IMG/VR virus record: IMGVR_UViG_3300009285_000812
Location: 1 to 46,752 of that record
Reading direction: 5' to 3' (one strand)
Source of the DNA: a virus
Length of the DNA: 46,752 nucleotides
The translations under genes were made by a program, and so were the position numbers. Every line of letters starts with the position of its first letter. Within the stretch, counting starts at the first letter, position 1. Of this stretch, positions 1 to 46,752 are shown one piece after another. The notes beneath the pieces are model-generated. The model was not told the DNA's origin. It saw nothing but the letters and a program-made list of their open reading frames with translations, and did no database searches.

Positions 1-102
1 ACTGACTCCGGTTGGAGTCTGATGAACGAAGTCGGTGTCATCCTGACCTGCGCTCCGGCAGCCAACTTCTTCCACCTCATCGACCTTCGACTCTCCCCGT
101 AA
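1..102 (+). CDS. C-terminal fragment of a virion-like protein
   Basis: An open frame enters from the left edge and stops at TAA (100-102), leaving 33 residues that end FFHLIDLRLSP. The upstream part is outside the window. Because it lies directly before the sugar island, and a capsid-accessory gene closes the other end of the window, I infer another head or decoration protein; the fragment alone does not prove this. Confidence 0.5.
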   Translation, partial: TDSGWSLMNEVGVILTCAPAANFFHLIDLRLSP

Positions 103-111
103 TTGAATAAA

Positions 112-151
112 GGGCTTCGCCCGCTGTGCCTTGAAACAGCGGGACTATTTT
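112..151 (+). terminator. Strong hairpin, probable terminator or processing site
   Basis: A perfect 8-bp stem, CCCGCTGT (120-127) with ACAGCGGG (136-143) around an 8-nt loop, is followed by a weak T-rich stretch (TATTTT). An overlapping smaller hairpin GGGC-TTC-GCCC (112-122) shares bases with it, so the two are mutually exclusive. It separates the structural gene from the sugar island and ends just before the ribosome-binding site at 153-158. Confidence 0.5.
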
Positions 152-164
152 AAGGAGAGAAACA

Positions 165-869
165 ATTAAAGACATTATCATTTTGGGAATGGGGCCATCC
201 CGCTTCGAGTGTCCCTTTGACTGTGAAACATGGGGCGTCAATAACGGCTACCGGCAGGTTATTCAATTAAACGGCAGATTAGACAAACTGTTCATCTGTC
301 ACAGAGGGCAGGAAAAAGACTGGGAAGATGACGACGTTTTCAACTGGGACGAACTCAATAACTTAAAAGCCGAAATCGTCAGTTTGTTCGATGTTAAGGA
401 AATCAAGCAGAAAACCCGCATCCCATTCCGCACTCTTAAAAAGAAGTTCAAGACTGAGTATTACACCGACACAATCGTTTACATGGTGGCTTACGCACTT
501 CATAAGAACACCACTATCAGAAATGGTCTTCTGAAATTAAAGGAACCGATGCGCTTGAGATTCTACGGCGTGGATATGCACACCCAGGATGAGTACAACA
601 CCGAACGGGCGGGCATAGAATACTTCATTGCTATCGCTAAAACCATAGGCGTAAACGTCTGGATTCACCCTGACTCGGCTCTGTGCAAGACAGACCACGG
701 TGTACCCTACGGATTCTGGAAACTCAATAAGAAAAAGGTTGACCCCCTGAATGTCATGGAACTCCAGAAGACACCCGAAGGCGTCCGTAAACTGTGGGCA
801 ATGGATAAAATCTCAGCTAAAGAAATGGAGGAAATGTTAAAACACCTTGAAACTACGAGAACTGCGTAG
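165..869 (+). CDS. GPS-motif glycosyltransferase-like protein, copy A (probable AUU start)
   Basis: This 234-residue protein is a paralogue of the one at 12246-12992. Both share an N-terminal IIL-(G/A)-MGPSR motif, a central YM-(V/I)-AYALH segment, then YG-(V/C)-DM and a later S-x-LC. The same order (GPS, small-residue helix, G-x-D, late Ser) is found in GT42 sialyltransferases and MptE/DUF115-like proteins. Together with the NeuB- and NeuA-like genes downstream, a sugar-transfer role is plausible but inferred. The first canonical start is TTG at 183, which would delete the strand before the glycine loop. ATT at 165 lies 6 nt after AGGAGA (153-158) and restores alignment with the ATG-started paralogue. 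The stop overlaps the next gene. Confidence 0.65.
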   Translation: MKDIIILGMGPSRFECPFDCETWGVNNGYRQVIQLNGRLDKLFICHRGQEKDWEDDDVFNWDELNNLKAEIVSLFDVKEIKQKTRIPFRTLKKKFKTEYYTDTIVYMVAYALHKNTTIRNGLLKLKEPMRLRFYGVDMHTQDEYNTERAGIEYFIAIAKTIGVNVWIHPDSALCKTDHGVPYGFWKLNKKKVDPLNVMELQKTPEGVRKLWAMDKISAKEMEEMLKHLETTRTA

Positions 870-1299
870 GGAAGATTGGGAACTGGTTTTAGCATGGCGA
901 AACTCACCGCTCATTAACAAGGGCTTTTATTCCCAGTCCAATGGGCATTTAATCCAGTGGGATGAGCATTGTAAATGGATAGAGTCACGCGCTAACTGGA
1001 TGTACTTCATCATCGAACATGAAGGCCGGAGAATCGGCGGTGTGACTTTAGGGCAACTGGATCACTGGTCGCCTGAGATAGGCTACTTCATCGGTGAAGT
1101 CACGCTATGGGGCAAGGGACTGGGTAAGCAAGCTGTCGAAATGGCGATAGCATGGCTCAAGGAAAAGGGTTACAAGTACTGCCACACTACAGTATTAAAT
1201 GACAATATGAGGTCACGGAATCTCTTGGAATCACTTGGATTTACCTATATGGCAGAGGCAAGACCCGGCGAAGTGTGGATGCAGAAATGTGTGGCATAG
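847..1299 (+). CDS. GNAT N-acetyltransferase (RimJ/RimL or PseH-like)
   Basis: A 150-residue single-domain GNAT protein. The N-terminus (MKLREL..EDWELVLAWRN) and the acetyl-CoA loop WGKGLGKQA at about residues 90-98 are typical of the RimJ/RimL group, which includes PseH and LegH, the enzymes that acetylate 4-amino sugars in pseudaminic and legionaminic acid synthesis. Its place between a GPS-motif protein and glmS supports an amino-sugar substrate (inference). Translation probably starts at TTG 847, overlapping the upstream stop by 23 bp, with GGAGG at 828-832 rather far upstream. The 3' end overlaps glmS. Confidence 0.8.
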   Translation: MKLRELRREDWELVLAWRNSPLINKGFYSQSNGHLIQWDEHCKWIESRANWMYFIIEHEGRRIGGVTLGQLDHWSPEIGYFIGEVTLWGKGLGKQAVEMAIAWLKEKGYKYCHTTVLNDNMRSRNLLESLGFTYMAEARPGEVWMQKCVA

Positions 1300-2831
1300 T
1301 CGGCTATATCTCAGACAGGGACGTTGTTCCTTTACTCTTAAAGTCTCTTAAACTCTTGGAATATCGGGGATATGACTCGTCGGGGATAGCTGTAGTGAAC
1401 GGGACGCTTAAAGTAGACAAGTGTATCGGGTCTATCGAGTCTGACCTACATGGCAATCTGGGAATCGGCCATACAAGGTGGGCGACACATGGTAAAGTCA
1501 CTAAGGAAAACGCTCACCCCTTTGTGGATTGTAGTGGAACCATCGCTATCGTCCACAACGGCATTATCGAAAACTATCAGCACCTTAAAGACGATTACCC
1601 CAACCATACCTACACGTCGGAGACAGATTCGGAAACTATCGTCCACCTAATAGAAGAAACCCCCTGTCTGGATTTTGAGGATGAAGTTAGATGTGCTGTC
1701 AGTAATCTACAGGGCAACTTCGCCATCCTTGCCGTTAAAGAGGGCGAGAATCGAATCGTAGCGGCTCGTAGAGGCAATCCCTTATATGTCTCAGATGGTT
1801 GCGCCTCATCCGATAACATTCTAGGCGGACGGTTACTCGATGATAATGAGGTTGTTTCTATCTATCCGGCTGCGGTAAAAGACACCGCAATCGCAGTAAA
1901 TCATACCATGCTTGAGGAAATCCTTGAGCAGGGTGATAAAAAGTGGGAGCTACGGGAAGCCGCACTCGAAGTTTTAAGAGCGAGGGACATAACCTTTATA
2001 GGTTGCGGCAGCTCCAGGTACGCCGCCATCGTTGGCAGGTTCTTCTTCTCGCGGATCGCGGGCGTCTCATGCGATGTCGTTCTGGCCTCAGAGCTACAGA
2101 ACTTTGCGGAGAGCATCAACCGTCATTCACTTGTGATAGCTATCTCTCAAAGCGGTGAAACGGCTGATGTCATTGACGGAGTTCGACTGGCGAGGGAACA
2201 CAAAGCGAAGGTCATCTCCATAATCAACCGGCCTGATTCGCTACTCTCCAGACTTTCAGACATCGTGATACCCATGAACTGCGGGCCGGAACTGGCGGTG
2301 GCGGCTACCAAAAGTTTCACTTCGACATTGTGCATCTTATATCACCTGGCCCATGAGATGGTCGGTAAGACTTGTAATGTGGAACCCTTCATGTCGGACT
2401 GTAAGGAAGTCCTGCAAGGTGACGACGTTTATTTGATAGCTAAAGGAATCAATTATCCGATAGCTTTAGAGGGTGCATTGAAGCTCAAGGAAATCACCTA
2501 CATCCACGCTGAAGCCCTACCCGCCGGTGAACTGAAGCACGGTAGTCTGGCGCTTATCGAGGATGGTACACCGATTATCGCCGTCTGCCCTAGAGACGAA
2601 AACTTCGACGCCTGTATTAATAACCTGATGGAAGCGAAGACAAGGGGTGGATACATCATCGGCATCTCCGACGTTAATCATCCGGTGTTCGATAGGTGGA
2701 TACGGATTCCCAACAGTTCCCCAATGGCCTGTGTTGTTCCCTTGCAGATGATGTCTTATTACACTTCTAAAGCGCGAGGGCTGAATCCAGAGAGGCCGCG
2801 TTCTTTAGCGAAATCGGTCACTGTTAAATGA
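1287..2831 (+). CDS. glmS: Glutamine--fructose-6-phosphate aminotransferase
   Basis: Makes glucosamine-6-phosphate from fructose-6-phosphate and glutamine. ATG 1287 is chosen because it gives MCGIVGY, placing the nucleophilic Cys directly after Met as the Ntn-glutaminase domain requires; GTG 1275 would add four residues. Visible motifs are HTRWATHG, NGIIENY and SETDSE in the glutaminase half, GCGSSRYAA and SQSGETADV in the first SIS domain, and the C-terminal signature ending LAKSVTVK. At 514 residues it is about 90 shorter than usual bacterial GlmS, yet all catalytic signatures are present, so it is probably active. The stop overlaps the next start (ATGA). Confidence 0.95.
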   Translation: MCGIVGYISDRDVVPLLLKSLKLLEYRGYDSSGIAVVNGTLKVDKCIGSIESDLHGNLGIGHTRWATHGKVTKENAHPFVDCSGTIAIVHNGIIENYQHLKDDYPNHTYTSETDSETIVHLIEETPCLDFEDEVRCAVSNLQGNFAILAVKEGENRIVAARRGNPLYVSDGCASSDNILGGRLLDDNEVVSIYPAAVKDTAIAVNHTMLEEILEQGDKKWELREAALEVLRARDITFIGCGSSRYAAIVGRFFFSRIAGVSCDVVLASELQNFAESINRHSLVIAISQSGETADVIDGVRLAREHKAKVISIINRPDSLLSRLSDIVIPMNCGPELAVAATKSFTSTLCILYHLAHEMVGKTCNVEPFMSDCKEVLQGDDVYLIAKGINYPIALEGALKLKEITYIHAEALPAGELKHGSLALIEDGTPIIAVCPRDENFDACINNLMEAKTRGGYIIGISDVNHPVFDRWIRIPNSSPMACVVPLQMMSYYTSKARGLNPERPRSLAKSVTVK

Positions 2832-3514
2832 TTTTACTTATCGGTGGTACTGGCACTCTAGGCAAGGAAATCGCCCGTCTAACTAAATGCAGGGTCTACT
2901 CAAGGAACGAATACTGGCAATGGCTCTGTAAGCAAGAACTCCCTGATAACGAATATGTTATCGGAGATGTGAGGGACTATGACGCACTCAGGGGAGCCGC
3001 CGAAGGATGCGAACAGGCTATTAACTGCGCCGCCCTCAAGCACATTGACCATTGTGACCAGAATCCCTCAGAGGCAATTAAGACTAATATCATCGGGGCG
3101 GAGAACGTTCTTAGACTTCATCTACCGGCAACGCTTGTCTCGACGGATAAAGCGGTATCCCCTGAAGGTCTGTACGGGGCGACTAAACTCGTTGCCGAGC
3201 ATCTATTCCTCCTACATCATCAGAGCGTGGTGCGCCTGCCCAATCTGTACGGTTCCACTGGTTCTGTCATCGAACTGTGGCGAAGACAACACGAACTAGG
3301 GCAACCACTTACCATCACCGATAAGCTGTGTTACAGGTACTTTATCGACACAGTAGAAGCGGCGAAGTTTGTTCTTCAGGCAAAACAAGGTCTTAATATC
3401 CCTCCCTGTCAGGAATACAATATCTGGGACTTATGTGAAAAACTCTATCCTAACGATGAGAAGCGGATTATCGGACTCAGACCGAATGAAAAACTGAGAG
3501 AGGAGTTAAGGTGA
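2828..3514 (+). CDS. NAD(P)-dependent UDP-sugar 4,6-dehydratase, PseB/LegB-like (short form)
   Basis: An extended-SDR protein of 228 residues. It opens with the Rossmann loop GGTGTLGKEIA and then has AALKHIDHCDQNP and TNIIGAENV, the active-site STDKA, and YGATK carrying the catalytic Tyr and Lys. It ends with GLRPNEKLREEL, a signature of PseB/CapD-type dehydratases. Such enzymes open nonulosonic acid pathways by acting on UDP- or GDP-GlcNAc. Typical family members are about 330 residues; here the C-terminal substrate domain is shortened. It overlaps glmS by 4 bp and the next gene by 4 bp. Confidence 0.85.
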   Translation: MILLIGGTGTLGKEIARLTKCRVYSRNEYWQWLCKQELPDNEYVIGDVRDYDALRGAAEGCEQAINCAALKHIDHCDQNPSEAIKTNIIGAENVLRLHLPATLVSTDKAVSPEGLYGATKLVAEHLFLLHHQSVVRLPNLYGSTGSVIELWRRQHELGQPLTITDKLCYRYFIDTVEAAKFVLQAKQGLNIPPCQEYNIWDLCEKLYPNDEKRIIGLRPNEKLREELR

Positions 3515-3717
3515 AAATCAGATTGTGGCTCATTAAGTTGTTGTGTAAACACATAAACTGGGGTGATATTGATTACACAGAAATACCCGAAGGGACAGAG
3601 ATTACAGGGCTTGCGGTCTTGGGTAAAAATGGTCGGATAATCAACAGAACCAAACATACAAATTATATCACCAAAGGGACAGTCTTTACCATCCATTGGG
3701 GATTTGTATGTCTATAA
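3511..3717 (+). CDS. Small hypothetical protein in the sugar island
   Basis: A 68-residue protein starting at GTG 3511 behind AGGAG and overlapping both neighbours. It has a basic N-terminus (MKIRLWLIKLLCKH), then a strand-rich segment with PEGTEITG and HTNYITKGTVFTI. I do not recognise a family. Its place within a run of overlapping genes suggests co-translation with the dehydratase and the NeuB-like enzyme. Confidence 0.6.
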   Translation: MKIRLWLIKLLCKHINWGDIDYTEIPEGTEITGLAVLGKNGRIINRTKHTNYITKGTVFTIHWGFVCL

Positions 3718-4352
3718 TCAGCGAGGTGGGCCAGAACTTCTGCGGCGATATCGACTTAGCCAAGAAGATGATTCTACTGTCAAGGGATAACGGGGCGGGA
3801 TTAGTCAAGTTCCAGCTTTTTGATTCTATGAAACTCTACGGCGAACCCGGTCACAACGAACTATCATTTGAACAAGCTAAAGAACTTTTCGACTTTGGTA
3901 GGGACAATAATATTGAAGTCTTTTTCTCTGTCTTTGATACAAACAGGGTGAGGTGGTGCGAGAAGATTGGGGTCAAGCGATACAAAATCGCCGCAAGGTG
4001 GAACAAAGACGAACTTCTAAGAAGTGCGATCATCTCGACAAACAAACCATGTTATATGTCGTTTGAAGGTGGCTATGCTCCTGTTCCTAGTAACTGGAAA
4101 AAGATGTGGTGTGTATCGAAATACCCTGCGCAACTTTCAGAACTGCATCTCCCTGAACCCTACTTCGGATATTCCGACCACACCGTAGGACTGAGTGCTT
4201 GTAAAGTGGCAATTGCAAGAGGGATGTCCCCTGTAGAAAAGCACTTTTGTGTAGACCATAACACAGGTGTGGACGCCCCGTGGAGTATGACCCCTGACGA
4301 ACTCAGAGAATTAGTTGAATGGGAGAAAACGTGTCAAACAGCGTTGCGGTAA
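3708..4352 (+). CDS. NeuB/SpsE-like nonulosonic acid synthase, TIM-barrel domain only
   Basis: Members of this family condense phosphoenolpyruvate with a six-carbon amino sugar to give sialic, legionaminic or pseudaminic acid. Recognisable segments are SEVGQNF at the N-terminus, KFQLFDS, SVFDTN, FGYSDHTVGLSA and VEKHFCVDHNTGVDAPWSMTPDEL. ATG 3708 is chosen because SEVGQN should lie within the first ten residues. At 214 residues the protein is far shorter than the usual ~340 because the C-terminal SAF (antifreeze-like) domain is absent. That domain closes the active site of the partner subunit in NeuB dimers, so activity of this form is uncertain. It overlaps the cytidylyltransferase gene. Confidence 0.85.
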   Translation: MSIISEVGQNFCGDIDLAKKMILLSRDNGAGLVKFQLFDSMKLYGEPGHNELSFEQAKELFDFGRDNNIEVFFSVFDTNRVRWCEKIGVKRYKIAARWNKDELLRSAIISTNKPCYMSFEGGYAPVPSNWKKMWCVSKYPAQLSELHLPEPYFGYSDHTVGLSACKVAIARGMSPVEKHFCVDHNTGVDAPWSMTPDELRELVEWEKTCQTALR

Positions 4353-4924
4353 TCACTTCACGGTTCAATTCAACAAGATTCCCCGGTAAGGCTTTAGCCC
4401 TCTTAAACAACAAGGAACTCTTAAAGTATCTGGTTGAGACAGTGGAAGCCGCTGGCTTACCGTGTGTCATAGCCACAACTGACACCTCGCCTAAAATCAT
4501 CGAGTTCTGCGTCAGGAACCATATTCAGTGTTCTGTGTCGAATAATGAGGACGATCTTCTTGGTAGAGTGTACTACGCTTCTCTGGGTTACGAGACAGTC
4601 GTTAGGCTCTGGGGGGATGCGCCGTTTGTTTCTCCACAGGTTATCGAGGAGGCTATTTCGGGATACCACGAGACCGGAACAGACTACTTTACCTTCAAGA
4701 ATATGGATACCGGAGAATGTGTTGCCGTTACCTCAAGAGACCTTCTAGGCAAACTCCATCGTACAATAGACGAAGCTAAAGACAGGGAGTGGATACACAC
4801 CTACATGAGCAATCTCCCCGGCTCGGTAACGCGCATGAGGGCTTGTGGCGGGCAGAGAATGTTAATCGACACCCCTGAAGACTTGAATAAGATACGGGAG
4901 CAAGCGTGGGTATCTCTGCTGTAG
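4331..4924 (+). CDS. SpsF/NeuA-like cytidylyltransferase
   Basis: A nucleotide-sugar transferase fold protein of about 197 residues. SRFNSTRFPGKAL near the N-terminus matches the nucleotide-binding loop of acylneuraminate cytidylyltransferases and SpsF. VVRLWGDAPFVSP carries the metal-binding Asp, and EWIHTYM and LIDTPEDL resemble later motifs. The predicted role is activation of a nonulosonic acid as its CMP derivative, following the NeuB-like step. GTG 4331 has GGGAG five bases upstream and is preferred; ATG 4319 is an alternative. The gene begins inside the end of the NeuB-like gene and its own 3' end overlaps the next start. Confidence 0.85.
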   Translation: MSNSVAVITSRFNSTRFPGKALALLNNKELLKYLVETVEAAGLPCVIATTDTSPKIIEFCVRNHIQCSVSNNEDDLLGRVYYASLGYETVVRLWGDAPFVSPQVIEEAISGYHETGTDYFTFKNMDTGECVAVTSRDLLGKLHRTIDEAKDREWIHTYMSNLPGSVTRMRACGGQRMLIDTPEDLNKIREQAWVSLL

Positions 4925-5631
4925 AGTGGGACGAACTCAACGAAAAATCAGAGCAAGGCACAATCTTTTCCTCGACTAAATGGTTAGATTTATTCGGTAA
5001 CTACGAACTAAAAGGGGTTTATAAAAAAGATAATCTAATCGGAGGTATAGCCGACTTCGGAGAAGCCAAACCCTTAACTCCGTTTCAGAGCGTCCTTACC
5101 CTCAAGAACCCACAACAGGTCATGGAGGCGCTGGATGTCAAGTATGTGGTCAATCACTACACCCTACCAGATATCAGACCTTTCCTGTGGCGCGGATATA
5201 AACCACTTGTCCGGTACACGTATATCGTTCGACCTGAATGGGGACTACTTGATAAGGACACCCGTAACCTTGTACGGAAGTACGACTTGCCCATTGGTTC
5301 GGACTTCGGGTATCTGGACGCTCTTTACAGTCTTACCTTTGAACGTAAAGGACTTCGACGACCTATCGACTCAGCTTTCCTAAAAAAAGTCTGCGACATG
5401 GGAACCATCTACACCTGCGACGGGGCCGGAGTGGTTATCATTCGGGACGATAAAAGAGCGTACTACATCATAGGCGCGTCAGACGGCACAGGGACTTCCA
5501 GTTACCTTTTATGGAACGCGATTAAGGATGAAAGAGAGGTTGATCTTGTCGGGGCTAATCAAAAAGACATCGCCAGTTTCAAGAAATCCTTCGGGGGAGA
5601 ACTCAAAGTATACTGCGGAGCCACTTTATAG
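4906..5631 (+). CDS. FemAB/BioF2-like GNAT-fold acyltransferase
   Basis: A 241-residue protein starting at GTG 4906 with GGAG five bases upstream. The C-terminal half has the pattern SSYLLWNAI then DLVGAN and FKKSFGGELKVY, typical of FemAB/CelD-like GNAT proteins found in polysaccharide clusters, where they acylate or aminoacylate sugars or peptidoglycan precursors. A role in decorating the sugar made by this island is inferred. It overlaps the cytidylyltransferase gene by 19 bp and the next gene by about 100 bp. Confidence 0.65.
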   Translation: MGISAVEWDELNEKSEQGTIFSSTKWLDLFGNYELKGVYKKDNLIGGIADFGEAKPLTPFQSVLTLKNPQQVMEALDVKYVVNHYTLPDIRPFLWRGYKPLVRYTYIVRPEWGLLDKDTRNLVRKYDLPIGSDFGYLDALYSLTFERKGLRRPIDSAFLKKVCDMGTIYTCDGAGVVIIRDDKRAYYIIGASDGTGTSSYLLWNAIKDEREVDLVGANQKDIASFKKSFGGELKVYCGATL

Positions 5632-6346
5632 CGCGATTATAGGCTGCGGTAGGATTGGCTGCGAGTTCCCAGACTCCCATTTGAAGGCTTATTTAAACAA
5701 CCCCCAGATTATGCTTATGGGGTTGTGTGATACCGACATCGCCAAAGCGTACAAATACACCGCTAATAATATCAGCGATAATCCCCAAACCTTTACCTCA
5801 ACTCTGATGATGTCTTACGGGAAATTAGACATCCTTTCAATCTGCACTCCGCCTTCTACCCATAGGGAATTAGTCGAAGCCTCTGCGCCTTATGTCAAAG
5901 CCATATGGTTAGAGAAGCCTATAGCTGAAACACTAGAAGATGCCGATGAGATTATTAAGGTCTGTAAGCATTACGGCATTCTCCTACAGGTCAATCACCA
6001 GAGGCGAAGCACTCTCCCGACCTTCAGGTTCTCAAGGGGCTGGCTTAATTCAGGAACTCACGCTATCGACTTACTGAGACAGAGCTTCGGGGAAATCGAA
6101 TCGGCCAATCAGGACTTCGTATATTTCAAGAACGGTACGGTAGTCAGGATTATTTATCAGAATACCACCGAGCCGATCTTTCACTTAGATATGACTCATT
6201 CAGGCGAACCAATGCTTCCCGCCATGCTGGAAAATATTATAGACGCCTTATCCGGTTCTCCGTTACTTTCCCCAGGTGAAGAGGCTCGCGAGACATTAAA
6301 GTGGGTGCTTAAAATGAAAGGGGACTATGAAACATCCTGTAATTGA
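5528..6346 (+). CDS. Gfo/Idh/MocA-family sugar oxidoreductase
   Basis: An NAD(P)-dependent sugar dehydrogenase-like protein. The Rossmann loop IIGCGRIGCEF lies at about residues 37-47, followed by SICTPPSTH and the family signature WLEKPIAET with the catalytic Lys. The second domain is compressed but retains GTHAIDLLRQSFG. The start is unresolved: ATG 5528 has no spaced ribosome-binding site, while TTG 5546 has GAGAGG six bases upstream; both leave about 30 extra residues before the Rossmann strand. Similar oxidoreductases often sit beside SpsF and NeuB genes in surface-sugar loci, so a step in the same pathway is likely. Confidence 0.85.
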   Translation: MKERLILSGLIKKTSPVSRNPSGENSKYTAEPLYSAIIGCGRIGCEFPDSHLKAYLNNPQIMLMGLCDTDIAKAYKYTANNISDNPQTFTSTLMMSYGKLDILSICTPPSTHRELVEASAPYVKAIWLEKPIAETLEDADEIIKVCKHYGILLQVNHQRRSTLPTFRFSRGWLNSGTHAIDLLRQSFGEIESANQDFVYFKNGTVVRIIYQNTTEPIFHLDMTHSGEPMLPAMLENIIDALSGSPLLSPGEEARETLKWVLKMKGDYETSCN

Positions 6347-7439
6347 AGACGGTGATATCAAGGAAGTAAACGAGGTTCTCAGAAGTGGGAACCTTTCGCT
6401 TTTCAGGGGGTGTCCTGCGGGTCAGGACGGCGGGCCTAAAGTACAATCGCTGGAAGCCGCTTTCAGGGACTATTTCAAGGTCAAGTGGGCGGTAGCCTTT
6501 AATTCAGCCACAGCAGCCCTCCACGCCGCTTGTGTGGCTTGTAGGGCGGATATCACTATCGTTTCCCCGTTTACTTTCGTGGCTTCGGCATCATGCGTCC
6601 TTCAAGCGGGTGGTAAGGTCGAGTGGTGTGATATTGATGAAAACATCTTCTGTATGGATGTTATTAAAAATCAGAATGAAATCTGGGCGAGGTCGTCTCG
6701 AACCAACACAATTATTCCTGTTCATTTAATGGGTCATTCGGCGGATATGGACGCTATTATGTGGTTTGCCGAAATAAATGGGCATCTAAGAGTTATTGAG
6801 GACTGCTGTCAGGCCATAGGCGCGGAATACCACGGCAGGAAAGTCGGAACCATCGGAGACTGCGGGGTATTCTCTTTCAATCAGAGTAAGACCGTAAGTA
6901 CCGGCGAAGGCGGGATGCTCATTACAGACAACGACTGGATTGCCCGCGTCGCCAGAGCCGTACGAAACCACGGCGAAGTCTCCGACCCTGAATTAAAGAT
7001 CGTGGGCTACAACTACAGGATGACCGAGTACACCGCTTCGCTGGCTCTAAGCCAGTTCAAACGATTAGATGCAATGAATGACCATCGGAGAGCATTGTGT
7101 CAGTATATGTCACGCCACCTCGATTACGGGCCATTTGAACCACCTATCGAACAAAAAGATTGCAAGCACGTTTACTACACTTACGCTTTAAAATACCACG
7201 GGGATGACCGTGACGAATACCAGCAAAGACTAATTGATAACGGCGTGTTCTTCGGTAGAGGCGGATATGTCAAGCCCTTGTATCATTTACCAATCTTCGG
7301 CATACAAGAGGAAATCTGCCCCGTGGCCGAACGGATGCACCAGAAAGAGATTATGGTTACGGACATATTTAGGCCACCGATGACTTATTCAGACTGTGAC
7401 CATATTTTAGAGGTAATGAAATGCCAGTTGAAAAAATAG
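6327..7439 (+). CDS. DegT/DnrJ/EryC1/StrS PLP-dependent sugar aminotransferase
   Basis: A full-length 370-residue sugar aminotransferase. Motifs include FNSATAALHAA in the PLP phosphate region, PVHLMGHSADMD, VIEDCCQAIGAEYHGRKVG with the conserved Asp, and SFNQSKTVSTGEGGML carrying the Schiff-base Lys. Family members such as PseC and LegC transfer an amino group to the 4-keto sugar made by a PseB/LegB dehydratase, so this probably supplies the amino step of the island. Unlike the other island enzymes it is near normal length. It overlaps both neighbours by about 20 bp. Confidence 0.92.
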   Translation: MKHPVIEDGDIKEVNEVLRSGNLSLFRGCPAGQDGGPKVQSLEAAFRDYFKVKWAVAFNSATAALHAACVACRADITIVSPFTFVASASCVLQAGGKVEWCDIDENIFCMDVIKNQNEIWARSSRTNTIIPVHLMGHSADMDAIMWFAEINGHLRVIEDCCQAIGAEYHGRKVGTIGDCGVFSFNQSKTVSTGEGGMLITDNDWIARVARAVRNHGEVSDPELKIVGYNYRMTEYTASLALSQFKRLDAMNDHRRALCQYMSRHLDYGPFEPPIEQKDCKHVYYTYALKYHGDDRDEYQQRLIDNGVFFGRGGYVKPLYHLPIFGIQEEICPVAERMHQKEIMVTDIFRPPMTYSDCDHILEVMKCQLKK

Positions 7440-7681
7440 TTGTTACTGAAGGCGATAAATCCCAGGACGTATACATTGCCTGTACCGAAGAGGAAGCCAA
7501 AGACAAGAGTTACATGGACTACCTCAAAGAGGGCACAGAATACAAGACCAAAGACCAGCTTAAGCACAAGCCTGAAAAGGAAAAGCCCCAGTACGGCAAG
7601 GAACACGCCACCGGAGCGCTCAAGGAATACTCCGACTGGAAGAGGCGCTCGGACAACGGCCTGCGCAGGAAATACTTTTAA
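7421..7681 (+). CDS. Small charged hypothetical protein
   Basis: An 86-residue Lys/Glu-rich protein with YMDYLKEGTEYKTKDQL and a basic C-terminus. ATG 7421 has GAGG about ten bases upstream. A competing frame at 7440-7688 is poorer (Thr/Pro/Arg-rich) and is judged a shadow. It links the sugar island to the tail block. No family recognised. Confidence 0.6.
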   Translation: MPVEKIVVTEGDKSQDVYIACTEEEAKDKSYMDYLKEGTEYKTKDQLKHKPEKEKPQYGKEHATGALKEYSDWKRRSDNGLRRKYF

Positions 7682-7691
7682 GGACTAAATT

Positions 7692-9017
7692 ATGGCACAA
7701 AAAAGTTTAAGTACTATCGTAGACGATGTTGAAGTTCTTTTAGATGACGGCTCTAACGTTATCTGGAGTTCTACCACCATCATCACACCCGCCGTCCAGT
7801 CGTCCTTGAGGGAAATCTCGATTGTCTACCCTCAGAAGGCCTCTTATTGGGCGACGGCGAGACACTACTCCAAGAACGTCAATGTATCGGGGTTTCTCGG
7901 CCTACTCAAAGTCAATTCAGCGGTCTATCCCGTGTCCACAAGGGACTCTGACGGCGATCTGATAGACGACGGGGATTTCGACAAGAACCGTCGGAACATC
8001 AGGTACACCGACGCCAACACTATACGGTTAGTCATGGACAATGCGCCGAAGGCTTATAAGACCGATTTGCTTACAGGCACAGTAACCTTCACTTCGGGTG
8101 ATACTGCTATCACCGGCGTAGGCACAGCTTTCACTACTGAGTTAAGAGCCGGTAATTACATTATGAAGTCCACCGGAAACGAGTGGTACAGAATCGCCTC
8201 AATCACCTCGGATACCGTTTTAGTTTTAGGGCGGGCTTGTGTAGCAGCGGACACAGGTGCGGACACCGAAGATTTAACTATCTTCTGGCGCAACGACGTA
8301 GTGTTAAGTTGTGATACCGAACAGTACTTAACTTCAATGACCGACATTGCCGGAGCGATTGATCTGGGTACTGGTTACACCTACGGTTCGTGGATGATTC
8401 ATGTTGACGCTTTAGGCACAGGGACGGTTCCGGCTGGAACGCTGTTAAATATCGCTGGTTCGGACACGACCTATAGAGTAACCGCTGATGCTACGATAGG
8501 CACAAACGAATGTGACATCTATATCGAACCCGCCTTACAAGACACAGTTCCCGATAACGCGGTAGTTACTTTCAGGGTCTCATCCCTAACCCCCGCTCTC
8601 GAAAGAATCTTAACTGAAATGGCAGCGGCGGATGTCGTTATCAATCATGCGTCAACGGCGTTTGATGCCCTTGCCTTGATTGCGACAGATATAACCAACG
8701 CCGACACCGAATACAAGTTAGCCAATCCCGAAGTTGACCAGGCGGTGGCTGATGCTGATTCAGGACGGGCTTTGGTTAATTCTGTTCCTGAAGGCGGCGG
8801 GATGAATGATTACCTGAACCTCCTACAAGGGGTTATGACCACGGCTAACGGCTATCTCTCTACGGCGGTAGCGGCGCTTAATCAGGCTAAACTAAGAATC
8901 AACTCAGCCAATCTTACTATTGCTTTAAGGAATCTGGGCCACGAAAGGAAGCAAGCGGCTCTTAGAGAACTCCATAAAATCGCGCCTCATAAATACTTCG
9001 AGAGTTACCAGCGGTGA
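7692..9017 (+). CDS. Neck/adaptor-like virion protein with inserted beta domain
   Basis: A 441-residue protein. The first ~70 residues (LSTIVDDVEVLLDDG..., AVQSSLREI) resemble head-tail adaptor N-termini. A central segment, GTVTFTSGDTAITGVGTAFTTEL, is a beta-rich module common in phage structural proteins. The C-terminal ~120 residues are Ala-rich and helical, ending ALRELHKIAPHKYFESYQR. I infer a connector or tail-completion protein. An AAGG-type site precedes ATG 7692, and the stop overlaps the next GTG. Confidence 0.55.
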   Translation: MAQKSLSTIVDDVEVLLDDGSNVIWSSTTIITPAVQSSLREISIVYPQKASYWATARHYSKNVNVSGFLGLLKVNSAVYPVSTRDSDGDLIDDGDFDKNRRNIRYTDANTIRLVMDNAPKAYKTDLLTGTVTFTSGDTAITGVGTAFTTELRAGNYIMKSTGNEWYRIASITSDTVLVLGRACVAADTGADTEDLTIFWRNDVVLSCDTEQYLTSMTDIAGAIDLGTGYTYGSWMIHVDALGTGTVPAGTLLNIAGSDTTYRVTADATIGTNECDIYIEPALQDTVPDNAVVTFRVSSLTPALERILTEMAAADVVINHASTAFDALALIATDITNADTEYKLANPEVDQAVADADSGRALVNSVPEGGGMNDYLNLLQGVMTTANGYLSTAVAALNQAKLRINSANLTIALRNLGHERKQAALRELHKIAPHKYFESYQR

Positions 9018-10081
9018 GAACCCTAAGCGCGACTCAGCTTGCGCAGCAATTAGAGCGTGATAGGACTCCTTATATTAAGTTCATCCTTGATAACGGGGTA
9101 ACACAGTACGACTACTCTACGGATGTGGCAACGGACAGACTACTTTCGATAGAACATACCGAAGCCCCGTACACCGAGGAAGCGGACGTTATCCTTAATA
9201 ACTTCGATAGGGCTGTGCCTGATTTAAGGGGATACCACGTAGACCCTGAGTATGGGGATGTCGTGCCCGGAGTAGGTAATGAATCGGCTGAATATCCTCG
9301 ATTATGGGTGGTTTCACAGTACGAGCGTTCGCAACCCGGCGGAACTCTTGGCCTGACCGTTACGCTTAAGCTCTGGGGCGCGTGGACGTTGCTTTCGATG
9401 ATTTACGTAGACCACGTAGGCGCAGCTCCGTTCTACGACTACATCTACAACAGAACCACCACTCCGTTGGATATTATGACACCGGCTCTGGCTGACGTAA
9501 GCATTACCCTAACAGATAATTCTTCAGACGATCTGATTACCGATACCATGACGCCATACATCGAAGTCAATATGCCGTCACAAGAATCTTATCAGGGTCT
9601 ATTAAAACGTCTGATTAACATTACCAAGAAGTACTACCGGATGGACGTTAATCAGACCTGTTATCTGATTTACCCACAGGACTCAGACGCGGTGGACGAA
9701 ACATATTACACCGTAACCACCGCTGGGTATATGACGGCTCTATTCCATGCCGAGCAGATGAACGAAAGCATCCCAAATAAGGTAGTGGTCTATTGTAATC
9801 AGGACGCCGACGCAGCGTGGAACGAAGGCTGGGGCAGTATGATTACCGGAACAGCGGAGGACACAACAGCTTCCGCGAGATTCCAGCCTCTAGGCCAGAC
9901 TAACGTTATAGAGTATTCCGTAGCCCCGACGATCAACAATCAGACAGACGCCGATAAGTACGCTTCAGCGAGATTGATACGGTCTAAAGCCGAAAGCCGT
10001 GCCGCTTGGTTTGAATGTCCGCATGACGCCAGACTACAGTGTTATGACCGTGTACAGGTTATTGACGTGAGGGGCTTCTAA
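9014..10081 (+). CDS. Tail hub-like structural protein
   Basis: A 355-residue acidic protein rich in predicted beta structure. It ends ARLQCYDRVQVIDVRGF, resembling tail-hub proteins where a similar strand precedes a segment with a pattern like TRVTSIKHVY. Here that segment is found in the next gene, after an extra beta domain. A hub or tail-knob role is inferred. GTG start overlaps the previous stop; the TAATG junction couples it to the next gene. Confidence 0.45.
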   Translation: MRTLSATQLAQQLERDRTPYIKFILDNGVTQYDYSTDVATDRLLSIEHTEAPYTEEADVILNNFDRAVPDLRGYHVDPEYGDVVPGVGNESAEYPRLWVVSQYERSQPGGTLGLTVTLKLWGAWTLLSMIYVDHVGAAPFYDYIYNRTTTPLDIMTPALADVSITLTDNSSDDLITDTMTPYIEVNMPSQESYQGLLKRLINITKKYYRMDVNQTCYLIYPQDSDAVDETYYTVTTAGYMTALFHAEQMNESIPNKVVVYCNQDADAAWNEGWGSMITGTAEDTTASARFQPLGQTNVIEYSVAPTINNQTDADKYASARLIRSKAESRAAWFECPHDARLQCYDRVQVIDVRGF

Positions 10082-11082
10082 TGGTACAGTCAATCCTTTA
10101 CCCGTCTCATGCTGGTTGGGCCGACGCAGGGCAAGGATCACTTTATAACGGTCATTCATGGGACGCTTTGCATGATGGGGATATTGCGACCATTGAGGCT
10201 GCGGGCGGGGCGGTAGTTGTTTCCGAAATAGCCTCCGGCGTGGCGCAAATTGTATCGGCTGGCGGAAGTGGATGGTGGCGGCTAAGCAGGATTATTCTTT
10301 TAATTCCGACAAACTCTCTACCCAACCAAATAGTAATAAGCTCTGCTACTTTGTCTTTGTATTGCCCAGCTAAAGGTGACACTTTAAATACTAGCCCCTC
10401 AGTGAATGTCTATGACGCTGACACTGCTGGGGAGTCGGGATTCGTTCAAGCCGACTTTAATAGTTTTGGTACTTTACCATTTGCTACTGCTATAAATTAC
10501 AGCAACGTGTCCACGGGTAGTTATGTAGACTTTTCCTTAAATAGTTCGGGGATAGCCGCTATTAACACAAGTGGGGTTTCCAAGTTCGGTATAAGGTTAG
10601 TGACTGATGTGCTAGATAACGAGCCTACTTGGGCGGCAGAAAGCGGTAGTTGGTTTACCTTCGCGCTAACGGGTACTAATAAACCCAAGCTGACAGTTAA
10701 TTATATTCTAGCCGAGACCTACCCCACCGACGCCGCTACCAGAGTCACCTCCATAAAACACGTCTACAAGAACGCTTTAATAAACGGGGGGAAAACAACC
10801 TATAAATGTATGATTCAGTTAGGCGGTCTCCCTGCTCTTGAAGGTTTTGACGCTATGTCTGGGACTAGCATGGAAGAGGAAGAAACCCGCCCTGAGAGTG
10901 ATTACAACGGCAAACCAATCTGGCCTTATTACCGTCCTCCTCCGTTCATGGTAACTCCCGATCCCAATGCGCCAAGAAAACCAATCGGCCCTAACCTGGG
11001 TAGACCGGGGCAGATTGTAACTCCCGTTCCACCGTTAGTTCCCAAACCAAGAGGCCCTTCATTACCACGAGGAGGCGTCTAA
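10081..11082 (+). CDS. Tail protein with DNRLRE-like jelly-roll domain
   Basis: A 333-residue protein in three parts. Residues ~50-215 look like a DNRLRE/CBM-type jelly roll (LSRIILLIP, ISSATLSLYCPAKGD, KPKLTVNYI). Residues ~218-255 (ATRVTSIKHVYKNA to MIQLGGLPA) resemble the C-terminal end of a tail-hub protein. The last ~80 residues are Pro-rich. The jelly-roll portion is visibly more AT-rich than its neighbours. Translational coupling through TAATG with the preceding hub-like gene is likely. Confidence 0.5.
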   Translation: MVQSILYPSHAGWADAGQGSLYNGHSWDALHDGDIATIEAAGGAVVVSEIASGVAQIVSAGGSGWWRLSRIILLIPTNSLPNQIVISSATLSLYCPAKGDTLNTSPSVNVYDADTAGESGFVQADFNSFGTLPFATAINYSNVSTGSYVDFSLNSSGIAAINTSGVSKFGIRLVTDVLDNEPTWAAESGSWFTFALTGTNKPKLTVNYILAETYPTDAATRVTSIKHVYKNALINGGKTTYKCMIQLGGLPALEGFDAMSGTSMEEEETRPESDYNGKPIWPYYRPPPFMVTPDPNAPRKPIGPNLGRPGQIVTPVPPLVPKPRGPSLPRGGV

Positions 11083-12237
11083 ATGCCTATACCTACCGCT
11101 TCCCCTAATCTATTCCCGTCACGCACCCCTGATACTACCTTCCAGCGCGGGGCTATCAATAACAACTCTCAGGCTTATACCGACTCCCAGGTATCTGTAG
11201 TCACATCTTCGCTGGCCGCGCTTAACTTCACCGGCTTTAAAGCATGGACTAGCGGAGCAGATGCCGCCACTTACACCATTACAGGTGGAATGTTTCAGAT
11301 TGATAGGGCTGGAATAGGATACATCAAAGGGGTTGAGGTTACGTGGGTAGCGGCGCAGCAGACCGGCGTTCTCACCTCGTTTGCTACGCACTGGATTATG
11401 ATTAATTCGTCCGGTGTCCTGACTTCGACTTCCTCGGTAACAGGTTCAACCTTTACCGATAATATAATTCTCTACGAAGTCCACTACGACGGAACAAACT
11501 ATTGTGTTGTCAAAGAGAACCACAGTTACGATTTCCCGACTAAAGTATCATCGTATCTCCACGCTAACTTAAACACTGTCATTCGAGGCACAGGGGCTAT
11601 CATCGCTCCGGTTGCTACAGGCGACGGTTCCAGTTCAACCCACAGAGAAGTCAAAGTCACCGGCGCGGATACGATGGATGACCACGGGTTGTCTACCACA
11701 ATCCCCGATTCAGCGGGGGCGGGCGTTACCATTAACACGATGTACTTAAACGCCTCTAGCAAGTACGTTAGATATTCCCAGTCTACCGAACTCCCGATGT
11801 ATTACAACGCTTCAGGCACACCGACTATCCTAAACGCAGTTAACGAAGTCTTCTGCGCCTACCCGATATACGTTTCTAAGGACGACATCGAAACTTCCAC
11901 GCCGGTCTACTTCTCGATTATGGACTCCAATGCGGAGGACAACCTTAACGCGGTTATCGACAACATCAACTCAGGTAGTTACCAGTACGCTTCAGGCGAA
12001 CTCAAATCTTTAGAGCTTTGCCAACTGGGTTTTATTATCATGGAATACTCTGCGGCAGGCGGGCGCATTGCTCATACCATCGTAGCCAAGAACACCTTCA
12101 AGCAAGAGCTAATTGATGGTATGCCTGCGGCGCATCTACCGATAGATGCATTCAGCGGTCTCAGTAAAATCACCGTGGGGGCAACCGAACCCACTTCCCC
12201 TCGTATCGGTGACGTTTGGATCGAAGTTACTTTATAG
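11083..12237 (+). CDS. Tail fibre or receptor-binding-like protein
   Basis: A 384-residue Ser/Thr/Asn-rich, beta-predicted protein with no charged clusters, as in phage fibre and appendage proteins. The C-terminus has PTSPRIGDVWIEVTL, a short motif often found near the ends of phage tail proteins (P..P..GD.W). The ATG immediately follows the previous stop and the GGAGG of the next gene overlaps its own stop. Exact function is inferred from position. Confidence 0.5.
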   Translation: MPIPTASPNLFPSRTPDTTFQRGAINNNSQAYTDSQVSVVTSSLAALNFTGFKAWTSGADAATYTITGGMFQIDRAGIGYIKGVEVTWVAAQQTGVLTSFATHWIMINSSGVLTSTSSVTGSTFTDNIILYEVHYDGTNYCVVKENHSYDFPTKVSSYLHANLNTVIRGTGAIIAPVATGDGSSSTHREVKVTGADTMDDHGLSTTIPDSAGAGVTINTMYLNASSKYVRYSQSTELPMYYNASGTPTILNAVNEVFCAYPIYVSKDDIETSTPVYFSIMDSNAEDNLNAVIDNINSGSYQYASGELKSLELCQLGFIIMEYSAAGGRIAHTIVAKNTFKQELIDGMPAAHLPIDAFSGLSKITVGATEPTSPRIGDVWIEVTL

Positions 12238-12245
12238 GGAGGAAA

Positions 12246-12992
12246 ATGAGAGAGTTAATTATTCTGGCTATGGGGCCTTCTCGAAAAGAATGTCCCTTCG
12301 ATGCCGAGGTCTGGTCGGTCAATCAAGGATACTGGCAGATTGCCAGGTTAAAGGGCCACGTCAATAAAATCTTTCTGGCCCATGAACAGGTCTATGAAAC
12401 ATGGCCTGACGGCGAGAAACACCAGATGTTCTACTGGGATGACTACAACCAGCTAATAGAAGCCGGGGTTGAAGTCATTAACATTCACAAAATCGAAGAG
12501 CTTCATTCAACCTTATTCCCGATGGATAAAATCGTTGCCAAGTTCGGCTGCGATTACTTCTCGAATACCCTGTGCTACATGATCGCCTACGCCTTACACC
12601 AAGCGACCTACACAAGAAAAGGTAAAGTCATCCTGAAATATCCTTTCAAGTTAAGGTTATACGGTTGCGACATGAGAGACACAGGGGAATACGCGCTGGA
12701 AAAAGGAGGTGTTGAGTACTGGATAGGATACGCGAGAGGTCTTGGAGTTATTGTCGAAAACACTTCCTTCTCGGTGTTATGCAAAACAGTCACTTACGCG
12801 CCATACGGGAAAAAGGACTTCGACCCTACAAAGTTCGCCGTTGGGTCATCGGTAATAATCGGATGGGATGGTACGGTTTATGGTAAGGGAGAATGTCAGG
12901 CAATCGGAAGTAGTTGTAGTTCACCTGATGCGGGGCAAGAAGACCATCCTCCATCATTCAAATCAAGCGAAGGGTTTGTTATCAAACTTTAA
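12246..12992 (+). CDS. GPS-motif glycosyltransferase-like protein, copy B
   Basis: A 248-residue paralogue of the protein at 165-869. Shared motifs are MGPSRKECPFD at residues 9-19, SNTLCYMIAYALHQ, RLYGCDMRDTGEY, GVEYWIGYARGLGV and SVLCKT. It starts at ATG 12246 with GGAGG three bases upstream, confirming where the family N-terminus begins. The last ~45 residues are not shared with copy A. Its location among tail genes suggests that it modifies a surface or virion glycan rather than acting in core metabolism, but no activity is proven. GT42-like or MptE/DUF115-like fold is my reading of the motif order. Confidence 0.65.
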   Translation: MRELIILAMGPSRKECPFDAEVWSVNQGYWQIARLKGHVNKIFLAHEQVYETWPDGEKHQMFYWDDYNQLIEAGVEVINIHKIEELHSTLFPMDKIVAKFGCDYFSNTLCYMIAYALHQATYTRKGKVILKYPFKLRLYGCDMRDTGEYALEKGGVEYWIGYARGLGVIVENTSFSVLCKTVTYAPYGKKDFDPTKFAVGSSVIIGWDGTVYGKGECQAIGSSCSSPDAGQEDHPPSFKSSEGFVIKL

Positions 12993-13028
12993 GCAGAAGA
13001 TAATCAGATACTTTAGAGGAGAAAAACA

Positions 13029-13571
13029 ATGAAAGAAAATGTCAAACTCACAGGCAACGTCATAGGCCACTTGGTAAAAGGCGATTTTGTAAACGGTAAA
13101 TGGATTCCCACAGGCGTTGAACTACACTTCACCGGACACAACATCGTAACTGACGCCGGTGACAGGTTCTACGCCGAACACAACACCACAAAAACTCTAA
13201 CGGTGGACTTCCATGCGGCTACAGGCGGTATCCGGTTAGGTTCCGGTACTACCGGTGGCGGTGATAAGGCTGATACTGACCTTAATACCGTCTGTACCGC
13301 CGGTGGCTACTATACCAGACTGGAATCAGGTTATCCAATGGCGGGCGACACTGAGGCCAACAACACCGGCGACACGACTGATACCGTAACCTGGTACTAC
13401 TACTGGTCTACGACTGGCGGAAGCGCCACCAAGATTAACGAAGGGGCGATTGTGAACTCGGCAACCAATCCGACTGCCGCATTGTCCCACTTTGACTTCG
13501 GCACTACCTTCGATAAAACGACTGCTGACACAATGCAGTTATTCGTCAATCACCTGTTCTCGGGCGTATAG
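13029..13571 (+). CDS. Virion structural protein, unknown class
   Basis: A 180-residue protein beginning MKENVKLTGNVIGHL behind AGAGGAG. It has IVTDAGDRFYAE, a Gly-rich GIRLGSGTTGGGDKADTDL segment and a beta-rich C-terminus. The pattern of an early VTDAG followed by GSGTT resembles small tail-associated proteins, and the placement among tail genes agrees. Function unknown. Confidence 0.5.
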   Translation: MKENVKLTGNVIGHLVKGDFVNGKWIPTGVELHFTGHNIVTDAGDRFYAEHNTTKTLTVDFHAATGGIRLGSGTTGGGDKADTDLNTVCTAGGYYTRLESGYPMAGDTEANNTGDTTDTVTWYYYWSTTGGSATKINEGAIVNSATNPTAALSHFDFGTTFDKTTADTMQLFVNHLFSGV

Positions 13572-13578
13572 GTATAGT

Positions 13579-13607
13579 TTGACAGTATCTCCGAATAGTG
13601 CTATCAT
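13579..13607 (+). promoter_or_regulatory. Strong sigma-70-type promoter for the homing endonuclease
   Basis: TTGACA (13579-13584) is followed by a 17-bp spacer and TATCAT (13602-13607), with an extended -10 TG at 13599-13600. It begins 8 bp after the preceding stop and reads into the ribosome-binding site of the endonuclease gene. Confidence 0.75.
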
Positions 13608-13627
13608 GTAGCCCATAGGAGGGTTAT

Positions 13628-14170
13628 ATGAAGGATTTACCGGAGACATTCTGGGCTTATCTTGCTGGGTTTATTGAGGCTGACGGCTGTATCAATATAT
13701 ATACAGCTAAAAAGGGGAACCATTCCTACCAAGTGGCAAGGGTGGTTGTTTCCCAAATGGAACGAGGGGTACTAGACTCGATTAAATCTGATTTAGATGA
13801 CGGTTGGATTTGCTCTAGTGTTACTAAACGCGGTAAAACAAAAAGTGGTAACATAATGCACAATCTCACTTTTGGTTCTGCTAAATCAAGATTCATCTGT
13901 CAAAAAATCCTACCATACCTTCGGATCAAGCAAGAAAACACTCTCAAGGTAATCAATTGGAAAAAGAAAATCCATGCCCTAGCCGCTGAAGCGAGAGATG
14001 AATTCCCCGAAGTCTGCCGTCTGTACAAAGAAGGCTATTCCCTGCTAGAAGTATCACAGATAACAGGGATTCATGTCTCTACAGTAGGTTATTGGTTACG
14101 GAATCACGGGTTAACACGTACATATAAGGAATCCCAAATCATCCGTCGCCAACGAGAAAAATCCACCTAG
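13628..14170 (+). CDS. LAGLIDADG homing endonuclease with C-terminal HTH
   Basis: A 180-residue free-standing homing endonuclease. YLAGFIEADGCINI at residues ~11-24 is the LAGLIDADG helix with its catalytic acidic residue. Only one such motif is evident, so it should act as a dimer. The C-terminal 50 residues (SLLEVSQITGIHVSTVGYWL) form a helix-turn-helix likely to add DNA contacts. AGGAGGG precedes ATG 13628. It carries its own promoter and terminator, and its codons differ from the flanking tail genes, which suggests recent mobility. I see no intron or intein boundary. Confidence 0.88.
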   Translation: MKDLPETFWAYLAGFIEADGCINIYTAKKGNHSYQVARVVVSQMERGVLDSIKSDLDDGWICSSVTKRGKTKSGNIMHNLTFGSAKSRFICQKILPYLRIKQENTLKVINWKKKIHALAAEARDEFPEVCRLYKEGYSLLEVSQITGIHVSTVGYWLRNHGLTRTYKESQIIRRQREKST

Positions 14171-14193
14171 AATAAATCCGTCCGTACAGAGAG

Positions 14194-14277
14194 ACCTCTT
14201 CAGCGGGGTCTAGTTCACAAACACTAGCAGTTTTTCTTTAGGGCGGAATGAAGGGGGCTAACAACCCCCTTCTTTTT
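14194..14277 (+). terminator. Rho-independent terminator after the homing endonuclease
   Basis: AAGGGGG (14251-14257) pairs with CCCCCTT (14265-14271) around a 7-nt loop, followed by CTTTTT (14272-14277). Just upstream, short inverted repeats (AGACC...GGTCT and CTAG...CTAG) precede another T-run. The next gene's GGAGG starts immediately after the T-tract. Confidence 0.8.
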
Positions 14278-14286
14278 GGAGGCTTA

Positions 14287-17200
14287 ATGCCCAACGTAGT
14301 TGAAAGTACTTCTTGGGGTTATCGCTATACCCTCGAAAAGGGGGATGTAGTTGAAGTAGGGGATAGCTCCGTTTCCGGCTTCAAAGCCCATGTCAAGATT
14401 ATAAGGGGCAATAAGTGGTTCTCGCTTGGTTTAGCAGGAGGAACGTTTGTCCCGTCATTGAATGGGCTAACCGTATCCTTCCCCTTTAACTCCAACATAA
14501 GCGTCAACATCTATCCGGTAGACCCCTGCGAACGGCTGCCCGATGGCGGTATTGAGTATAACGTTATCCTGACCAAGAAGATCGCGCAGACTACCATCAC
14601 TATGAACGTGGATTGGTCTGGGATCACCTGGCGCAAGATTCCCGCTCTCAATGTCGAGTATGACCAAGCCCTGTGTGTAGACAAGTGGCCTAAAAGTACG
14701 GCTCCATTCACAATCACCCCGACCCAGATTTCTGATGCTACGGGGGAAGTCCTGCTAACCAGACCTGAGTATGAGGTTAACTCGTATGAAGGTACGGCTA
14801 TGGTACCCGACAAGTCCACATCAGAAGTGGGCGTCAACAAGGACAACGGGCAACCTATTACTTTTACAAATCTAAGCCAAACTCACCTGTACATCCACCG
14901 TGGGCAAATGGCCGATGCATTGGGTAACACCGCTTGGGTTGAGGATATTAACCTTGACCAGACGGCTAAGACCATTACCTTCACTTTGCCGAGGGACTGG
15001 ATCAAGACCGCTACCTACCCGATTAGTCAAGTCTGCGGCGTTGACCCCGCCTATACCCAGACATGGGCTTCATGGCAAAGCACAGCCTGGGGCGGGTCTG
15101 ACGGGGTATGGGGGGATTATGATACCACGGCAGTAGTTGGCGCGGACAACGTAGTTCTGTCTTTAGTCCTGTCCAATGCCACGGCGGGTACTGAGAACTC
15201 TCTGGGTGTCAGGGCTAACGGGAGTAGTCTAGAACGCAGGGTAACTCTCCATGAGGCTGAAGGCGGTGGGCAGACCCATTGTAGAATGTTCGTCCAGTCT
15301 GACGCTAATGGAATTATTGAGTGCTACCACTCTGACGTTTCCGATGCTGATTACTTTTATGTGTCTGGATACTGGACAAATGTAACATTTATTGAAGCTA
15401 TTAATTCGCCTGTATCTGGTGGCAGTAGCGGGAGTTGGCAGACAGGAGACAACCTTCTTAGTGCATGGGCAGGGAAAGTAGCCCATATACTTTTAGAGAA
15501 TAGAGAAGCTGATGTTGCTAATACATTGGGTGTTCGCGCAGTTGGTTCATCTCTAGAACGGATAATAGTCGTTCACGAACCCGAAGCTGGCGGCTACAGC
15601 TACTTGGATATGTTGGTAAAAGTAGATGCCAACGCCGATATTAGCTATTACTCAAGTGATATTACCAACGCCAGTTTTATTGCTTCTGGCTACTTCTCCT
15701 CCGAAATGGACTTCGTGGAGAAGTGGCAGGCCCTCCCCTATGGCGCCTCGTGGCATACTGAGGATTTATCTGCATATCTAGACCAAGATGGGCGCGTGTG
15801 CGATTTTATGCTAACACACGGTTATGTAGCTGCTATCATAACATTAGGCATCAGGGATGGTGATGACTTATCTACTGAGCGAAGTCTACAAGAGCATGAA
15901 TCCGAAAACGGGAGTGGGACTAACCATCAAGAATTTACTGGTTTTAGTATGTCAGCTAAGACTAATGCATCAGGTTTGGTCTATGCAAGACTTTCGTCAA
16001 CTAGCAATGAGTCATTCCTCACCGGCTACTTCAAACCATCAGCAACGGGGCCGACGGCCTATCTCAAGATAGTAAATGAGACCTTACAATCCTCCGAGGG
16101 ATTTCAACGGGCGCGGACTTCCTATAAGCATATTGCCGAAACAGAACAAGTCTCGGAGAGTTTAAGGCACGTCAAGGCGTTCTTTAAAGTTATAGATGAG
16201 GTTATTCAAGTCAGCGAGGGGTTTGTCAGGAGCCTTGTAACTCAAGGGGAAGCCTTACTTAAGATCATCAATGAGACGCTTCAGATAAGTGAGACTATTC
16301 ATAAAACACAGGGCTTCATTAAATCAATCTCGGAGACAGTTCAATCATCAGAGACTTACCAGAAAGCACTTAGTCTAATCAAGGCACAGAATGAGACGGT
16401 TCAATTAAGCGAAACTCATCAGAAATCTCGCGGCTTGATTAAATACTCCGATGAGACCGTTCAGACTTCCGAAGGAACTTACACTCAGAGGGGACTACAA
16501 CGAACAGTTAACGAAACCCTAGAAGTACGCGGCGGCTCTACCCAGACTATTGAAGTAAGAGTAGCGGCTAGTGCTGATGATTGCCTACGGAGACTAACTA
16601 CACCGTTTTTTGGCCTTAATGCCACCTACAGTTATGCAGGGGCTACCGATGCTTTTTCGCAATTTGGGTCTGGTTTGCGTTTTACAAATCTTGGTATACC
16701 ACAAGGCGCGGCGATTTCTAATGCCTATTTGTTATTCACATGCCGGTCGTCCTCGTCTGGTACTGAAAATAACACACGAATAAGCGCAGAAGCCGTGGAC
16801 AATGCGGTTACTTTTGAGAACGATGGTGGTGCTTTTGACACACGGTTTGCTAATCACACTACAGCGAGAATTGATTGGGATAATGAAGAGGCATGGGTAG
16901 AAGAGAGCGGATACCAAACACCTTCAATTACATCAGTAGTTCAAGAGATTGTAAATCGCCCTAGTTGGAATCCTAGTAACTCGCTAGTAATATTCCACGA
17001 GGATTTTGACGATAGAAGCACTCATGCTGTTGGTTGTGTCAGGTATGCGTATTCGTGGGACTCTGGCCCATCCAAAGCCCCTCTTCTCCATATCGAATAC
17101 AGGGTAGAACCTGAAAAGTACATGGGCTATACCAAAGAGGCTAATGAGACCGAGCAAGTAACCGAGTCCCATCAGAAGTCTCAAGGCTTCATCCATCAGA

Positions 17201-17955
17201 TAAACGAAACCATTCAGGTAGTCGAATCCTTCCTCCGCGAGTTGGTTGCTGGCGGCGGTGCAGTTCTCATCAAGGTCATTAATGAGACTGTTCAAATCAC
17301 CCACTCGATTCAGAAAGCGTTAGGTCTTACAAAGACTTCTGATGAGACAGTTCAAGTATCCGAGTCCCTACAGAAAGCCCAAGCGTTAAAGAAGTTCTCC
17401 GATGAGACAGTGGAAGTCACAGAGTCCGTCCTACAAAGAAAAGGGCTAATCAGGAACATCCTGGAAACCATTCAGATCACCGAGACCTTCCAAAAGGCGC
17501 GAGGATTGCTTCATACCATCGGAGAGACTGTCCAGCTAGTCGAAAGCTACGTTAAAGGACTTTCCAGTGGCATCGTCAAGGTAATCGACGAAACCCTCCA
17601 AATCACAGAGACCATTCAGAGAACACGCACTTTACTTCACCAGATTTCCGAGACAGTCCAGACCTCTGAATCCTATCAAAAAGCTCAGAACTTCATTCAC
17701 CAGATAAACGAGACCATCCAGTTAATAGAGAACCTAGTCCGCGAGATGGTCATTCCAGGGGCGATACTCAAAATCATTAACGAGACCATCGAGGCATCAG
17801 AGACCTTACAGAAAGCAATGGGCCTCCTCTACCATGTGAACGAGACGGTTCAGTTAGTTGAGACCAAAATCAAAGAACTAATCATCGCGGCAATATTAAA
17901 GGTCTGGAGTGGTGTCCAATGGATCGTCACTAATCTGAAGATACACAGGTTCTAA
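14287..17955 (+). CDS. Large modular tail fibre with 20-residue repeats
   Basis: A 1222-residue protein starting at ATG 14287 behind GGAGG; the in-frame ATG at 14248 would translate through the terminator and is rejected. Residues ~1-255 form a beta-rich head with HLYIHRGQMADALGN and a strand ending TYPISQVCGVDP. Residues ~256-585 are three tandem ~108-residue modules, two of which carry LGVRA.GSSLER. Residues ~596-750 and ~952-1206 are arrays of a 20-residue repeat (consensus NETVQ.SES.QKA.GLIK). A DNRLRE-like domain at ~753-940 splits the arrays. The protein ends in Trp-rich sequence. I infer a fibre or spike; no enzymatic motif is seen. Confidence 0.7.
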   Translation: MPNVVESTSWGYRYTLEKGDVVEVGDSSVSGFKAHVKIIRGNKWFSLGLAGGTFVPSLNGLTVSFPFNSNISVNIYPVDPCERLPDGGIEYNVILTKKIAQTTITMNVDWSGITWRKIPALNVEYDQALCVDKWPKSTAPFTITPTQISDATGEVLLTRPEYEVNSYEGTAMVPDKSTSEVGVNKDNGQPITFTNLSQTHLYIHRGQMADALGNTAWVEDINLDQTAKTITFTLPRDWIKTATYPISQVCGVDPAYTQTWASWQSTAWGGSDGVWGDYDTTAVVGADNVVLSLVLSNATAGTENSLGVRANGSSLERRVTLHEAEGGGQTHCRMFVQSDANGIIECYHSDVSDADYFYVSGYWTNVTFIEAINSPVSGGSSGSWQTGDNLLSAWAGKVAHILLENREADVANTLGVRAVGSSLERIIVVHEPEAGGYSYLDMLVKVDANADISYYSSDITNASFIASGYFSSEMDFVEKWQALPYGASWHTEDLSAYLDQDGRVCDFMLTHGYVAAIITLGIRDGDDLSTERSLQEHESENGSGTNHQEFTGFSMSAKTNASGLVYARLSSTSNESFLTGYFKPSATGPTAYLKIVNETLQSSEGFQRARTSYKHIAETEQVSESLRHVKAFFKVIDEVIQVSEGFVRSLVTQGEALLKIINETLQISETIHKTQGFIKSISETVQSSETYQKALSLIKAQNETVQLSETHQKSRGLIKYSDETVQTSEGTYTQRGLQRTVNETLEVRGGSTQTIEVRVAASADDCLRRLTTPFFGLNATYSYAGATDAFSQFGSGLRFTNLGIPQGAAISNAYLLFTCRSSSSGTENNTRISAEAVDNAVTFENDGGAFDTRFANHTTARIDWDNEEAWVEESGYQTPSITSVVQEIVNRPSWNPSNSLVIFHEDFDDRSTHAVGCVRYAYSWDSGPSKAPLLHIEYRVEPEKYMGYTKEANETEQVTESHQKSQGFIHQINETIQVVESFLRELVAGGGAVLIKVINETVQITHSIQKALGLTKTSDETVQVSESLQKAQALKKFSDETVEVTESVLQRKGLIRNILETIQITETFQKARGLLHTIGETVQLVESYVKGLSSGIVKVIDETLQITETIQRTRTLLHQISETVQTSESYQKAQNFIHQINETIQLIENLVREMVIPGAILKIINETIEASETLQKAMGLLYHVNETVQLVETKIKELIIAAILKVWSGVQWIVTNLKIHRF
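15052..16038 (+). repeat. Three tandem ~108-codon beta modules in the fibre gene
   Basis: Copies start near 15052, 15409 and 15730. The first two share LGVRA.GSSLER and a following HE.E.GG; the third is more diverged but keeps LGIRDGD and QEHESENG. Each ends in a GY(W/F) strand. They are more AT-rich than the repeat arrays downstream. Confidence 0.65.
16072..16536 (+). repeat. 20-residue (60-bp) repeat array 1
   Basis: Seven full units and one partial unit with core (N/S/D)E(T/V)(V/L)Q.SE. Most units are exactly 20 residues; the third is longer, with FVRSLVTQGEALLKI. The array is cut by the DNRLRE-like domain immediately after NETLEVRGG. Confidence 0.85.
17140..17904 (+). repeat. 20-residue (60-bp) repeat array 2
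   Basis: Twelve further units with the same core. Longer hydrophobic variants (FLRELVAGGGAVLIK, YVKGLSSGIVK, LVREMVIPGAILK, KIKELIIAAILK) recur every two to five units, giving a second-order period. Confidence 0.85.
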
Positions 17956-17956
17956 A

Positions 17957-18067
17957 ATGATAGGTTATGAGATGGACGAATGGTCTAAAGTTATTATCGG
18001 ATTCGTTATAGCCTACCTATGTGTTGCTGGCTGGTCACTCCTCGATGATTGGAGAAAAAAGAAATGA
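17957..18067 (+). CDS. 36-residue single-TM protein
   Basis: ATG 17957 follows the fibre stop by one base, and the TGA overlaps the next ATG. The peptide has an acidic N-terminus (MIGYEMDEW), one hydrophobic helix (VIIGFVIAYLCVAGW) and a basic tail (DDWRKKK), predicting an N-out, C-in membrane protein. Its place at the start of the lysis-like block makes a holin-related role possible, but size and motif do not prove it. Confidence 0.6.
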   Translation: MIGYEMDEWSKVIIGFVIAYLCVAGWSLLDDWRKKK

Positions 18068-18570
18068 ACGTCCGATTGGGGTCTATCCTCTTGTGGCCTA
18101 AAGCCGGTGTTTTAGCTCATGTCCTGTCGTTCTTAATCCGCTTCCTCGATCCCGACAAGTGGGTACGTTCTCACTACTGGTACTGGGGCAAGTGGTGGCA
18201 CATGAGCTTCGTCTGCGGCCAGACTATGACAGGGGAATGGATTGTGCGGAACGTCTCCGGCGAGATAACCTATCCTTTACTGTGCGACCTGCCTAAAACC
18301 TACGCTGTGGTGAACTATTTAGACCCTCAACCTCAATGCAGAATAGACACCTTTTTAGATAACTACGACTGCGAGTCTTACGACAGAGACGGTTATTTCT
18401 GGGCGGCAATTAACCGATTATCTAAGGGCCGTCACCCCAAAGTGGTAGACCACGATTTATATTGCTGGGAAGATGTATCGAACTTTTGCGACTGGTGCCA
18501 TAAACCCTTTATGAAGTGGAATGAGATGGCGTGGATGCCCCAGTTCCTCAAGGAATACGTCAATAGTTAG
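18064..18570 (+). CDS. Candidate permuted papain-like (YiiX/NlpC-P60) hydrolase
   Basis: A 168-residue protein starting at ATG 18064 in an ATGA overlap. GSILLW near the N-terminus resembles the GDI..(L/F) strand of permuted NlpC/P60 proteins, HMSFVCG supplies a possible catalytic His, and YCWEDVSNF late in the chain resembles the C-S-E-(L/F)-V motif holding the catalytic Cys. The His-before-Cys order fits the permuted class. A peptidoglycan or lipid amidase role in lysis is inferred from position. If correct, this is the only lysin candidate I can see. Confidence 0.45.
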   Translation: MNVRLGSILLWPKAGVLAHVLSFLIRFLDPDKWVRSHYWYWGKWWHMSFVCGQTMTGEWIVRNVSGEITYPLLCDLPKTYAVVNYLDPQPQCRIDTFLDNYDCESYDRDGYFWAAINRLSKGRHPKVVDHDLYCWEDVSNFCDWCHKPFMKWNEMAWMPQFLKEYVNS

Positions 18571-18838
18571 GGTAATACTGGCCGACCTGTCTCATATTCC
18601 TTGTGGCGGTGGGTACGGTGACGGCTTTTGTGTTTACATCGACGAAAACAGCCCACAGGAAAAACAGGACTTAGACCTCATCCACGAAGTAGTTGAAAAC
18701 TTCGCCCGCGACCCCATTGCTACAAAGGTTAACCATAAGGTAATAAGAATAGGCCACCCGCAGCTTGATTATTTAGCCGTTGAAATACTGGACGCCCAGC
18801 GTCAGTTAGAGGAGCTACGCCATGCCAACGAAACCTAA
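18563..18838 (+). CDS. Small conserved-looking protein with HEVVE motif (possible AUA start)
   Basis: About 91 residues if translation begins at ATA 18563, seven bases after AAGGAA (18550-18555), giving a natural N-terminus VRVILADLSH. The only upstream ATG (18521) would add 14 out-of-character residues overlapping the previous gene. It contains FCVYIDENSP, then IHEVVENFARD and a later DYLAVEILDAQ. HEVVE resembles a zincin helix but lacks the second His, so I do not call a peptidase. It overlaps the next gene by 17 bp. Confidence 0.55.
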   Translation: MVRVILADLSHIPCGGGYGDGFCVYIDENSPQEKQDLDLIHEVVENFARDPIATKVNHKVIRIGHPQLDYLAVEILDAQRQLEELRHANET

Positions 18839-19085
18839 AGGCTTTTACACTATGGAAGAACGGGACGCCGTAATTACCGACACCGCAGCGGAAGTCACCG
18901 AAATGGCTATTCAGATCAGAGAAGTCCACGTCTGTTTATTAGGGCTACCCAACACAGACGACCGTGGCATCTGCGGCATGGTGCTTACTCAAAAGAAAGA
19001 CCTCGATGCTTTCAAACGGGACGTGGCGGCGGTAGGTGTGGCGTTTACTGTGGCGTTAATCGGTGTTATTGCAGTAATGATTTAG
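18822..19085 (+). CDS. Small protein with C-terminal TM helix, possible holin-associated
   Basis: An 87-residue protein. The N-terminal half is helical and charged (MEERDAVITDTAAEVTEMA), followed by LGLPNTDDRGICGMV, and it ends in one hydrophobic segment VGVAFTVALIGVIAVMI. This layout resembles XhlA-like or tail-anchored phage proteins near lysis genes. Function is inferred only. The AGGAGG of the next gene overlaps its stop. Confidence 0.55.
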   Translation: MPTKPKGFYTMEERDAVITDTAAEVTEMAIQIREVHVCLLGLPNTDDRGICGMVLTQKKDLDAFKRDVAAVGVAFTVALIGVIAVMI

Positions 19086-19094
19086 GAGGCTACC

Positions 19095-19895
19095 ATCGAA
19101 GTACTCCGGTATGAAATCGTTTATGGGCGTTCCGATGAGTTCAAAATCTATGACCTTTCAGACCTCCACTCAGGGACGGACTATTGTAGCGAGGACGCTT
19201 TCAAGGCAAAGGTAAGGGAAATAGCTTCTAATAAATATGCCAGGTGGCTTTCTGGCGGCGACATGGGCGAATGTATCACCCCAAAAGACAAACGATGGGA
19301 CGGGCGAGGTGTCGCATCGTGGGTTGACCACGATGATATAGGTAAATCCCAAGAGGATAGAATCGAGTCCTTATTAAGACCGATTAAGTCTCAAGGTATC
19401 GGGATGATAGAAGGCAACCATTGTGACTCGATGAGACTGTATAACAATTATGATATGCACAAGCATCTCTGCGAAAGACTAGGACTCCCTGATTTAGGGA
19501 TGACCGCTTTCGTGGATTTATTATTCAAGCGCCGGGGATCGTCTGAAAGTCATGTTATTCGAGGCGCAGTAGCCCACGGCTCAGGCGGGGCTATAACTAA
19601 GAGTGCCAAGACCATCCGGCTAAAGAACTTCATGGACAGCTTCGCGGCTAGGTTTTATATGCACGGCCACGTCCACGATATTGTCACAATGACCGTACCT
19701 TATCTCGACCTTACGGATAACGGCAAGATTATCTCACGTAATAAAGTGGGGGCTATGACCGGCTGTTGGTTCACGTCATACACACAGGGTATCCCAGCGT
19801 CTTACGGGGAGAAGAAACTCTTTCCTCCTACAGTTATCGGATGCCCTTCATTCACAATCGTACCAGACAAAGATGTAGTAACGGTGCAAGGATAA
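19095..19895 (+). CDS. Calcineurin-like metallophosphoesterase (probable AUC start)
   Basis: All metal-binding motifs are present in order: DLSDLH (D-x-H), SGGDMGE (GGD), EGNHC (GNH) and MHGHVHD (GHxH). The first ATG in frame (19263) lies between the D-x-H/GGD motifs and the rest, so starting there would remove essential ligands. No ATG, GTG or TTG precedes it in frame. ATC 19095 lies five bases after AGGAGG (19084-19089) and gives the expected IEVLRYEIVYG N-terminus, 266 residues in total. Phage homologues act on nucleic acids or small phosphoesters; the substrate here is unknown. Confidence 0.85.
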   Translation: MEVLRYEIVYGRSDEFKIYDLSDLHSGTDYCSEDAFKAKVREIASNKYARWLSGGDMGECITPKDKRWDGRGVASWVDHDDIGKSQEDRIESLLRPIKSQGIGMIEGNHCDSMRLYNNYDMHKHLCERLGLPDLGMTAFVDLLFKRRGSSESHVIRGAVAHGSGGAITKSAKTIRLKNFMDSFAARFYMHGHVHDIVTMTVPYLDLTDNGKIISRNKVGAMTGCWFTSYTQGIPASYGEKKLFPPTVIGCPSFTIVPDKDVVTVQG

Positions 19896-19898
19896 GAT

Positions 19899-20111
19899 AT
19901 GAACGAGTGTGGCGACCAGGAGTTCTGTGAAGTGTTCGATAGCGCTAAGAAGCTACGCTGTCACTGGCACAGGTTGAATGAAAAGTGTATTCACTATGGT
20001 AAGGCAATGTGCCCTCAGTTAACAGGGCAGGCGTGTGATGTAAATAAGATGCGCCGCTTGAGGAGTCAGAATGGTGCCTCATGTTTAGACCTTAACGAGG
20101 CGTGGCACTAA
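19899..20111 (+). CDS. Small Cys-rich hypothetical protein
   Basis: A 70-residue protein with seven Cys and three His residues (for example LRCHWHRLNEKC), suggesting metal binding. It directly follows the metallophosphoesterase and its stop overlaps the stop of the convergent gene. No family recognised. Confidence 0.55.
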   Translation: MNECGDQEFCEVFDSAKKLRCHWHRLNEKCIHYGKAMCPQLTGQACDVNKMRRLRSQNGASCLDLNEAWH

Positions 20112-20350
20112 GATTTGTAGGTCTCCATAGGCTCTTCCCTGCGCTTTGTTATTTTGTGGACTAAAAATGTACCACCGATAGCGCCTAATGGTAACATGAT
20201 GGTTTCCAACGCTTGCTCATGGAACTTATTAAACCAAAGGGTAGCGTGTTCCACCCCTAAAATCCATGAGCTTATAATAACCATAGCCATCGTTGCCGTT
20301 GAAGCCCACATGATAGCAAGGCATATCAGATCAAATAAGTTCAGTTTCAT
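20108..20350 (-). CDS. Two-TM membrane protein, holin candidate
   Basis: An 80-residue protein with TM1 at residues ~5-31 (LFDLICLAIMWASTATMAMV) and TM2 at ~51-66 (IMLPLGAIGGTFLVHKI), ending in a charged tail (KRREEPMET). Two TMs with a charged C-terminus resemble class II holins, and it abuts the lysis-like block, though on the opposite strand as the last gene of the minus operon. Superinfection exclusion is an alternative. GGAGG precedes the start. Confidence 0.6.
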   Translation of the reverse strand: MKLNLFDLICLAIMWASTATMAMVIISSWILGVEHATLWFNKFHEQALETIMLPLGAIGGTFLVHKITKRREEPMETYKS

Positions 20351-20418
20351 TATTCCTCCTTACTCATCATGTGCCGTCGAAAGTCCATTTCCCGAACAAC
20401 CCATTCTGCTTTATACAT
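20350..20418 (-). CDS. 22-residue leader-like ORF
   Basis: A short frame (MYKAEWVVREMDF...MMSKEE) whose end contains the GGAGG for the next gene and whose TAA overlaps that gene's ATG. It has no convincing ribosome-binding site of its own. It could couple translation or simply be a chance frame. Confidence 0.25.
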   Translation of the reverse strand: MYKAEWVVREMDFRRHMMSKEE

Positions 20419-20457
20419 CCAATATTGTCATTATCGGATGGCCTTACAAGTAATGAA

Positions 20458-20631
20458 TCACAATCTGCAATCTTTATGTTTATAGCAACTCCGCAATGAC
20501 ACGCTTCTATCCAGTCCACCCACCTTTTTATTGATAAGGGCTATGATTTCATCGGCTATCTGTTGATAACTAAGAGCATCCATATTTGCATCAAATAACT
20601 GTTGGGCAACTTCTGTTCTTAGGTCAGTCAT
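20458..20631 (-). CDS. 57-residue hypothetical protein
   Basis: A short gene (MTDLRTEVAQQLFDAN, then SYQQIADEIIALIN) with GGAGA five bases upstream and an ATGA overlap with the preceding minus-strand gene. The 'QIADEIIALI' pattern is common in very small phage early proteins of unknown function. About 40 bp of unassigned sequence follows before the next small frame. Confidence 0.6.
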   Translation of the reverse strand: MTDLRTEVAQQLFDANMDALSYQQIADEIIALINKKVGGLDRSVSLRSCYKHKDCRL

Positions 20632-20894
20632 ATAGTCTCCAAAAGTTTCTTTAATAGTTTGTGTAGCATTTCGCTTACATTATCTTCGCCATGCCAGCCT
20701 ATTGCTATGAGTTTATAGCGGTTTTCCAGCAATTCGTGACCTATTATTTCGTTGATTTTCCCCTGCCATTCCTGATTACAGGCGGCATAGGTTTTGGCAT
20801 CTTGGGCTTCAATTAACTTTAGTTTTCGCTTATTGTAAGAAAACTCACCAGCCCAAACTTCATCTATTTCTTCTTTGGTTAAAAGATTACTCAT
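20628..20894 (-). CDS. Hypothetical early protein
   Basis: An 88-residue, mostly helical charged protein beginning MSNLLTKEEIDEVWAGEF and ending KLLKKLLETI. The 'LTKEEIDE.W' opening recurs in loosely similar form (LLTEQEMFDLWYARF, LLTDVEIVAAVN) in the proteins at 20891 and 24236, so these may share ancestry. ATGA-type overlaps join it to both neighbours. Confidence 0.6.
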   Translation of the reverse strand: MSNLLTKEEIDEVWAGEFSYNKRKLKLIEAQDAKTYAACNQEWQGKINEIIGHELLENRYKLIAIGWHGEDNVSEMLHKLLKKLLETI

Positions 20895-21172
20895 ATACTA
20901 CACTCTACTTCATATAACGCTCGACCTTCGGGGTCTTCTTTATATTCTGATAGAGGGTCTGCAAAATCATCCCTGTATGATTCTTTATCCATTCCTTCTG
21001 GTAATCCACCCAAAAGAGATTGTAGTTTAAGACAAAAACGTGCATACCATAGGTCAAACATTTCCTGTTCTGTTAATAGCCTATCAGTCGCAGCTTCTAC
21101 CTTATTTCCTGCTATTGATTGATGAAACTCTATGGTGTCATCAAATGGATTGTAACTCTGCCTATCAGTCAT
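20891..21172 (-). CDS. Hypothetical early protein
   Basis: A 93-residue acidic protein containing DRLLTEQEMFDLWYARF and an acidic C-terminus (EYKEDPEGRALYEVE). No catalytic motif or known family. It overlaps the next gene by 4 bp and lies 3 bp from the previous one in a tightly packed operon. Confidence 0.6.
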   Translation of the reverse strand: MTDRQSYNPFDDTIEFHQSIAGNKVEAATDRLLTEQEMFDLWYARFCLKLQSLLGGLPEGMDKESYRDDFADPLSEYKEDPEGRALYEVECSI

Positions 21173-21175
21173 TGG

Positions 21176-21442
21176 TTAGCCCTCCAATTCCATTCTGTCA
21201 GCATCAAGCCCAGCAATATATACTTCTGCGGCGGGTTTAAGGTCAGCAAACGCTCTACTCAAGAACTCCCCCAACAAACGCGAGCGCACATGACTATTGC
21301 CTTTAACAAATACTTCCCGCACTTCAGCTGGCGCGAGAAGCTGGGGATTACAGCATGAAAAATCGGGGCAGCACTCACCTCTGTCTTGATTGTGGATTGG
21401 GTTGCCTTTAAGCCATTCCGCTAATTGCTCATCAGTCGTCAT
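21176..21442 (-). CDS. Conserved phage protein with CCPDFSCC motif
   Basis: An 88-residue protein. The N-terminal half carries PIHNQDRGECCPDFSCCNP, with four Cys in two pairs that could bind a metal. I recall this motif from small phage proteins of unknown function. The C-terminal half is helical (EFLSRAFADLKPAAE). Confidence 0.65.
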   Translation of the reverse strand: MTTDEQLAEWLKGNPIHNQDRGECCPDFSCCNPQLLAPAEVREVFVKGNSHVRSRLLGEFLSRAFADLKPAAEVYIAGLDADRMELEG

Positions 21443-21446
21443 TTTT

Positions 21447-21698
21447 CTAGCCCTCCAATTCCTTTAGAAGTTCATCGTAAGCCATGTATTGACTATACTC
21501 GTGAGTATATTTGTCTATATCGCCTCCATAACTTGCCGCTTTTAGCCTGTTGTCCCGCTTCTGCTTTATCCGGTCTATGACTTTCTGTAATTGGGCTTGA
21601 GCGATGCGCCGATGATGAGGCATAGCTAGTGCGCCAGTACCAATCGCTTCGGATATTTCATCGTCAGTTATCGGGTTCAGGAGTTTATCGTAGTTCAT
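21447..21698 (-). CDS. Hypothetical early protein
   Basis: An 83-residue protein with 'LNPITDDEISEAIGTGA' at the N-terminus and a basic central helix (IDRIKQKRDNRLK). No family recognised. Start overlaps the preceding gene's stop by 4 bp. Confidence 0.6.
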   Translation of the reverse strand: MNYDKLLNPITDDEISEAIGTGALAMPHHRRIAQAQLQKVIDRIKQKRDNRLKAASYGGDIDKYTHEYSQYMAYDELLKELEG

Positions 21699-22480
21699 TC
21701 TGTCTCCTTTACTGGGGCTGGCTCAAGATACCGAATTACCTTGTTGTGTTTTTGGGCGTACTCAAGTTCGCTTCGGGTAGAAGTTCCGATATACCCACCG
21801 ACGTTCAGTATCAGAACTTCATTTGCAAGGTCAATTTTTCGCTTGTGGAGTTCATCTAGTTTTTCTTTGATTTTCCCCAACGCAATCTCATCGTATCCGG
21901 CAAACAATTCCTTGTCCGACTTCATGTTGCAGCCAATGGTCAGTACGATTTTCCCTGCCATAGTTTCGTTGAACTGGGCTTCGCGAAACGCCTCGCCAAA
22001 CCGTGTTGAACCGCATAGGCAAACAATTCTTGGTCTATCCTTGGCTGGTCTTTCCAGTTCAGCTTTTAAGTCTTTTATGATTTCCTCATTCACAACAGCT
22101 ACACCCCAATTTATTCGGGCTTCTTTCTCCGCCGCTTCCTTTGCTGCTAGGGCTTCGGCAATTCTCTCATCAAACTCATTTTTAAGTGCCAAGAAGTTTT
22201 TGTCTGCGGTGGCAAGTTCCCTGCCTAGTATCTTTCCAGCTTCCATAAACTTGTTAGCTGCCTCTACCGCAGTGTCCCTCTCCACTGTCATGGTAGCTAG
22301 TTGGGCTAGGGCTTTCTTATAAACAATCTGGTCTGCATCGCGCTGCCATCCGCCGTGGTCTATATTTACTAGCTTTAGTTCCTCTGGTAGTTTGTCCTGT
22401 TGCCTCGCCTTTAGAAACACCTCGGATATTTCTGTATCCTCTTTACCCATTGATTTATACCCCTCTGTGTCTTGTGTCAT
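21695..22480 (-). CDS. Coiled-coil protein with nucleoside 2-deoxyribosyltransferase-like domain
   Basis: A 261-residue protein. Residues ~60-150 are a charged, Ala/Glu/Lys-rich coiled-coil stretch. From ~residue 149 RIVCLCGSTRFGEAFREA, LANEVLILNVGGYIGTSTRSELEYA and KVIRYLEP match the Rossmann-like fold of nucleoside deoxyribosyltransferase and DUF4406 proteins. In phages this group may alter the nucleotide pool or act on host metabolites. Fusion to a coiled coil is unusual. Enzyme activity is not proven. Confidence 0.7.
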   Translation of the reverse strand: MTQDTEGYKSMGKEDTEISEVFLKARQQDKLPEELKLVNIDHGGWQRDADQIVYKKALAQLATMTVERDTAVEAANKFMEAGKILGRELATADKNFLALKNEFDERIAEALAAKEAAEKEARINWGVAVVNEEIIKDLKAELERPAKDRPRIVCLCGSTRFGEAFREAQFNETMAGKIVLTIGCNMKSDKELFAGYDEIALGKIKEKLDELHKRKIDLANEVLILNVGGYIGTSTRSELEYAQKHNKVIRYLEPAPVKETE

Positions 22481-22806
22481 GTTATCTCCTTGAAACCTTG
22501 TTTAATACGGATCGGCCTTACTTTGTCCCGTAGTTCCTCTTTGGTAATCTCGTTGTTTTCAGCGGCGCGATGTTCCTCTGAGGTAAGCAAGATTTGGTTA
22601 AACGGGTCACATAATCGGCGTCCAATTCTTCCGTGTACATGATGATCTTCGAGTGTGTATCCGTCGAGTGCAGGAGAATAAGTAGCCAACTTGCCGCTGT
22701 ATTCACTTCTCCCTCCGTTTTCTTCCTCGTTTAGCCGGTACAGCAGTTCCCTGATTTTCCGGTACTCCCCTAACCTTGCGCTTTGCTTTGGGCTTATCTG
22801 CCTCAC
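22477..22806 (-). CDS. HNH-type nuclease-like protein
   Basis: A 109-residue protein starting at GTG 22806. After a basic helical N-terminus, it has LEDHHVHGRIGRRLCDPFNQILLTSEEH: an HH pair, a central Asn and a terminal His in HNH spacing, without obvious zinc-knuckle Cys. HNH proteins in this setting act in packaging or recombination. It overlaps the zinc-ribbon gene upstream by 104 bp, which could reflect a frameshift joining the two. Confidence 0.65.
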   Translation of the reverse strand: MRQISPKQSARLGEYRKIRELLYRLNEEENGGRSEYSGKLATYSPALDGYTLEDHHVHGRIGRRLCDPFNQILLTSEEHRAAENNEITKEELRDKVRPIRIKQGFKEIT

Positions 22807-22894
22807 ATTTACACATCTTTCCTAGAGATAATAAATAAAGCTCCCCGCATTGTTTGCACAAGGCGCAACTTGAGTGGACTTTAACTTCGGTCAT
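22703..22894 (-). CDS. Small zinc-ribbon protein with basic tail
   Basis: A 63-residue protein. The N-terminus CALCKQCGELY...MCKC has five Cys suited to zinc binding; the C-terminus is strongly basic (PAKRGRKRREK). Its last third overlaps the HNH gene in another frame. Either it is a separate small DNA- or RNA-binding protein, or it is the zinc ribbon of a frameshifted HNH nuclease. Confidence 0.5.
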   Translation of the reverse strand: MTEVKVHSSCALCKQCGELYLLSLGKMCKCEADKPKAKRKVRGVPENQGTAVPAKRGRKRREK

Positions 22895-23341
22895 CTATTT
22901 ACCATCTTCAAAGTATTGTACCCAGTAGGTAGCAAACTCTTTGAGGTGTTCCTTGTCAATCTTCCCGGCGTTCCACGCCTCGACTGCCAGTTTCGCCGCT
23001 ACCTGTCTGTGAATTGAAGTTTGTCGGGGGTCTTCCGCTTTCGGGTAATCCGCATGGGTGGGCTTATCCAGAACCTTAATCTCTGTAACTGTAACACCAG
23101 CGCCTTGCTGAGAGGCGGCTACGACCACCGGAGGCACACCAGGGACTTCTACAACCGCCGTGGTGTTGAAGTAGCCGTTCTCCATTTCCCCGAATAGTTG
23201 AAACGTCTTGCCAATAGAGATGGGAAACGGCTGGAACATATTGTACTTCTCGCCGTTTGTGGCTACCACTTGCCGATAGCTCTTGTCACCCTTTTTGGTC
23301 GGCTTCTCTGTAATTGACTGGACTGTGATTACTTTTTCCAC
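22895..23341 (-). CDS. OB-fold-like, possible ssDNA-binding protein
   Basis: A 148-residue protein. The first ~65 residues form a strand-rich unit (VITVQSITEKPTKKGDKSYRQV, FQLFGEMENGYFNTT) like an OB fold, then a Pro/Val linker. A helical C-terminus (TSIHRQVAAKLAVEAW) is a pattern I associate with phage replication accessory proteins. ssDNA binding is inferred from fold pattern only. An AGGAG site precedes the GTG start. Confidence 0.5.
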   Translation of the reverse strand: MEKVITVQSITEKPTKKGDKSYRQVVATNGEKYNMFQPFPISIGKTFQLFGEMENGYFNTTAVVEVPGVPPVVVAASQQGAGVTVTEIKVLDKPTHADYPKAEDPRQTSIHRQVAAKLAVEAWNAGKIDKEHLKEFATYWVQYFEDGK

Positions 23342-23342
23342 G

Positions 23343-23516
23343 TTAACTCTCCTTTTGGCCTAGTTTTAATTCCAATTTGAAGCTGTAGATGCCTTCACTC
23401 CATTCAGCGAAAAGTATCTCATTAGTTTGCACTTGGCAGAGAAGTCCGGTCAAGAAAATCATCAGCTCCTGGCGCGTTGTATCCTCTGTGTACTTACTAA
23501 ACTTGCCGCAATTCAC
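23343..23516 (-). CDS. 57-residue hypothetical protein
   Basis: A GTG-started gene with GGAGAG six bases upstream, beginning (M)NCGKFSKYTEDTTRQELM and containing LFAEWSEGIYSFKLEL. It fills the gap between its neighbours and its own 3' end supplies the ribosome-binding site (AAGGAGAG) of the OB-like gene. No family recognised. Confidence 0.6.
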   Translation of the reverse strand: MNCGKFSKYTEDTTRQELMIFLTGLLCQVQTNEILFAEWSEGIYSFKLELKLGQKES

Positions 23517-23517
23517 T

Positions 23518-23730
23518 TTAACTCTCCTTCACCGGATACCTTAGTTTCAACTGGGCCACGAGATAGTCATGCTCTGCCAGGATATCATCAGGGTGGCTGC
23601 CGTATTTCTCCACGGTGCAGTCCCAGGTTATGGTTCCTTTGGTTGAGATTGACGCGCTCACCCGATAGCGCGGCATGATCGTTGTCGCCTGAATAGGTAT
23701 ATCAGAAGTACTATTTGTTCCGTCTGTCAT
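23518..23730 (-). CDS. Hypothetical early protein
   Basis: A 70-residue protein with a beta-rich centre (RYRVSASISTKGTITWDCTVE) and a helical C-terminus (DILAEHDYLVAQLKLRYP). Overlaps the zinc-ribbon gene upstream by 4 bp. Function unknown. Confidence 0.55.
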   Translation of the reverse strand: MTDGTNSTSDIPIQATTIMPRYRVSASISTKGTITWDCTVEKYGSHPDDILAEHDYLVAQLKLRYPVKES

Positions 23731-23897
23731 TTATCCCTCCTACACACTTTACCAAACTCCGCGCTTGTTTCCTGTTGGCTAACCCATGCTTCCCATTCCC
23801 TCTCACACTTCATACACACTCCTCGGTATGTCCCGTGCTTGGGACACCTCTCCTCTGGAAACACCTTTGCAAACTCCTCATCGGTCATGTTGTTCAT
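23727..23897 (-). CDS. 56-residue zinc-ribbon protein
   Basis: A short gene (MNNMTDEEFAKVFPEERCPKHG...CMKCEREW) with a CxxHG/CxxC arrangement typical of one zinc ribbon. The start overlaps the previous gene by 20 bp and its stop overlaps the next start. Probably a small nucleic acid- or protein-binding factor. Confidence 0.6.
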   Translation of the reverse strand: MNNMTDEEFAKVFPEERCPKHGTYRGVCMKCEREWEAWVSQQETSAEFGKVCRRDK

Positions 23898-24066
23898 CTG
23901 TATCCTCCTTATCCCTGAATGTTAACGTCATTTTAAAGGTTTGACCATTTTCTAATGTTATAGGGGGATCGTATTTTATTTCAGCTATCTTCTGTAGAGG
24001 AACGTCGAAATCGCGCGGATTGAACTGCGCCAGGAAGTCTATCAGATCAAACCTACGCTTACTCAT
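23878..24066 (-). CDS. Hypothetical early protein
   Basis: A 62-residue protein: basic N-terminus (MSKRRFDLIDFLAQF), a Pro-rich strand region (DPPITLENGQTFKMTLTF), acidic C-terminus. No family recognised. Confidence 0.5.
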   Translation of the reverse strand: MSKRRFDLIDFLAQFNPRDFDVPLQKIAEIKYDPPITLENGQTFKMTLTFRDKEDTDEQHDR

Positions 24067-24079
24067 TTAATAGCCTCTC

Positions 24080-24235
24080 TTAATGCAATCCCATGCCCCG
24101 ATTTTGTCTACCCTTGTAAGTGCTGTAGTAAAAATCAGCAAGCCCGTGATACATCTTTTTTCTCTTAGCCTCGCGTCTCTTATGATGCTCATGCCGCACC
24201 GATTCAGTACGGCGATGGTGTCTTACTTTCGGCAT
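24080..24235 (-). CDS. 51-residue His/Arg-rich basic protein
   Basis: A very basic short gene (MPKVRHHRRTESVRHEHHKR, then KRKKMYHGLADFYYS) with about one third His, Arg or Lys. The charge suggests nucleic acid binding. Its start overlaps the stop of the preceding gene. Confidence 0.55.
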   Translation of the reverse strand: MPKVRHHRRTESVRHEHHKRREAKRKKMYHGLADFYYSTYKGRQNRGMGLH

Positions 24236-24541
24236 TTACCTAATAGCCTCTAGTTTAGTTAGAACTTCATCGCAAGCCGCTGCTCCGCCGTCTAGAAACA
24301 CACCATCGTCCCACCCTGCTATTTTAGAATCTTCTTCATATTCCTTTTTGTCTATCTTGACCATCTCAATAACCTGTTTCAAGATGGCTTCGGCGGTCTT
24401 TTTATCCTGAGAAGCGAGTTCTTCGTATAAACACATTCGACCAATTTTCGAGGCGTTTTCGGGCGTCATTTGTGAAGTGGCCTTATTTACCGCCGCAACA
24501 ATTTCTACGTCTGTTAAGAGTCTGTCATTCTGTATAGTCAT
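24236..24541 (-). CDS. Hypothetical early protein
   Basis: A 101-residue, largely helical acidic protein beginning MTIQNDRLLTDVEIVAAVN. The N-terminal 'DRLLTD.E' loosely resembles the 20891 protein. Function unknown. Confidence 0.55.
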   Translation of the reverse strand: MTIQNDRLLTDVEIVAAVNKATSQMTPENASKIGRMCLYEELASQDKKTAEAILKQVIEMVKIDKKEYEEDSKIAGWDDGVFLDGGAAACDEVLTKLEAIR

Positions 24542-24567
24542 GGGCTACTCCTTTATTGGGCTTCCGT

Positions 24568-24960
24568 TTATCGCCATGCTTCCACACGATTATTGGGGTC
24601 GGCAAATAATTCCGCGAAGGCCTGGGCTTTCGCCTTGCAATAGGCTTCCCGTGCCGGGGCTGTCAATATTCCTTCGGGAATACCCAACCGCCAGAACTTT
24701 CCGTCTTTAATCGCTTTTACGATTTGCGGCGGAAAGTTCTGGGGCGTGGAGAAATTGGTACATTCCTTTTGTGTTCCGATGCCGCTGTCCAGTTCATAGA
24801 AAAACCGGATAGCCCCATGCCCAACGTAATCATCTGCGGGGCAACCCCTTTCCCCAATATGGTCACGCAACAACTTCCCGCGCGGCGTGTCAAATACCTG
24901 GTTAGCCGTTAGGAAGTGGATTTTCTTTTTGTCCTTAATCCAAGAAACGAATTCACACAT
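24568..24960 (-). CDS. Hypothetical early protein
   Basis: A 130-residue protein starting MCEFVSWIKDKKKIHFLTAN, with a mixed alpha/beta centre (HGAIRFFYELDSGIG) and a helical C-terminus (REAYCKAKAQAFAELFAD). I associate the opening 'MCEF.SW' with unassigned phage proteins; no catalytic motif is evident. Confidence 0.6.
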   Translation of the reverse strand: MCEFVSWIKDKKKIHFLTANQVFDTPRGKLLRDHIGERGCPADDYVGHGAIRFFYELDSGIGTQKECTNFSTPQNFPPQIVKAIKDGKFWRLGIPEGILTAPAREAYCKAKAQAFAELFADPNNRVEAWR

Positions 24961-24995
24961 ATTTACTACTCCTCTACTAGATTCTTAAGGGTTGC

Positions 24996-25790
24996 CTAGA
25001 AAGCGCTGAGTTTTCCTTCCCAGACGATCTCAGCCTTCTCGCCAGAATGTAGCCGCCAGGTTTTACCATCAAAAGAAGCGACTAAACCGCGTTTCCATAA
25101 ATCCACAGCGGATTGATAAGGGTATCCGTCTGTTTTGGGTGCGTATTCCCATTCGGTTATTTCAGTAAATAAACTCCCAACTAAAGCCCAGACCGAAGCC
25201 CAGACCGAATCCCAGACCGAATCCCCGACCGAAGCCCTGACCGAAGCCCAGACCGAATCCCCGACCGAAGCCCTGACCGAAGCCCAGACCGAAGCCCCGA
25301 CCGAATCCCAGACCGAATCCCCGACCGAATCCCAGACCGAAGCCCTGACCGAAGCCCAGACCGAAGCCCCGACCGAAGCCCTGACCGAAGCCCTGACCGA
25401 AGCCCAGATTTTGAGAAGTTCTATGTCTTCCTCTGTGGGTATTCTCCTGGGAAGTTTTAACGGGTTAACTGGATTTCTGGCCTTGTCTAGGTCTATCCCT
25501 TTGTAAATCTGTTCCTTCCATTTACCAAACTCTATCCAGCACAAATCCTTTTTCTTTTTTGTTAGCCACCGAGGAGTCGTGTTTTCATCCACCTTAAGCG
25601 TCCACTTATCTTCGGGGAACAAATAACCTTTGTCTGGTGTAATCTCGATTTTGGCGAACTTGATTACATCCCCATCCGTAGTGTCATCTTTGATCCCAGC
25701 CATTTCAAGTAACTCGTCATGCGAGTCTTTACCCGCTTGCCAGATTACTCGCCCGTCCTTAGTGATGATACAGGAATACGCTCTACACAT
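24996..25790 (-). CDS. Tetrapeptide-repeat (A/D-S-V-x) protein
   Basis: A 264-residue protein in three parts. Residues ~1-125 form a globular N-terminus (MCRAYSCIITKDGRVIW, DSHDELL, WTLKVDENTTPRW). Residues ~128-203 are about 19 tetrapeptides (A/D)SV(W/R/G), encoded by a 12-bp DNA repeat. The C-terminus (KRGLVASFDGKTWRLHSG) is again globular. A period of four with small residues and Val suggests a regular beta coil or fibre-like rod. Function unknown. Confidence 0.75.
   Translation of the reverse strand: MCRAYSCIITKDGRVIWQAGKDSHDELLEMAGIKDDTTDGDVIKFAKIEITPDKGYLFPEDKWTLKVDENTTPRWLTKKKKDLCWIEFGKWKEQIYKGIDLDKARNPVNPLKLPRRIPTEEDIELLKIWASVRASVRASVGASVWASVRASVWDSVGDSVWDSVGASVWASVRASVGDSVWASVRASVGDSVWDSVWASVWALVGSLFTEITEWEYAPKTDGYPYQSAVDLWKRGLVASFDGKTWRLHSGEKAEIVWEGKLSAF
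25184..25408 (-). repeat. 12-bp tandem repeat, about 19 copies
   Basis: On the plus strand the unit is CC(C/A/T)GACCGAA(G/T)C with substitutions almost only at three positions. It is in frame with the tetrapeptide of the 24996-25790 protein, so gain or loss of units changes length but not frame. Confidence 0.95.
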
Positions 25791-25974
25791 TGACTTTATC
25801 CTTCCCCAATAAGTTCTCTAACCTGCGGATCGAATCTTCCAGCGTCGAGACCTGAGAGGCAAGCCGCGCCCCTTGCGCCGGAGAGAAAACAGGAGCCGCC
25901 TTAATGCCTACAATAATATCAAGGGTCTGCTTTTTATAGGTGGTGTAAAGCTCCACGGCTGTCATACTACTCAT
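25783..25974 (-). CDS. Small helical hypothetical protein
   Basis: A 63-residue protein with two amphipathic helices (MTAVELYTTYKKQTLDI and VSTLEDSIRRLENLLGK). Overlaps the following gene by 8 bp, so translation is probably coupled. Function unknown. Confidence 0.55.
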   Translation of the reverse strand: MSSMTAVELYTTYKKQTLDIIVGIKAAPVFSPAQGARLASQVSTLEDSIRRLENLLGKDKVNV

Positions 25975-26263
25975 TTGATGTTACCATGCCCTTCTCCGCC
26001 CTTGTAGCGATTTTGGCGATGGCTTTTAGGATGTCGGCGTGTACCGCCTCTAGTTTAACGGCGGTCTGTTTCAAGTCTTTAAGCTCACTGGTTTTCACGG
26101 CGTTATCCACTAGCCAAGAAAGAGCACAGGGCAAGGTCGTAAAGTAGGCCACGGCGGTTGTTCTGGTCTCATGCAAGGCGTCCACCTTCTTAGTCGCCTT
26201 TGTCTGGTAGACGATGTACTGAAGCTCGTCGCTGCCGATAGACCATTCCTCGTTGATTTTCAT
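25967..26263 (-). CDS. DUF5405-like phage protein
   Basis: A 98-residue protein. MKINEEWSIGSDELQYIVYQ, AVAYFTTLPCALSWLVD and a C-terminal helical pair resemble small phage proteins I associate with DUF5405. The role is unknown. ATGA overlap with the regulator upstream. Confidence 0.6.
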   Translation of the reverse strand: MKINEEWSIGSDELQYIVYQTKATKKVDALHETRTTAVAYFTTLPCALSWLVDNAVKTSELKDLKQTAVKLEAVHADILKAIAKIATRAEKGMVTSNE

Positions 26264-26730
26264 AGCAACCTCTTTATAGTAGGATGATTTGAAACTGGTA
26301 TGTTGAGTATTTTTAAGGCGCGACTTAATTTATAACCATCGCTCATTAACCCTCTTATTTCGGGCAGCCGTGGCAAATATTTAGAATCACGAGGATGTAC
26401 TTGCCCCTTCTGGATACCGAAGTGTTTTCCGAGAAAAACCCCTTGACAATGTTTAGAGCAGAAAAAAGTACCCGAATAGTTGCGCCTGATCCTGGCCCTG
26501 GAATCTTTATTGGTAAACTCCACGCCGCATTGGGAGCAAACCAGAAGTGGGGTTCGCCCAATGCTAATCACTCCCTGTTTCTTTAGCTTCTGGATAGTCA
26601 AGGGTTTAACTGGGTGATGTGTTACCTGTCTTACCCTCTCCCGCGTCAACCCAAATAAGTCGCCGATTACTTGGAGGGTCATACCACGCCCTCTCATGTC
26701 GTCCATTAATACATTGCGCTCCACTAACAT
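26260..26730 (-). CDS. Sigma-region-4-like HTH regulator with zinc ribbon
   Basis: ATG 26730 is chosen because AGGAG lies eight bases upstream and the promoter -10 lies beyond it; an upstream ATG at 26787 would fall inside the promoter. MTLQVIGDLFGLTRERVRQV is a sigma-4/RpoD-like helix-turn-helix. CSQCGVEF...FFCSKHC forms a zinc finger. A C-terminal segment (LSRALKILNIPVS) may be another HTH. As the first gene of the minus-strand operon it is a candidate early transcription regulator. Confidence 0.65.
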   Translation of the reverse strand: MLVERNVLMDDMRGRGMTLQVIGDLFGLTRERVRQVTHHPVKPLTIQKLKKQGVISIGRTPLLVCSQCGVEFTNKDSRARIRRNYSGTFFCSKHCQGVFLGKHFGIQKGQVHPRDSKYLPRLPEIRGLMSDGYKLSRALKILNIPVSNHPTIKRLL

Positions 26731-26760
26731 CGGGCAACTCCTTTTACGCTTCACCCCCTC

Positions 26761-26789
26761 AGTATAAACCCTTTGTTGCCAAAACACAA
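26761..26789 (-). promoter_or_regulatory. Promoter for the minus-strand early operon
   Basis: Read on the minus strand: TTGTGT (26789-26784), 17-bp spacer, TATACT (26766-26761). It lies about 30 bp upstream of ATG 26730 and faces the 20-gene operon ending at 20108. Confidence 0.6.
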
Positions 26790-26842
26790 TAGGGTAATAG
26801 TTACAGTTTTATTAAGAGTTGGTCTTGGGGCATGGTTACGAT

Positions 26843-26870
26843 TGTTATAAGCGAACAGATGGTATTGACG
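26843..26870 (+). promoter_or_regulatory. Candidate plus-strand promoters of the replication operon
   Basis: An extended -10 (TG-T-TATAAG, 26843-26851) and a TTGACG box (26865-26870) lie upstream of ATG 26901. The TTGACG box with a TGGTAAGGT at 18 bp resembles the arrangement at 31257. Which is used cannot be told by eye. The 170-bp region between the divergent genes otherwise shows no ORF. Confidence 0.4.
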
Positions 26871-26900
26871 GGTGGCTAGGGACCATGGTAAGGTAGGGGT

Positions 26901-27110
26901 ATGGATTTAGTTGATGAGTTAGAACTGTTCAGGGAAACCCTTAAGTTGAGCCAGCGGCAGTTTGCTTTGAAAGCAGAGGTTGATCCTGCGGCATGGAACC
27001 GGGTCGTGAACCGGATAGACGAACGGAAAATCACCGCCGAAATGAAACTACACTTTCTCAGGGCCTACCCTCAGTTAGCCGGTAAGATTATCTCGGATGT
27101 AATGGGCTAG
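26901..27110 (+). CDS. Cro/XRE-like small HTH protein
   Basis: A 69-residue protein; LFRETLKLSQRQFALKAEVDPAAWNRV matches an XRE-type helix-turn-helix (L..SQ..FA..A.V) but the recognition helix is atypical. It starts at ATG 26901 behind AGGGG, as the first gene of the plus-strand replication operon opposite the sigma-4-like gene. A Cro-like switch role is inferred. Confidence 0.6.
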   Translation: MDLVDELELFRETLKLSQRQFALKAEVDPAAWNRVVNRIDERKITAEMKLHFLRAYPQLAGKIISDVMG

Positions 27111-27122
27111 GGGTTATAATAA

Positions 27123-27797
27123 GTGACGATGCCCACAGAAAAACAAGCGGGGGGCGGGGTTAAAGCCGCTCTCCTTTATTGTGACAACGAAACCCTCCGG
27201 CTCATGGCGTGGCGGAACTACCGGGGCATTAAAGACGACCAGCTTATCTTTAACCTACAGGAAGCAAGGCAGAAACTAGACGACCTCGATAGTTGCCCGG
27301 AGGTATTCAACCCCCCGCTTAATGTTCCTCAAGGCGAATACGTTGACCATCTAAAGTACTTCTTTGAGCAAAGCGTAGCATCCATCGAGGCGGAGTTCAC
27401 CCGCAGGGATAAGATACAGACTTGCTACCGGCCCGCTGATCCCAGAATCATCGAGACTATAAAATCCCGCCTGGAGATAGACGAAATACTGGCGGAGTAC
27501 ACCGAGGTCTTTTACAACAAGGGGCGCATTACCTACAGGTGCACATTACATGGGACGGACTCGACACCTTCGGGTGTAATCTACAAGGCGGAGCAAAGGT
27601 GCTGGTGTCACGGGTGTTCCAAAGGTGGAGACGTGTTCGACGTGGTACAGGCTTTCGAGAGACTAAGTTTACCCGAAGCGATTAGTAAACTGGCACGGAA
27701 ACTGGGGCTGGACACTGAACGTATTAGTTCTAATGGTAATAAGGGGGATAGTAAGGGGGGTTCTAAAAAGGACGAGGGGAAGACTTGGGACGTTTAG
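27123..27797 (+). CDS. CHC2 zinc-finger (DnaG primase-type) protein without polymerase domain
   Basis: A 224-residue protein. Residues ~135-170 form a CHC2 finger: YRCTLHG ... CWCHGCSKGGDVFD, with ligands C-x2-H and C-x2-C. It is followed by FERLSLPEAISKLARKLGL, the helical tail typical of DnaG N-termini. No TOPRIM catalytic domain follows in this gene or the next, so it is either a primase recruitment/recognition subunit or a stand-alone module working with host primase. GTG 27123 or ATG 27129 may start it. It ends just before the iteron array. Confidence 0.8.
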   Translation: MTMPTEKQAGGGVKAALLYCDNETLRLMAWRNYRGIKDDQLIFNLQEARQKLDDLDSCPEVFNPPLNVPQGEYVDHLKYFFEQSVASIEAEFTRRDKIQTCYRPADPRIIETIKSRLEIDEILAEYTEVFYNKGRITYRCTLHGTDSTPSGVIYKAEQRCWCHGCSKGGDVFDVVQAFERLSLPEAISKLARKLGLDTERISSNGNKGDSKGGSKKDEGKTWDV

Positions 27798-27802
27798 TTC
27801 GG

Positions 27803-27895
27803 TGTGACAAATGTGACATCCGTGTGACATTAATGTGACAATGTGTGACCAGTGTGACAACAAGGGGTAAATGTGACAGATGTGACCAATGTGAC
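27803..27895 (+). repeat. TGTGAC iteron array, candidate replication origin
   Basis: Nine direct TGTGAC copies start at 27803, 27812, 27823, 27834, 27844, 27853, 27872, 27881 and 27890. Spacing is 9-11 bp (one 19-bp gap), close to the DNA helical repeat. The array lies between the CHC2 gene and the ATPase gene, and the last three copies lie in the ATPase reading frame (VTDVTNVT). Confidence 0.75.
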
Positions 27896-28760
27896 AATTA
27901 AAGAGGATGTCAACCTTACGGGGGCTATACGTGAGTACCTAAAGGCTAATCCTGGCTGGAAGTTTACTACAGCACAAATAGACCAAGAGTTTGTGCTGGG
28001 GACTTTCAGCGAACGAGCTAGGCGGCGTAAGGCGTTAGAACGGCTCAAAGAAGAGGGGCTGATTGAACATTCCTCCGGGCAATGGCGTGTCAAGAACCTG
28101 CAAGCCGAGCCTATAAATTATTTGGAATCTCAAGGTATCCCAGTCCCGCTGTCATGGCCTTTTGAAATCGAGAAGTATGTCAAGATATTCCAGCACAACA
28201 TTATTATTATTGCCGGGGCAAAGGACGCTGGTAAAACAGCTTATCTATTAAACTTTGTTCTTATGAATATGTACGAGCATGGAGATATTAGTTATTTTTC
28301 CAGCGAGATGTACGGCGACGAGATGAAAGAACGCCTGTTAGGGTTTGAGCAAGCGGGGATGATAGGACTAAAAGATTGGTTATTCCACCCCTTCGCACGT
28401 AACGGTGACTTTCAAGATGTTATTGATCCCACGGGAATAAATATCATTGACTATTTGGAAGTGACGGAGAACTTTGCCGAGATTGGGCGGCCCATTAGGG
28501 CCATTTTTGATAAACTGACCACAGGGATAGCAATTATAGCTCTTCAGAAAAACCCATCAACAAGTGATTACGAAATTTTATTAGCGCGTGGCGGGACATC
28601 GACGATGGAGAAATCCCGCCTTTATCTTTCGTTAGATAAGGGGAAAATGAAGATTGTTGTCGGCAAGAATCGTGTCAATCCCCGCGTTGATCCTGTTAAT
28701 AAGACATGGAACTTCCGCCTTGAGGGTGGCTGTAAATATACGAATGTGGTGAGTTTATGA
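27873..28760 (+). CDS. Winged-helix plus RecA-like replication ATPase
   Basis: A 295-residue protein starting at GTG 27873, preceded by AGGGG. Residues ~15-75 look like a winged helix (FTTAQIDQEFVLG, RRRKALERLKEEGLIEH). A RecA/RepA-type ATPase core follows, with Walker A GAKDAGKTA at ~115-123, a Walker B-like strand INIIDYLEV and the C-terminal sensor region SRLYLSLDKGKM. It probably acts as replicative helicase, loader or initiator. The iterons immediately upstream are likely its binding sites (inference). Confidence 0.75.
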   Translation: MTDVTNVTIKEDVNLTGAIREYLKANPGWKFTTAQIDQEFVLGTFSERARRRKALERLKEEGLIEHSSGQWRVKNLQAEPINYLESQGIPVPLSWPFEIEKYVKIFQHNIIIIAGAKDAGKTAYLLNFVLMNMYEHGDISYFSSEMYGDEMKERLLGFEQAGMIGLKDWLFHPFARNGDFQDVIDPTGINIIDYLEVTENFAEIGRPIRAIFDKLTTGIAIIALQKNPSTSDYEILLARGGTSTMEKSRLYLSLDKGKMKIVVGKNRVNPRVDPVNKTWNFRLEGGCKYTNVVSL

Positions 28761-28936
28761 CTTGTAATTGGTCTGTAACACATGTTTTCACGGGGCAACT
28801 ACACCGTAATATTAAGGACAAAATCTTTGGCAAGTTGTGTTTTTTCTTAACCCAAAAAGGGATAGGAATAAACAGCAAGTTTGTTTTAGATTATGCCTCG
28901 CGTTATAATCTTTGGTTGATGTGGAGAAGTATTTAA
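28757..28936 (+). CDS. 59-residue hypothetical protein
   Basis: ATG overlaps the ATPase stop (ATGA). The protein (MTCNWSVTHVFTGQLHRNIK ... LTQKGIGINSKFVLDY ... LWLMWRSI) is basic, with a hydrophobic centre. No family recognised. Confidence 0.55.
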   Translation: MTCNWSVTHVFTGQLHRNIKDKIFGKLCFFLTQKGIGINSKFVLDYASRYNLWLMWRSI

Positions 28937-28953
28937 GGTGGGACAAGATCGTA

Positions 28954-29001
28954 ATGGAGAATAGAACCTGTATAGGTTGCTCTGGAAAAGGATGGCTATG
29001 A
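28954..29001 (+). CDS. 15-residue CxxCxGxG miniprotein frame
   Basis: A tiny frame (MENRTCIGCSGKGWL) with a DnaJ-like CxxCxGxG motif. Its stop overlaps the methyltransferase start (ATGA) and its last codons contain the AAGGA for that gene. It may be a translated leader or a chance frame. Confidence 0.3.
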   Translation: MENRTCIGCSGKGWL

Positions 29002-30011
29002 GGTTCCTAGAACTCTTTGCGGGAGTAGGGGGATTTAGATATGGGCTTGAAGCCGTTAGTAATAGGGGATTTTCTGGGGAAAGGTTATCAGGGGGATGCA
29101 ATCTACGACACGAACGGGCTTGCGCCGACATTATCGGCGCAAGCGGGGAACAACAGCAAGGGTTCGGTTTTGATTGCGTGTGGTCAAACGAATGGGACAA
29201 GTACGCCGCTGCCATCTACCGATACCACTGGAACGACGGCACAATGCACGAAGGAGATATCCGGGCAGTTGACCCTGCTAGACTTCCAGCCCATGACCTC
29301 ATCGTTGGTGGATTCCCTTGTCAGGCTTTCTCGATTGCTGGCAAGCGGGGAGGATTCGCAGACGTACGAGGCACTCTCTTTTTTGAAATCTGCCGAATTG
29401 CGAAGGCTTGCGGAACTAAGTATCTATTCCTTGAGAACGTCAAAGGATTGCTTAATCACAAGGGCGGGGCTACATTTCAAACCATTATCTCAACGCTGGA
29501 TGAACTGGGGTATGACTGTCAATGGCAGGTGCTTAACAGCCGCAACTACGTACCCCAAAACAGGGAGCGCGTGTTCATTATCGCAAATCTTAGAAGCGAA
29601 TCCAGACCCCAAGTATTTCCTATCGGACAAAATTGCGAACCGGATATTGTCTTACCAGCCCTCACAACGAGATATTACGGGGGGCAAGCCAATGGTGGCT
29701 ATATCGGTTACGGACAGGCACACAGAACACCGTTGAAGTTCATGGAACGCAACCAGAAAAATATAGAGGGTGATTACGCTTTTACTATTGACAGTGTGAA
29801 CACAGGGGGCGTGAAAGTTGGTTCCTCAATCCGCCGCTTGACACCTACTGAGTGTGAAAGACTCCAAGCTTTCCCCGATGGATGGACCAAGTACGGTATA
29901 TTCAACGGTGGAACCAAAGAGATAAGCGACACGCAACGATACAAGACAATGGGCAACGCTGTAACCACGGCAGTCATAACGCATATCGGGAGGGTTTTTG
30001 TATGTTTATAA
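28998..30011 (+). CDS. DNA C5-cytosine methyltransferase with atypical insertion
   Basis: ATG 28998 has AAGGA five bases upstream. All catalytic motifs are present: motif I LELFAGVGGF, II VWSNEWDKYA, IV GGFPCQAFSIAGKRGG with the nucleophilic Cys, VI LFLENVKGLL, VIII QNRERVFII and X TMGNAVTTAVI. The target-recognition region (ALTTRYYGGQANGGY) is short. Between motifs I and II there is an unusual ~35-residue insertion (about 29050-29155) whose alternative frame looks TRD-like. It probably protects phage DNA from restriction; the target site cannot be predicted. Confidence 0.9.
   Translation: MRFLELFAGVGGFRYGLEAVSNRGFSGERLSGGCNLRHERACADIIGASGEQQQGFGFDCVWSNEWDKYAAAIYRYHWNDGTMHEGDIRAVDPARLPAHDLIVGGFPCQAFSIAGKRGGFADVRGTLFFEICRIAKACGTKYLFLENVKGLLNHKGGATFQTIISTLDELGYDCQWQVLNSRNYVPQNRERVFIIANLRSESRPQVFPIGQNCEPDIVLPALTTRYYGGQANGGYIGYGQAHRTPLKFMERNQKNIEGDYAFTIDSVNTGGVKVGSSIRRLTPTECERLQAFPDGWTKYGIFNGGTKEISDTQRYKTMGNAVTTAVITHIGRVFVCL
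29041..29736 (+). other. Long overlapping frame inside the methyltransferase gene
   Basis: The +1 frame stays open for 231 codons. Its first part (YDTNGLAPTLSAQAG) resembles the G-x-x-PTL motif of cytosine methyltransferase TRDs, and a later part reads SLSQILE..PDPKYFLS, which also resembles methyltransferase-family sequence. It could be a dual-coded protein, a relic of recombination between methyltransferase genes, or a shadow frame kept open by conserved codons. Not called as a gene. Confidence 0.35.
29119..29143. repeat. Perfect 10-bp inverted repeat in the methyltransferase gene
   Basis: CTTGCGCCGA (29119-29128) and TCGGCGCAAG (29134-29143) flank a 5-nt loop. It lies exactly in the unusual insertion between motifs I and II. 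Confidence 0.9.
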
Positions 30012-30190
30012 GGTCAGATGTAAAGTCCAGCTTGTATCATCTCAAGGCAGAATGTCCCTTATTATTCGGTAAGTCAGTAGAGACCACTTTAGCTGAGTGC
30101 CTTGACGATGAGTTATATTCAGAGAAGCGCAACGGGGTCAGAATATCCAGGCGGCGGGAATTATGTAGTCTTTGTGGAGGTGCCAAATGA
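30002..30190 (+). CDS. Small protein with C-terminal CxxC
   Basis: A 62-residue protein starting at ATG 30002 near the methyltransferase stop. The first part (SSLYHLKAECPLLFG) and the C-terminal CSLCGG give a possible zinc site. Its end overlaps the next start. No family recognised. Confidence 0.5.
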   Translation: MFIRSDVKSSLYHLKAECPLLFGKSVETTLAECLDDELYSEKRNGVRISRRRELCSLCGGAK

Positions 30191-30417
30191 GTGTACCGAA
30201 CAATCCTTTACTGGTAGACGATGAAAACGAGGCGAGGCTGCACCGCGACCGGCTTGTATCTCTCAGGGCAAAAGAGAAACAACCCAAGAGGCCGAGGTAC
30301 GATCTTGGTATGTCGGAATTCATTACGCCGCCCTGGGAGCCGCCTGTGCAAAGGGTGCCACGTGATTTGGTCGAGGACACCCGCAGGCTAAGTCCTGTAG
30401 GCAGGAGTTGGTTATGA
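30187..30417 (+). CDS. Hypothetical Arg/Pro-rich protein
   Basis: A 76-residue protein from ATG 30187 (MSVPNNPLLVDDENEARLHR), with GGAGG seven bases upstream. The middle is basic (AKEKQPKRPRY) and the end is Pro-rich. ATGA-type overlaps on both sides place it in the replication operon. Function unknown. Confidence 0.5.
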   Translation: MSVPNNPLLVDDENEARLHRDRLVSLRAKEKQPKRPRYDLGMSEFITPPWEPPVQRVPRDLVEDTRRLSPVGRSWL

Positions 30418-30779
30418 GGGAATCAGCCTTAAAATCCGCTGTATCCGACTATCTAGAAATAGGCAGAAGCAAGGGCAAGTGGCACAGCGACAGATTAAAT
30501 AGTGGCAAACTGATAGCCTCATACAAAGGCGGACAACGGGCTATTAACCTTTGTAGGCCAGGGACAGCGGATTTCTTCGTTATCCAGAACGCCAATCGAA
30601 ATGACGTGCCGTTTGCCTACGCCTTCAAGAGTGTGCGCCTTGTGTTCTTAGAGTTAAAAAGCGACAAAGGCAAGCAAAGACCAGAGCAGATACAATTCGA
30701 GGCTGACGTTACCTTTCAGGGATGCGAGTACTATTTAATAAGGTCGATAGATGAGTTAAGCGAGGTACTGCCCTTATGA
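30414..30779 (+). CDS. VRR-NUC/resolvase-like nuclease
   Basis: A 121-residue protein from ATG 30414. MRESALKSAVSDYLE, then RPGTADFFVI with the catalytic Asp, and VFLELKSDKGKQRPEQIQFE with the E-x-K motif, match the PD-(D/E)xK core of VRR-NUC proteins. In phages these often act as Holliday-junction or flap nucleases in replication and packaging. Good length for the family. Overlaps the next gene by 4 bp. Confidence 0.8.
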   Translation: MRESALKSAVSDYLEIGRSKGKWHSDRLNSGKLIASYKGGQRAINLCRPGTADFFVIQNANRNDVPFAYAFKSVRLVFLELKSDKGKQRPEQIQFEADVTFQGCEYYLIRSIDELSEVLPL

Positions 30780-31237
30780 GTGACTGGTACGCACCGGTAA
30801 TGCGCTCCGCCAGGAACCCAGACCCGTCGTATTTTAGTTTCGGGGATCGCGCTTGTATTCTGTGGGTACTGACTAACGTATCCATATTCCAAGAGGGACA
30901 CTGGCCGCCCGACAGATGGGAAGATACATCAGAGCCGGGTAAGGCAAGGCATATCAAGTGTAACGGTAACTTCTGTACATCGACTGAGGTACTGGCTGAG
31001 ATACACCGTAGACTAGACAGGTGTGGTTATGACGGTGAGCTGGTCAAGCAGCGATACGAGCATGGCGTAACCGAGGGGCAGCTAGCAATCACAGCACATA
31101 GAGATACCGATTGGATCGAGCATCGGATAAATCGCGCTCTTAACTATATCAGTAAAGCAGACTTTCGGAAACGTCCGCTATATAAGGTCTGGTGCGGTCA
31201 CGGCTGGCAATCTAGTAAAACTGTAGTAAAATACTAG
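30776..31237 (+). CDS. Late-transcription regulator-like (ArpU/RinA-type) protein
   Basis: A 153-residue protein. The N-terminal half contains ACILWVLTNVSIFQEG and HWPPDRWED; the C-terminal half (LDRCGYDGELVKQRYEHGVT, then HRINRALNYIS) looks like a sigma-like HTH as in ArpU and RinA activators. It is the last gene before the packaging side of the genome, the usual place for late regulators. Assignment is by pattern and position. Confidence 0.5.
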   Translation: MSDWYAPVMRSARNPDPSYFSFGDRACILWVLTNVSIFQEGHWPPDRWEDTSEPGKARHIKCNGNFCTSTEVLAEIHRRLDRCGYDGELVKQRYEHGVTEGQLAITAHRDTDWIEHRINRALNYISKADFRKRPLYKVWCGHGWQSSKTVVKY

Positions 31238-31256
31238 AAAACTACACAATTAAATA

Positions 31257-31285
31257 TTGACGAACGATTAGGATTGTGGTACGTT
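31257..31285 (+). promoter_or_regulatory. Candidate promoter of the 31.3 kb region
   Basis: TTGACG (31257-31262), 17-bp spacer and TACGTT (31280-31285) with an extended -10 TGG just before it. The -10 is weak but the TTGACG/TGGTA arrangement resembles the one near 26865. Confidence 0.4.
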
Positions 31286-31333
31286 AAAGACAGTTTATAG
31301 TTTTACCCAAGTGCGAGCCTGTTAATTACGACA

Positions 31334-31486
31334 ATGGTATGTGTATCCAAGTCAGGGGCGGAAGGCATACCAGCTTGGGTTGCGCTGGTGAGTGGGCCGT
31401 TATTTATGACGGTCGGCGCAAGTGGCGCGGTTAGTCCCGCGTTAGGGCGAACTGTCGCGGGCGGGTTGATCGCCGTCTGTGGATAA
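31334..31486 (+). CDS. 50-residue hydrophobic ORF in a structured region
   Basis: A frame from ATG 31334 (MVCVSKSGAEGIPAWVALVSG) ending GGLIAVCG, with a Gly/Ala/Val-rich, membrane-like second half. No ribosome-binding site is visible. The same DNA contains paired segments ACCCAAG/CTTGGGT, GGTATG/CATACC, GGCCGT/ACGGTC and CCCGCG/CGCGGG, so the transcript may instead be a structured RNA. It is flanked by a candidate promoter and convergent minus-strand genes. Confidence 0.35.
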   Translation: MVCVSKSGAEGIPAWVALVSGPLFMTVGASGAVSPALGRTVAGGLIAVCG

Positions 31487-31545
31487 CAAAAGCCCAGCCC
31501 CAGATAGCACAGGCGAAAACCGGGGCATTACCTTGGGCGTCGCTG

Positions 31546-31698
31546 TCAACCTTTAGGCTGACAGACGCTATACGCCGGGCTTTTACTGCCCGGCCTAAAC
31601 ATTCCCTTTGCCTCGATATAATCAGCACAGAACGTCATTCGCTTGGCCTTTGGGCATTTACACGGGTACACATTTCGGTTACACGTTACACAGCACAT
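31546..31698 (-). CDS. 50-residue Cys-rich miniprotein
   Basis: MCCVTCNRNVYPCKCPKAKR: five Cys in the first 15 residues, two more later, suggesting zinc binding. The start overlaps the stop of the next zinc-ribbon gene (TGATG). Last gene of the 33.2-31.5 kb minus operon. Nested inverted repeats follow its stop (CTGTCA...TGACAG). Confidence 0.5.
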   Translation of the reverse strand: MCCVTCNRNVYPCKCPKAKRMTFCADYIEAKGMFRPGSKSPAYSVCQPKG

Positions 31699-31865
31699 CA
31701 CTTTCTCGCCCCTTGTTTTATTTCCAGGCTACGATCCAACCATATATGACCGCAACCACCTCTAATAGGGCATAGCCAGCGTTTGAATAAGAGTTTACCG
31801 GAAGCGCCTTGACCGGCTGACTGTGGTGACGGTCTGTTACACTTTGGGCAATTAGGGCGGGTCAT
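31698..31865 (-). CDS. 55-residue zinc-ribbon protein
   Basis: MTRPNCPKCNRPSPQ ... RWLCPIRGGCGHIW: two Cys pairs with spacing suited to a zinc ribbon, then a basic tail. ATGA overlap with the preceding gene. Probably a nucleic acid-binding or host-interaction factor; no function assigned. Confidence 0.6.
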   Translation of the reverse strand: MTRPNCPKCNRPSPQSAGQGASGKLLFKRWLCPIRGGCGHIWLDRSLEIKQGARK

Positions 31866-32092
31866 TTTACGACCTCTACAGCGGCAAATACCATTGTATT
31901 TAAGCCGGTGTGCTTCCCTAAGATGTCGTATCTCGGATTGTGAGCTAGTGCGTAGGTGTAGTGGGTTGGTTCTGTGTAACCCAATTCGCGGGACTTTTCC
32001 ATATAGCGGTTATCCTGGATTACTTCTGTAATTTTCACGCGTAGAAAACGTGGTGTGTTTACCGTGTCGCCTTGTTTAATATCGTTATTCAT
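31862..32092 (-). CDS. Conserved phage protein (GD-V-TPRF / GYTEPTHY)
   Basis: A 76-residue protein with QGDTVNTPRFLRVKITEV, GYTEPTHYTYAL and ILGKHTGLNTMVFAAVEV. This motif set is known to me from phage and mobile-element proteins of unknown function. GGAG precedes the ATG. Confidence 0.65.
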   Translation of the reverse strand: MNNDIKQGDTVNTPRFLRVKITEVIQDNRYMEKSRELGYTEPTHYTYALAHNPRYDILGKHTGLNTMVFAAVEVVK

Positions 32093-32101
32093 ATTCCCTC
32101 C

Positions 32102-32299
32102 TTAGTATTCTATCCCATGATTTACAATTAGATGGTTCAGGCATTGCCTCCGTATCTCGATGATGGTAGCGAGCCCAGATTGCATCCGGATAAAAGTCTC
32201 GCCATCGTGGGATAATTCCAGGTCGTCGCGTGATTCCTGTGCCTTGAATCCTTTGTGGGCATAGTCCCCAAGTGCTGCCTTGATAATAGAGTTTAACAT
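32102..32299 (-). CDS. Small hypothetical protein
   Basis: A 65-residue protein: helical N-terminus (MLNSIIKAALGDYAHKGF), then a strand with ELSHDGETFIRMQ. Overlaps the gene upstream by one base. No family recognised. Confidence 0.5.
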   Translation of the reverse strand: MLNSIIKAALGDYAHKGFKAQESRDDLELSHDGETFIRMQSGLATIIEIRRQCLNHLIVNHGIEY

Positions 32300-32589
32300 T
32301 ATAAATCCTCGTCGCTGTTGAGATCGGTCAGTTTATAGATACCGTCCTTTATCTTGCGCTCGGTTTCCTTCTTTGTCTCGCCCAGGAAAAGGTTGCGGTA
32401 CTTTCCGGTCGTCTTTGAATAGTCCCAAGTCTGGGCGTCCAAATAAACAACACGTCCTCCATCTTCAAAGGTGGTTTTCACTACGATGCTGTCGTAGCTT
32501 TGGAAGTAGGTTGCGTCAGGTGTATTGATAATGAGTTGATTAGGCACTGCTCTGCCCGATCGTTCGCTAGTCATGTTCTGCACTTCCAT
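32299..32589 (-). CDS. Conserved phage/mobile-element protein (SYDS...WDYSKTT)
   Basis: A 96-residue protein. YFQSYDSIVVKT, TWDYSKTTGKYRNLFLGE and IKDGIYKLTDLN recall a family widespread in phages and plasmids, with no assigned role that I know. It is preceded by a leader element that recurs before the gene at 32636-32815. Confidence 0.65.
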   Translation of the reverse strand: MEVQNMTSERSGRAVPNQLIINTPDATYFQSYDSIVVKTTFEDGGRVVYLDAQTWDYSKTTGKYRNLFLGETKKETERKIKDGIYKLTDLNSDEDL

Positions 32590-32593
32590 GTCT

Positions 32594-32636
32594 CAGTCTC
32601 CTATTAACTCAGCCTGTTACCTCAGGACTTGTGAGT
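32594..32636 (-). promoter_or_regulatory. Repeated 5' leader element, copy 1
   Basis: Shares CAGTCTCCTATT at one end and TCAGGACTT(G/A)TGAGT at the other with 32822-32866. On the minus strand it reads ACTCA...CCTG...CAGG...TGAGT (a small hairpin), then AATAGGAGACTG, which contains the ribosome-binding site of the next gene. Confidence 0.6.
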
Positions 32637-32815
32637 TAAGCCTTTACTAACGTGACTGTGCCACCAGCGCCACCGTTGAAAGCGCAAGAGCAATAAAACT
32701 GATCTCCCTCATACCCTTGCCGCGCTTTATTCCAAGGACAATCTTGGCACTCAGGTCCACCGTAGTTAGAGCAAAGCACCCTTGTTAGTTTGGTGGCTAG
32801 TTTGGTGTTGTCCAT
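32636..32815 (-). CDS. 59-residue Cys-rich protein
   Basis: MDNTKLATKLTRVLCSNYGG, then PECQDCPWN and YCSCAFNGG: six Cys in a spacing suited to metal binding. It is flanked on both sides by the repeated leader element. Function unknown. Confidence 0.55.
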   Translation of the reverse strand: MDNTKLATKLTRVLCSNYGGPECQDCPWNKARQGYEGDQFYCSCAFNGGAGGTVTLVKA

Positions 32816-32821
32816 CTGCCC

Positions 32822-32866
32822 CAGTCTCCTATTCCCTGCCTGCCTTATAGGTCAGGACTTATGAGT
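32822..32866 (-). promoter_or_regulatory. Repeated 5' leader element, copy 2
   Basis: Second copy of the element at 32594-32636, 45 bp long. It begins at the stop codon of the upstream gene (32852-33037) and ends with GGAGA of the downstream gene. The CCTG...CAGG pairing is kept although the bases between differ. Confidence 0.6.
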
Positions 32867-33037
32867 GTCCCGCATAACACGGGATTCTTCCAGTATTGTC
32901 GTTGTTGTGTCTATAAAGTACTTTCCGCAAAGAGAGCACCATTTATATATTGTGGTGTCCCTAGCGTCGCTGTTTTTCCTGAGTGTCATCAGAGTTTCCC
33001 GTTTACACACTGGGCAGTTATCAATTACAATCTTCAC
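32852..33037 (-). CDS. 61-residue zinc-ribbon protein
   Basis: MKIVIDNCPVCKRETLM ... KWCSLCGKYFID: a classic CxxC...CxxCG zinc ribbon with a charged tail. It follows directly on the gene at 33038-33211. Confidence 0.65.
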   Translation of the reverse strand: MKIVIDNCPVCKRETLMTLRKNSDARDTTIYKWCSLCGKYFIDTTTTILEESRVMRDTHKS

Positions 33038-33211
33038 CTAATCGTAATCCTCTGGCTTCATAGTTATAACAGGCGGCTCTAGCTCTGGTAAATGGCCGTA
33101 AAACATTTCTTCTATAAGCCAACGCCAGCCTGTCCACTTACGCCCACAAGAGCACCTAATAAACCAACCATCAGGGCCGGATTGGCGGGAAACTAGCTTC
33201 TTGTGCTCCAT
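33038..33211 (-). CDS. 57-residue small protein with CSCG motif
   Basis: MEHKKLVSRQSGPDGWFIRC then SCGRKWTGWRW and an acidic Pro-rich end. First gene of this minus operon, downstream of the divergent promoter region at 33212-33411. Function unknown. Confidence 0.55.
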   Translation of the reverse strand: MEHKKLVSRQSGPDGWFIRCSCGRKWTGWRWLIEEMFYGHLPELEPPVITMKPEDYD

Positions 33212-33330
33212 CTTCTCGTGTCCTTTCTATTCATTGATTAACCTGGGCCTTCATCATAAGGGATAGGATAGCTTACTGTATAGGTGCATTATCCTTACTT
33301 AACCTTACCACGCCTAACTATTTATCGAGG

Positions 33331-33360
33331 TTATTAAACCCTTACTATTACTTATGTCAA
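33331..33360 (-). promoter_or_regulatory. Promoter for the zinc-ribbon minus operon
   Basis: Minus strand: TTGACA (33360-33355), 18-bp spacer, TAATAA (33336-33331). Repeated CCTTAC-type segments (plus strand, 33292-33345) lie in the same 200-bp divergent region and may be operator half-sites. No ORF is seen in 33212-33411. Confidence 0.45.
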
Positions 33361-33411
33361 CCCGATAATCCCGCGCCTTGCTCATATAACTAATCACATG
33401 GAGAGAGCCTT

Positions 33412-33870
33412 ATGCCAGTCCTTAGTAATACAAGATACGAGAACTTCGCCCAGGGTGTATTCTCCGGGTTAGGTTTACATGAGGCTGCTATTAAGGCCGG
33501 GTATTCTCCCAAGTGTCCCTCTGTGGCCTCTCGCGTAGCGAAGAATAGCGAAGTCATAGCTAGATTGGAAGAGCTTAAAGCTGCTTGCGCAAACGCAAGG
33601 GTGCTGTCAGTAGCCAAAAGGAAAGAGATTCTGAGCGACATAGCACAAGAGCAGCACCGAACGCAGTCAGGTATAACACGAGTACAGAACATGACAGCCA
33701 TTGATCTACTTAACAAGATGGAGAACGTATACCAGGAACGTGGGCCGCTTACAGATAACCGCAGTTATACGATCAACGTAATCAGTGAGCATGGCAAGCG
33801 TGATCTTAAAGCTATCATCGAGGGCGAGGGTAGGGTGAAGCAGCTTGACAGTCAATGTGAGCAGACATAA
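33412..33870 (+). CDS. terS: Terminase small subunit
   Basis: A 152-residue protein. YENFAQGVFSGLGLHEAAIKAGYSP and VASRVAKNSEVIARLEELKAA match the DNA-binding helix-turn-helix of Terminase_2-type small subunits; the C-terminal part is a charged oligomerisation-like region. GGAGAGAG precedes ATG 33412. Its 3' end contains the first of four TTGACAGTCAA-type palindromes. Packaging recognition of phage DNA is the expected role. Confidence 0.8.
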   Translation: MPVLSNTRYENFAQGVFSGLGLHEAAIKAGYSPKCPSVASRVAKNSEVIARLEELKAACANARVLSVAKRKEILSDIAQEQHRTQSGITRVQNMTAIDLLNKMENVYQERGPLTDNRSYTINVISEHGKRDLKAIIEGEGRVKQLDSQCEQT

Positions 33871-34323
33871 CGTATATAGTCCGAAGCATTCTAAGGAATG
33901 CGCCCGTACAGCCACGTAAATAGGGCAGACCATAGAATCATACACGCCAGTACACTAGCACCCCTCTACGTGTCACACAGCGGCCCACAGAGGCATCTAC
34001 GCAAGGGACACCCGGGGGAGTGCCGGCGTATACCTTGGATTGACCCCCGCCCTCGACCTGCTATTAGACACCCCCGCATAAATTTTTCACCTATTGGAAG
34101 TGTATTTTACATAATGTCTATACCCATAAAATACAGGGAACTACAGAGGATGTCTGCTACAGAGCTTTTGGAACTGCTTGGAGACCAGATTGGGGTGGTC
34201 TACGTTGACAGTCAACCTAAGCTACGTATAATTTCTTTCGCTGTTAAGCCTCCGCACGATGACAGTCAAGCTAAACCAAACGTAGCAACCGCCCCAATTA
34301 CCCCATCCCACGATGACAGTCAA
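33845..34323. repeat. Four TTGACAGTCAA-type palindromes around the terminase genes
   Basis: Sites at 33845-33855, 34205-34215 (extended to a perfect 13-bp palindrome GTTGACAGTCAAC), 34259-34269 and 34313-34323. The last three are exactly 54 bp apart; two have A in place of the first T. A related site on the opposite strand is at 29512-29522 in the methyltransferase gene. Confidence 0.75.
33871..34113 (+). promoter_or_regulatory. Non-coding region with hairpin and promoter before terL operon
   Basis: A hairpin GCATTC-TAAG-GAATGC lies at 33886-33901. A promoter TTGACC (34040-34045), 16-bp spacer, TATTAG (34062-34067) with an extended -10 TGC points at the gene starting at 34114. The rest of the 243 bp shows no convincing gene. 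Lying between the terminase genes, it could also hold the packaging site. Confidence 0.5.
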
Positions 34324-34401
34324 CGTAAGAGGATGTTTATAAAGGGGCGTGGTTGGGTGGAAGTTGACGCTGACAATAATGCTATGCCGGAAGACTTCTA
34401 G
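34114..34401 (+). CDS. Small protein with three 18-residue repeats
   Basis: A 95-residue protein from ATG 34114 (MSIPIKYRELQRMSATELLE). After a helical N-terminus, three units begin with DSQ at 18-residue intervals (DSQPKLR, DSQAKPN, DSQRKRM), encoded by a 54-bp DNA repeat carrying the GACAGTCAA palindrome. It ends acidic. The TAGTG junction overlaps terL. The protein may be shaped by a DNA site embedded in it. Confidence 0.55.
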   Translation: MSIPIKYRELQRMSATELLELLGDQIGVVYVDSQPKLRIISFAVKPPHDDSQAKPNVATAPITPSHDDSQRKRMFIKGRGWVEVDADNNAMPEDF

Positions 34402-35573
34402 TGCTTAACCTAGAGACGACAGTTGTTCTGGAAAAGAATATGGCGGCCTACCGGAACCCCAAGAAGAGACGGGCCTTGAATGAAGGGGGTACGTCATCTT
34501 CTAAGACATACTCTATCTTACAACTCCTGATTCTGATTGCGTCGCATACCAAAGAGAACCTCTTGGTTTCGATTGTGTCGGAGAGCTTACCCCATCTTAA
34601 GCGAGGTTGCATCCGTGACTTCAAGGCAATCATGGGGGACACCTTCGACGAGAACAAATACAATAAGACGGATTTTATTTACAACTTCAATCCGGGGGTT
34701 ATCGAGTTCTTCCCGGCTGATATGCCCTCCAAGATGAGGGGTGGTAGACGCCAAATCTTATTTATTAACGAATGTAACAACGTTCCGTATGATGCCTTTA
34801 GGGAGTTGGATGTTCGGACGGAGCAGTTTACCTTTTTGGACTGGAACCCGGTATCTGAGTTTTGGGTACACGATAATGGAATGTTGGATGATCCCGCAAA
34901 CGAATATATCCACTCAACTTATCGTGATGCCGTCCGCGTTCTGCCTCCAGAGTATGTGCGCAATATTGAGTCTAACAAAGATAAAGACCCGAACTGGTGG
35001 AACGTCTATGGGTTGGGGCTTCTCGGTCGAATCGAAGGCCTGGTTTACCATAAATTTGAACTAGTAGATGCTCTTCCCAGGGACGGGGATACTGTTTACG
35101 GTATAGACTTTGGTTTCTCCGGCGACCCTACGGTACTTGTTAGAAATGTCTTCACCCACGATTCGGTCTATTCCGAAGAATTAATCTACGAAGTCGGTTT
35201 AACAAATCAGGATATTACCCAGAAGATGTCGGAACTGGGCCTCGAACGCGGCGGCGCACCGATGTACGCCGATTCCGCCGAGCCTAAATCAATTGAAGAG
35301 TTGAAACGGGACGGCTGGAATATTAAACCCGTCGATAAAGCACAGGGGTCGGTAGAGTACGGCCACCAGAGGGTCAGACAGCTAAAGCAGTTCTGGACTA
35401 AAGCTTCCCTTAACTGTATTAAAGAGCAGAGAAACTTCAAATACGTCGAGGATAAAGACGGTAAACTAACTGAAAAAACGACTCACAGGTGGAGTCACGG
35501 TATGGACGCGCGAAGATACGCTACCATGATGTTCAAAAACTCGCGCCTGAAGCCCCGCTGGAGGCAGTTCTAA
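34401..35573 (+). CDS. terL: Terminase large subunit
   Basis: A 390-residue packaging motor. Walker A-like EGGTSSSKTYS lies at ~28-38, Walker B ILFINECNN at ~118-127 and coupling motif FLDWNP after it. The RNase H-like nuclease has GIDFGFSGDPT at ~234-244, ADSAEPKS and WSHGMDARRYA. The class resembles Terminase_3/PBSX-type large subunits. GTG 34401 overlaps the previous stop; the stop overlaps the portal ATG (TAATG). Confidence 0.95.
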   Translation: MLNLETTVVLEKNMAAYRNPKKRRALNEGGTSSSKTYSILQLLILIASHTKENLLVSIVSESLPHLKRGCIRDFKAIMGDTFDENKYNKTDFIYNFNPGVIEFFPADMPSKMRGGRRQILFINECNNVPYDAFRELDVRTEQFTFLDWNPVSEFWVHDNGMLDDPANEYIHSTYRDAVRVLPPEYVRNIESNKDKDPNWWNVYGLGLLGRIEGLVYHKFELVDALPRDGDTVYGIDFGFSGDPTVLVRNVFTHDSVYSEELIYEVGLTNQDITQKMSELGLERGGAPMYADSAEPKSIEELKRDGWNIKPVDKAQGSVEYGHQRVRQLKQFWTKASLNCIKEQRNFKYVEDKDGKLTEKTTHRWSHGMDARRYATMMFKNSRLKPRWRQF

Positions 35574-37174
35574 TGGATGAAAGAATATTAACCGCTATCA
35601 ATAATGCTTATTTGAACGATTCTGACTTGTTCGCCCGTATGGACAAGCATCAGAAACTTATAGATAACGAGTTTGAGGCGCTTACTAAATGGGATAATAC
35701 TGAAATCGTCGATATCTTCCAGGTCGTCGTCCCCGAAGCCAGGCTGTTTTTCAATAAAATCTGCGCTATGATCGCCGGGGCTAACGTCGTACCGGAAGTC
35801 GAAGGCGACATTCCAGATGATGAGGCCGCCTTAATCGTTGATTTCGCCAAAGACGCCGAAATCGAAGCTACTAACCTGTGGATGCTAGTTAACGACTACC
35901 CTCTGCATAATTCCAACGTAGAACAGATCAACGGCCAGGGCTGGGCCTGCCGGCAAATCATGTGGAGAATGGAAGACGGTATCTTAATCCCCGATACACG
36001 GGCTATCGAAAGACGTAGATTAGTTTATGGGGCGTCCCGTTCCGGTTTAGAGTGGGCCTGCGTCATTTCAAGGCGGTCTAAATATGATATACAGAAGGAT
36101 TATGGCTTTACTATTTCAAATGAGTACGGCGTCGTAAGGGATGTTTGGACGAAGGACGAAAATGCCGTCTTCATCTCGGACGAAATCACTGACACCTTAG
36201 ATGCTCTATCCGGTAAAAAAGGCCCGGAGCAAGTTAACCCCTATGGATTCGTACCATTTGTTATTCAGGCGGCCCCGGTAGGTTCTACTCTGGGTGGTAA
36301 GACGGAACATCGGGGCGAATCAATCTTCTACGATATGGAAGATGTCTTTAAGGAGATTAACTTTAATGCCTCGGTAACTAAGACTCAGGGATTTGAAGAT
36401 TTGCGCCCCGCCTTACAGCAACCGGGGGATAAAAACGCCGAAGTCCCCGACCACTATCCGTCTTCTCAGGGTGTCCTGTCAGTGGATCAGGAGATGAAGT
36501 TAATTCCTAAAAGGGATTTAACCGTCGCCCAGAAGACGTTTCAAGGGATTATAAACGATTTCTTCCAGAGAGCGGGACTTACTTCGATTAACTACGGCAA
36601 CGTCGCTTTCCCCCTGCCTGCGGTGGCTATCGCCCGTCTCATGGCAACTAAAGACTCTATTTTATATCCTAGATTACAGGCTCTCGCCCTGCTTTATCAG
36701 AACTCCCACAAGATGATTGTTAAACAACTTGAAGGTATGACCAAGGTCACTCTGGGTACTGAAGGCATGGAACGAACTTATGATGTCAAGAAACTGACCG
36801 GCGCTTATAAAATGAAATACCGGTTCAAGAACGAGTCCTTAGAGGAAATGGCAACCAAAATGGCTATTGGCAACTCCGCTATCGGCCTTCTTTCGAAACA
36901 AACCATCCGTAAAGACATTCTTGGCATAGAGAACAACGAAAAAGAAGACGATTTAATGGAGCAGGAAGCCGCCGAAACGATTACCCCTGAGAACGTCATT
37001 ATCTCCCAGATCATGTCCTATGCCGAAATGCAGACCGAAGAGGCTAATCTGCACGTCCTGGCTCTATTGAAGAGACTTAAGCAGCATTTCGGGGGCGAAA
37101 ATCCTTTACAAGCTAATATGGGCGTTAGGCCCAATCAGCAACTTCCGATATTCGGTGGAGGGCAGAATGGCTAA
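35573..37174 (+). CDS. Portal protein
   Basis: A 533-residue portal from ATG 35573. Position after terL, length, and features such as PYGFVPFVIQAAPVG, a long stem helix region (FKEINFNASVTKTQ, FQGIINDFFQRAGL) and a helical, Glu-rich C-terminal region (NVIISQIMSYAEMQTEEANLH) match SPP1-type portals. It should form the dodecameric channel at the capsid vertex. An ATG further upstream in frame (35489) overlaps terL and is rejected. Confidence 0.85.
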   Translation: MDERILTAINNAYLNDSDLFARMDKHQKLIDNEFEALTKWDNTEIVDIFQVVVPEARLFFNKICAMIAGANVVPEVEGDIPDDEAALIVDFAKDAEIEATNLWMLVNDYPLHNSNVEQINGQGWACRQIMWRMEDGILIPDTRAIERRRLVYGASRSGLEWACVISRRSKYDIQKDYGFTISNEYGVVRDVWTKDENAVFISDEITDTLDALSGKKGPEQVNPYGFVPFVIQAAPVGSTLGGKTEHRGESIFYDMEDVFKEINFNASVTKTQGFEDLRPALQQPGDKNAEVPDHYPSSQGVLSVDQEMKLIPKRDLTVAQKTFQGIINDFFQRAGLTSINYGNVAFPLPAVAIARLMATKDSILYPRLQALALLYQNSHKMIVKQLEGMTKVTLGTEGMERTYDVKKLTGAYKMKYRFKNESLEEMATKMAIGNSAIGLLSKQTIRKDILGIENNEKEDDLMEQEAAETITPENVIISQIMSYAEMQTEEANLHVLALLKRLKQHFGGENPLQANMGVRPNQQLPIFGGGQNG

Positions 37175-37367
37175 GTTTATCACACCGGAAGAGGCCGCCC
37201 GCCGCATTAGAGCGATACTGGGCGAGTCTGAACACGCCCCAATGGTGGATAAAGCCCAGCGTAGCGCAGCGTTAAGTAAGCTAATGAGTTCACGCAAGAT
37301 GGGTAATCCTATTCCTGGCCCTCAGTCTATGGCCGCAGAGCAAGTTGCTCCGCAGAGGAACTTCTAA
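37167..37367 (+). CDS. Small hypothetical head protein
   Basis: A 66-residue protein from ATG 37167 (MAKFITPEEAARRIRAIL), with GGAGGG upstream and 8 bp overlap with the portal. The N-terminal helix is charged and the C-terminus is Pro/Gln-rich. Unknown role in head assembly. Confidence 0.55.
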   Translation: MAKFITPEEAARRIRAILGESEHAPMVDKAQRSAALSKLMSSRKMGNPIPGPQSMAAEQVAPQRNF

Positions 37368-37631
37368 ATGTTTAGAAAGAAACCCCCGCCTGTTAATCCT
37401 GATAAATGGGTAGAGAAAATAGATTGTATTTCCGATCTCTTCATTGGCGAAGAGAAGGCCGGAATTATCGACTGGCTTAAAGAACATATCGAGGAAGCTG
37501 AGAACATAATCATAATTTACGACTACCATGATGAAGACGGCGATTGGGCGCTTGCTAGCAGGAGATATGCTTATCCCGAACGTGTTTTGTGGTTAATGGA
37601 ACAATACAAAAAGCACCTTATAGGGGATTAA
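37368..37631 (+). CDS. Hypothetical acidic protein
   Basis: An 87-residue protein (MFRKKPPPVNPDKWVEKIDC, then YDYHDEDGDWALASRR). Directly abuts the preceding gene. Acidic central region, no family recognised. Confidence 0.55.
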   Translation: MFRKKPPPVNPDKWVEKIDCISDLFIGEEKAGIIDWLKEHIEEAENIIIIYDYHDEDGDWALASRRYAYPERVLWLMEQYKKHLIGD

Positions 37632-37742
37632 ATGTGCCCATGCCCCGTATGTATACCCATTTTAACGTACTTTTTTATGTGGCTTTATACGGAATACCGC
37701 AAAGGTAGGAATGTATTTATAGATGCCTCAACTATACACTGA
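37632..37742 (+). CDS. 36-residue Cys-rich membrane-like peptide
   Basis: A frame starting right after the previous stop: MCPCPVCIPILTYFFMWLYTEYRKG. It has three N-terminal Cys and a hydrophobic helix, and runs 20 bp into the next gene. It lacks a clear ribosome-binding site of its own, but the position suggests coupling. Confidence 0.35.
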   Translation: MCPCPVCIPILTYFFMWLYTEYRKGRNVFIDASTIH

Positions 37743-40700
37743 CGAATATTTAAGCGAGCTTGAGAAGGCTAAAGAAGCTGCGCGTAAACGTGGGCTAGAC
37801 ACTGTACAGTATGAACAGGATTTTAATGCCTTTTCGTCTATTGGTCAGCCCGGTGCAATGACCGACCCAACTAAGCGTCTTGATTTCATGTCGGGCTTCC
37901 AGAATACCGGCAGCCAGAGACTCGATATGCAAGGCGTGGCGGCGAGGGCTTACGCTGCTGGCGCAGTACCTTCAATAGACGAGTTCTATCGTCTGGCCGC
38001 ACCACAGGTGGATTACACCTATGAGCAGAACCTAGCTCGAATAAAACAGTTCGAGCAGTTTGGCCTTACTACAGAACTTGCCGAACAATGGACTGCCGCC
38101 TGGAATAAACCCTTTGTTTTCGGAGATGGTACTACAGGTGGTGGTACGTCCGGTGGGGGGACTACAGGTGGTGGTGGCGGGGGTACTGCTTCTGGTGGCA
38201 GTTTCGACGATCTTCGCAATATCGCCGTAGCCCGTGGTGAAAAGGGCAACTGGATATGGGAACTCGCTGGGCCGCCTGAAGAAGTTTTAACTCCTGAAGA
38301 CTTCGCCAAGAAGCTCAAGGAAATCTACCCTCATTATGACGACATTTCCCCGTTTATCAGAGTTAACCCAGAGACCGGCGAGTGGGAGGAATTGTCCGGC
38401 GAAGGGCTGCACCCTATCGCCCCCAAAGGAATGCCCGACGAACTAGCTGCCTCTCTTGGTATGATACCCCGTTCCGAAGTGGATGACTTGTTTAACGACC
38501 TTAAATCAGTCACCCCTGAAGGCTGGAAGATTCTCGGTAACAACCAGTGGCAAGACCCGCAGGGGAATATCTATTCTCTAGCCGATTTAGCCAACGACCC
38601 TATCTGGGGTAAGATGGTCAGACAGGCGTTAGGACTGGCTGAGATTCTACCCGATGGCTGGAAGCTCACCGGCGACGGCTATGCTGTCTCTCCTGAGGGT
38701 GTATCGTGGTCTATGACCGAACTAGTAGATATTCACAACGCCATTGAAAACGAGGATACCAACGCTTTCGACGCGATTGTATCCGGTAAGCAAGAAGAGT
38801 TAACCAAAGCCGCTGAAAAAGAGTTACAACAGGAAGTCAAGGATGTTTTAGAGACCGTCTTCCCTGCGGAGAAGGTCAATGCTATCTGGGCGTCTATCAT
38901 GTTCGATCCCGAAATGAGACTCTTTAACGAGCAGACTTTAAGTAGAACCCCTCAGTCTGAGGCGATGCTAAAGTATATCTTCCCTGATATTACTATCGAT
39001 GAGATGCGCAATATCTTCCATGAACAGTACATCCCGACTTATGATGAGTGGGTTAAAAGTCAGGGGTCTTATCAGGCGAAGTTCGGCCCTATCACTTTGC
39101 CGTGGACTATCTCTACCAGAAAAGATACATCCAAAGCGGAATATGATAAGTATGTCGAAGCATTACAAAAAGTCCCCGTAGCTGTCAGGGCTACCACCGC
39201 TGGCTTCGGGCAACTCGCAGACATGATAGCCGGTAGCGCAAAGTGGCTTGGGGCTGACGGCATAGCTGATTACTTGTCTAAAGAAGCCGACCCATACATG
39301 AGGCTTTCGATTGGCCTTGATGCTGACCCTAATAAGTTTACATGGCAGGACTTCTACGTTGGTGTCTTTCAAGCTCTCCCGACGACCTTAATGCTGATGC
39401 CTTTAGGTGTAGGTGTAGGACTTGGCGCAAAGGCTCTTGGAGCCGGGAAGTTTGGGCAAGCGGTGTTCGGGTCGGCGGTCATGTCCGGTGCCGAATCTGC
39501 GTTAGAAGCCGGTGCGGTCTACGACCAGGCGTTGTCTCAAGGTCTTTCCCCCACAGAAGCAAGCGACGCCGCACAGCAGACGTTTCTTTACAACATGGGA
39601 CTACTCGGTGCTTCTAACACCGCTCAGTTGGCGGCTTTCTTTATTCCAGGCTTCGGACTGAAAAACGCTATAGCCAGAGGACTGGTCAATGTTGGCGGAC
39701 AATCTCTAACTGAGGCCGGTGAGGAAGCGGTACAGGAAGCCATATCTCGCTCCGCTCTAGGTCAGGAAGTTAAACTCGATGCCGCGATGTGGGCGGCTAT
39801 TTCCATAGGCGGCGCAATGGGCGCAGGCTTCGGCGGCGCGTCTGTCCTGTATGATAGGTTCACCACGAAAGTCGTTGATAACCTGCCTCCTGAAATTAAA
39901 ACCGAGTATGACCAGACGGTAGCCGATTCTATCGCCCAGGACGAGCCCACCGCTAAGCAAGAGGGGCTGGACGCTGTTACTGAAACCCATGAGAAAGAAG
40001 TCACCGTAGCAGTTGAGGCCGCCAAGCAAGAGTCCCTTGTTGAAGATGCTGAAGTAGCGACAGGTCAACGGGAATATGGCACCGAAGGGTTTGTTAAGGC
40101 GCAACCACTCAATGAATCACAACTTATTAGTTTGCGTAATATAGCGGCAAAGTCTAAAACATCGGCAGAGTTTATCCAGAAGATTCAAACGCACGTTATA
40201 CAAGATGTTGCCGGTAATCTTTCCCCATTCCTTTCAGAATACAATCGGCAAGGGCAAGAACGCGGTTGGATGTACGGCGCAGAACGATTCTGGGAAGATA
40301 ACAAAAACGCGCCAATTGATGATATTACCACCATTACTTCTCAAGGCAAATCTACAGTAAATCCTACCGCAACCACAGTAAAACCTACTACAGAATCAGT
40401 CCTTAAAGAACATCGTAGTCAAAAGAGACAGCAGATGGTGGCAGAGGCGCGGGCTAAGATAGAGACTAGAAAAACAGTTACCAAAGAGACAAAAGTTACA
40501 CCCAAGGAGCAACCCCGTGTGGCTACCGCCGCCGCTCCCGCGATTGCCATGCCTCGCGTAGTAACCCGCGAGACTTTAGTAAGACGCTCTGACGTTATCA
40601 ATGACCTGCGGGAAAAACTTGATGTTGTTATCCGTAGGGGTAAGTTCCGCAGTAAGGCTTTAGGTATCTATAAGACGGGCAAAGAAATCATTCGGTTTAA

Positions 40701-43700
40701 GCATGGTGATGTCCAGACAGTCTCCCACGAAGTCGGGCATCTTCTCGACGAACGCTATAAATTGTCAAAGGGTATCCCCACTAATGAACGCACCGAACTA
40801 CTCAAGGGATATCCCGATCCGAAAGACGCGCAAGCGGAAGCGTTCGGCGAATACCTAAGATACTATATTACTAATCCAGCTAAACTTGCCGGGTTGTCTT
40901 TTAATAAAACCTTCGAGCAATTCCTTAATCAATATCCTGAAATCAAAAACACCCTTTCGACAGCGCGGAATGACTATCAAAGGTGGCAACGTCAACCGTC
41001 TACAGCTAAAGTGGCTTCTCAAATCAATATGGAAGAACCGCAAGGTTCCCGTTCTGTCAAAGACGTTCTCGATAGGTTGTTCATCCACTTGTACGACGAT
41101 ATGTACGCCATTCAGAAGTTCACTAATCTCGCTGTTAAAGAGGGCGTGAAGTTCGACGACGCCGGTAATCCTGCGCTATTGACGAGGCTTATCAAGGGGA
41201 TTCGTGGCAAAGCTAATATCTTTTTTGAGAAAGGTACGCTGTATGCTAAAAACCCGTGGGAAGGGACTGGTGCCAACACCCGTTTGAAAATTAAGGGTAA
41301 GTCGTTACAAGATATTGTCGCTCCGGTTAAAGAAAATCTCGATGATATGCGGATTTATCTTGTTTCAAGGCGCACCGTTCAACTCGCCGAACGTGAAATA
41401 GAAACTGGTATTTCTGTAATCGACGCCCAGCAGTCTATTAGAGAACTAGAATCGGCACACCCGGAGTTCAAGAAAGTAGCCGAAGACCTGTACATCTTCC
41501 AGTATCAAGTCCTTGAATATGCGCGTGACGCGGGGTTAATCAATGCCGATACGTTGGCAAGGCTTCAAGAGTCTTCCAAAGATTATGTGCCGTTCTACCG
41601 TGTCATAGAAGAGTTGCAGTCTCAAGGGCATATGGGGAAGAAACTCGCATCGGTGTCACAGGAGATCAAGCGTATCAAAGGCTCAGAGAGAGAGATTATC
41701 GACCCGTTCGAGTCTATTGTCAAGAATACTTACGCCATAATCAACTCCGCCGACCGAAACGCTATCGGCATGGCGATGGCTAATATCGCTAGTAAAAATA
41801 TCCATCTAGGGCAGATGATGGAAGAGATACCAACTCCAATGACGAAGGTGGCGCAAGTATCCGCTAAAGACTTAGGTGTTGATATTGAGGGTATGAGCGA
41901 AGAGGATGTTGACGCTACTATTAACATCTTCCGTCCAGCTATGTTCAACAATAAAGACAATGTAGTTTCCGTCTTAATAGGCGGCAAGAGGAAGTTCTAC
42001 CAAGTCACACCTGAATTGTACCAAGCTCTCATGGGGATGGAAACCGAAGACGTTGCGATGATATTCAAGATATTATCGTATCCCGCTAAGTGGCTTCGTG
42101 CTGGCGCTGTACTTACCCCAGACTTCTTTGTTGCCAAAAACCCGATACGCGATATGTTCTCCGCTTTCGTTTATTCTAAACACGGCTTCATCCCTATATA
42201 CGATGGCGCACGTGGGTTGTTTGAGGTTATCAAGAAGGGTAAAGACTACGACCTGTGGAGAGCTTCTGGCGGCGAGCGTTCCATGCTTGTCTCAATGGAT
42301 AGGCAAGAGCTTAAAAAGAGCTTTAATGAGATAGTCGAGGGCAAGAAGTTTACCGACTACGTTAAACATCCGTTGGAAGTTCTACAAATCCTTTCGGAAT
42401 ACACAGAAGCCGCTAATAGAATGGGTGAGTTTAAACGCGCCTTATCTAAAGGCGAAACCCCTTTACAAGCCGCTCAAGCATCCCGCGACATTACGCTTGA
42501 CTTTGCTATCATGGGTGGTAAGACACGCGCTGTTAATATGATTAAAGCGTTTTTCAATGCCAACATGAGGGCACAAGAGAAGTTAGTCCGCGAAGCCATG
42601 CATAACCCAGGTTCATTCTATCCTAAAGTCTTAATAGGGATCACTCTACCATCAATCCTTCTTTATCTCGCCAACCGAGATGAGGACTGGTGGAAAGAAA
42701 CCCCCCAGTGGCAGAAAGACCTGTTTTGGATGTTCCGTATTGGGGACAACGGCCCCATTATCAGAATACCTAAACCCTTTGAGCTTGGTATCATCTTTGG
42801 TTCTGTCCCCGAACGCGCTCTTGAATGGATGGACAATAAAGACGCGGTGTCTATAGACAACCTACGTGACGCCGTACTGGGTGGTTTTGGTTTAAGCCCT
42901 GATATGGTCACACCGACAGCGTTCGAGCCGTTGATAGAAAACCTCACCAATTACGACTTCTTCCTTGGCAGAAACATTGTACCCGAATCTGAAGAGGACT
43001 TGCTACCCGAACTTCAATACTCAATCTATACACCGGAGATGTTCAAACAACTCGGTGATTGGCTCGGATATTCGCCTCGGAAGATTGAAAACTTATTCCG
43101 TGGTTATACTGCCGGGTTAGGTTCCTACGTTGTGGATACAGTTGACGCTATCCTAAAAGGGACAGGGATTGTACCTAATATCTCCGAACCCTCCCCAACG
43201 TGGGCGGACATCCCTGTAATCAAATCTCTTATTGCTCGCGATCCTTACGGTAGTGGTTCCACAAGCGTAGACAGCCTTTACACAACACTTGAGAAACTAA
43301 CTCAGGGCGAACAAGCCCTCAAGCAATGGTTGGCTGAGGGTAACGTTGAGAAATACAACGAGTATCTAAAAGACCATCCTGAAACAATGTTCTTTTATGA
43401 CTATGAAAATGGTTCGTTCTACTCTGCATCAGCGCGTTATATGAGGACAGTTACCTCAACTCTCTCTGACATCCGTAAATTACAACAGGAAGTCTATACC
43501 AATTCAGACTTATCTCCTGACGAAAAACGGGCGAAGATAGACGAACTTAACAAACTAATGACAGACACGTCAGCCAATGCGTTAGCCCACTTGAAGGTTA
43601 TGCCGGAAGAGTTTTCTAAGACCCTACCCGTTCAACCTGACAGGTCTAACTACTACGACTATCTCTCGGCATTGCCCAAGTCTTTAAGGGATACCGTTTG

Positions 43701-43983
43701 GGACGCCGATTGGGACGAAGAGACGGCAGGTAAATATCTCGGCACTTGGAATGAGAACTACGATTCATGGAAAGGCAATACTGATCTGTATTACACAGAT
43801 ACCAAAACCATGACATCAAGACAAAAAGAAATGTATCGCGCTTCACATTGGGAAGTAGATGTCGCCTTGAATCTTTTAGGTTACGTCACAACAACGTGGA
43901 GTACTAAAGCCAAAACAGAACTAAGGAATATGGCTAAATTACTTGGTATCCCAGAAAATGAAATCCCAGCATTAAAAAAATAA
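37723..43983 (+). CDS. Giant polyvalent virion protein (zincin plus LPD38-like)
   Basis: A 2086-residue protein. A Gly/Thr-rich linker lies at ~133-160. A hydrophobic stretch at ~544-710 (PTTLMLMPLGVGVGLGAKA, MWAAISIGGAMGAGFGG) could cross a membrane. SHEVGHLLDE at ~1001-1010 is an HExxH zincin motif with EAFGEYLRYY ~35 residues on as possible third ligand. From ~1460 to 1720, TPDFFVAKNPIRDMFSAFV, SEYTEAANRMGEFKRAL and FFNANMRAQEKLVRE resemble LPD38 of large polyvalent proteins. I infer an internal virion protein ejected into the host. Confidence 0.75.
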   Translation: MPQLYTDEYLSELEKAKEAARKRGLDTVQYEQDFNAFSSIGQPGAMTDPTKRLDFMSGFQNTGSQRLDMQGVAARAYAAGAVPSIDEFYRLAAPQVDYTYEQNLARIKQFEQFGLTTELAEQWTAAWNKPFVFGDGTTGGGTSGGGTTGGGGGGTASGGSFDDLRNIAVARGEKGNWIWELAGPPEEVLTPEDFAKKLKEIYPHYDDISPFIRVNPETGEWEELSGEGLHPIAPKGMPDELAASLGMIPRSEVDDLFNDLKSVTPEGWKILGNNQWQDPQGNIYSLADLANDPIWGKMVRQALGLAEILPDGWKLTGDGYAVSPEGVSWSMTELVDIHNAIENEDTNAFDAIVSGKQEELTKAAEKELQQEVKDVLETVFPAEKVNAIWASIMFDPEMRLFNEQTLSRTPQSEAMLKYIFPDITIDEMRNIFHEQYIPTYDEWVKSQGSYQAKFGPITLPWTISTRKDTSKAEYDKYVEALQKVPVAVRATTAGFGQLADMIAGSAKWLGADGIADYLSKEADPYMRLSIGLDADPNKFTWQDFYVGVFQALPTTLMLMPLGVGVGLGAKALGAGKFGQAVFGSAVMSGAESALEAGAVYDQALSQGLSPTEASDAAQQTFLYNMGLLGASNTAQLAAFFIPGFGLKNAIARGLVNVGGQSLTEAGEEAVQEAISRSALGQEVKLDAAMWAAISIGGAMGAGFGGASVLYDRFTTKVVDNLPPEIKTEYDQTVADSIAQDEPTAKQEGLDAVTETHEKEVTVAVEAAKQESLVEDAEVATGQREYGTEGFVKAQPLNESQLISLRNIAAKSKTSAEFIQKIQTHVIQDVAGNLSPFLSEYNRQGQERGWMYGAERFWEDNKNAPIDDITTITSQGKSTVNPTATTVKPTTESVLKEHRSQKRQQMVAEARAKIETRKTVTKETKVTPKEQPRVATAAAPAIAMPRVVTRETLVRRSDVINDLREKLDVVIRRGKFRSKALGIYKTGKEIIRFKHGDVQTVSHEVGHLLDERYKLSKGIPTNERTELLKGYPDPKDAQAEAFGEYLRYYITNPAKLAGLSFNKTFEQFLNQYPEIKNTLSTARNDYQRWQRQPSTAKVASQINMEEPQGSRSVKDVLDRLFIHLYDDMYAIQKFTNLAVKEGVKFDDAGNPALLTRLIKGIRGKANIFFEKGTLYAKNPWEGTGANTRLKIKGKSLQDIVAPVKENLDDMRIYLVSRRTVQLAEREIETGISVIDAQQSIRELESAHPEFKKVAEDLYIFQYQVLEYARDAGLINADTLARLQESSKDYVPFYRVIEELQSQGHMGKKLASVSQEIKRIKGSEREIIDPFESIVKNTYAIINSADRNAIGMAMANIASKNIHLGQMMEEIPTPMTKVAQVSAKDLGVDIEGMSEEDVDATINIFRPAMFNNKDNVVSVLIGGKRKFYQVTPELYQALMGMETEDVAMIFKILSYPAKWLRAGAVLTPDFFVAKNPIRDMFSAFVYSKHGFIPIYDGARGLFEVIKKGKDYDLWRASGGERSMLVSMDRQELKKSFNEIVEGKKFTDYVKHPLEVLQILSEYTEAANRMGEFKRALSKGETPLQAAQASRDITLDFAIMGGKTRAVNMIKAFFNANMRAQEKLVREAMHNPGSFYPKVLIGITLPSILLYLANRDEDWWKETPQWQKDLFWMFRIGDNGPIIRIPKPFELGIIFGSVPERALEWMDNKDAVSIDNLRDAVLGGFGLSPDMVTPTAFEPLIENLTNYDFFLGRNIVPESEEDLLPELQYSIYTPEMFKQLGDWLGYSPRKIENLFRGYTAGLGSYVVDTVDAILKGTGIVPNISEPSPTWADIPVIKSLIARDPYGSGSTSVDSLYTTLEKLTQGEQALKQWLAEGNVEKYNEYLKDHPETMFFYDYENGSFYSASARYMRTVTSTLSDIRKLQQEVYTNSDLSPDEKRAKIDELNKLMTDTSANALAHLKVMPEEFSKTLPVQPDRSNYYDYLSALPKSLRDTVWDADWDEETAGKYLGTWNENYDSWKGNTDLYYTDTKTMTSRQKEMYRASHWEVDVALNLLGYVTTTWSTKAKTELRNMAKLLGIPENEIPALKK

Positions 43984-43995
43984 AGGAGTTAGAAA

Positions 43996-44475
43996 ATGGA
44001 AACCACTACGGACAAAGTTCTGGAAACGAAGGACGAGGTAAAGACTATCTCTGCGCCAACTCCCGAAGCCAAAGAACCTGCTCCAACCTACACAAAGGCT
44101 CAACTGGACAAGGCTATCGAAGATGCGCTCAAGCGTGAAGGCGGGCGTGTAAATAAAACGATGGAACAACGGTTAATGGACTTGGAGGCCGAAACCAAGA
44201 AGTACAAGGATCAGTTACTTGTCTCCACCGCCACCAAGTACGGTATTCCCGAAGACAAGATCAAGGAACTCGGTACCGACAACCCCGAAACCATCGAAAG
44301 AATCGCGTCCTACCTCAAACCACAGGCATCCAGCCAGCCAAAGTTCCGGGTTGACTCCGGCGTAACCACAGGCAATCTAATCTCGGTTGACCAACTCCGC
44401 GAGAAATACGCTCAAGGTCAAATCTCACGCACACAATACGAAAAGGGAATGAAAGACTCAGGCTTTTCACCCTAA
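43996..44475 (+). CDS. Capsid scaffold-like protein
   Basis: A 159-residue, highly charged, Lys/Glu-rich protein placed directly before the major capsid gene. It has a disordered N-terminus, a coiled-coil centre (DKAIEDALKREGGRVNKTME, LEAETKKYKDQLL) and a C-terminal LREKYAQGQISRTQYEKGM. Order and composition match scaffolding proteins. AAGGAG precedes ATG 43996. Confidence 0.75.
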   Translation: METTTDKVLETKDEVKTISAPTPEAKEPAPTYTKAQLDKAIEDALKREGGRVNKTMEQRLMDLEAETKKYKDQLLVSTATKYGIPEDKIKELGTDNPETIERIASYLKPQASSQPKFRVDSGVTTGNLISVDQLREKYAQGQISRTQYEKGMKDSGFSP

Positions 44476-44487
44476 AAGGAGTAACCT

Positions 44488-45357
44488 ATGGCCATCCAAA
44501 CCGCAACAAGCGGAAACCTCGAAAACATCTCCAACATCGTTCTGGCTAAATGCCGCTATACGGCAGAATCAGCCGCCCCCTGCAAGAACCTCATCGAACA
44601 CTTCTCTCTCGGTTCGGGGCAGAAACAACTCACCATCCCGAAGTCCGGTTCCATCTCATTTGATAACCTGACTGACGGCATCGACATCGTGGACTCCAAA
44701 GACCTCGCCATCTCGACCACCGACCTGACCACCGGCGAAGTTGGTGGGAAGTTCATCATCACCGACAAACTCGCACGGCAGTTCAACGAGGATGTGTTCT
44801 CTATGATGGGACGCCTCGCCGGTGACGCCCAGGCCCGCAAGGTAGACATGGACATCATCGCCCTGTTCGCCGCCCTTAACACCGGAACCACCCTCGGCGT
44901 ATCGGGCAATCCGTTCGGCCTGACGCAAGTCTTCGGTGTCGCCGCCCATGCCCAGGCTAATCTCTATCCGGCTCCCGTCTACATCGTCGAGCATCCCATT
45001 CCCCTGATGCAACTCCAGAAGTCCGGTGCCGCTGTCGGCGCGACATACTTCGCCGGTCTCATCACCGAGAATGAGGAATTGCTCCGTCGGTTCTTCTCCA
45101 TCAACATCAACGGCATCAATATGTTCTGGGATGCCAACATCGTCGTTGACGCTTCTAGTGACGCGGTAGGCGCTATCTTCTCCAAGAACGCGATGGCCTA
45201 CATCGAGTCTAAGGACTGGGGCGTTGAGCGCGAACGCGACGCTTCTCTACGCGCGTGGGAAGTCGTCTACGTTGCCGACTACGGCGTGTTCGAGATCGAC
45301 GATTCCTACGGCGCTCCCCTGACCTACGCCGCGGCTGCCCTCGCAACTACAACTTAA
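44488..45357 (+). CDS. Major capsid protein (HK97-fold-like)
   Basis: A 289-residue protein directly after the scaffold. GKFIITDKLARQFNEDVFSM, ARKVDMDIIALFAAL and a C-terminal beta region (WEVVYVADYGVFEIDD) follow the pattern of HK97-type coat proteins of the P22/N4-gp56-like group. AAGGAG precedes the ATG. Codons are strongly biased to C-ending forms, as expected for the most abundant protein. A small accessory gene follows. Confidence 0.8.
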   Translation: MAIQTATSGNLENISNIVLAKCRYTAESAAPCKNLIEHFSLGSGQKQLTIPKSGSISFDNLTDGIDIVDSKDLAISTTDLTTGEVGGKFIITDKLARQFNEDVFSMMGRLAGDAQARKVDMDIIALFAALNTGTTLGVSGNPFGLTQVFGVAAHAQANLYPAPVYIVEHPIPLMQLQKSGAAVGATYFAGLITENEELLRRFFSININGINMFWDANIVVDASSDAVGAIFSKNAMAYIESKDWGVERERDASLRAWEVVYVADYGVFEIDDSYGAPLTYAAAALATTT

Positions 45358-45369
45358 TAGGAGGTTAAC

Positions 45370-45684
45370 GTGAGTCTGGAAAATATGGGTTTTACAGTTG
45401 AGACCGACCACTGGAAGGACAGAAGAGGCCGGGAGGTAGTTCTTAAAATCATCCCACGCGCTCTCTTTCAACTTCCTTCGGGTAAAATCGTGGAACTTCT
45501 GAACGACCCATACAACCGGGAGCGTTACCTAGCAAGGGGATTCAAGCCTATAGCAGAAATGCCGAAGAACGAAGCCCCCCAAGCCGACCCCGTTGAACCG
45601 CCAGCGGAACCCGTTGTCACAAGCGGCAAGGCCCTATCCCCAAAGCGCAAGGTAAAGCGCTCAAGGAAGCGCTCTAAGGAGTAA
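45370..45684 (+). CDS. Small head-associated protein with basic tail
   Basis: A 104-residue protein starting at GTG 45370 behind AGGAGG. The N-terminal half is beta-like (MGFTVETDHWKDRRGREVVL); the C-terminal third changes from Pro/Ala-rich to strongly basic (KRKVKRSRKRSKE), which could bind DNA or the capsid lumen. No family recognised. Confidence 0.6.
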   Translation: MSLENMGFTVETDHWKDRRGREVVLKIIPRALFQLPSGKIVELLNDPYNRERYLARGFKPIAEMPKNEAPQADPVEPPAEPVVTSGKALSPKRKVKRSRKRSKE

Positions 45685-45688
45685 ACAT

Positions 45689-46684
45689 ATGGCTTTTCCA
45701 AATAGCATCCAACTAACCGAAGAAATGATCAATTCTGCCGCCGCCGCACAGAGGGTACCTCTGGGCACTCGCGGCTTCACCAATGACGGACGGGTGTTCC
45801 GCTACGCTCAGGCTGGCGCTACGGCGCTGACCGCTAACAAACTGGTCATCTCGGCGGCTCAAGGCCCCGCTTCCACTTCTACCGACCAGGTAGCTTATTC
45901 AGCCTACGCTGTCGGCACTACCTATATGAAGCTGTCCCTGTCCACCGTCGCCCTCCCTGTCCTTGCGGCAGACTTCTTCAAGGATGGTTTCCTGGTCTGC
46001 AACTCTACCGATACTACCTACCAACAGGTAGTCCCGATCTATGGCAATGAGGCCCTCGTTTCTTCGACGGCCTTGAATCAACAGACCGGTATCTGGTTGA
46101 AGCAACCCGGTCTCAAGAAAGCCGCCGCGACCTCGACTGGTTGTTTCAAGCTGGTGCAGAATCCCTACAAGGGTGTGGTGGTTTCAACTGACGCCAACGG
46201 CCCCGGTATGCCGATGGGTGTTACCCCGTGTGCTGTCACCGCCTCCTACTATTTCTGGGTACAAACCTGGGGGCCGTGTCTGGCCCATGCCGGTGAGGGT
46301 ATCCGCGCTTCCATCGACAAGCAACCCGGCGCTCGTGTCGGCTGGTCTACCGGTTCCACAGGTGGCGTCTGCGCCCCGAAGGGAACAGCTACCGCCGCCG
46401 ACAACATCAACCGGCTCATCTACTTCGGGGACCACGCCGACACCGTACCGTCGGTCACCGACTACGTCGCTGGCACCCTCTTCGGCGCGCAGTATCTCGA
46501 TGTGAACACCGAGATCACCCCCCGCGACGCCCAGGACGACAAGTGGGGCGTCGCCCAGGTCGGGCTGGTGGACTTCGCCAACAGCGGGTTCCCCAAGACC
46601 TACTCCATCAACCAGAACGGGGAGCACAAGGACAACTTGTTCCACGCGGGCACCAATAAAGCACACCCACATGCACAGGGTTAA
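45689..46684 (+). CDS. Head decoration/accessory structural protein
   Basis: A 331-residue Ala/Thr/Gly-rich, beta-predicted protein (LTEEMINSAAAAQRVPLGTRG, FRYAQAGATALTANKLV). Placement after the capsid gene and similarly C-biased codons suggest an abundant virion component such as a decoration protein. It ends HPHAQG. The fragment at 1-102 may be a similar kind of protein at the far side of the contig break (inference). AAGGAG precedes the start. Confidence 0.65.
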   Translation: MAFPNSIQLTEEMINSAAAAQRVPLGTRGFTNDGRVFRYAQAGATALTANKLVISAAQGPASTSTDQVAYSAYAVGTTYMKLSLSTVALPVLAADFFKDGFLVCNSTDTTYQQVVPIYGNEALVSSTALNQQTGIWLKQPGLKKAAATSTGCFKLVQNPYKGVVVSTDANGPGMPMGVTPCAVTASYYFWVQTWGPCLAHAGEGIRASIDKQPGARVGWSTGSTGGVCAPKGTATAADNINRLIYFGDHADTVPSVTDYVAGTLFGAQYLDVNTEITPRDAQDDKWGVAQVGLVDFANSGFPKTYSINQNGEHKDNLFHAGTNKAHPHAQG

Positions 46685-46697
46685 GGTTGTGGGATAA

Positions 46698-46752
46698 GTG
46701 ATTCCGGTGAAAGAACAGGGATTATTTAGCAAGTCTGGCTGTCCGTTCTGTG
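46698..46752 (+). CDS. Possible start of a truncated gene
   Basis: An open frame from GTG 46698 reads VIPVKEQGLFSKSGCPFC to the right edge. The CPFC pair is notable but too little is visible. Only weak Shine-Dalgarno-like sequence precedes it. Confidence 0.25.
   Translation, partial: MIPVKEQGLFSKSGCPFC

Follow-up and report, generated by a model that had tools for sequence, protein, structure and literature searches.

A phage island behind the capsid gene encodes a predicted nonulosonic acid pathway with a candidate transferase

Can a tailed virus make a sialic acid-like sugar of its own, and to what would such a sugar be attached? The question is raised by nine genes in IMG/VR record IMGVR_UViG_3300009285_000812, the whole 46,752 nucleotides of which constitute the window analysed here. 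Our preferred reading, to which we assign a probability of about 60%, is that an unusual nonulosonic acid is synthesised by this uncultured tailed virus, converted to its CMP form and then attached to an acceptor.

Layout and conservation of the island

An ORF check found nine co-directional genes at 165-7439, all on the plus strand and with almost no gaps, at the positions given by a sequence-only reading of this DNA. That reading also described all nine genes as overlapping. Neighbouring genes do overlap by 4 to 104 bases, the largest value depending on the start chosen for the Gfo/Idh/MocA gene, but the PseB-like and NeuB-like genes are separated by 193 bases. The gap is spanned by a previously unreported ORF of 68 aa (3511..3717, plus strand), for which the corresponding interval of a sister phage is too short.

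If the record is read as circularly permuted, base 1 of the window falls within the gene opening at 45689. This gene (45689..46684, plus strand; true 3' end probably within window 1-102) encodes a conserved protein and candidate virion component, with 37% identity to its homologue in related record L009 (197 columns), and in 14/14 family records the capsid gene is followed by a homologue. The major capsid protein gene, which anchors the slot, is at 44488..45357 on the plus strand (PHROG 267, E 1.6e-8), and past the island a segment of the first large gene (7692-9017) matches tail-fibre PHROGs (best 7.8e-11, residues 128-182). On this circular reading, the earlier placement of the island between head and tail genes is correct, with the capsid gene before it and the tail-fibre match after it.

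Different versions of the set are found in relatives, in a single slot behind the capsid gene. In all eight NeuB-bearing family records the set is downstream of, and co-directional with, the capsid gene, an arrangement that suggests late expression, for this island probably along with the late structural genes. A CMP transferase gene is present in seven of the eight; the remaining record, L020, ends 183 bases behind NeuB. In the sister phage (circular, with a 77-base end repeat) all nine genes recur in identical order, and comparison of the two phages gave dN/dS values of 0.04-0.16 for each of them. Purifying selection acts on each of the nine genes, and chance ORFs or decay are ruled out by these values. 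The genes might otherwise be regarded as cargo that is simply carried along, or as acquisitions in decay, without a role in the phage, as patchy divergence and shortened enzymes could suggest, but with the same dN/dS range on all nine, intact motifs and a gene order conserved in a second phage this is very improbable.

A tRNA scan of the window and a search against Rfam gave no matches, and scans for promoters and terminators revealed no excess over shuffled sequences. A hairpin at 120-143 is a suggestion only, given these shuffle-level results.

Enzymes of sugar supply, condensation and activation

At the family level the enzyme identities are established by Pfam matches for GlmS, the PseB-like protein, DegT, GNAT, NeuB, the CMP-sugar transferase and Gfo/Idh/MocA, in agreement with the initial assignments. 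The GlmS-like glutamine--fructose-6-phosphate transaminase (1287..2831, plus strand; SIS domain 8.4e-46) is shortened to 514 aa. It exceeds the TIGR01135 cut-off (486.9 versus 418.05 bits) and has the motifs MCGI (N-terminal Cys), HTRWATHG, HNGI, ETDSE and GELKHG. GlmS was matched in 21 of 50,697 phage records, with 33-36% identity among the 12 matches listed, at least two of which are Salmonella assemblies. The PseB-like UDP-GlcNAc 4,6-dehydratase (2828..3514, plus strand; 228 aa; Polysacc_synt_2 8.4e-44) carries a T-x9-Y-x3-K triad at residue 106, and the DegT/PseC-like PLP aminotransferase (6327..7439, plus strand; DegT_DnrJ_EryC1 3.8e-76) an FSFNQSK motif. The PseH-like GNAT N-acetyltransferase (847..1299, plus strand; Acetyltransf_3 1.9e-19) matches MJ1062 in the PDB (2.2e-31), and no match to it was found in phage records at E 1e-5.

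The island had been called sialic/legionaminic-type. A nonulosonate-type pathway stands, but NCBIfam profiles point to the pseudaminic rather than the legionaminic route (PseB 5.8e-45, PseC 3.1e-67 and PseH 1.7e-16, versus LegB 5.5e-10 and LegC 6.2e-48), though no profile reaches its curated cut-off: PseB scores 153.6 bits against 407.75, PseC 227.1 against 423.5 and PseH 60.7 against 93.1. These sub-cut-off scores count against our preferred reading. A legionaminic or GDP-type route was considered and rejected, as the LegB and LegC profiles score under those of PseB and PseC.

The original observation that no epimerase or hydrolase is visible was borne out at the profile level. With E up to 1, neither PseG (TIGR03590) nor PF02350, to which NeuC/LegG-type hydrolysing epimerases presumably belong, was found in any of seven related records, one of them complete and circular and several of them fragments. 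In controls, PseG gave matches in 10/14 genomes, above cut-off in 2, and PF02350 was above cut-off in 11/14. As no hydrolase was found in any of the seven, its absence looks systematic, and it counts against our preferred reading. The earlier wording that the pathway is incomplete or partly host-supplied may be too narrow. Among 50 NeuB-bearing virus records (46 of the 80 records from a NeuB scan, G000 and three family records; 5.6-206 kb, many of them fragments), PseG was found in one, below cut-off (control 5/14 genomes at that limit), and Epimerase_2 in seven, four of them above cut-off. A hydrolase elsewhere in the record was rejected on the grounds that the PseG and Epimerase_2 profiles find none, which leaves room for a non-homologous enzyme.

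The NeuB/PseI-like synthase (3708..4352, plus strand; Pfam NeuB, PF03102, 1.4e-27) consists of the barrel only, 214 aa. The assignment of the NeuB-like and SpsF-like proteins had been said to fail if structure-based searches placed them in unrelated families or if their active-site residues were absent; by profile, both belong to the right families, and catalytic residues are present. In NeuB, the equivalents of the PEP and metal residues E25, K53, Q55, K129, Y186, S213, H215, E234, H236 and D247 (1xuu numbering) are all present. The C-terminal antifreeze-like lid domain with Arg314 is absent, only 10 residues remaining from aligned position 205 on; a passage on NmeNeuB describes the Ala mutant of this arginine as inactive (PMC6795526). 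Short ends are common, with fewer than 40 residues from the same position on in 65 of 103 viral NeuB-like ORFs. In the sugar pocket, Arg97-Trp98 replace positions 133-134 of NmeNeuB (Gly/Phe133, Glu134), and the phage sequence reads KIAARW as compared with KIGSGE in 1xuu and KIASFE in the pseudaminic acid synthase 8h2c. The missing Arg314 lid and the tryptophan in place of E134 are points against the preferred reading.

The CMP-sugar cytidylyltransferase (4319..4924, plus strand; CTP_transf_3 3.8e-19) is SpsF/KdsB-like. Its best NCBIfam match is the KdsB subfamily (2.7e-14, below cut-off) rather than NeuA or PseF. The presence of RFNSTRFPGK and GDAP is consistent with the predicted activity, R..S.R.PGK and GD being what we take to be motifs of CMP-nonulosonate cytidylyltransferases.

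Taken at face value, the KIAARW pocket, the lidless NeuB, the lack of a hydrolase in 7/7 family records and a CMP transferase that scores highest on KdsB would also suit a NeuB-like enzyme that takes another aldehyde, in which case the product would be a new CMP-ulosonic acid, distinct from Pse, Leg and Neu, and the hydrolase would not be needed. On the other hand, the PseB-DegT-GNAT companions indicate a 6-deoxy-diamino hexose, and E134 is kept in just 27 of the 103 viral NeuB ORFs, most being without it, so that its loss may be ordinary drift. We consider such a product unlikely.

Two further genes may serve to tailor the sugar. The Gfo/Idh/MocA oxidoreductase (5528..6346, plus strand; GFO_IDH_MocA 6.2e-17, residues 36-157) has the motifs GCGRIG, EKP and HAID, and its homologous part probably starts near 5600. 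The label of a FemAB/GNAT-like acyl- or aminoacyltransferase (4906..5631, plus strand) is putative: the protein has no Pfam or NCBIfam match and no significant PDB sequence match (best E 0.2), and its AlphaFold model reaches a pLDDT of only 32.6. The dN/dS of the gene is 0.10.

The GPS proteins as candidate transferases

The first gene of the island encodes GPS1 (165..869, plus strand), which starts either at ATT at 165, behind AGGAG, or at TTG at 183. A second copy, GPS2, lies outside the island (12255..12992, plus strand; the ORF opens at 12216), with 40% identity to GPS1, a dN/dS of 0.10 and an E-value of 1.5e-101 against a GPS profile that itself includes GPS2. Its AF2 model, with a fold like that of Maf and CstII, and its association with NeuB lead us to predict that GPS1 is a CMP-nonulosonate transferase.

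In VIA-align, the GPS model (pLDDT 71.8 for GPS1) had its best match in the Maf structure 5mu5, with a Z score of 11.8 (154 residues, 2.8 A). CstII (Z 9.3, 152 residues) and mammalian sialyltransferases were matched at Z 5.6-9.3, where rows with Z below 8 may be common folds. An MptE-type HPPK follows at Z 10.9, less than 1 below Maf and so in effect tied with it, and both SteA (10.0) and thiamin pyrophosphokinase (9.4) rank above CstII. Foldseek matches were weak, the best being thiamin pyrophosphokinase (E 1.9e-3), with Maf at rank 19 (E 0.18).

GPS1 has no NCBIfam match and no Pfam match with E up to 1, Maf_flag10 and CST-I included, and a weak match to a function-less PHROG (E 0.0015). Ten GPS relatives lacked PHROGs matches, and Pfam matches under E 0.02; among them only L029 matches CST-I, below cut-off (E 0.058). 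Besides the weak Foldseek matches and the competing folds, several points speak against a role in transfer: no sequence match to a transferase family was found, the GPS proteins have no invariant histidine whereas CstII relies on His188, and some GPS genes occur without a visible NeuB.

The genomic association points the other way. Of 80 loci around viral NeuB genes, 12 have a GPS gene nearby, as compared with none of 80 control loci (Fisher p 3e-4), and with our own family left out the ratio was 9/77 versus 0/80 (p 0.0013). Within the family, GPS is present in 8/8 NeuB-bearing records, for which the fair count is 5/5, L020, L021 and L110 having been retrieved with a GPS query. Together, fold match and neighbourhood back the possible transfer role first proposed for the GPS-motif protein, and they support, at the level of a prediction, a transfer role for nonulosonic acid.

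Alternatively, GPS could be a pyrophosphokinase-like or nucleotide-binding protein that transfers no sugar, the CMP-sugar being used by host transferases. The tie between HPPK and Maf is in keeping with this, viral homologues carry names such as MptE-like or DUF115, and the stretches examined of L025-L029 contain GPS but no NeuB; likewise, the examined stretch of a Microcystis phage relative has no annotated NulO synthesis gene, yet a sugar O-methyltransferase is found there. The association of GPS with NeuB and with CMP transferases, and the fold matches to CstII and mammalian sialyltransferases, argue against it, and we hold this alternative to be quite improbable.

A search of genomes with GPS gave a single match, a 6.85-kb contig with the same virus-type genes in a Bathyarchaeota MAG. 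As this MAG alone matched among 256 genomes of its class, the match may be binning noise.

Proposed pathway, acceptor and known systems

In the scheme that we prefer, of which we infer the substrates, product, donor use, timing and acceptor, GlmS would boost the amino-sugar supply and the PseB-like enzyme would form a UDP-4-keto-6-deoxy sugar, which DegT would aminate at C4 and GNAT would then acylate. UDP would be removed by the host or by an unrecognised enzyme, whereupon the short NeuB could join the sugar to PEP and the SpsF-like enzyme could activate the product as a CMP-sugar. Tailoring may be the task of the Gfo/Idh/MocA and FemAB-like proteins, and GPS, with its predicted Maf/CstII-type fold, would attach the sugar to one of the phage's structural proteins or, with lower probability, to a host surface glycan.

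Acinetobacter phage O-acetyltransferases are reportedly phage-encoded nonulosonate enzymes. They and the prophage-borne EpaA/EpaB alter host-made sugar, whereas the phage studied here has synthase and activation genes of its own. EpaA/EpaB, likewise phage-encoded nonulosonate enzymes, convert the pseudaminic acid of the Acinetobacter capsule, according to a passage in PMC12053666, and provide a precedent for a sugar that, instead of coating the virion, modifies LPS, capsule, S-layer or pilin on the host surface and so changes receptors against superinfection. The absent hydrolase and the varied cassettes also suggest reliance on host sugar metabolism. However, the set sits among structural genes in 8/8 family records that have it, and the window genes scanned, a subset of the ORFs, include neither an integrase nor a membrane or lipid-carrier glycosyltransferase. 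A host-surface acceptor, which we rate well below even odds, is a variant of our preferred reading and not exclusive of it.

The Bacillus subtilis sps legionaminic pathway is similar in that SpsM (4,6-dehydratase), SpsC and SpsD (which we take to be DegT and GNAT enzymes, respectively), SpsE and SpsF have island counterparts. In contrast to sps, no SpsG counterpart was found in the island and NeuB lacks the C-terminal domain, while GlmS, Gfo/Idh/MocA, FemAB-like and GPS genes are added and the set is phage-borne, behind a capsid gene. The triad of the island PseB-like protein fits the T-x9-[MY]-x3-K form given for sps in an excerpt of PMC7439481. The pseudaminic PseB-C-H-G-I-F pathway of Helicobacter and Campylobacter supplies the best NCBIfam matches for the dehydratase, transaminase and acetyltransferase; the island differs in its sub-cut-off scores, the PseG that was not found, its KdsB/SpsF-like CMP transferase and an Arg in NeuB where Phe is typical of Pse synthases, as stated in part of PMC7371886. 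Maf flagellin nonulosonate transferases, the central domain of which resembles CstII in the account excerpted from PMC11339370, and GT42 CstII are like GPS in predicted fold, but GPS consists of one domain only (~235 aa), has no invariant histidine and does not match them in sequence searches.

NeuB genes are already frequent in metagenomic viruses, and pseI, a NeuB-family gene name, is among the table abbreviations seen in a marine-phage review (PMC6359870); there it is a gene name alone, as compared with the island's pathway with a transferase. The fold match of GPS and its link to NeuB are the main addition here, and none of the matches listed from the open-licence literature describes a nonulosonate pathway that is complete and carried by a phage. 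A bolder and rather doubtful conjecture is that this tailed-virus lineage keeps an exchangeable cassette in a fixed slot behind the capsid gene, its core being a NeuB without lid, a CMP transferase and GPS as a new family of single-domain transferases. The cassette would make ulosonic acids not known from cells, written onto the phages' own virions, with the sugar changed from phage to phage by cassette and within-gene recombination.

The missing hydrolase raises the question of which sugar the phage NeuB accepts, and the link between GPS and NeuB offers a testable function for a family of uncharacterised proteins. If our preferred reading is true, compact NeuB enzymes that lack the lid would become available, as would a nonulosonate transferase of minimal size, and a sialic acid-like sugar made by the virus itself would explain how some phages alter their charge, receptor interaction or recognition.

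Gene content and genome setting of the island

The island consists of nine closely spaced plus-strand genes (165-7439), with overlaps between neighbours of 4 to 104 bases each when a 68-residue ORF (3511-3717) is included. The most economical account is that it would make a nonulosonic acid, activate it in CMP form and transfer it, the genes being sited with those of the virion. Seven of the nine genes were assigned with Pfam and NCBIfam: a PseH-like GNAT, GlmS (exceeding its NCBIfam cut-off), a PseB-like 4,6-dehydratase, NeuB, an SpsF-like cytidylyltransferase (CTP_transf_3, nearest profiles KdsB), a Gfo/Idh/MocA protein, and a DegT aminotransferase with PseC as nearest profile. The GPS protein (GPS1, 165-869), a predicted CMP-nonulosonate transferase, and the provisionally labelled FemAB-like protein (4906-5631) had no match in either database. 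Against PHROG, GPS gave a weak match to a family of unknown function (E 0.0015), and the NeuB, SpsF, FemAB-like and Gfo proteins gave none. The island would work like the Bacillus sps or Pse pathways, but membership tests for a complete Pse or Leg pathway gave a negative result. Just 5' of GPS1 (120-143) lies an 8-pair hairpin followed by ACTATTTT; terminator-like sites in this region were no commoner than in shuffled sequence.

A sister phage, IMGVR_UViG_3300009285_000697 (47,057 bases, circular as judged from its 77-base end repeat), carries the same nine genes in identical order behind the capsid gene and its two followers. The 68-residue ORF is absent there, the interval being too short. 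The window is an entire virus record of 46,752 bases. Its first base carries on the gene at 45689, so the record represents a nearly complete genome in permuted form. The final ~340 bases (46412-46752) are unmatched in the sister phage, and the start of the record (1-102) resumes the gene where the match stops; this end appears to be either a branch in the assembly or a variant terminus of the gene.

Other matches in the window were to terminase, major capsid, DnaB-like helicase, a partial tail-fibre, a DnaG zinc ribbon and a cytosine-5 methylase. It also encodes a virion-type protein of 2,086 residues with an LPD38 domain (37723-43983, 2e-47) and a probable fibre protein of 1,235 residues (14248-17955) with many NETVQ-x-SE-type repeats seen by eye, similar to a protein of the sister phage. 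A 12-base tandem array (25184-25408, 18.8 copies, 90% matches) codes for repeated Ala-Ser-Val-Trp/Arg/Gly inside a 264-residue minus-strand ORF (24996-25790).

The two phages were compared by simple Nei-Gojobori counts, with dS near saturation for some genes. The dN/dS values were 0.04 for GPS1, 0.13 for GNAT, 0.10 for GlmS, 0.12 for PseB, 0.09 for NeuB, 0.10 for SpsF, 0.10 for the FemAB-like gene, 0.16 for Gfo and 0.10 for DegT, with 0.10 for a second GPS copy outside the island (GPS2, 12255-12992) and 0.06 for capsid, indicating that the function of the island genes is maintained. Synonymous divergence was low (0.36-0.69) for GPS1, GlmS, PseB, SpsF and the FemAB-like gene, high (1.8-2.8) for GNAT, NeuB, Gfo, DegT and GPS2, and 1.0 for capsid; it also switched within genes (40-codon windows). 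Recombination would leave such a patchwork.

The NeuB synthase and the hydrolase step

The window NeuB was mapped on NmeNeuB (1xuu numbering) via a 19-sequence profile. It retains E25, K53, Q55, K129, Y186, S213, H215, E234, H236 and D247, which are near-fixed in a set of 103 viral NeuB-like ORFs taken from 84 loci plus the window (100, 102, 100, 102, 98, 100, 99, 101, 99 and 96 ORFs, respectively). Positions 133-134 are Arg97-Trp98 in the window protein, and position 134 is Glu in 27 of the 103 ORFs. According to passages of PMC7371886, NeuB active sites are conserved on the PEP side and variable on the sugar side, and a position numbered 132 there, apparently equivalent to 133 in the present alignment (a one-residue offset), is Gly in Neu and Leg synthases and Phe in Pse synthases. 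The window NeuB is without the antifreeze-like domain, of which Arg314 is described as essential in NmeNeuB in a passage of PMC6795526; its top PDB match, 6ncs, is named a sialic acid synthetase and has a sequence of only 290 residues. Because the PEP- and metal-side residues are retained, the pocket at 133-134 is altered and the lid domain is absent, the enzyme looks like one in which the chemistry is kept and sugar recognition has changed.

Neither PseG (TIGR03590) nor Epimerase_2 (PF02350) was found at E up to 1 in any of seven family records, namely the circular sister phage and others taken as linear, 16 to 47 kb. In 14 positive-control genomes the PseG profile matched 10 (2 over cut-off) and Epimerase_2 matched 11 (all over). 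Among 50 NeuB-bearing virus records, PseG occurred in one, below cut-off, and Epimerase_2 in seven, four over cut-off. By profile search, then, viral NeuB sets usually lack a recognisable hydrolase, many of these sets being fragmentary.

The GPS protein and its association with NeuB

An AlphaFold2 model of GPS built from 7 sequences had a mean pLDDT of 71.8, with ten-residue blocks averaging 77-90 over residues 1-40, 61-80, 101-140 and 151-170, and 45-63 beyond residue 170. Foldseek matches in the PDB were weak (best E 1.9e-3, thiamin pyrophosphokinase; Maf E 0.18). When VIA-align 2 was run on Foldseek's top 1000, Maf ranked first (5mu5, Z 11.8, 154 residues, 2.8 A), followed by MptE-type HPPK (Z 10.9), SteA (10.0), thiamin pyrophosphokinase (9.4), the sialyltransferase CstII (9.3), another bacterial sialyltransferase (9.2) and mammalian sialyltransferases (5.6-7.7); on this predicted model, Maf and HPPK are tied as fold match. 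Matches among viral models include DUF115, MptE-like and GT29-named proteins. Sequence searches gave no match, save a weak one to CST-I (E 0.058) in one of ten relatives. G10, N26, D137 and E152 are among the residues invariant over ten GPS proteins, none of which is a histidine; CstII uses His188, according to a passage of PMC4202792.

Association was assessed with family-built profiles at the best 80 of 396 NeuB relatives (among 578 candidate stretches) and at the best 80 of 100 control loci retrieved using the cytosine methylase of the window as query, with flanks up to 6 kb (896 kb versus 808 kb). GPS was present at 12 of 80 NeuB loci versus 0 of 80 controls (p 3e-4), and at 9 of 77 versus 0 of 80 (p 0.0013) when three loci of its own family were removed; near-duplicate loci make both p values too small. 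The corresponding counts (80 loci each) were 33 versus 1 for PseB, 34 versus 0 for DegT, 41 versus 0 for NeuA, 17 versus 0 for SpsF, 8 versus 0 for GNAT, 11 versus 0 for WbuX-like, 1 versus 0 for GlmS and 3 versus 0 for Gfo. GPS1 as a single tblastn query matched 11 of the 80 NeuB loci and 1 of 50,697 phage records, a Microcystis phage, the same single phage record being found with a distant GPS (L060). Over whole records GPS occurred in 15 of 50; the NeuB scan contributed 46 of these records, and 11 of the 46 have GPS, which does not in every case lie near NeuB. There are counter-examples: five loci (L025-L029) carry GPS with NeuB not seen in the stretches examined, and the annotated stretch of the Microcystis phage has a sugar O-methyltransferase and no nonulosonic acid synthesis gene.

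The slot behind the capsid gene and the acceptor

Fourteen records share the capsid type: the window, its sister phage, eight loci (L008-L015), L020-L022 and L110. All 14 have a homologue of the 45689-46684 (+) gene behind the capsid gene (44488-45357 in the window), and within the stretches examined nine have GPS and eight NeuB. L020-L022 and L110 were fetched by GPS queries, so their GPS is not counted as evidence; L022 was also recovered by the NeuB scan (as L031). GPS accompanies NeuB in 8 of 8 carriers (5 of 5 without L020, L021 and L110), and a CMP transferase does so in 7 of 8, L020 stopping 183 bases behind NeuB. In L013 the CMP transferase gene matches CTP_transf_3 (6.6e-25), but none of ATG, GTG and TTG occurs close to its 5' end.

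The sets vary. In L022 the set is made up of GNAT, GPS, PseB, NeuB, SpsF, a WbuX N-acetyl sugar amidotransferase (scoring 285.9 bits against a cut-off of 203.2), Gfo and DegT. That of L009 comprises a hexapeptide acyltransferase, GPS, a PseF-like CMP transferase, PseB, NeuB and DegT. L021 encodes NeuA, NeuB, a polysaccharide pyruvyl transferase (1.3e-22) and GPS, and in L013 the genes are those for NeuA, a radical SAM protein, NeuB, a cupin and GPS. Neither PseB nor DegT was seen in the examined stretches of L021 or L013, and GlmS with the FemAB-like gene occurred only in the window and its sister phage among the 14. The examined DNA of six records (L008, L010, L011, L012, L014 and L015) has no NeuB: the contigs of L008 (with GPS), L014 and L015 (with a GNAT gene) end soon after the capsid region, and none of the set's genes was seen in L010 or L011. 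As L012 carries in the slot a glycosyltransferase-methyltransferase fusion (12303-13577; Glyco_transf_21 24.1 bits, cut-off 21.7; Methyltransf_31 1.7e-14) and no NeuB, the slot may house sugar genes of several kinds.

L110 (JAOZHP010000058.1), a contig of a Bathyarchaeota MAG, has the same capsid and a run of GPS, NeuA, PseB and NeuB; its presence in the MAG may point to an archaeal host or stem from faulty binning. The window has a LAGLIDADG endonuclease gene (13628-14170, Pfam 2.5e-6), and look-alike ORFs were seen by eye close to the capsid genes of L022 (2812-3288) and L110 (1099-1680).

The siting of the island among structural genes would favour the virion as acceptor, as would the precedent of mycobacteriophages, whose virions are glycosylated according to passages of PMC12619734 and PMC11256854 (both citing Freeman 2023). 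Transfer may instead be to the host surface, for which the prophage-borne EpaA/EpaB offer a precedent.

NeuB relatives are frequent among IMG/VR viruses, although the window NeuB, used alone as query, matched only 3 of 50,697 phage records. The gene name pseI appears in a passage of a marine-phage review (PMC6359870). New features here are the apparently systematic lack of a hydrolase, the lid-free NeuB with its altered pocket, the fixed slot, and the link between NeuB and a family of unknown proteins with a predicted transferase fold.

Follow-up and report, generated by a model that had tools for sequence, protein, structure and literature searches.

Results

A loosely phased repeat array precedes a predicted replication ATPase gene

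What function do nine copies of a single hexamer, TGTGAC, serve between two genes that appear to belong to a viral replication module? The repeats lie in a 46,752-base stretch of DNA from an IMG/VR virus record, which we refer to as the window. A sequence-only reading of this locus had suggested that the copies resemble an initiator-binding array and named autoregulation of the downstream ATPase as the alternative. Our comparisons indicate that the array very likely consists of initiator-binding iterons of a self-encoded origin, where protein binding and origin activity are what we infer from the comparative evidence. The features that matter for this argument are the following.

27123..27797, + strand: CHC2 zinc-ribbon (DnaG-type) protein, 224 aa, a possible primase partner (PF01807, E 7.3e-13; same gene order in locus L186)
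27803..27858, + strand: candidate iterons 1-6, TGTGAC at 27803, 27812, 27823, 27834, 27844 and 27853; intergenic, exact matches, array position conserved in relatives
27862..27867, + strand: putative RBS-like AAGGGG, from sequence, inside the 19-bp gap of the array and 5 nt 5' of the GTG at 27873
27872..27895, + strand: candidate iterons 7-9, TGTGAC at 27872, 27881 and 27890, overlapping the GTG start and first ATPase codons
27873..28760, + strand: winged helix-turn-helix (wHTH) and DnaB/RecA-like (SF4) ATPase, 295 aa, proposed initiator-helicase (profile matches, predicted structure, Walker A)
28005..28052, + strand: codons of the predicted recognition helix, residues 45-60, FSERARRRKALERLKE (AlphaFold2 helix; co-variation with iteron sequence)

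All nine copies are exact, lie on the + strand and span 27803-27895. When the whole window was shuffled 200 times with dinucleotides preserved, TGTGAC reached a maximum of two copies per 95 bp, compared with the nine observed, and no hexamer of any kind exceeded four. The repeats described between the CHC2 and ATPase genes are real and far beyond chance, as is characteristic of the multiple short direct repeats of iteron-type origins. Start-to-start steps are 9, 11, 11, 10, 9, 19, 9 and 9 bp. The spacing of 9-11 bp given previously holds for all steps but one, a 19-bp gap having been overlooked. The description of the copies as helically phased also holds in part: the copies fit a period of 9.75 bp best (R 0.82) but cohere poorly at 10.5 bp (R 0.35), and phasing is therefore approximate and loose.

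Three copies do fall in the ATPase frame and encode VTDVTNVT, as had been noted, the first of them starting one base before the GTG. Such a pattern could be a protein-level or low-complexity V-T-x codon repeat with no function in DNA, and some 9-bp TGTGAC arrays elsewhere in viruses are indeed GVT collagen-like or other coding repeats. Here, however, six of the nine copies are non-coding and the 10- and 11-bp spacings break the frame, making this explanation extremely improbable.

The adjoining gene encodes a predicted winged-helix SF4 ATPase

The gene upstream of the array encodes a CHC2 protein, as claimed. The downstream ORF, 27873-28760, starts with GTG, and its translation contains a Walker A motif, GAKDAGKT. 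Its match to DnaB_C is weak (E 4e-5, under the Pfam cut-off). An AlphaFold2 model built from an alignment of 59 sequences has a mean pLDDT of 92 and consists of an N-terminal wHTH followed by a RecA-type core. The predicted wHTH elements are helices 4-24, 33-39 and 45-60 and strands 64-67 and 70-73, with helix 45-60 predicted to be the recognition helix of the winged helix. The top PDB fold matches are DnaB helicases, and matches in BFVD are phage replicative helicases. A RecA-like core with Walker A and a DnaB-like fold is expected of an SF4 helicase, and the predicted structure agrees with the winged-helix replication ATPase postulated from the letters alone.

Homologues of the ATPase occur in Methanosarcina virus MetMV and a Methanomicrobiales virus. 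The MetMV and vir555 relatives carry an N-terminal Prim-Pol domain (PF09250), and Prim-Pol is fused to the wHTH-ATPase in 54 of the 84 relatives described below. The window protein has no such fusion; it stands alone, and CHC2 is encoded by its own gene upstream. The window DNA showed no similarity to known phages, and a plasmid search returned no relatives of the ATPase. Close relatives were not found with the ATPase alone, nor with the CHC2 protein in viral contigs. Just 3' of the ATPase gene, at 28977-30011, lies a gene for a C-5 cytosine DNA methyltransferase (PF00145, E 3e-74).

Array position is conserved among relatives

Relatives were gathered by protein only, without use of the motif, yielding 57 viral and 41 genome loci, and 84 non-redundant loci (<90% identity) made up the first set. 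The seed alignment of the profile contained two loci, L055 and L067, that had been found through TGTGAC and are both among the 84. These two encode relatives of the window ATPase and were among the matches listed in a scan of viral contigs for TGTGAC triplets, where many of the triplets belong to unrelated viruses. We searched for any repeated hexamer and called an array where at least four phased copies of one hexamer lay within -400..+120 of the wHTH codons, the wHTH boundary being set by the profile match and not by the arrays.

In many relatives this region contains a phased array built from another hexamer. Phased arrays surround the wHTH codons in 45/84 relatives (54%) versus 6/1270 control segments (0.5%) from the same loci. 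Because the segment limits and the phasing rule were fixed after a first look at this set, a second set is the fairer test; there, 17 of 38 further non-redundant loci (45%) have an array compared with 2/223 control segments (0.9%). An array beside or inside the proposed initiator gene, as in iteron-type origins, is thus conserved in position in about 60 non-redundant relatives. The remaining 60 of the 122, about half, score no array in this exact-hexamer test, which degenerate or different arrays may escape.

The exact sequence TGTGAC is not the conserved signal. At least three copies within 120 bp are found only in the window and in three of the 98 loci (L172, L186 and L235), and GTGAC-containing arrays occur in a few further relatives. 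Consensus motifs are often TGT, TGC or TGA followed by three to four variable bases, for example TGTGAC, TGTAGAC, TGTCCAC, TGTCGTC, TGTAAGG, TGTTGACG and TGCTGACG. The motif is specific to each genome; the array is conserved, the exact motif rarely. Conservation in relatives was one point on which the sequence-only reading had staked its proposal, and L186, whose ATPase is 36% identical, shares both the motif and the gene order, with CHC2, TGTGAC array and wHTH-ATPase arranged as in the window. Every copy in L186 lies 5' of the start codon, entirely outside the ORF, which further argues against a codon repeat and indicates that VTDVTNVT is incidental and not a conserved protein feature.

Many relatives carry a second array within the wHTH codons

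Arrays in the relatives occupy two places: the stretch before the wHTH codons, from about -260 to -20, and the codons themselves, with sites at about +20, +42, +52, +62 and +72. At least three phased copies lie inside the wHTH codons in 30 of the 84 relatives. In 21 of these 30 loci the 400 bp before the wHTH codons contain two or more copies of the motif found inside them. For motifs taken from other genomes the figure is 4%, and among 400-bp windows farther away it is 1.5%. The initiator-binding reading is supported by this pattern, a motif common to both arrays of one genome and different between genomes. The window has the upstream array only; a second array inside its wHTH codons is absent. 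The sites of the relatives use all three reading frames (145/101/151), and therefore selection acts on the DNA. This use of frames contradicts the protein-repeat reading. Very long related arrays, 10-12 copies of TGTTGACG or TGCTGACG, are present inside PrimPol-wHTH-ATPase genes of Humidesulfovibrio and Desulfovibrio (L234, L238 and L241), and these loci in bacterial genomes are probably proviruses.

The location of the arrays also bears on autoregulation, in which the ATPase, or some other wHTH protein of the virus, would sit on the array and do nothing but repress its own promoter or translation start. The window array does straddle the RBS-like sequence and the start codon. A weak promoter-like match, GTGACA - 18 nt - GACAAT at 27813-27842, overlaps it but is no commoner than in shuffles. 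In the standalone proteins of L162, L186 and L217, as in the window, the array is at the gene start. However, of the 45 relatives with an array, 35 have their first site 300 nt or more into the longest ORF, in most cases 500-1300 nt into PrimPol-wHTH-helicase genes, and a separate array within the wHTH codons would make no sense as an operator. Because most arrays of relatives sit deep inside the reading frame, away from the promoter of the gene, simple autoregulation is disfavored and we consider it unlikely. It may be a secondary effect of binding or a feature added in the standalone forms.

The repeat motif co-varies with the predicted recognition helix

If the ATPase reads the array, the repeat sequence should match its DNA-binding domain. 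We used partial Mantel tests of motif similarity against recognition-helix identity given ATPase identity, which permute loci and use no explicit tree. Motif and recognition helix are correlated in the first set (partial r 0.27, p 0.0005, n=45), in loci with upstream arrays only (r 0.32, p 0.0005, n=27), and in the combined set (r 0.31, p 0.001, n=62). Blocks of the ATPase were not significant in 19 of 20 cases (12/12 in the first test and 7/8 in the combined set), the exception being block 129-144 in the combined set (r 0.08, p 0.007). The region of helices 1-2 correlates with the motif as well, but its codons overlap the second array and this correlation is therefore not independent. Repeat sequence and DNA-binding domain of the proposed initiator are thus matched, as in iteron origins, at the level of statistical co-variation.

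Arrays of the GTGAC type pair with the helices ARRRKAL (window), ASRRKIL (L186), ANRRKII (L249) and VNRRQIL (L236). The same type of array meets different helices in L172, L235 and L228, and so the code between iteron and helix is not one-to-one.

Because TGTGAC arrays are also found in unrelated viruses, the copies could be sites for a host protein or some other viral protein, such as a transcription factor or a factor for partition, packaging or copy-number control, that lie beside the ATPase gene by chance. The arrays, however, track the ATPase gene and not other segments, and the motif varies among related genomes and co-varies with the recognition helix of the ATPase itself. Moreover, those unrelated TGTGAC arrays that we examined are often within replication-initiator genes. 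We find sites for another protein very unlikely, even more so than autoregulation.

We took twenty proteins of unrelated viruses, selected for the overlap of their genes with a TGTGAC array. Of these, 8 match DnaD-like helicase loaders and 5 match replisome organizers, and replication initiation proteins are also represented. Genes for unrelated phage replication initiators or DnaD-like proteins have TGTGAC arrays in their middle, at 10-11 bp steps, in L048, L051, L054, L074, L088, L108 and other loci. A special enrichment of TGTGAC in viral phased arrays was not supported: the four-copy pattern occurs in 26 stretches versus 19 for scrambled TGTCAG, a control that shares a TGACA core on its other strand, and several hits are near-duplicates. 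Since this control is nearly as frequent in viral contigs, the hexamer alone is no mark of an origin. TGTCAG arrays with 11-bp steps lie shortly upstream of a TATAAT-like sequence in the related contigs L144, L147, L148, L155, L157 and L159, and are possibly an operator or another set of iterons.

A model for a proposed self-encoded origin and its relation to known systems

The computed results comprise the array, its conserved position, one motif across the two arrays of a genome, divergence of that motif between genomes, and co-variation with the helix. In our preferred reading, of the array as an origin, the nine TGTGAC repeats would be cognate iterons for the wHTH domain of the adjoining SF4 ATPase, with one wHTH per site of TGT plus variable bases, about one site per 10 bp. 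ATPase subunits would be concentrated on the array DNA so that a helicase ring could assemble there, and priming could come from the CHC2 protein or, in relatives, from the fused PrimPol domain. Physical binding, helicase loading and origin firing are the inferred parts of this scheme. No strong AT-rich unwinding element was evident beside the window array, where AT content is 54-60% compared with 52% overall, and the mean AT excess of relatives is only about +4% at -120..-40. GC skew was considered as evidence for an origin and found to be uninformative, its minimum being ~2 kb upstream of the array and tracking the switch in gene direction.

Several known systems share parts of this arrangement. 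Lambdoid O types differ in initiator-origin specificity. The lambda ori sits in the middle of the O gene, with iterons that are long (about 18 bp), near-palindromic and beside an AT-rich tract (PMC7466680). The likeness is in the placement of the iterons, within or next to the gene of their proposed binder. Unlike the SF4 ATPase that is the candidate initiator of the window, O is no ATPase and recruits host DnaB via P, and the sites here are 6-8 bp, asymmetric and about 10 bp apart, with no clear AT-rich tract found. The Rep proteins of SaPIs specifically recognize short iterons of their own element, which form two sets flanking an AT-rich region, and helicases of the SaPI/P4 type are SF3/AAA+. 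Elements of that type encode an initiator with helicase activity and a primase (PMC7145576). The element-encoded helicase-initiator and primase are a common trait, whereas the protein described here combines an N-terminal wHTH with an SF4 ATPase of the DnaB/RecA type, and one array of the relatives lies within the wHTH codons. Corynephage BFK20 gp43 is a PrimPol-helicase fusion, comparable with the window-protein relatives in which Prim-Pol PF09250 is fused to the wHTH-ATPase. It belongs to a Prim-Pol clade of replicases (PMC4538821). The window differs in that it lacks the PrimPol fusion and encodes CHC2 as a protein of its own. Lastly, several replisome organizers and DnaD-like loaders (Pfam Phage_rep_org_N) have TGTGAC arrays in mid-gene with 10-11 bp steps, but these are unrelated, non-ATPase proteins, and the hexamer they have in common with the window may reflect convergence.

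A limited search of the open-access literature found no description of such arrays in this protein family, nor of a wHTH with iterons in PrimPol phage replicases. We think it reasonably probable that the window belongs to a widespread and seemingly undescribed family of helicase-initiators of viruses and mobile elements, whose own genes carry the binding sites, in many relatives partly within the codons of the recognition domain. Iteron and recognition helix would then diverge together as a readable natural code of origin specificity, in DNA that is dual-coded in three frames. If this is correct, sequence could show, for many uncultivated viruses and proviruses, where the origin probably lies and which sites its initiator prefers, and dozens of natural helix-iteron pairs would open wHTH-DNA specificity and origin incompatibility to direct tests. 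Iterons within codons of the proposed reader domain would also be an unusual overlap of coding for a protein and for DNA sites.

Two other regions of the window were noted. At 25184-25408 a 12-bp tandem repeat of 18.8 copies (90% match) lies within ORF 24996-25790 on the - strand and encodes four-residue (A/D)SV(R/W/G) repeats in a 264-aa protein that has no Pfam or PHROG match. At 1275-7439, PHROG matches to glutamine amidotransferase/aminotransferase-like and nucleotide-sugar epimerase genes are suggestive of glycan modification cargo.
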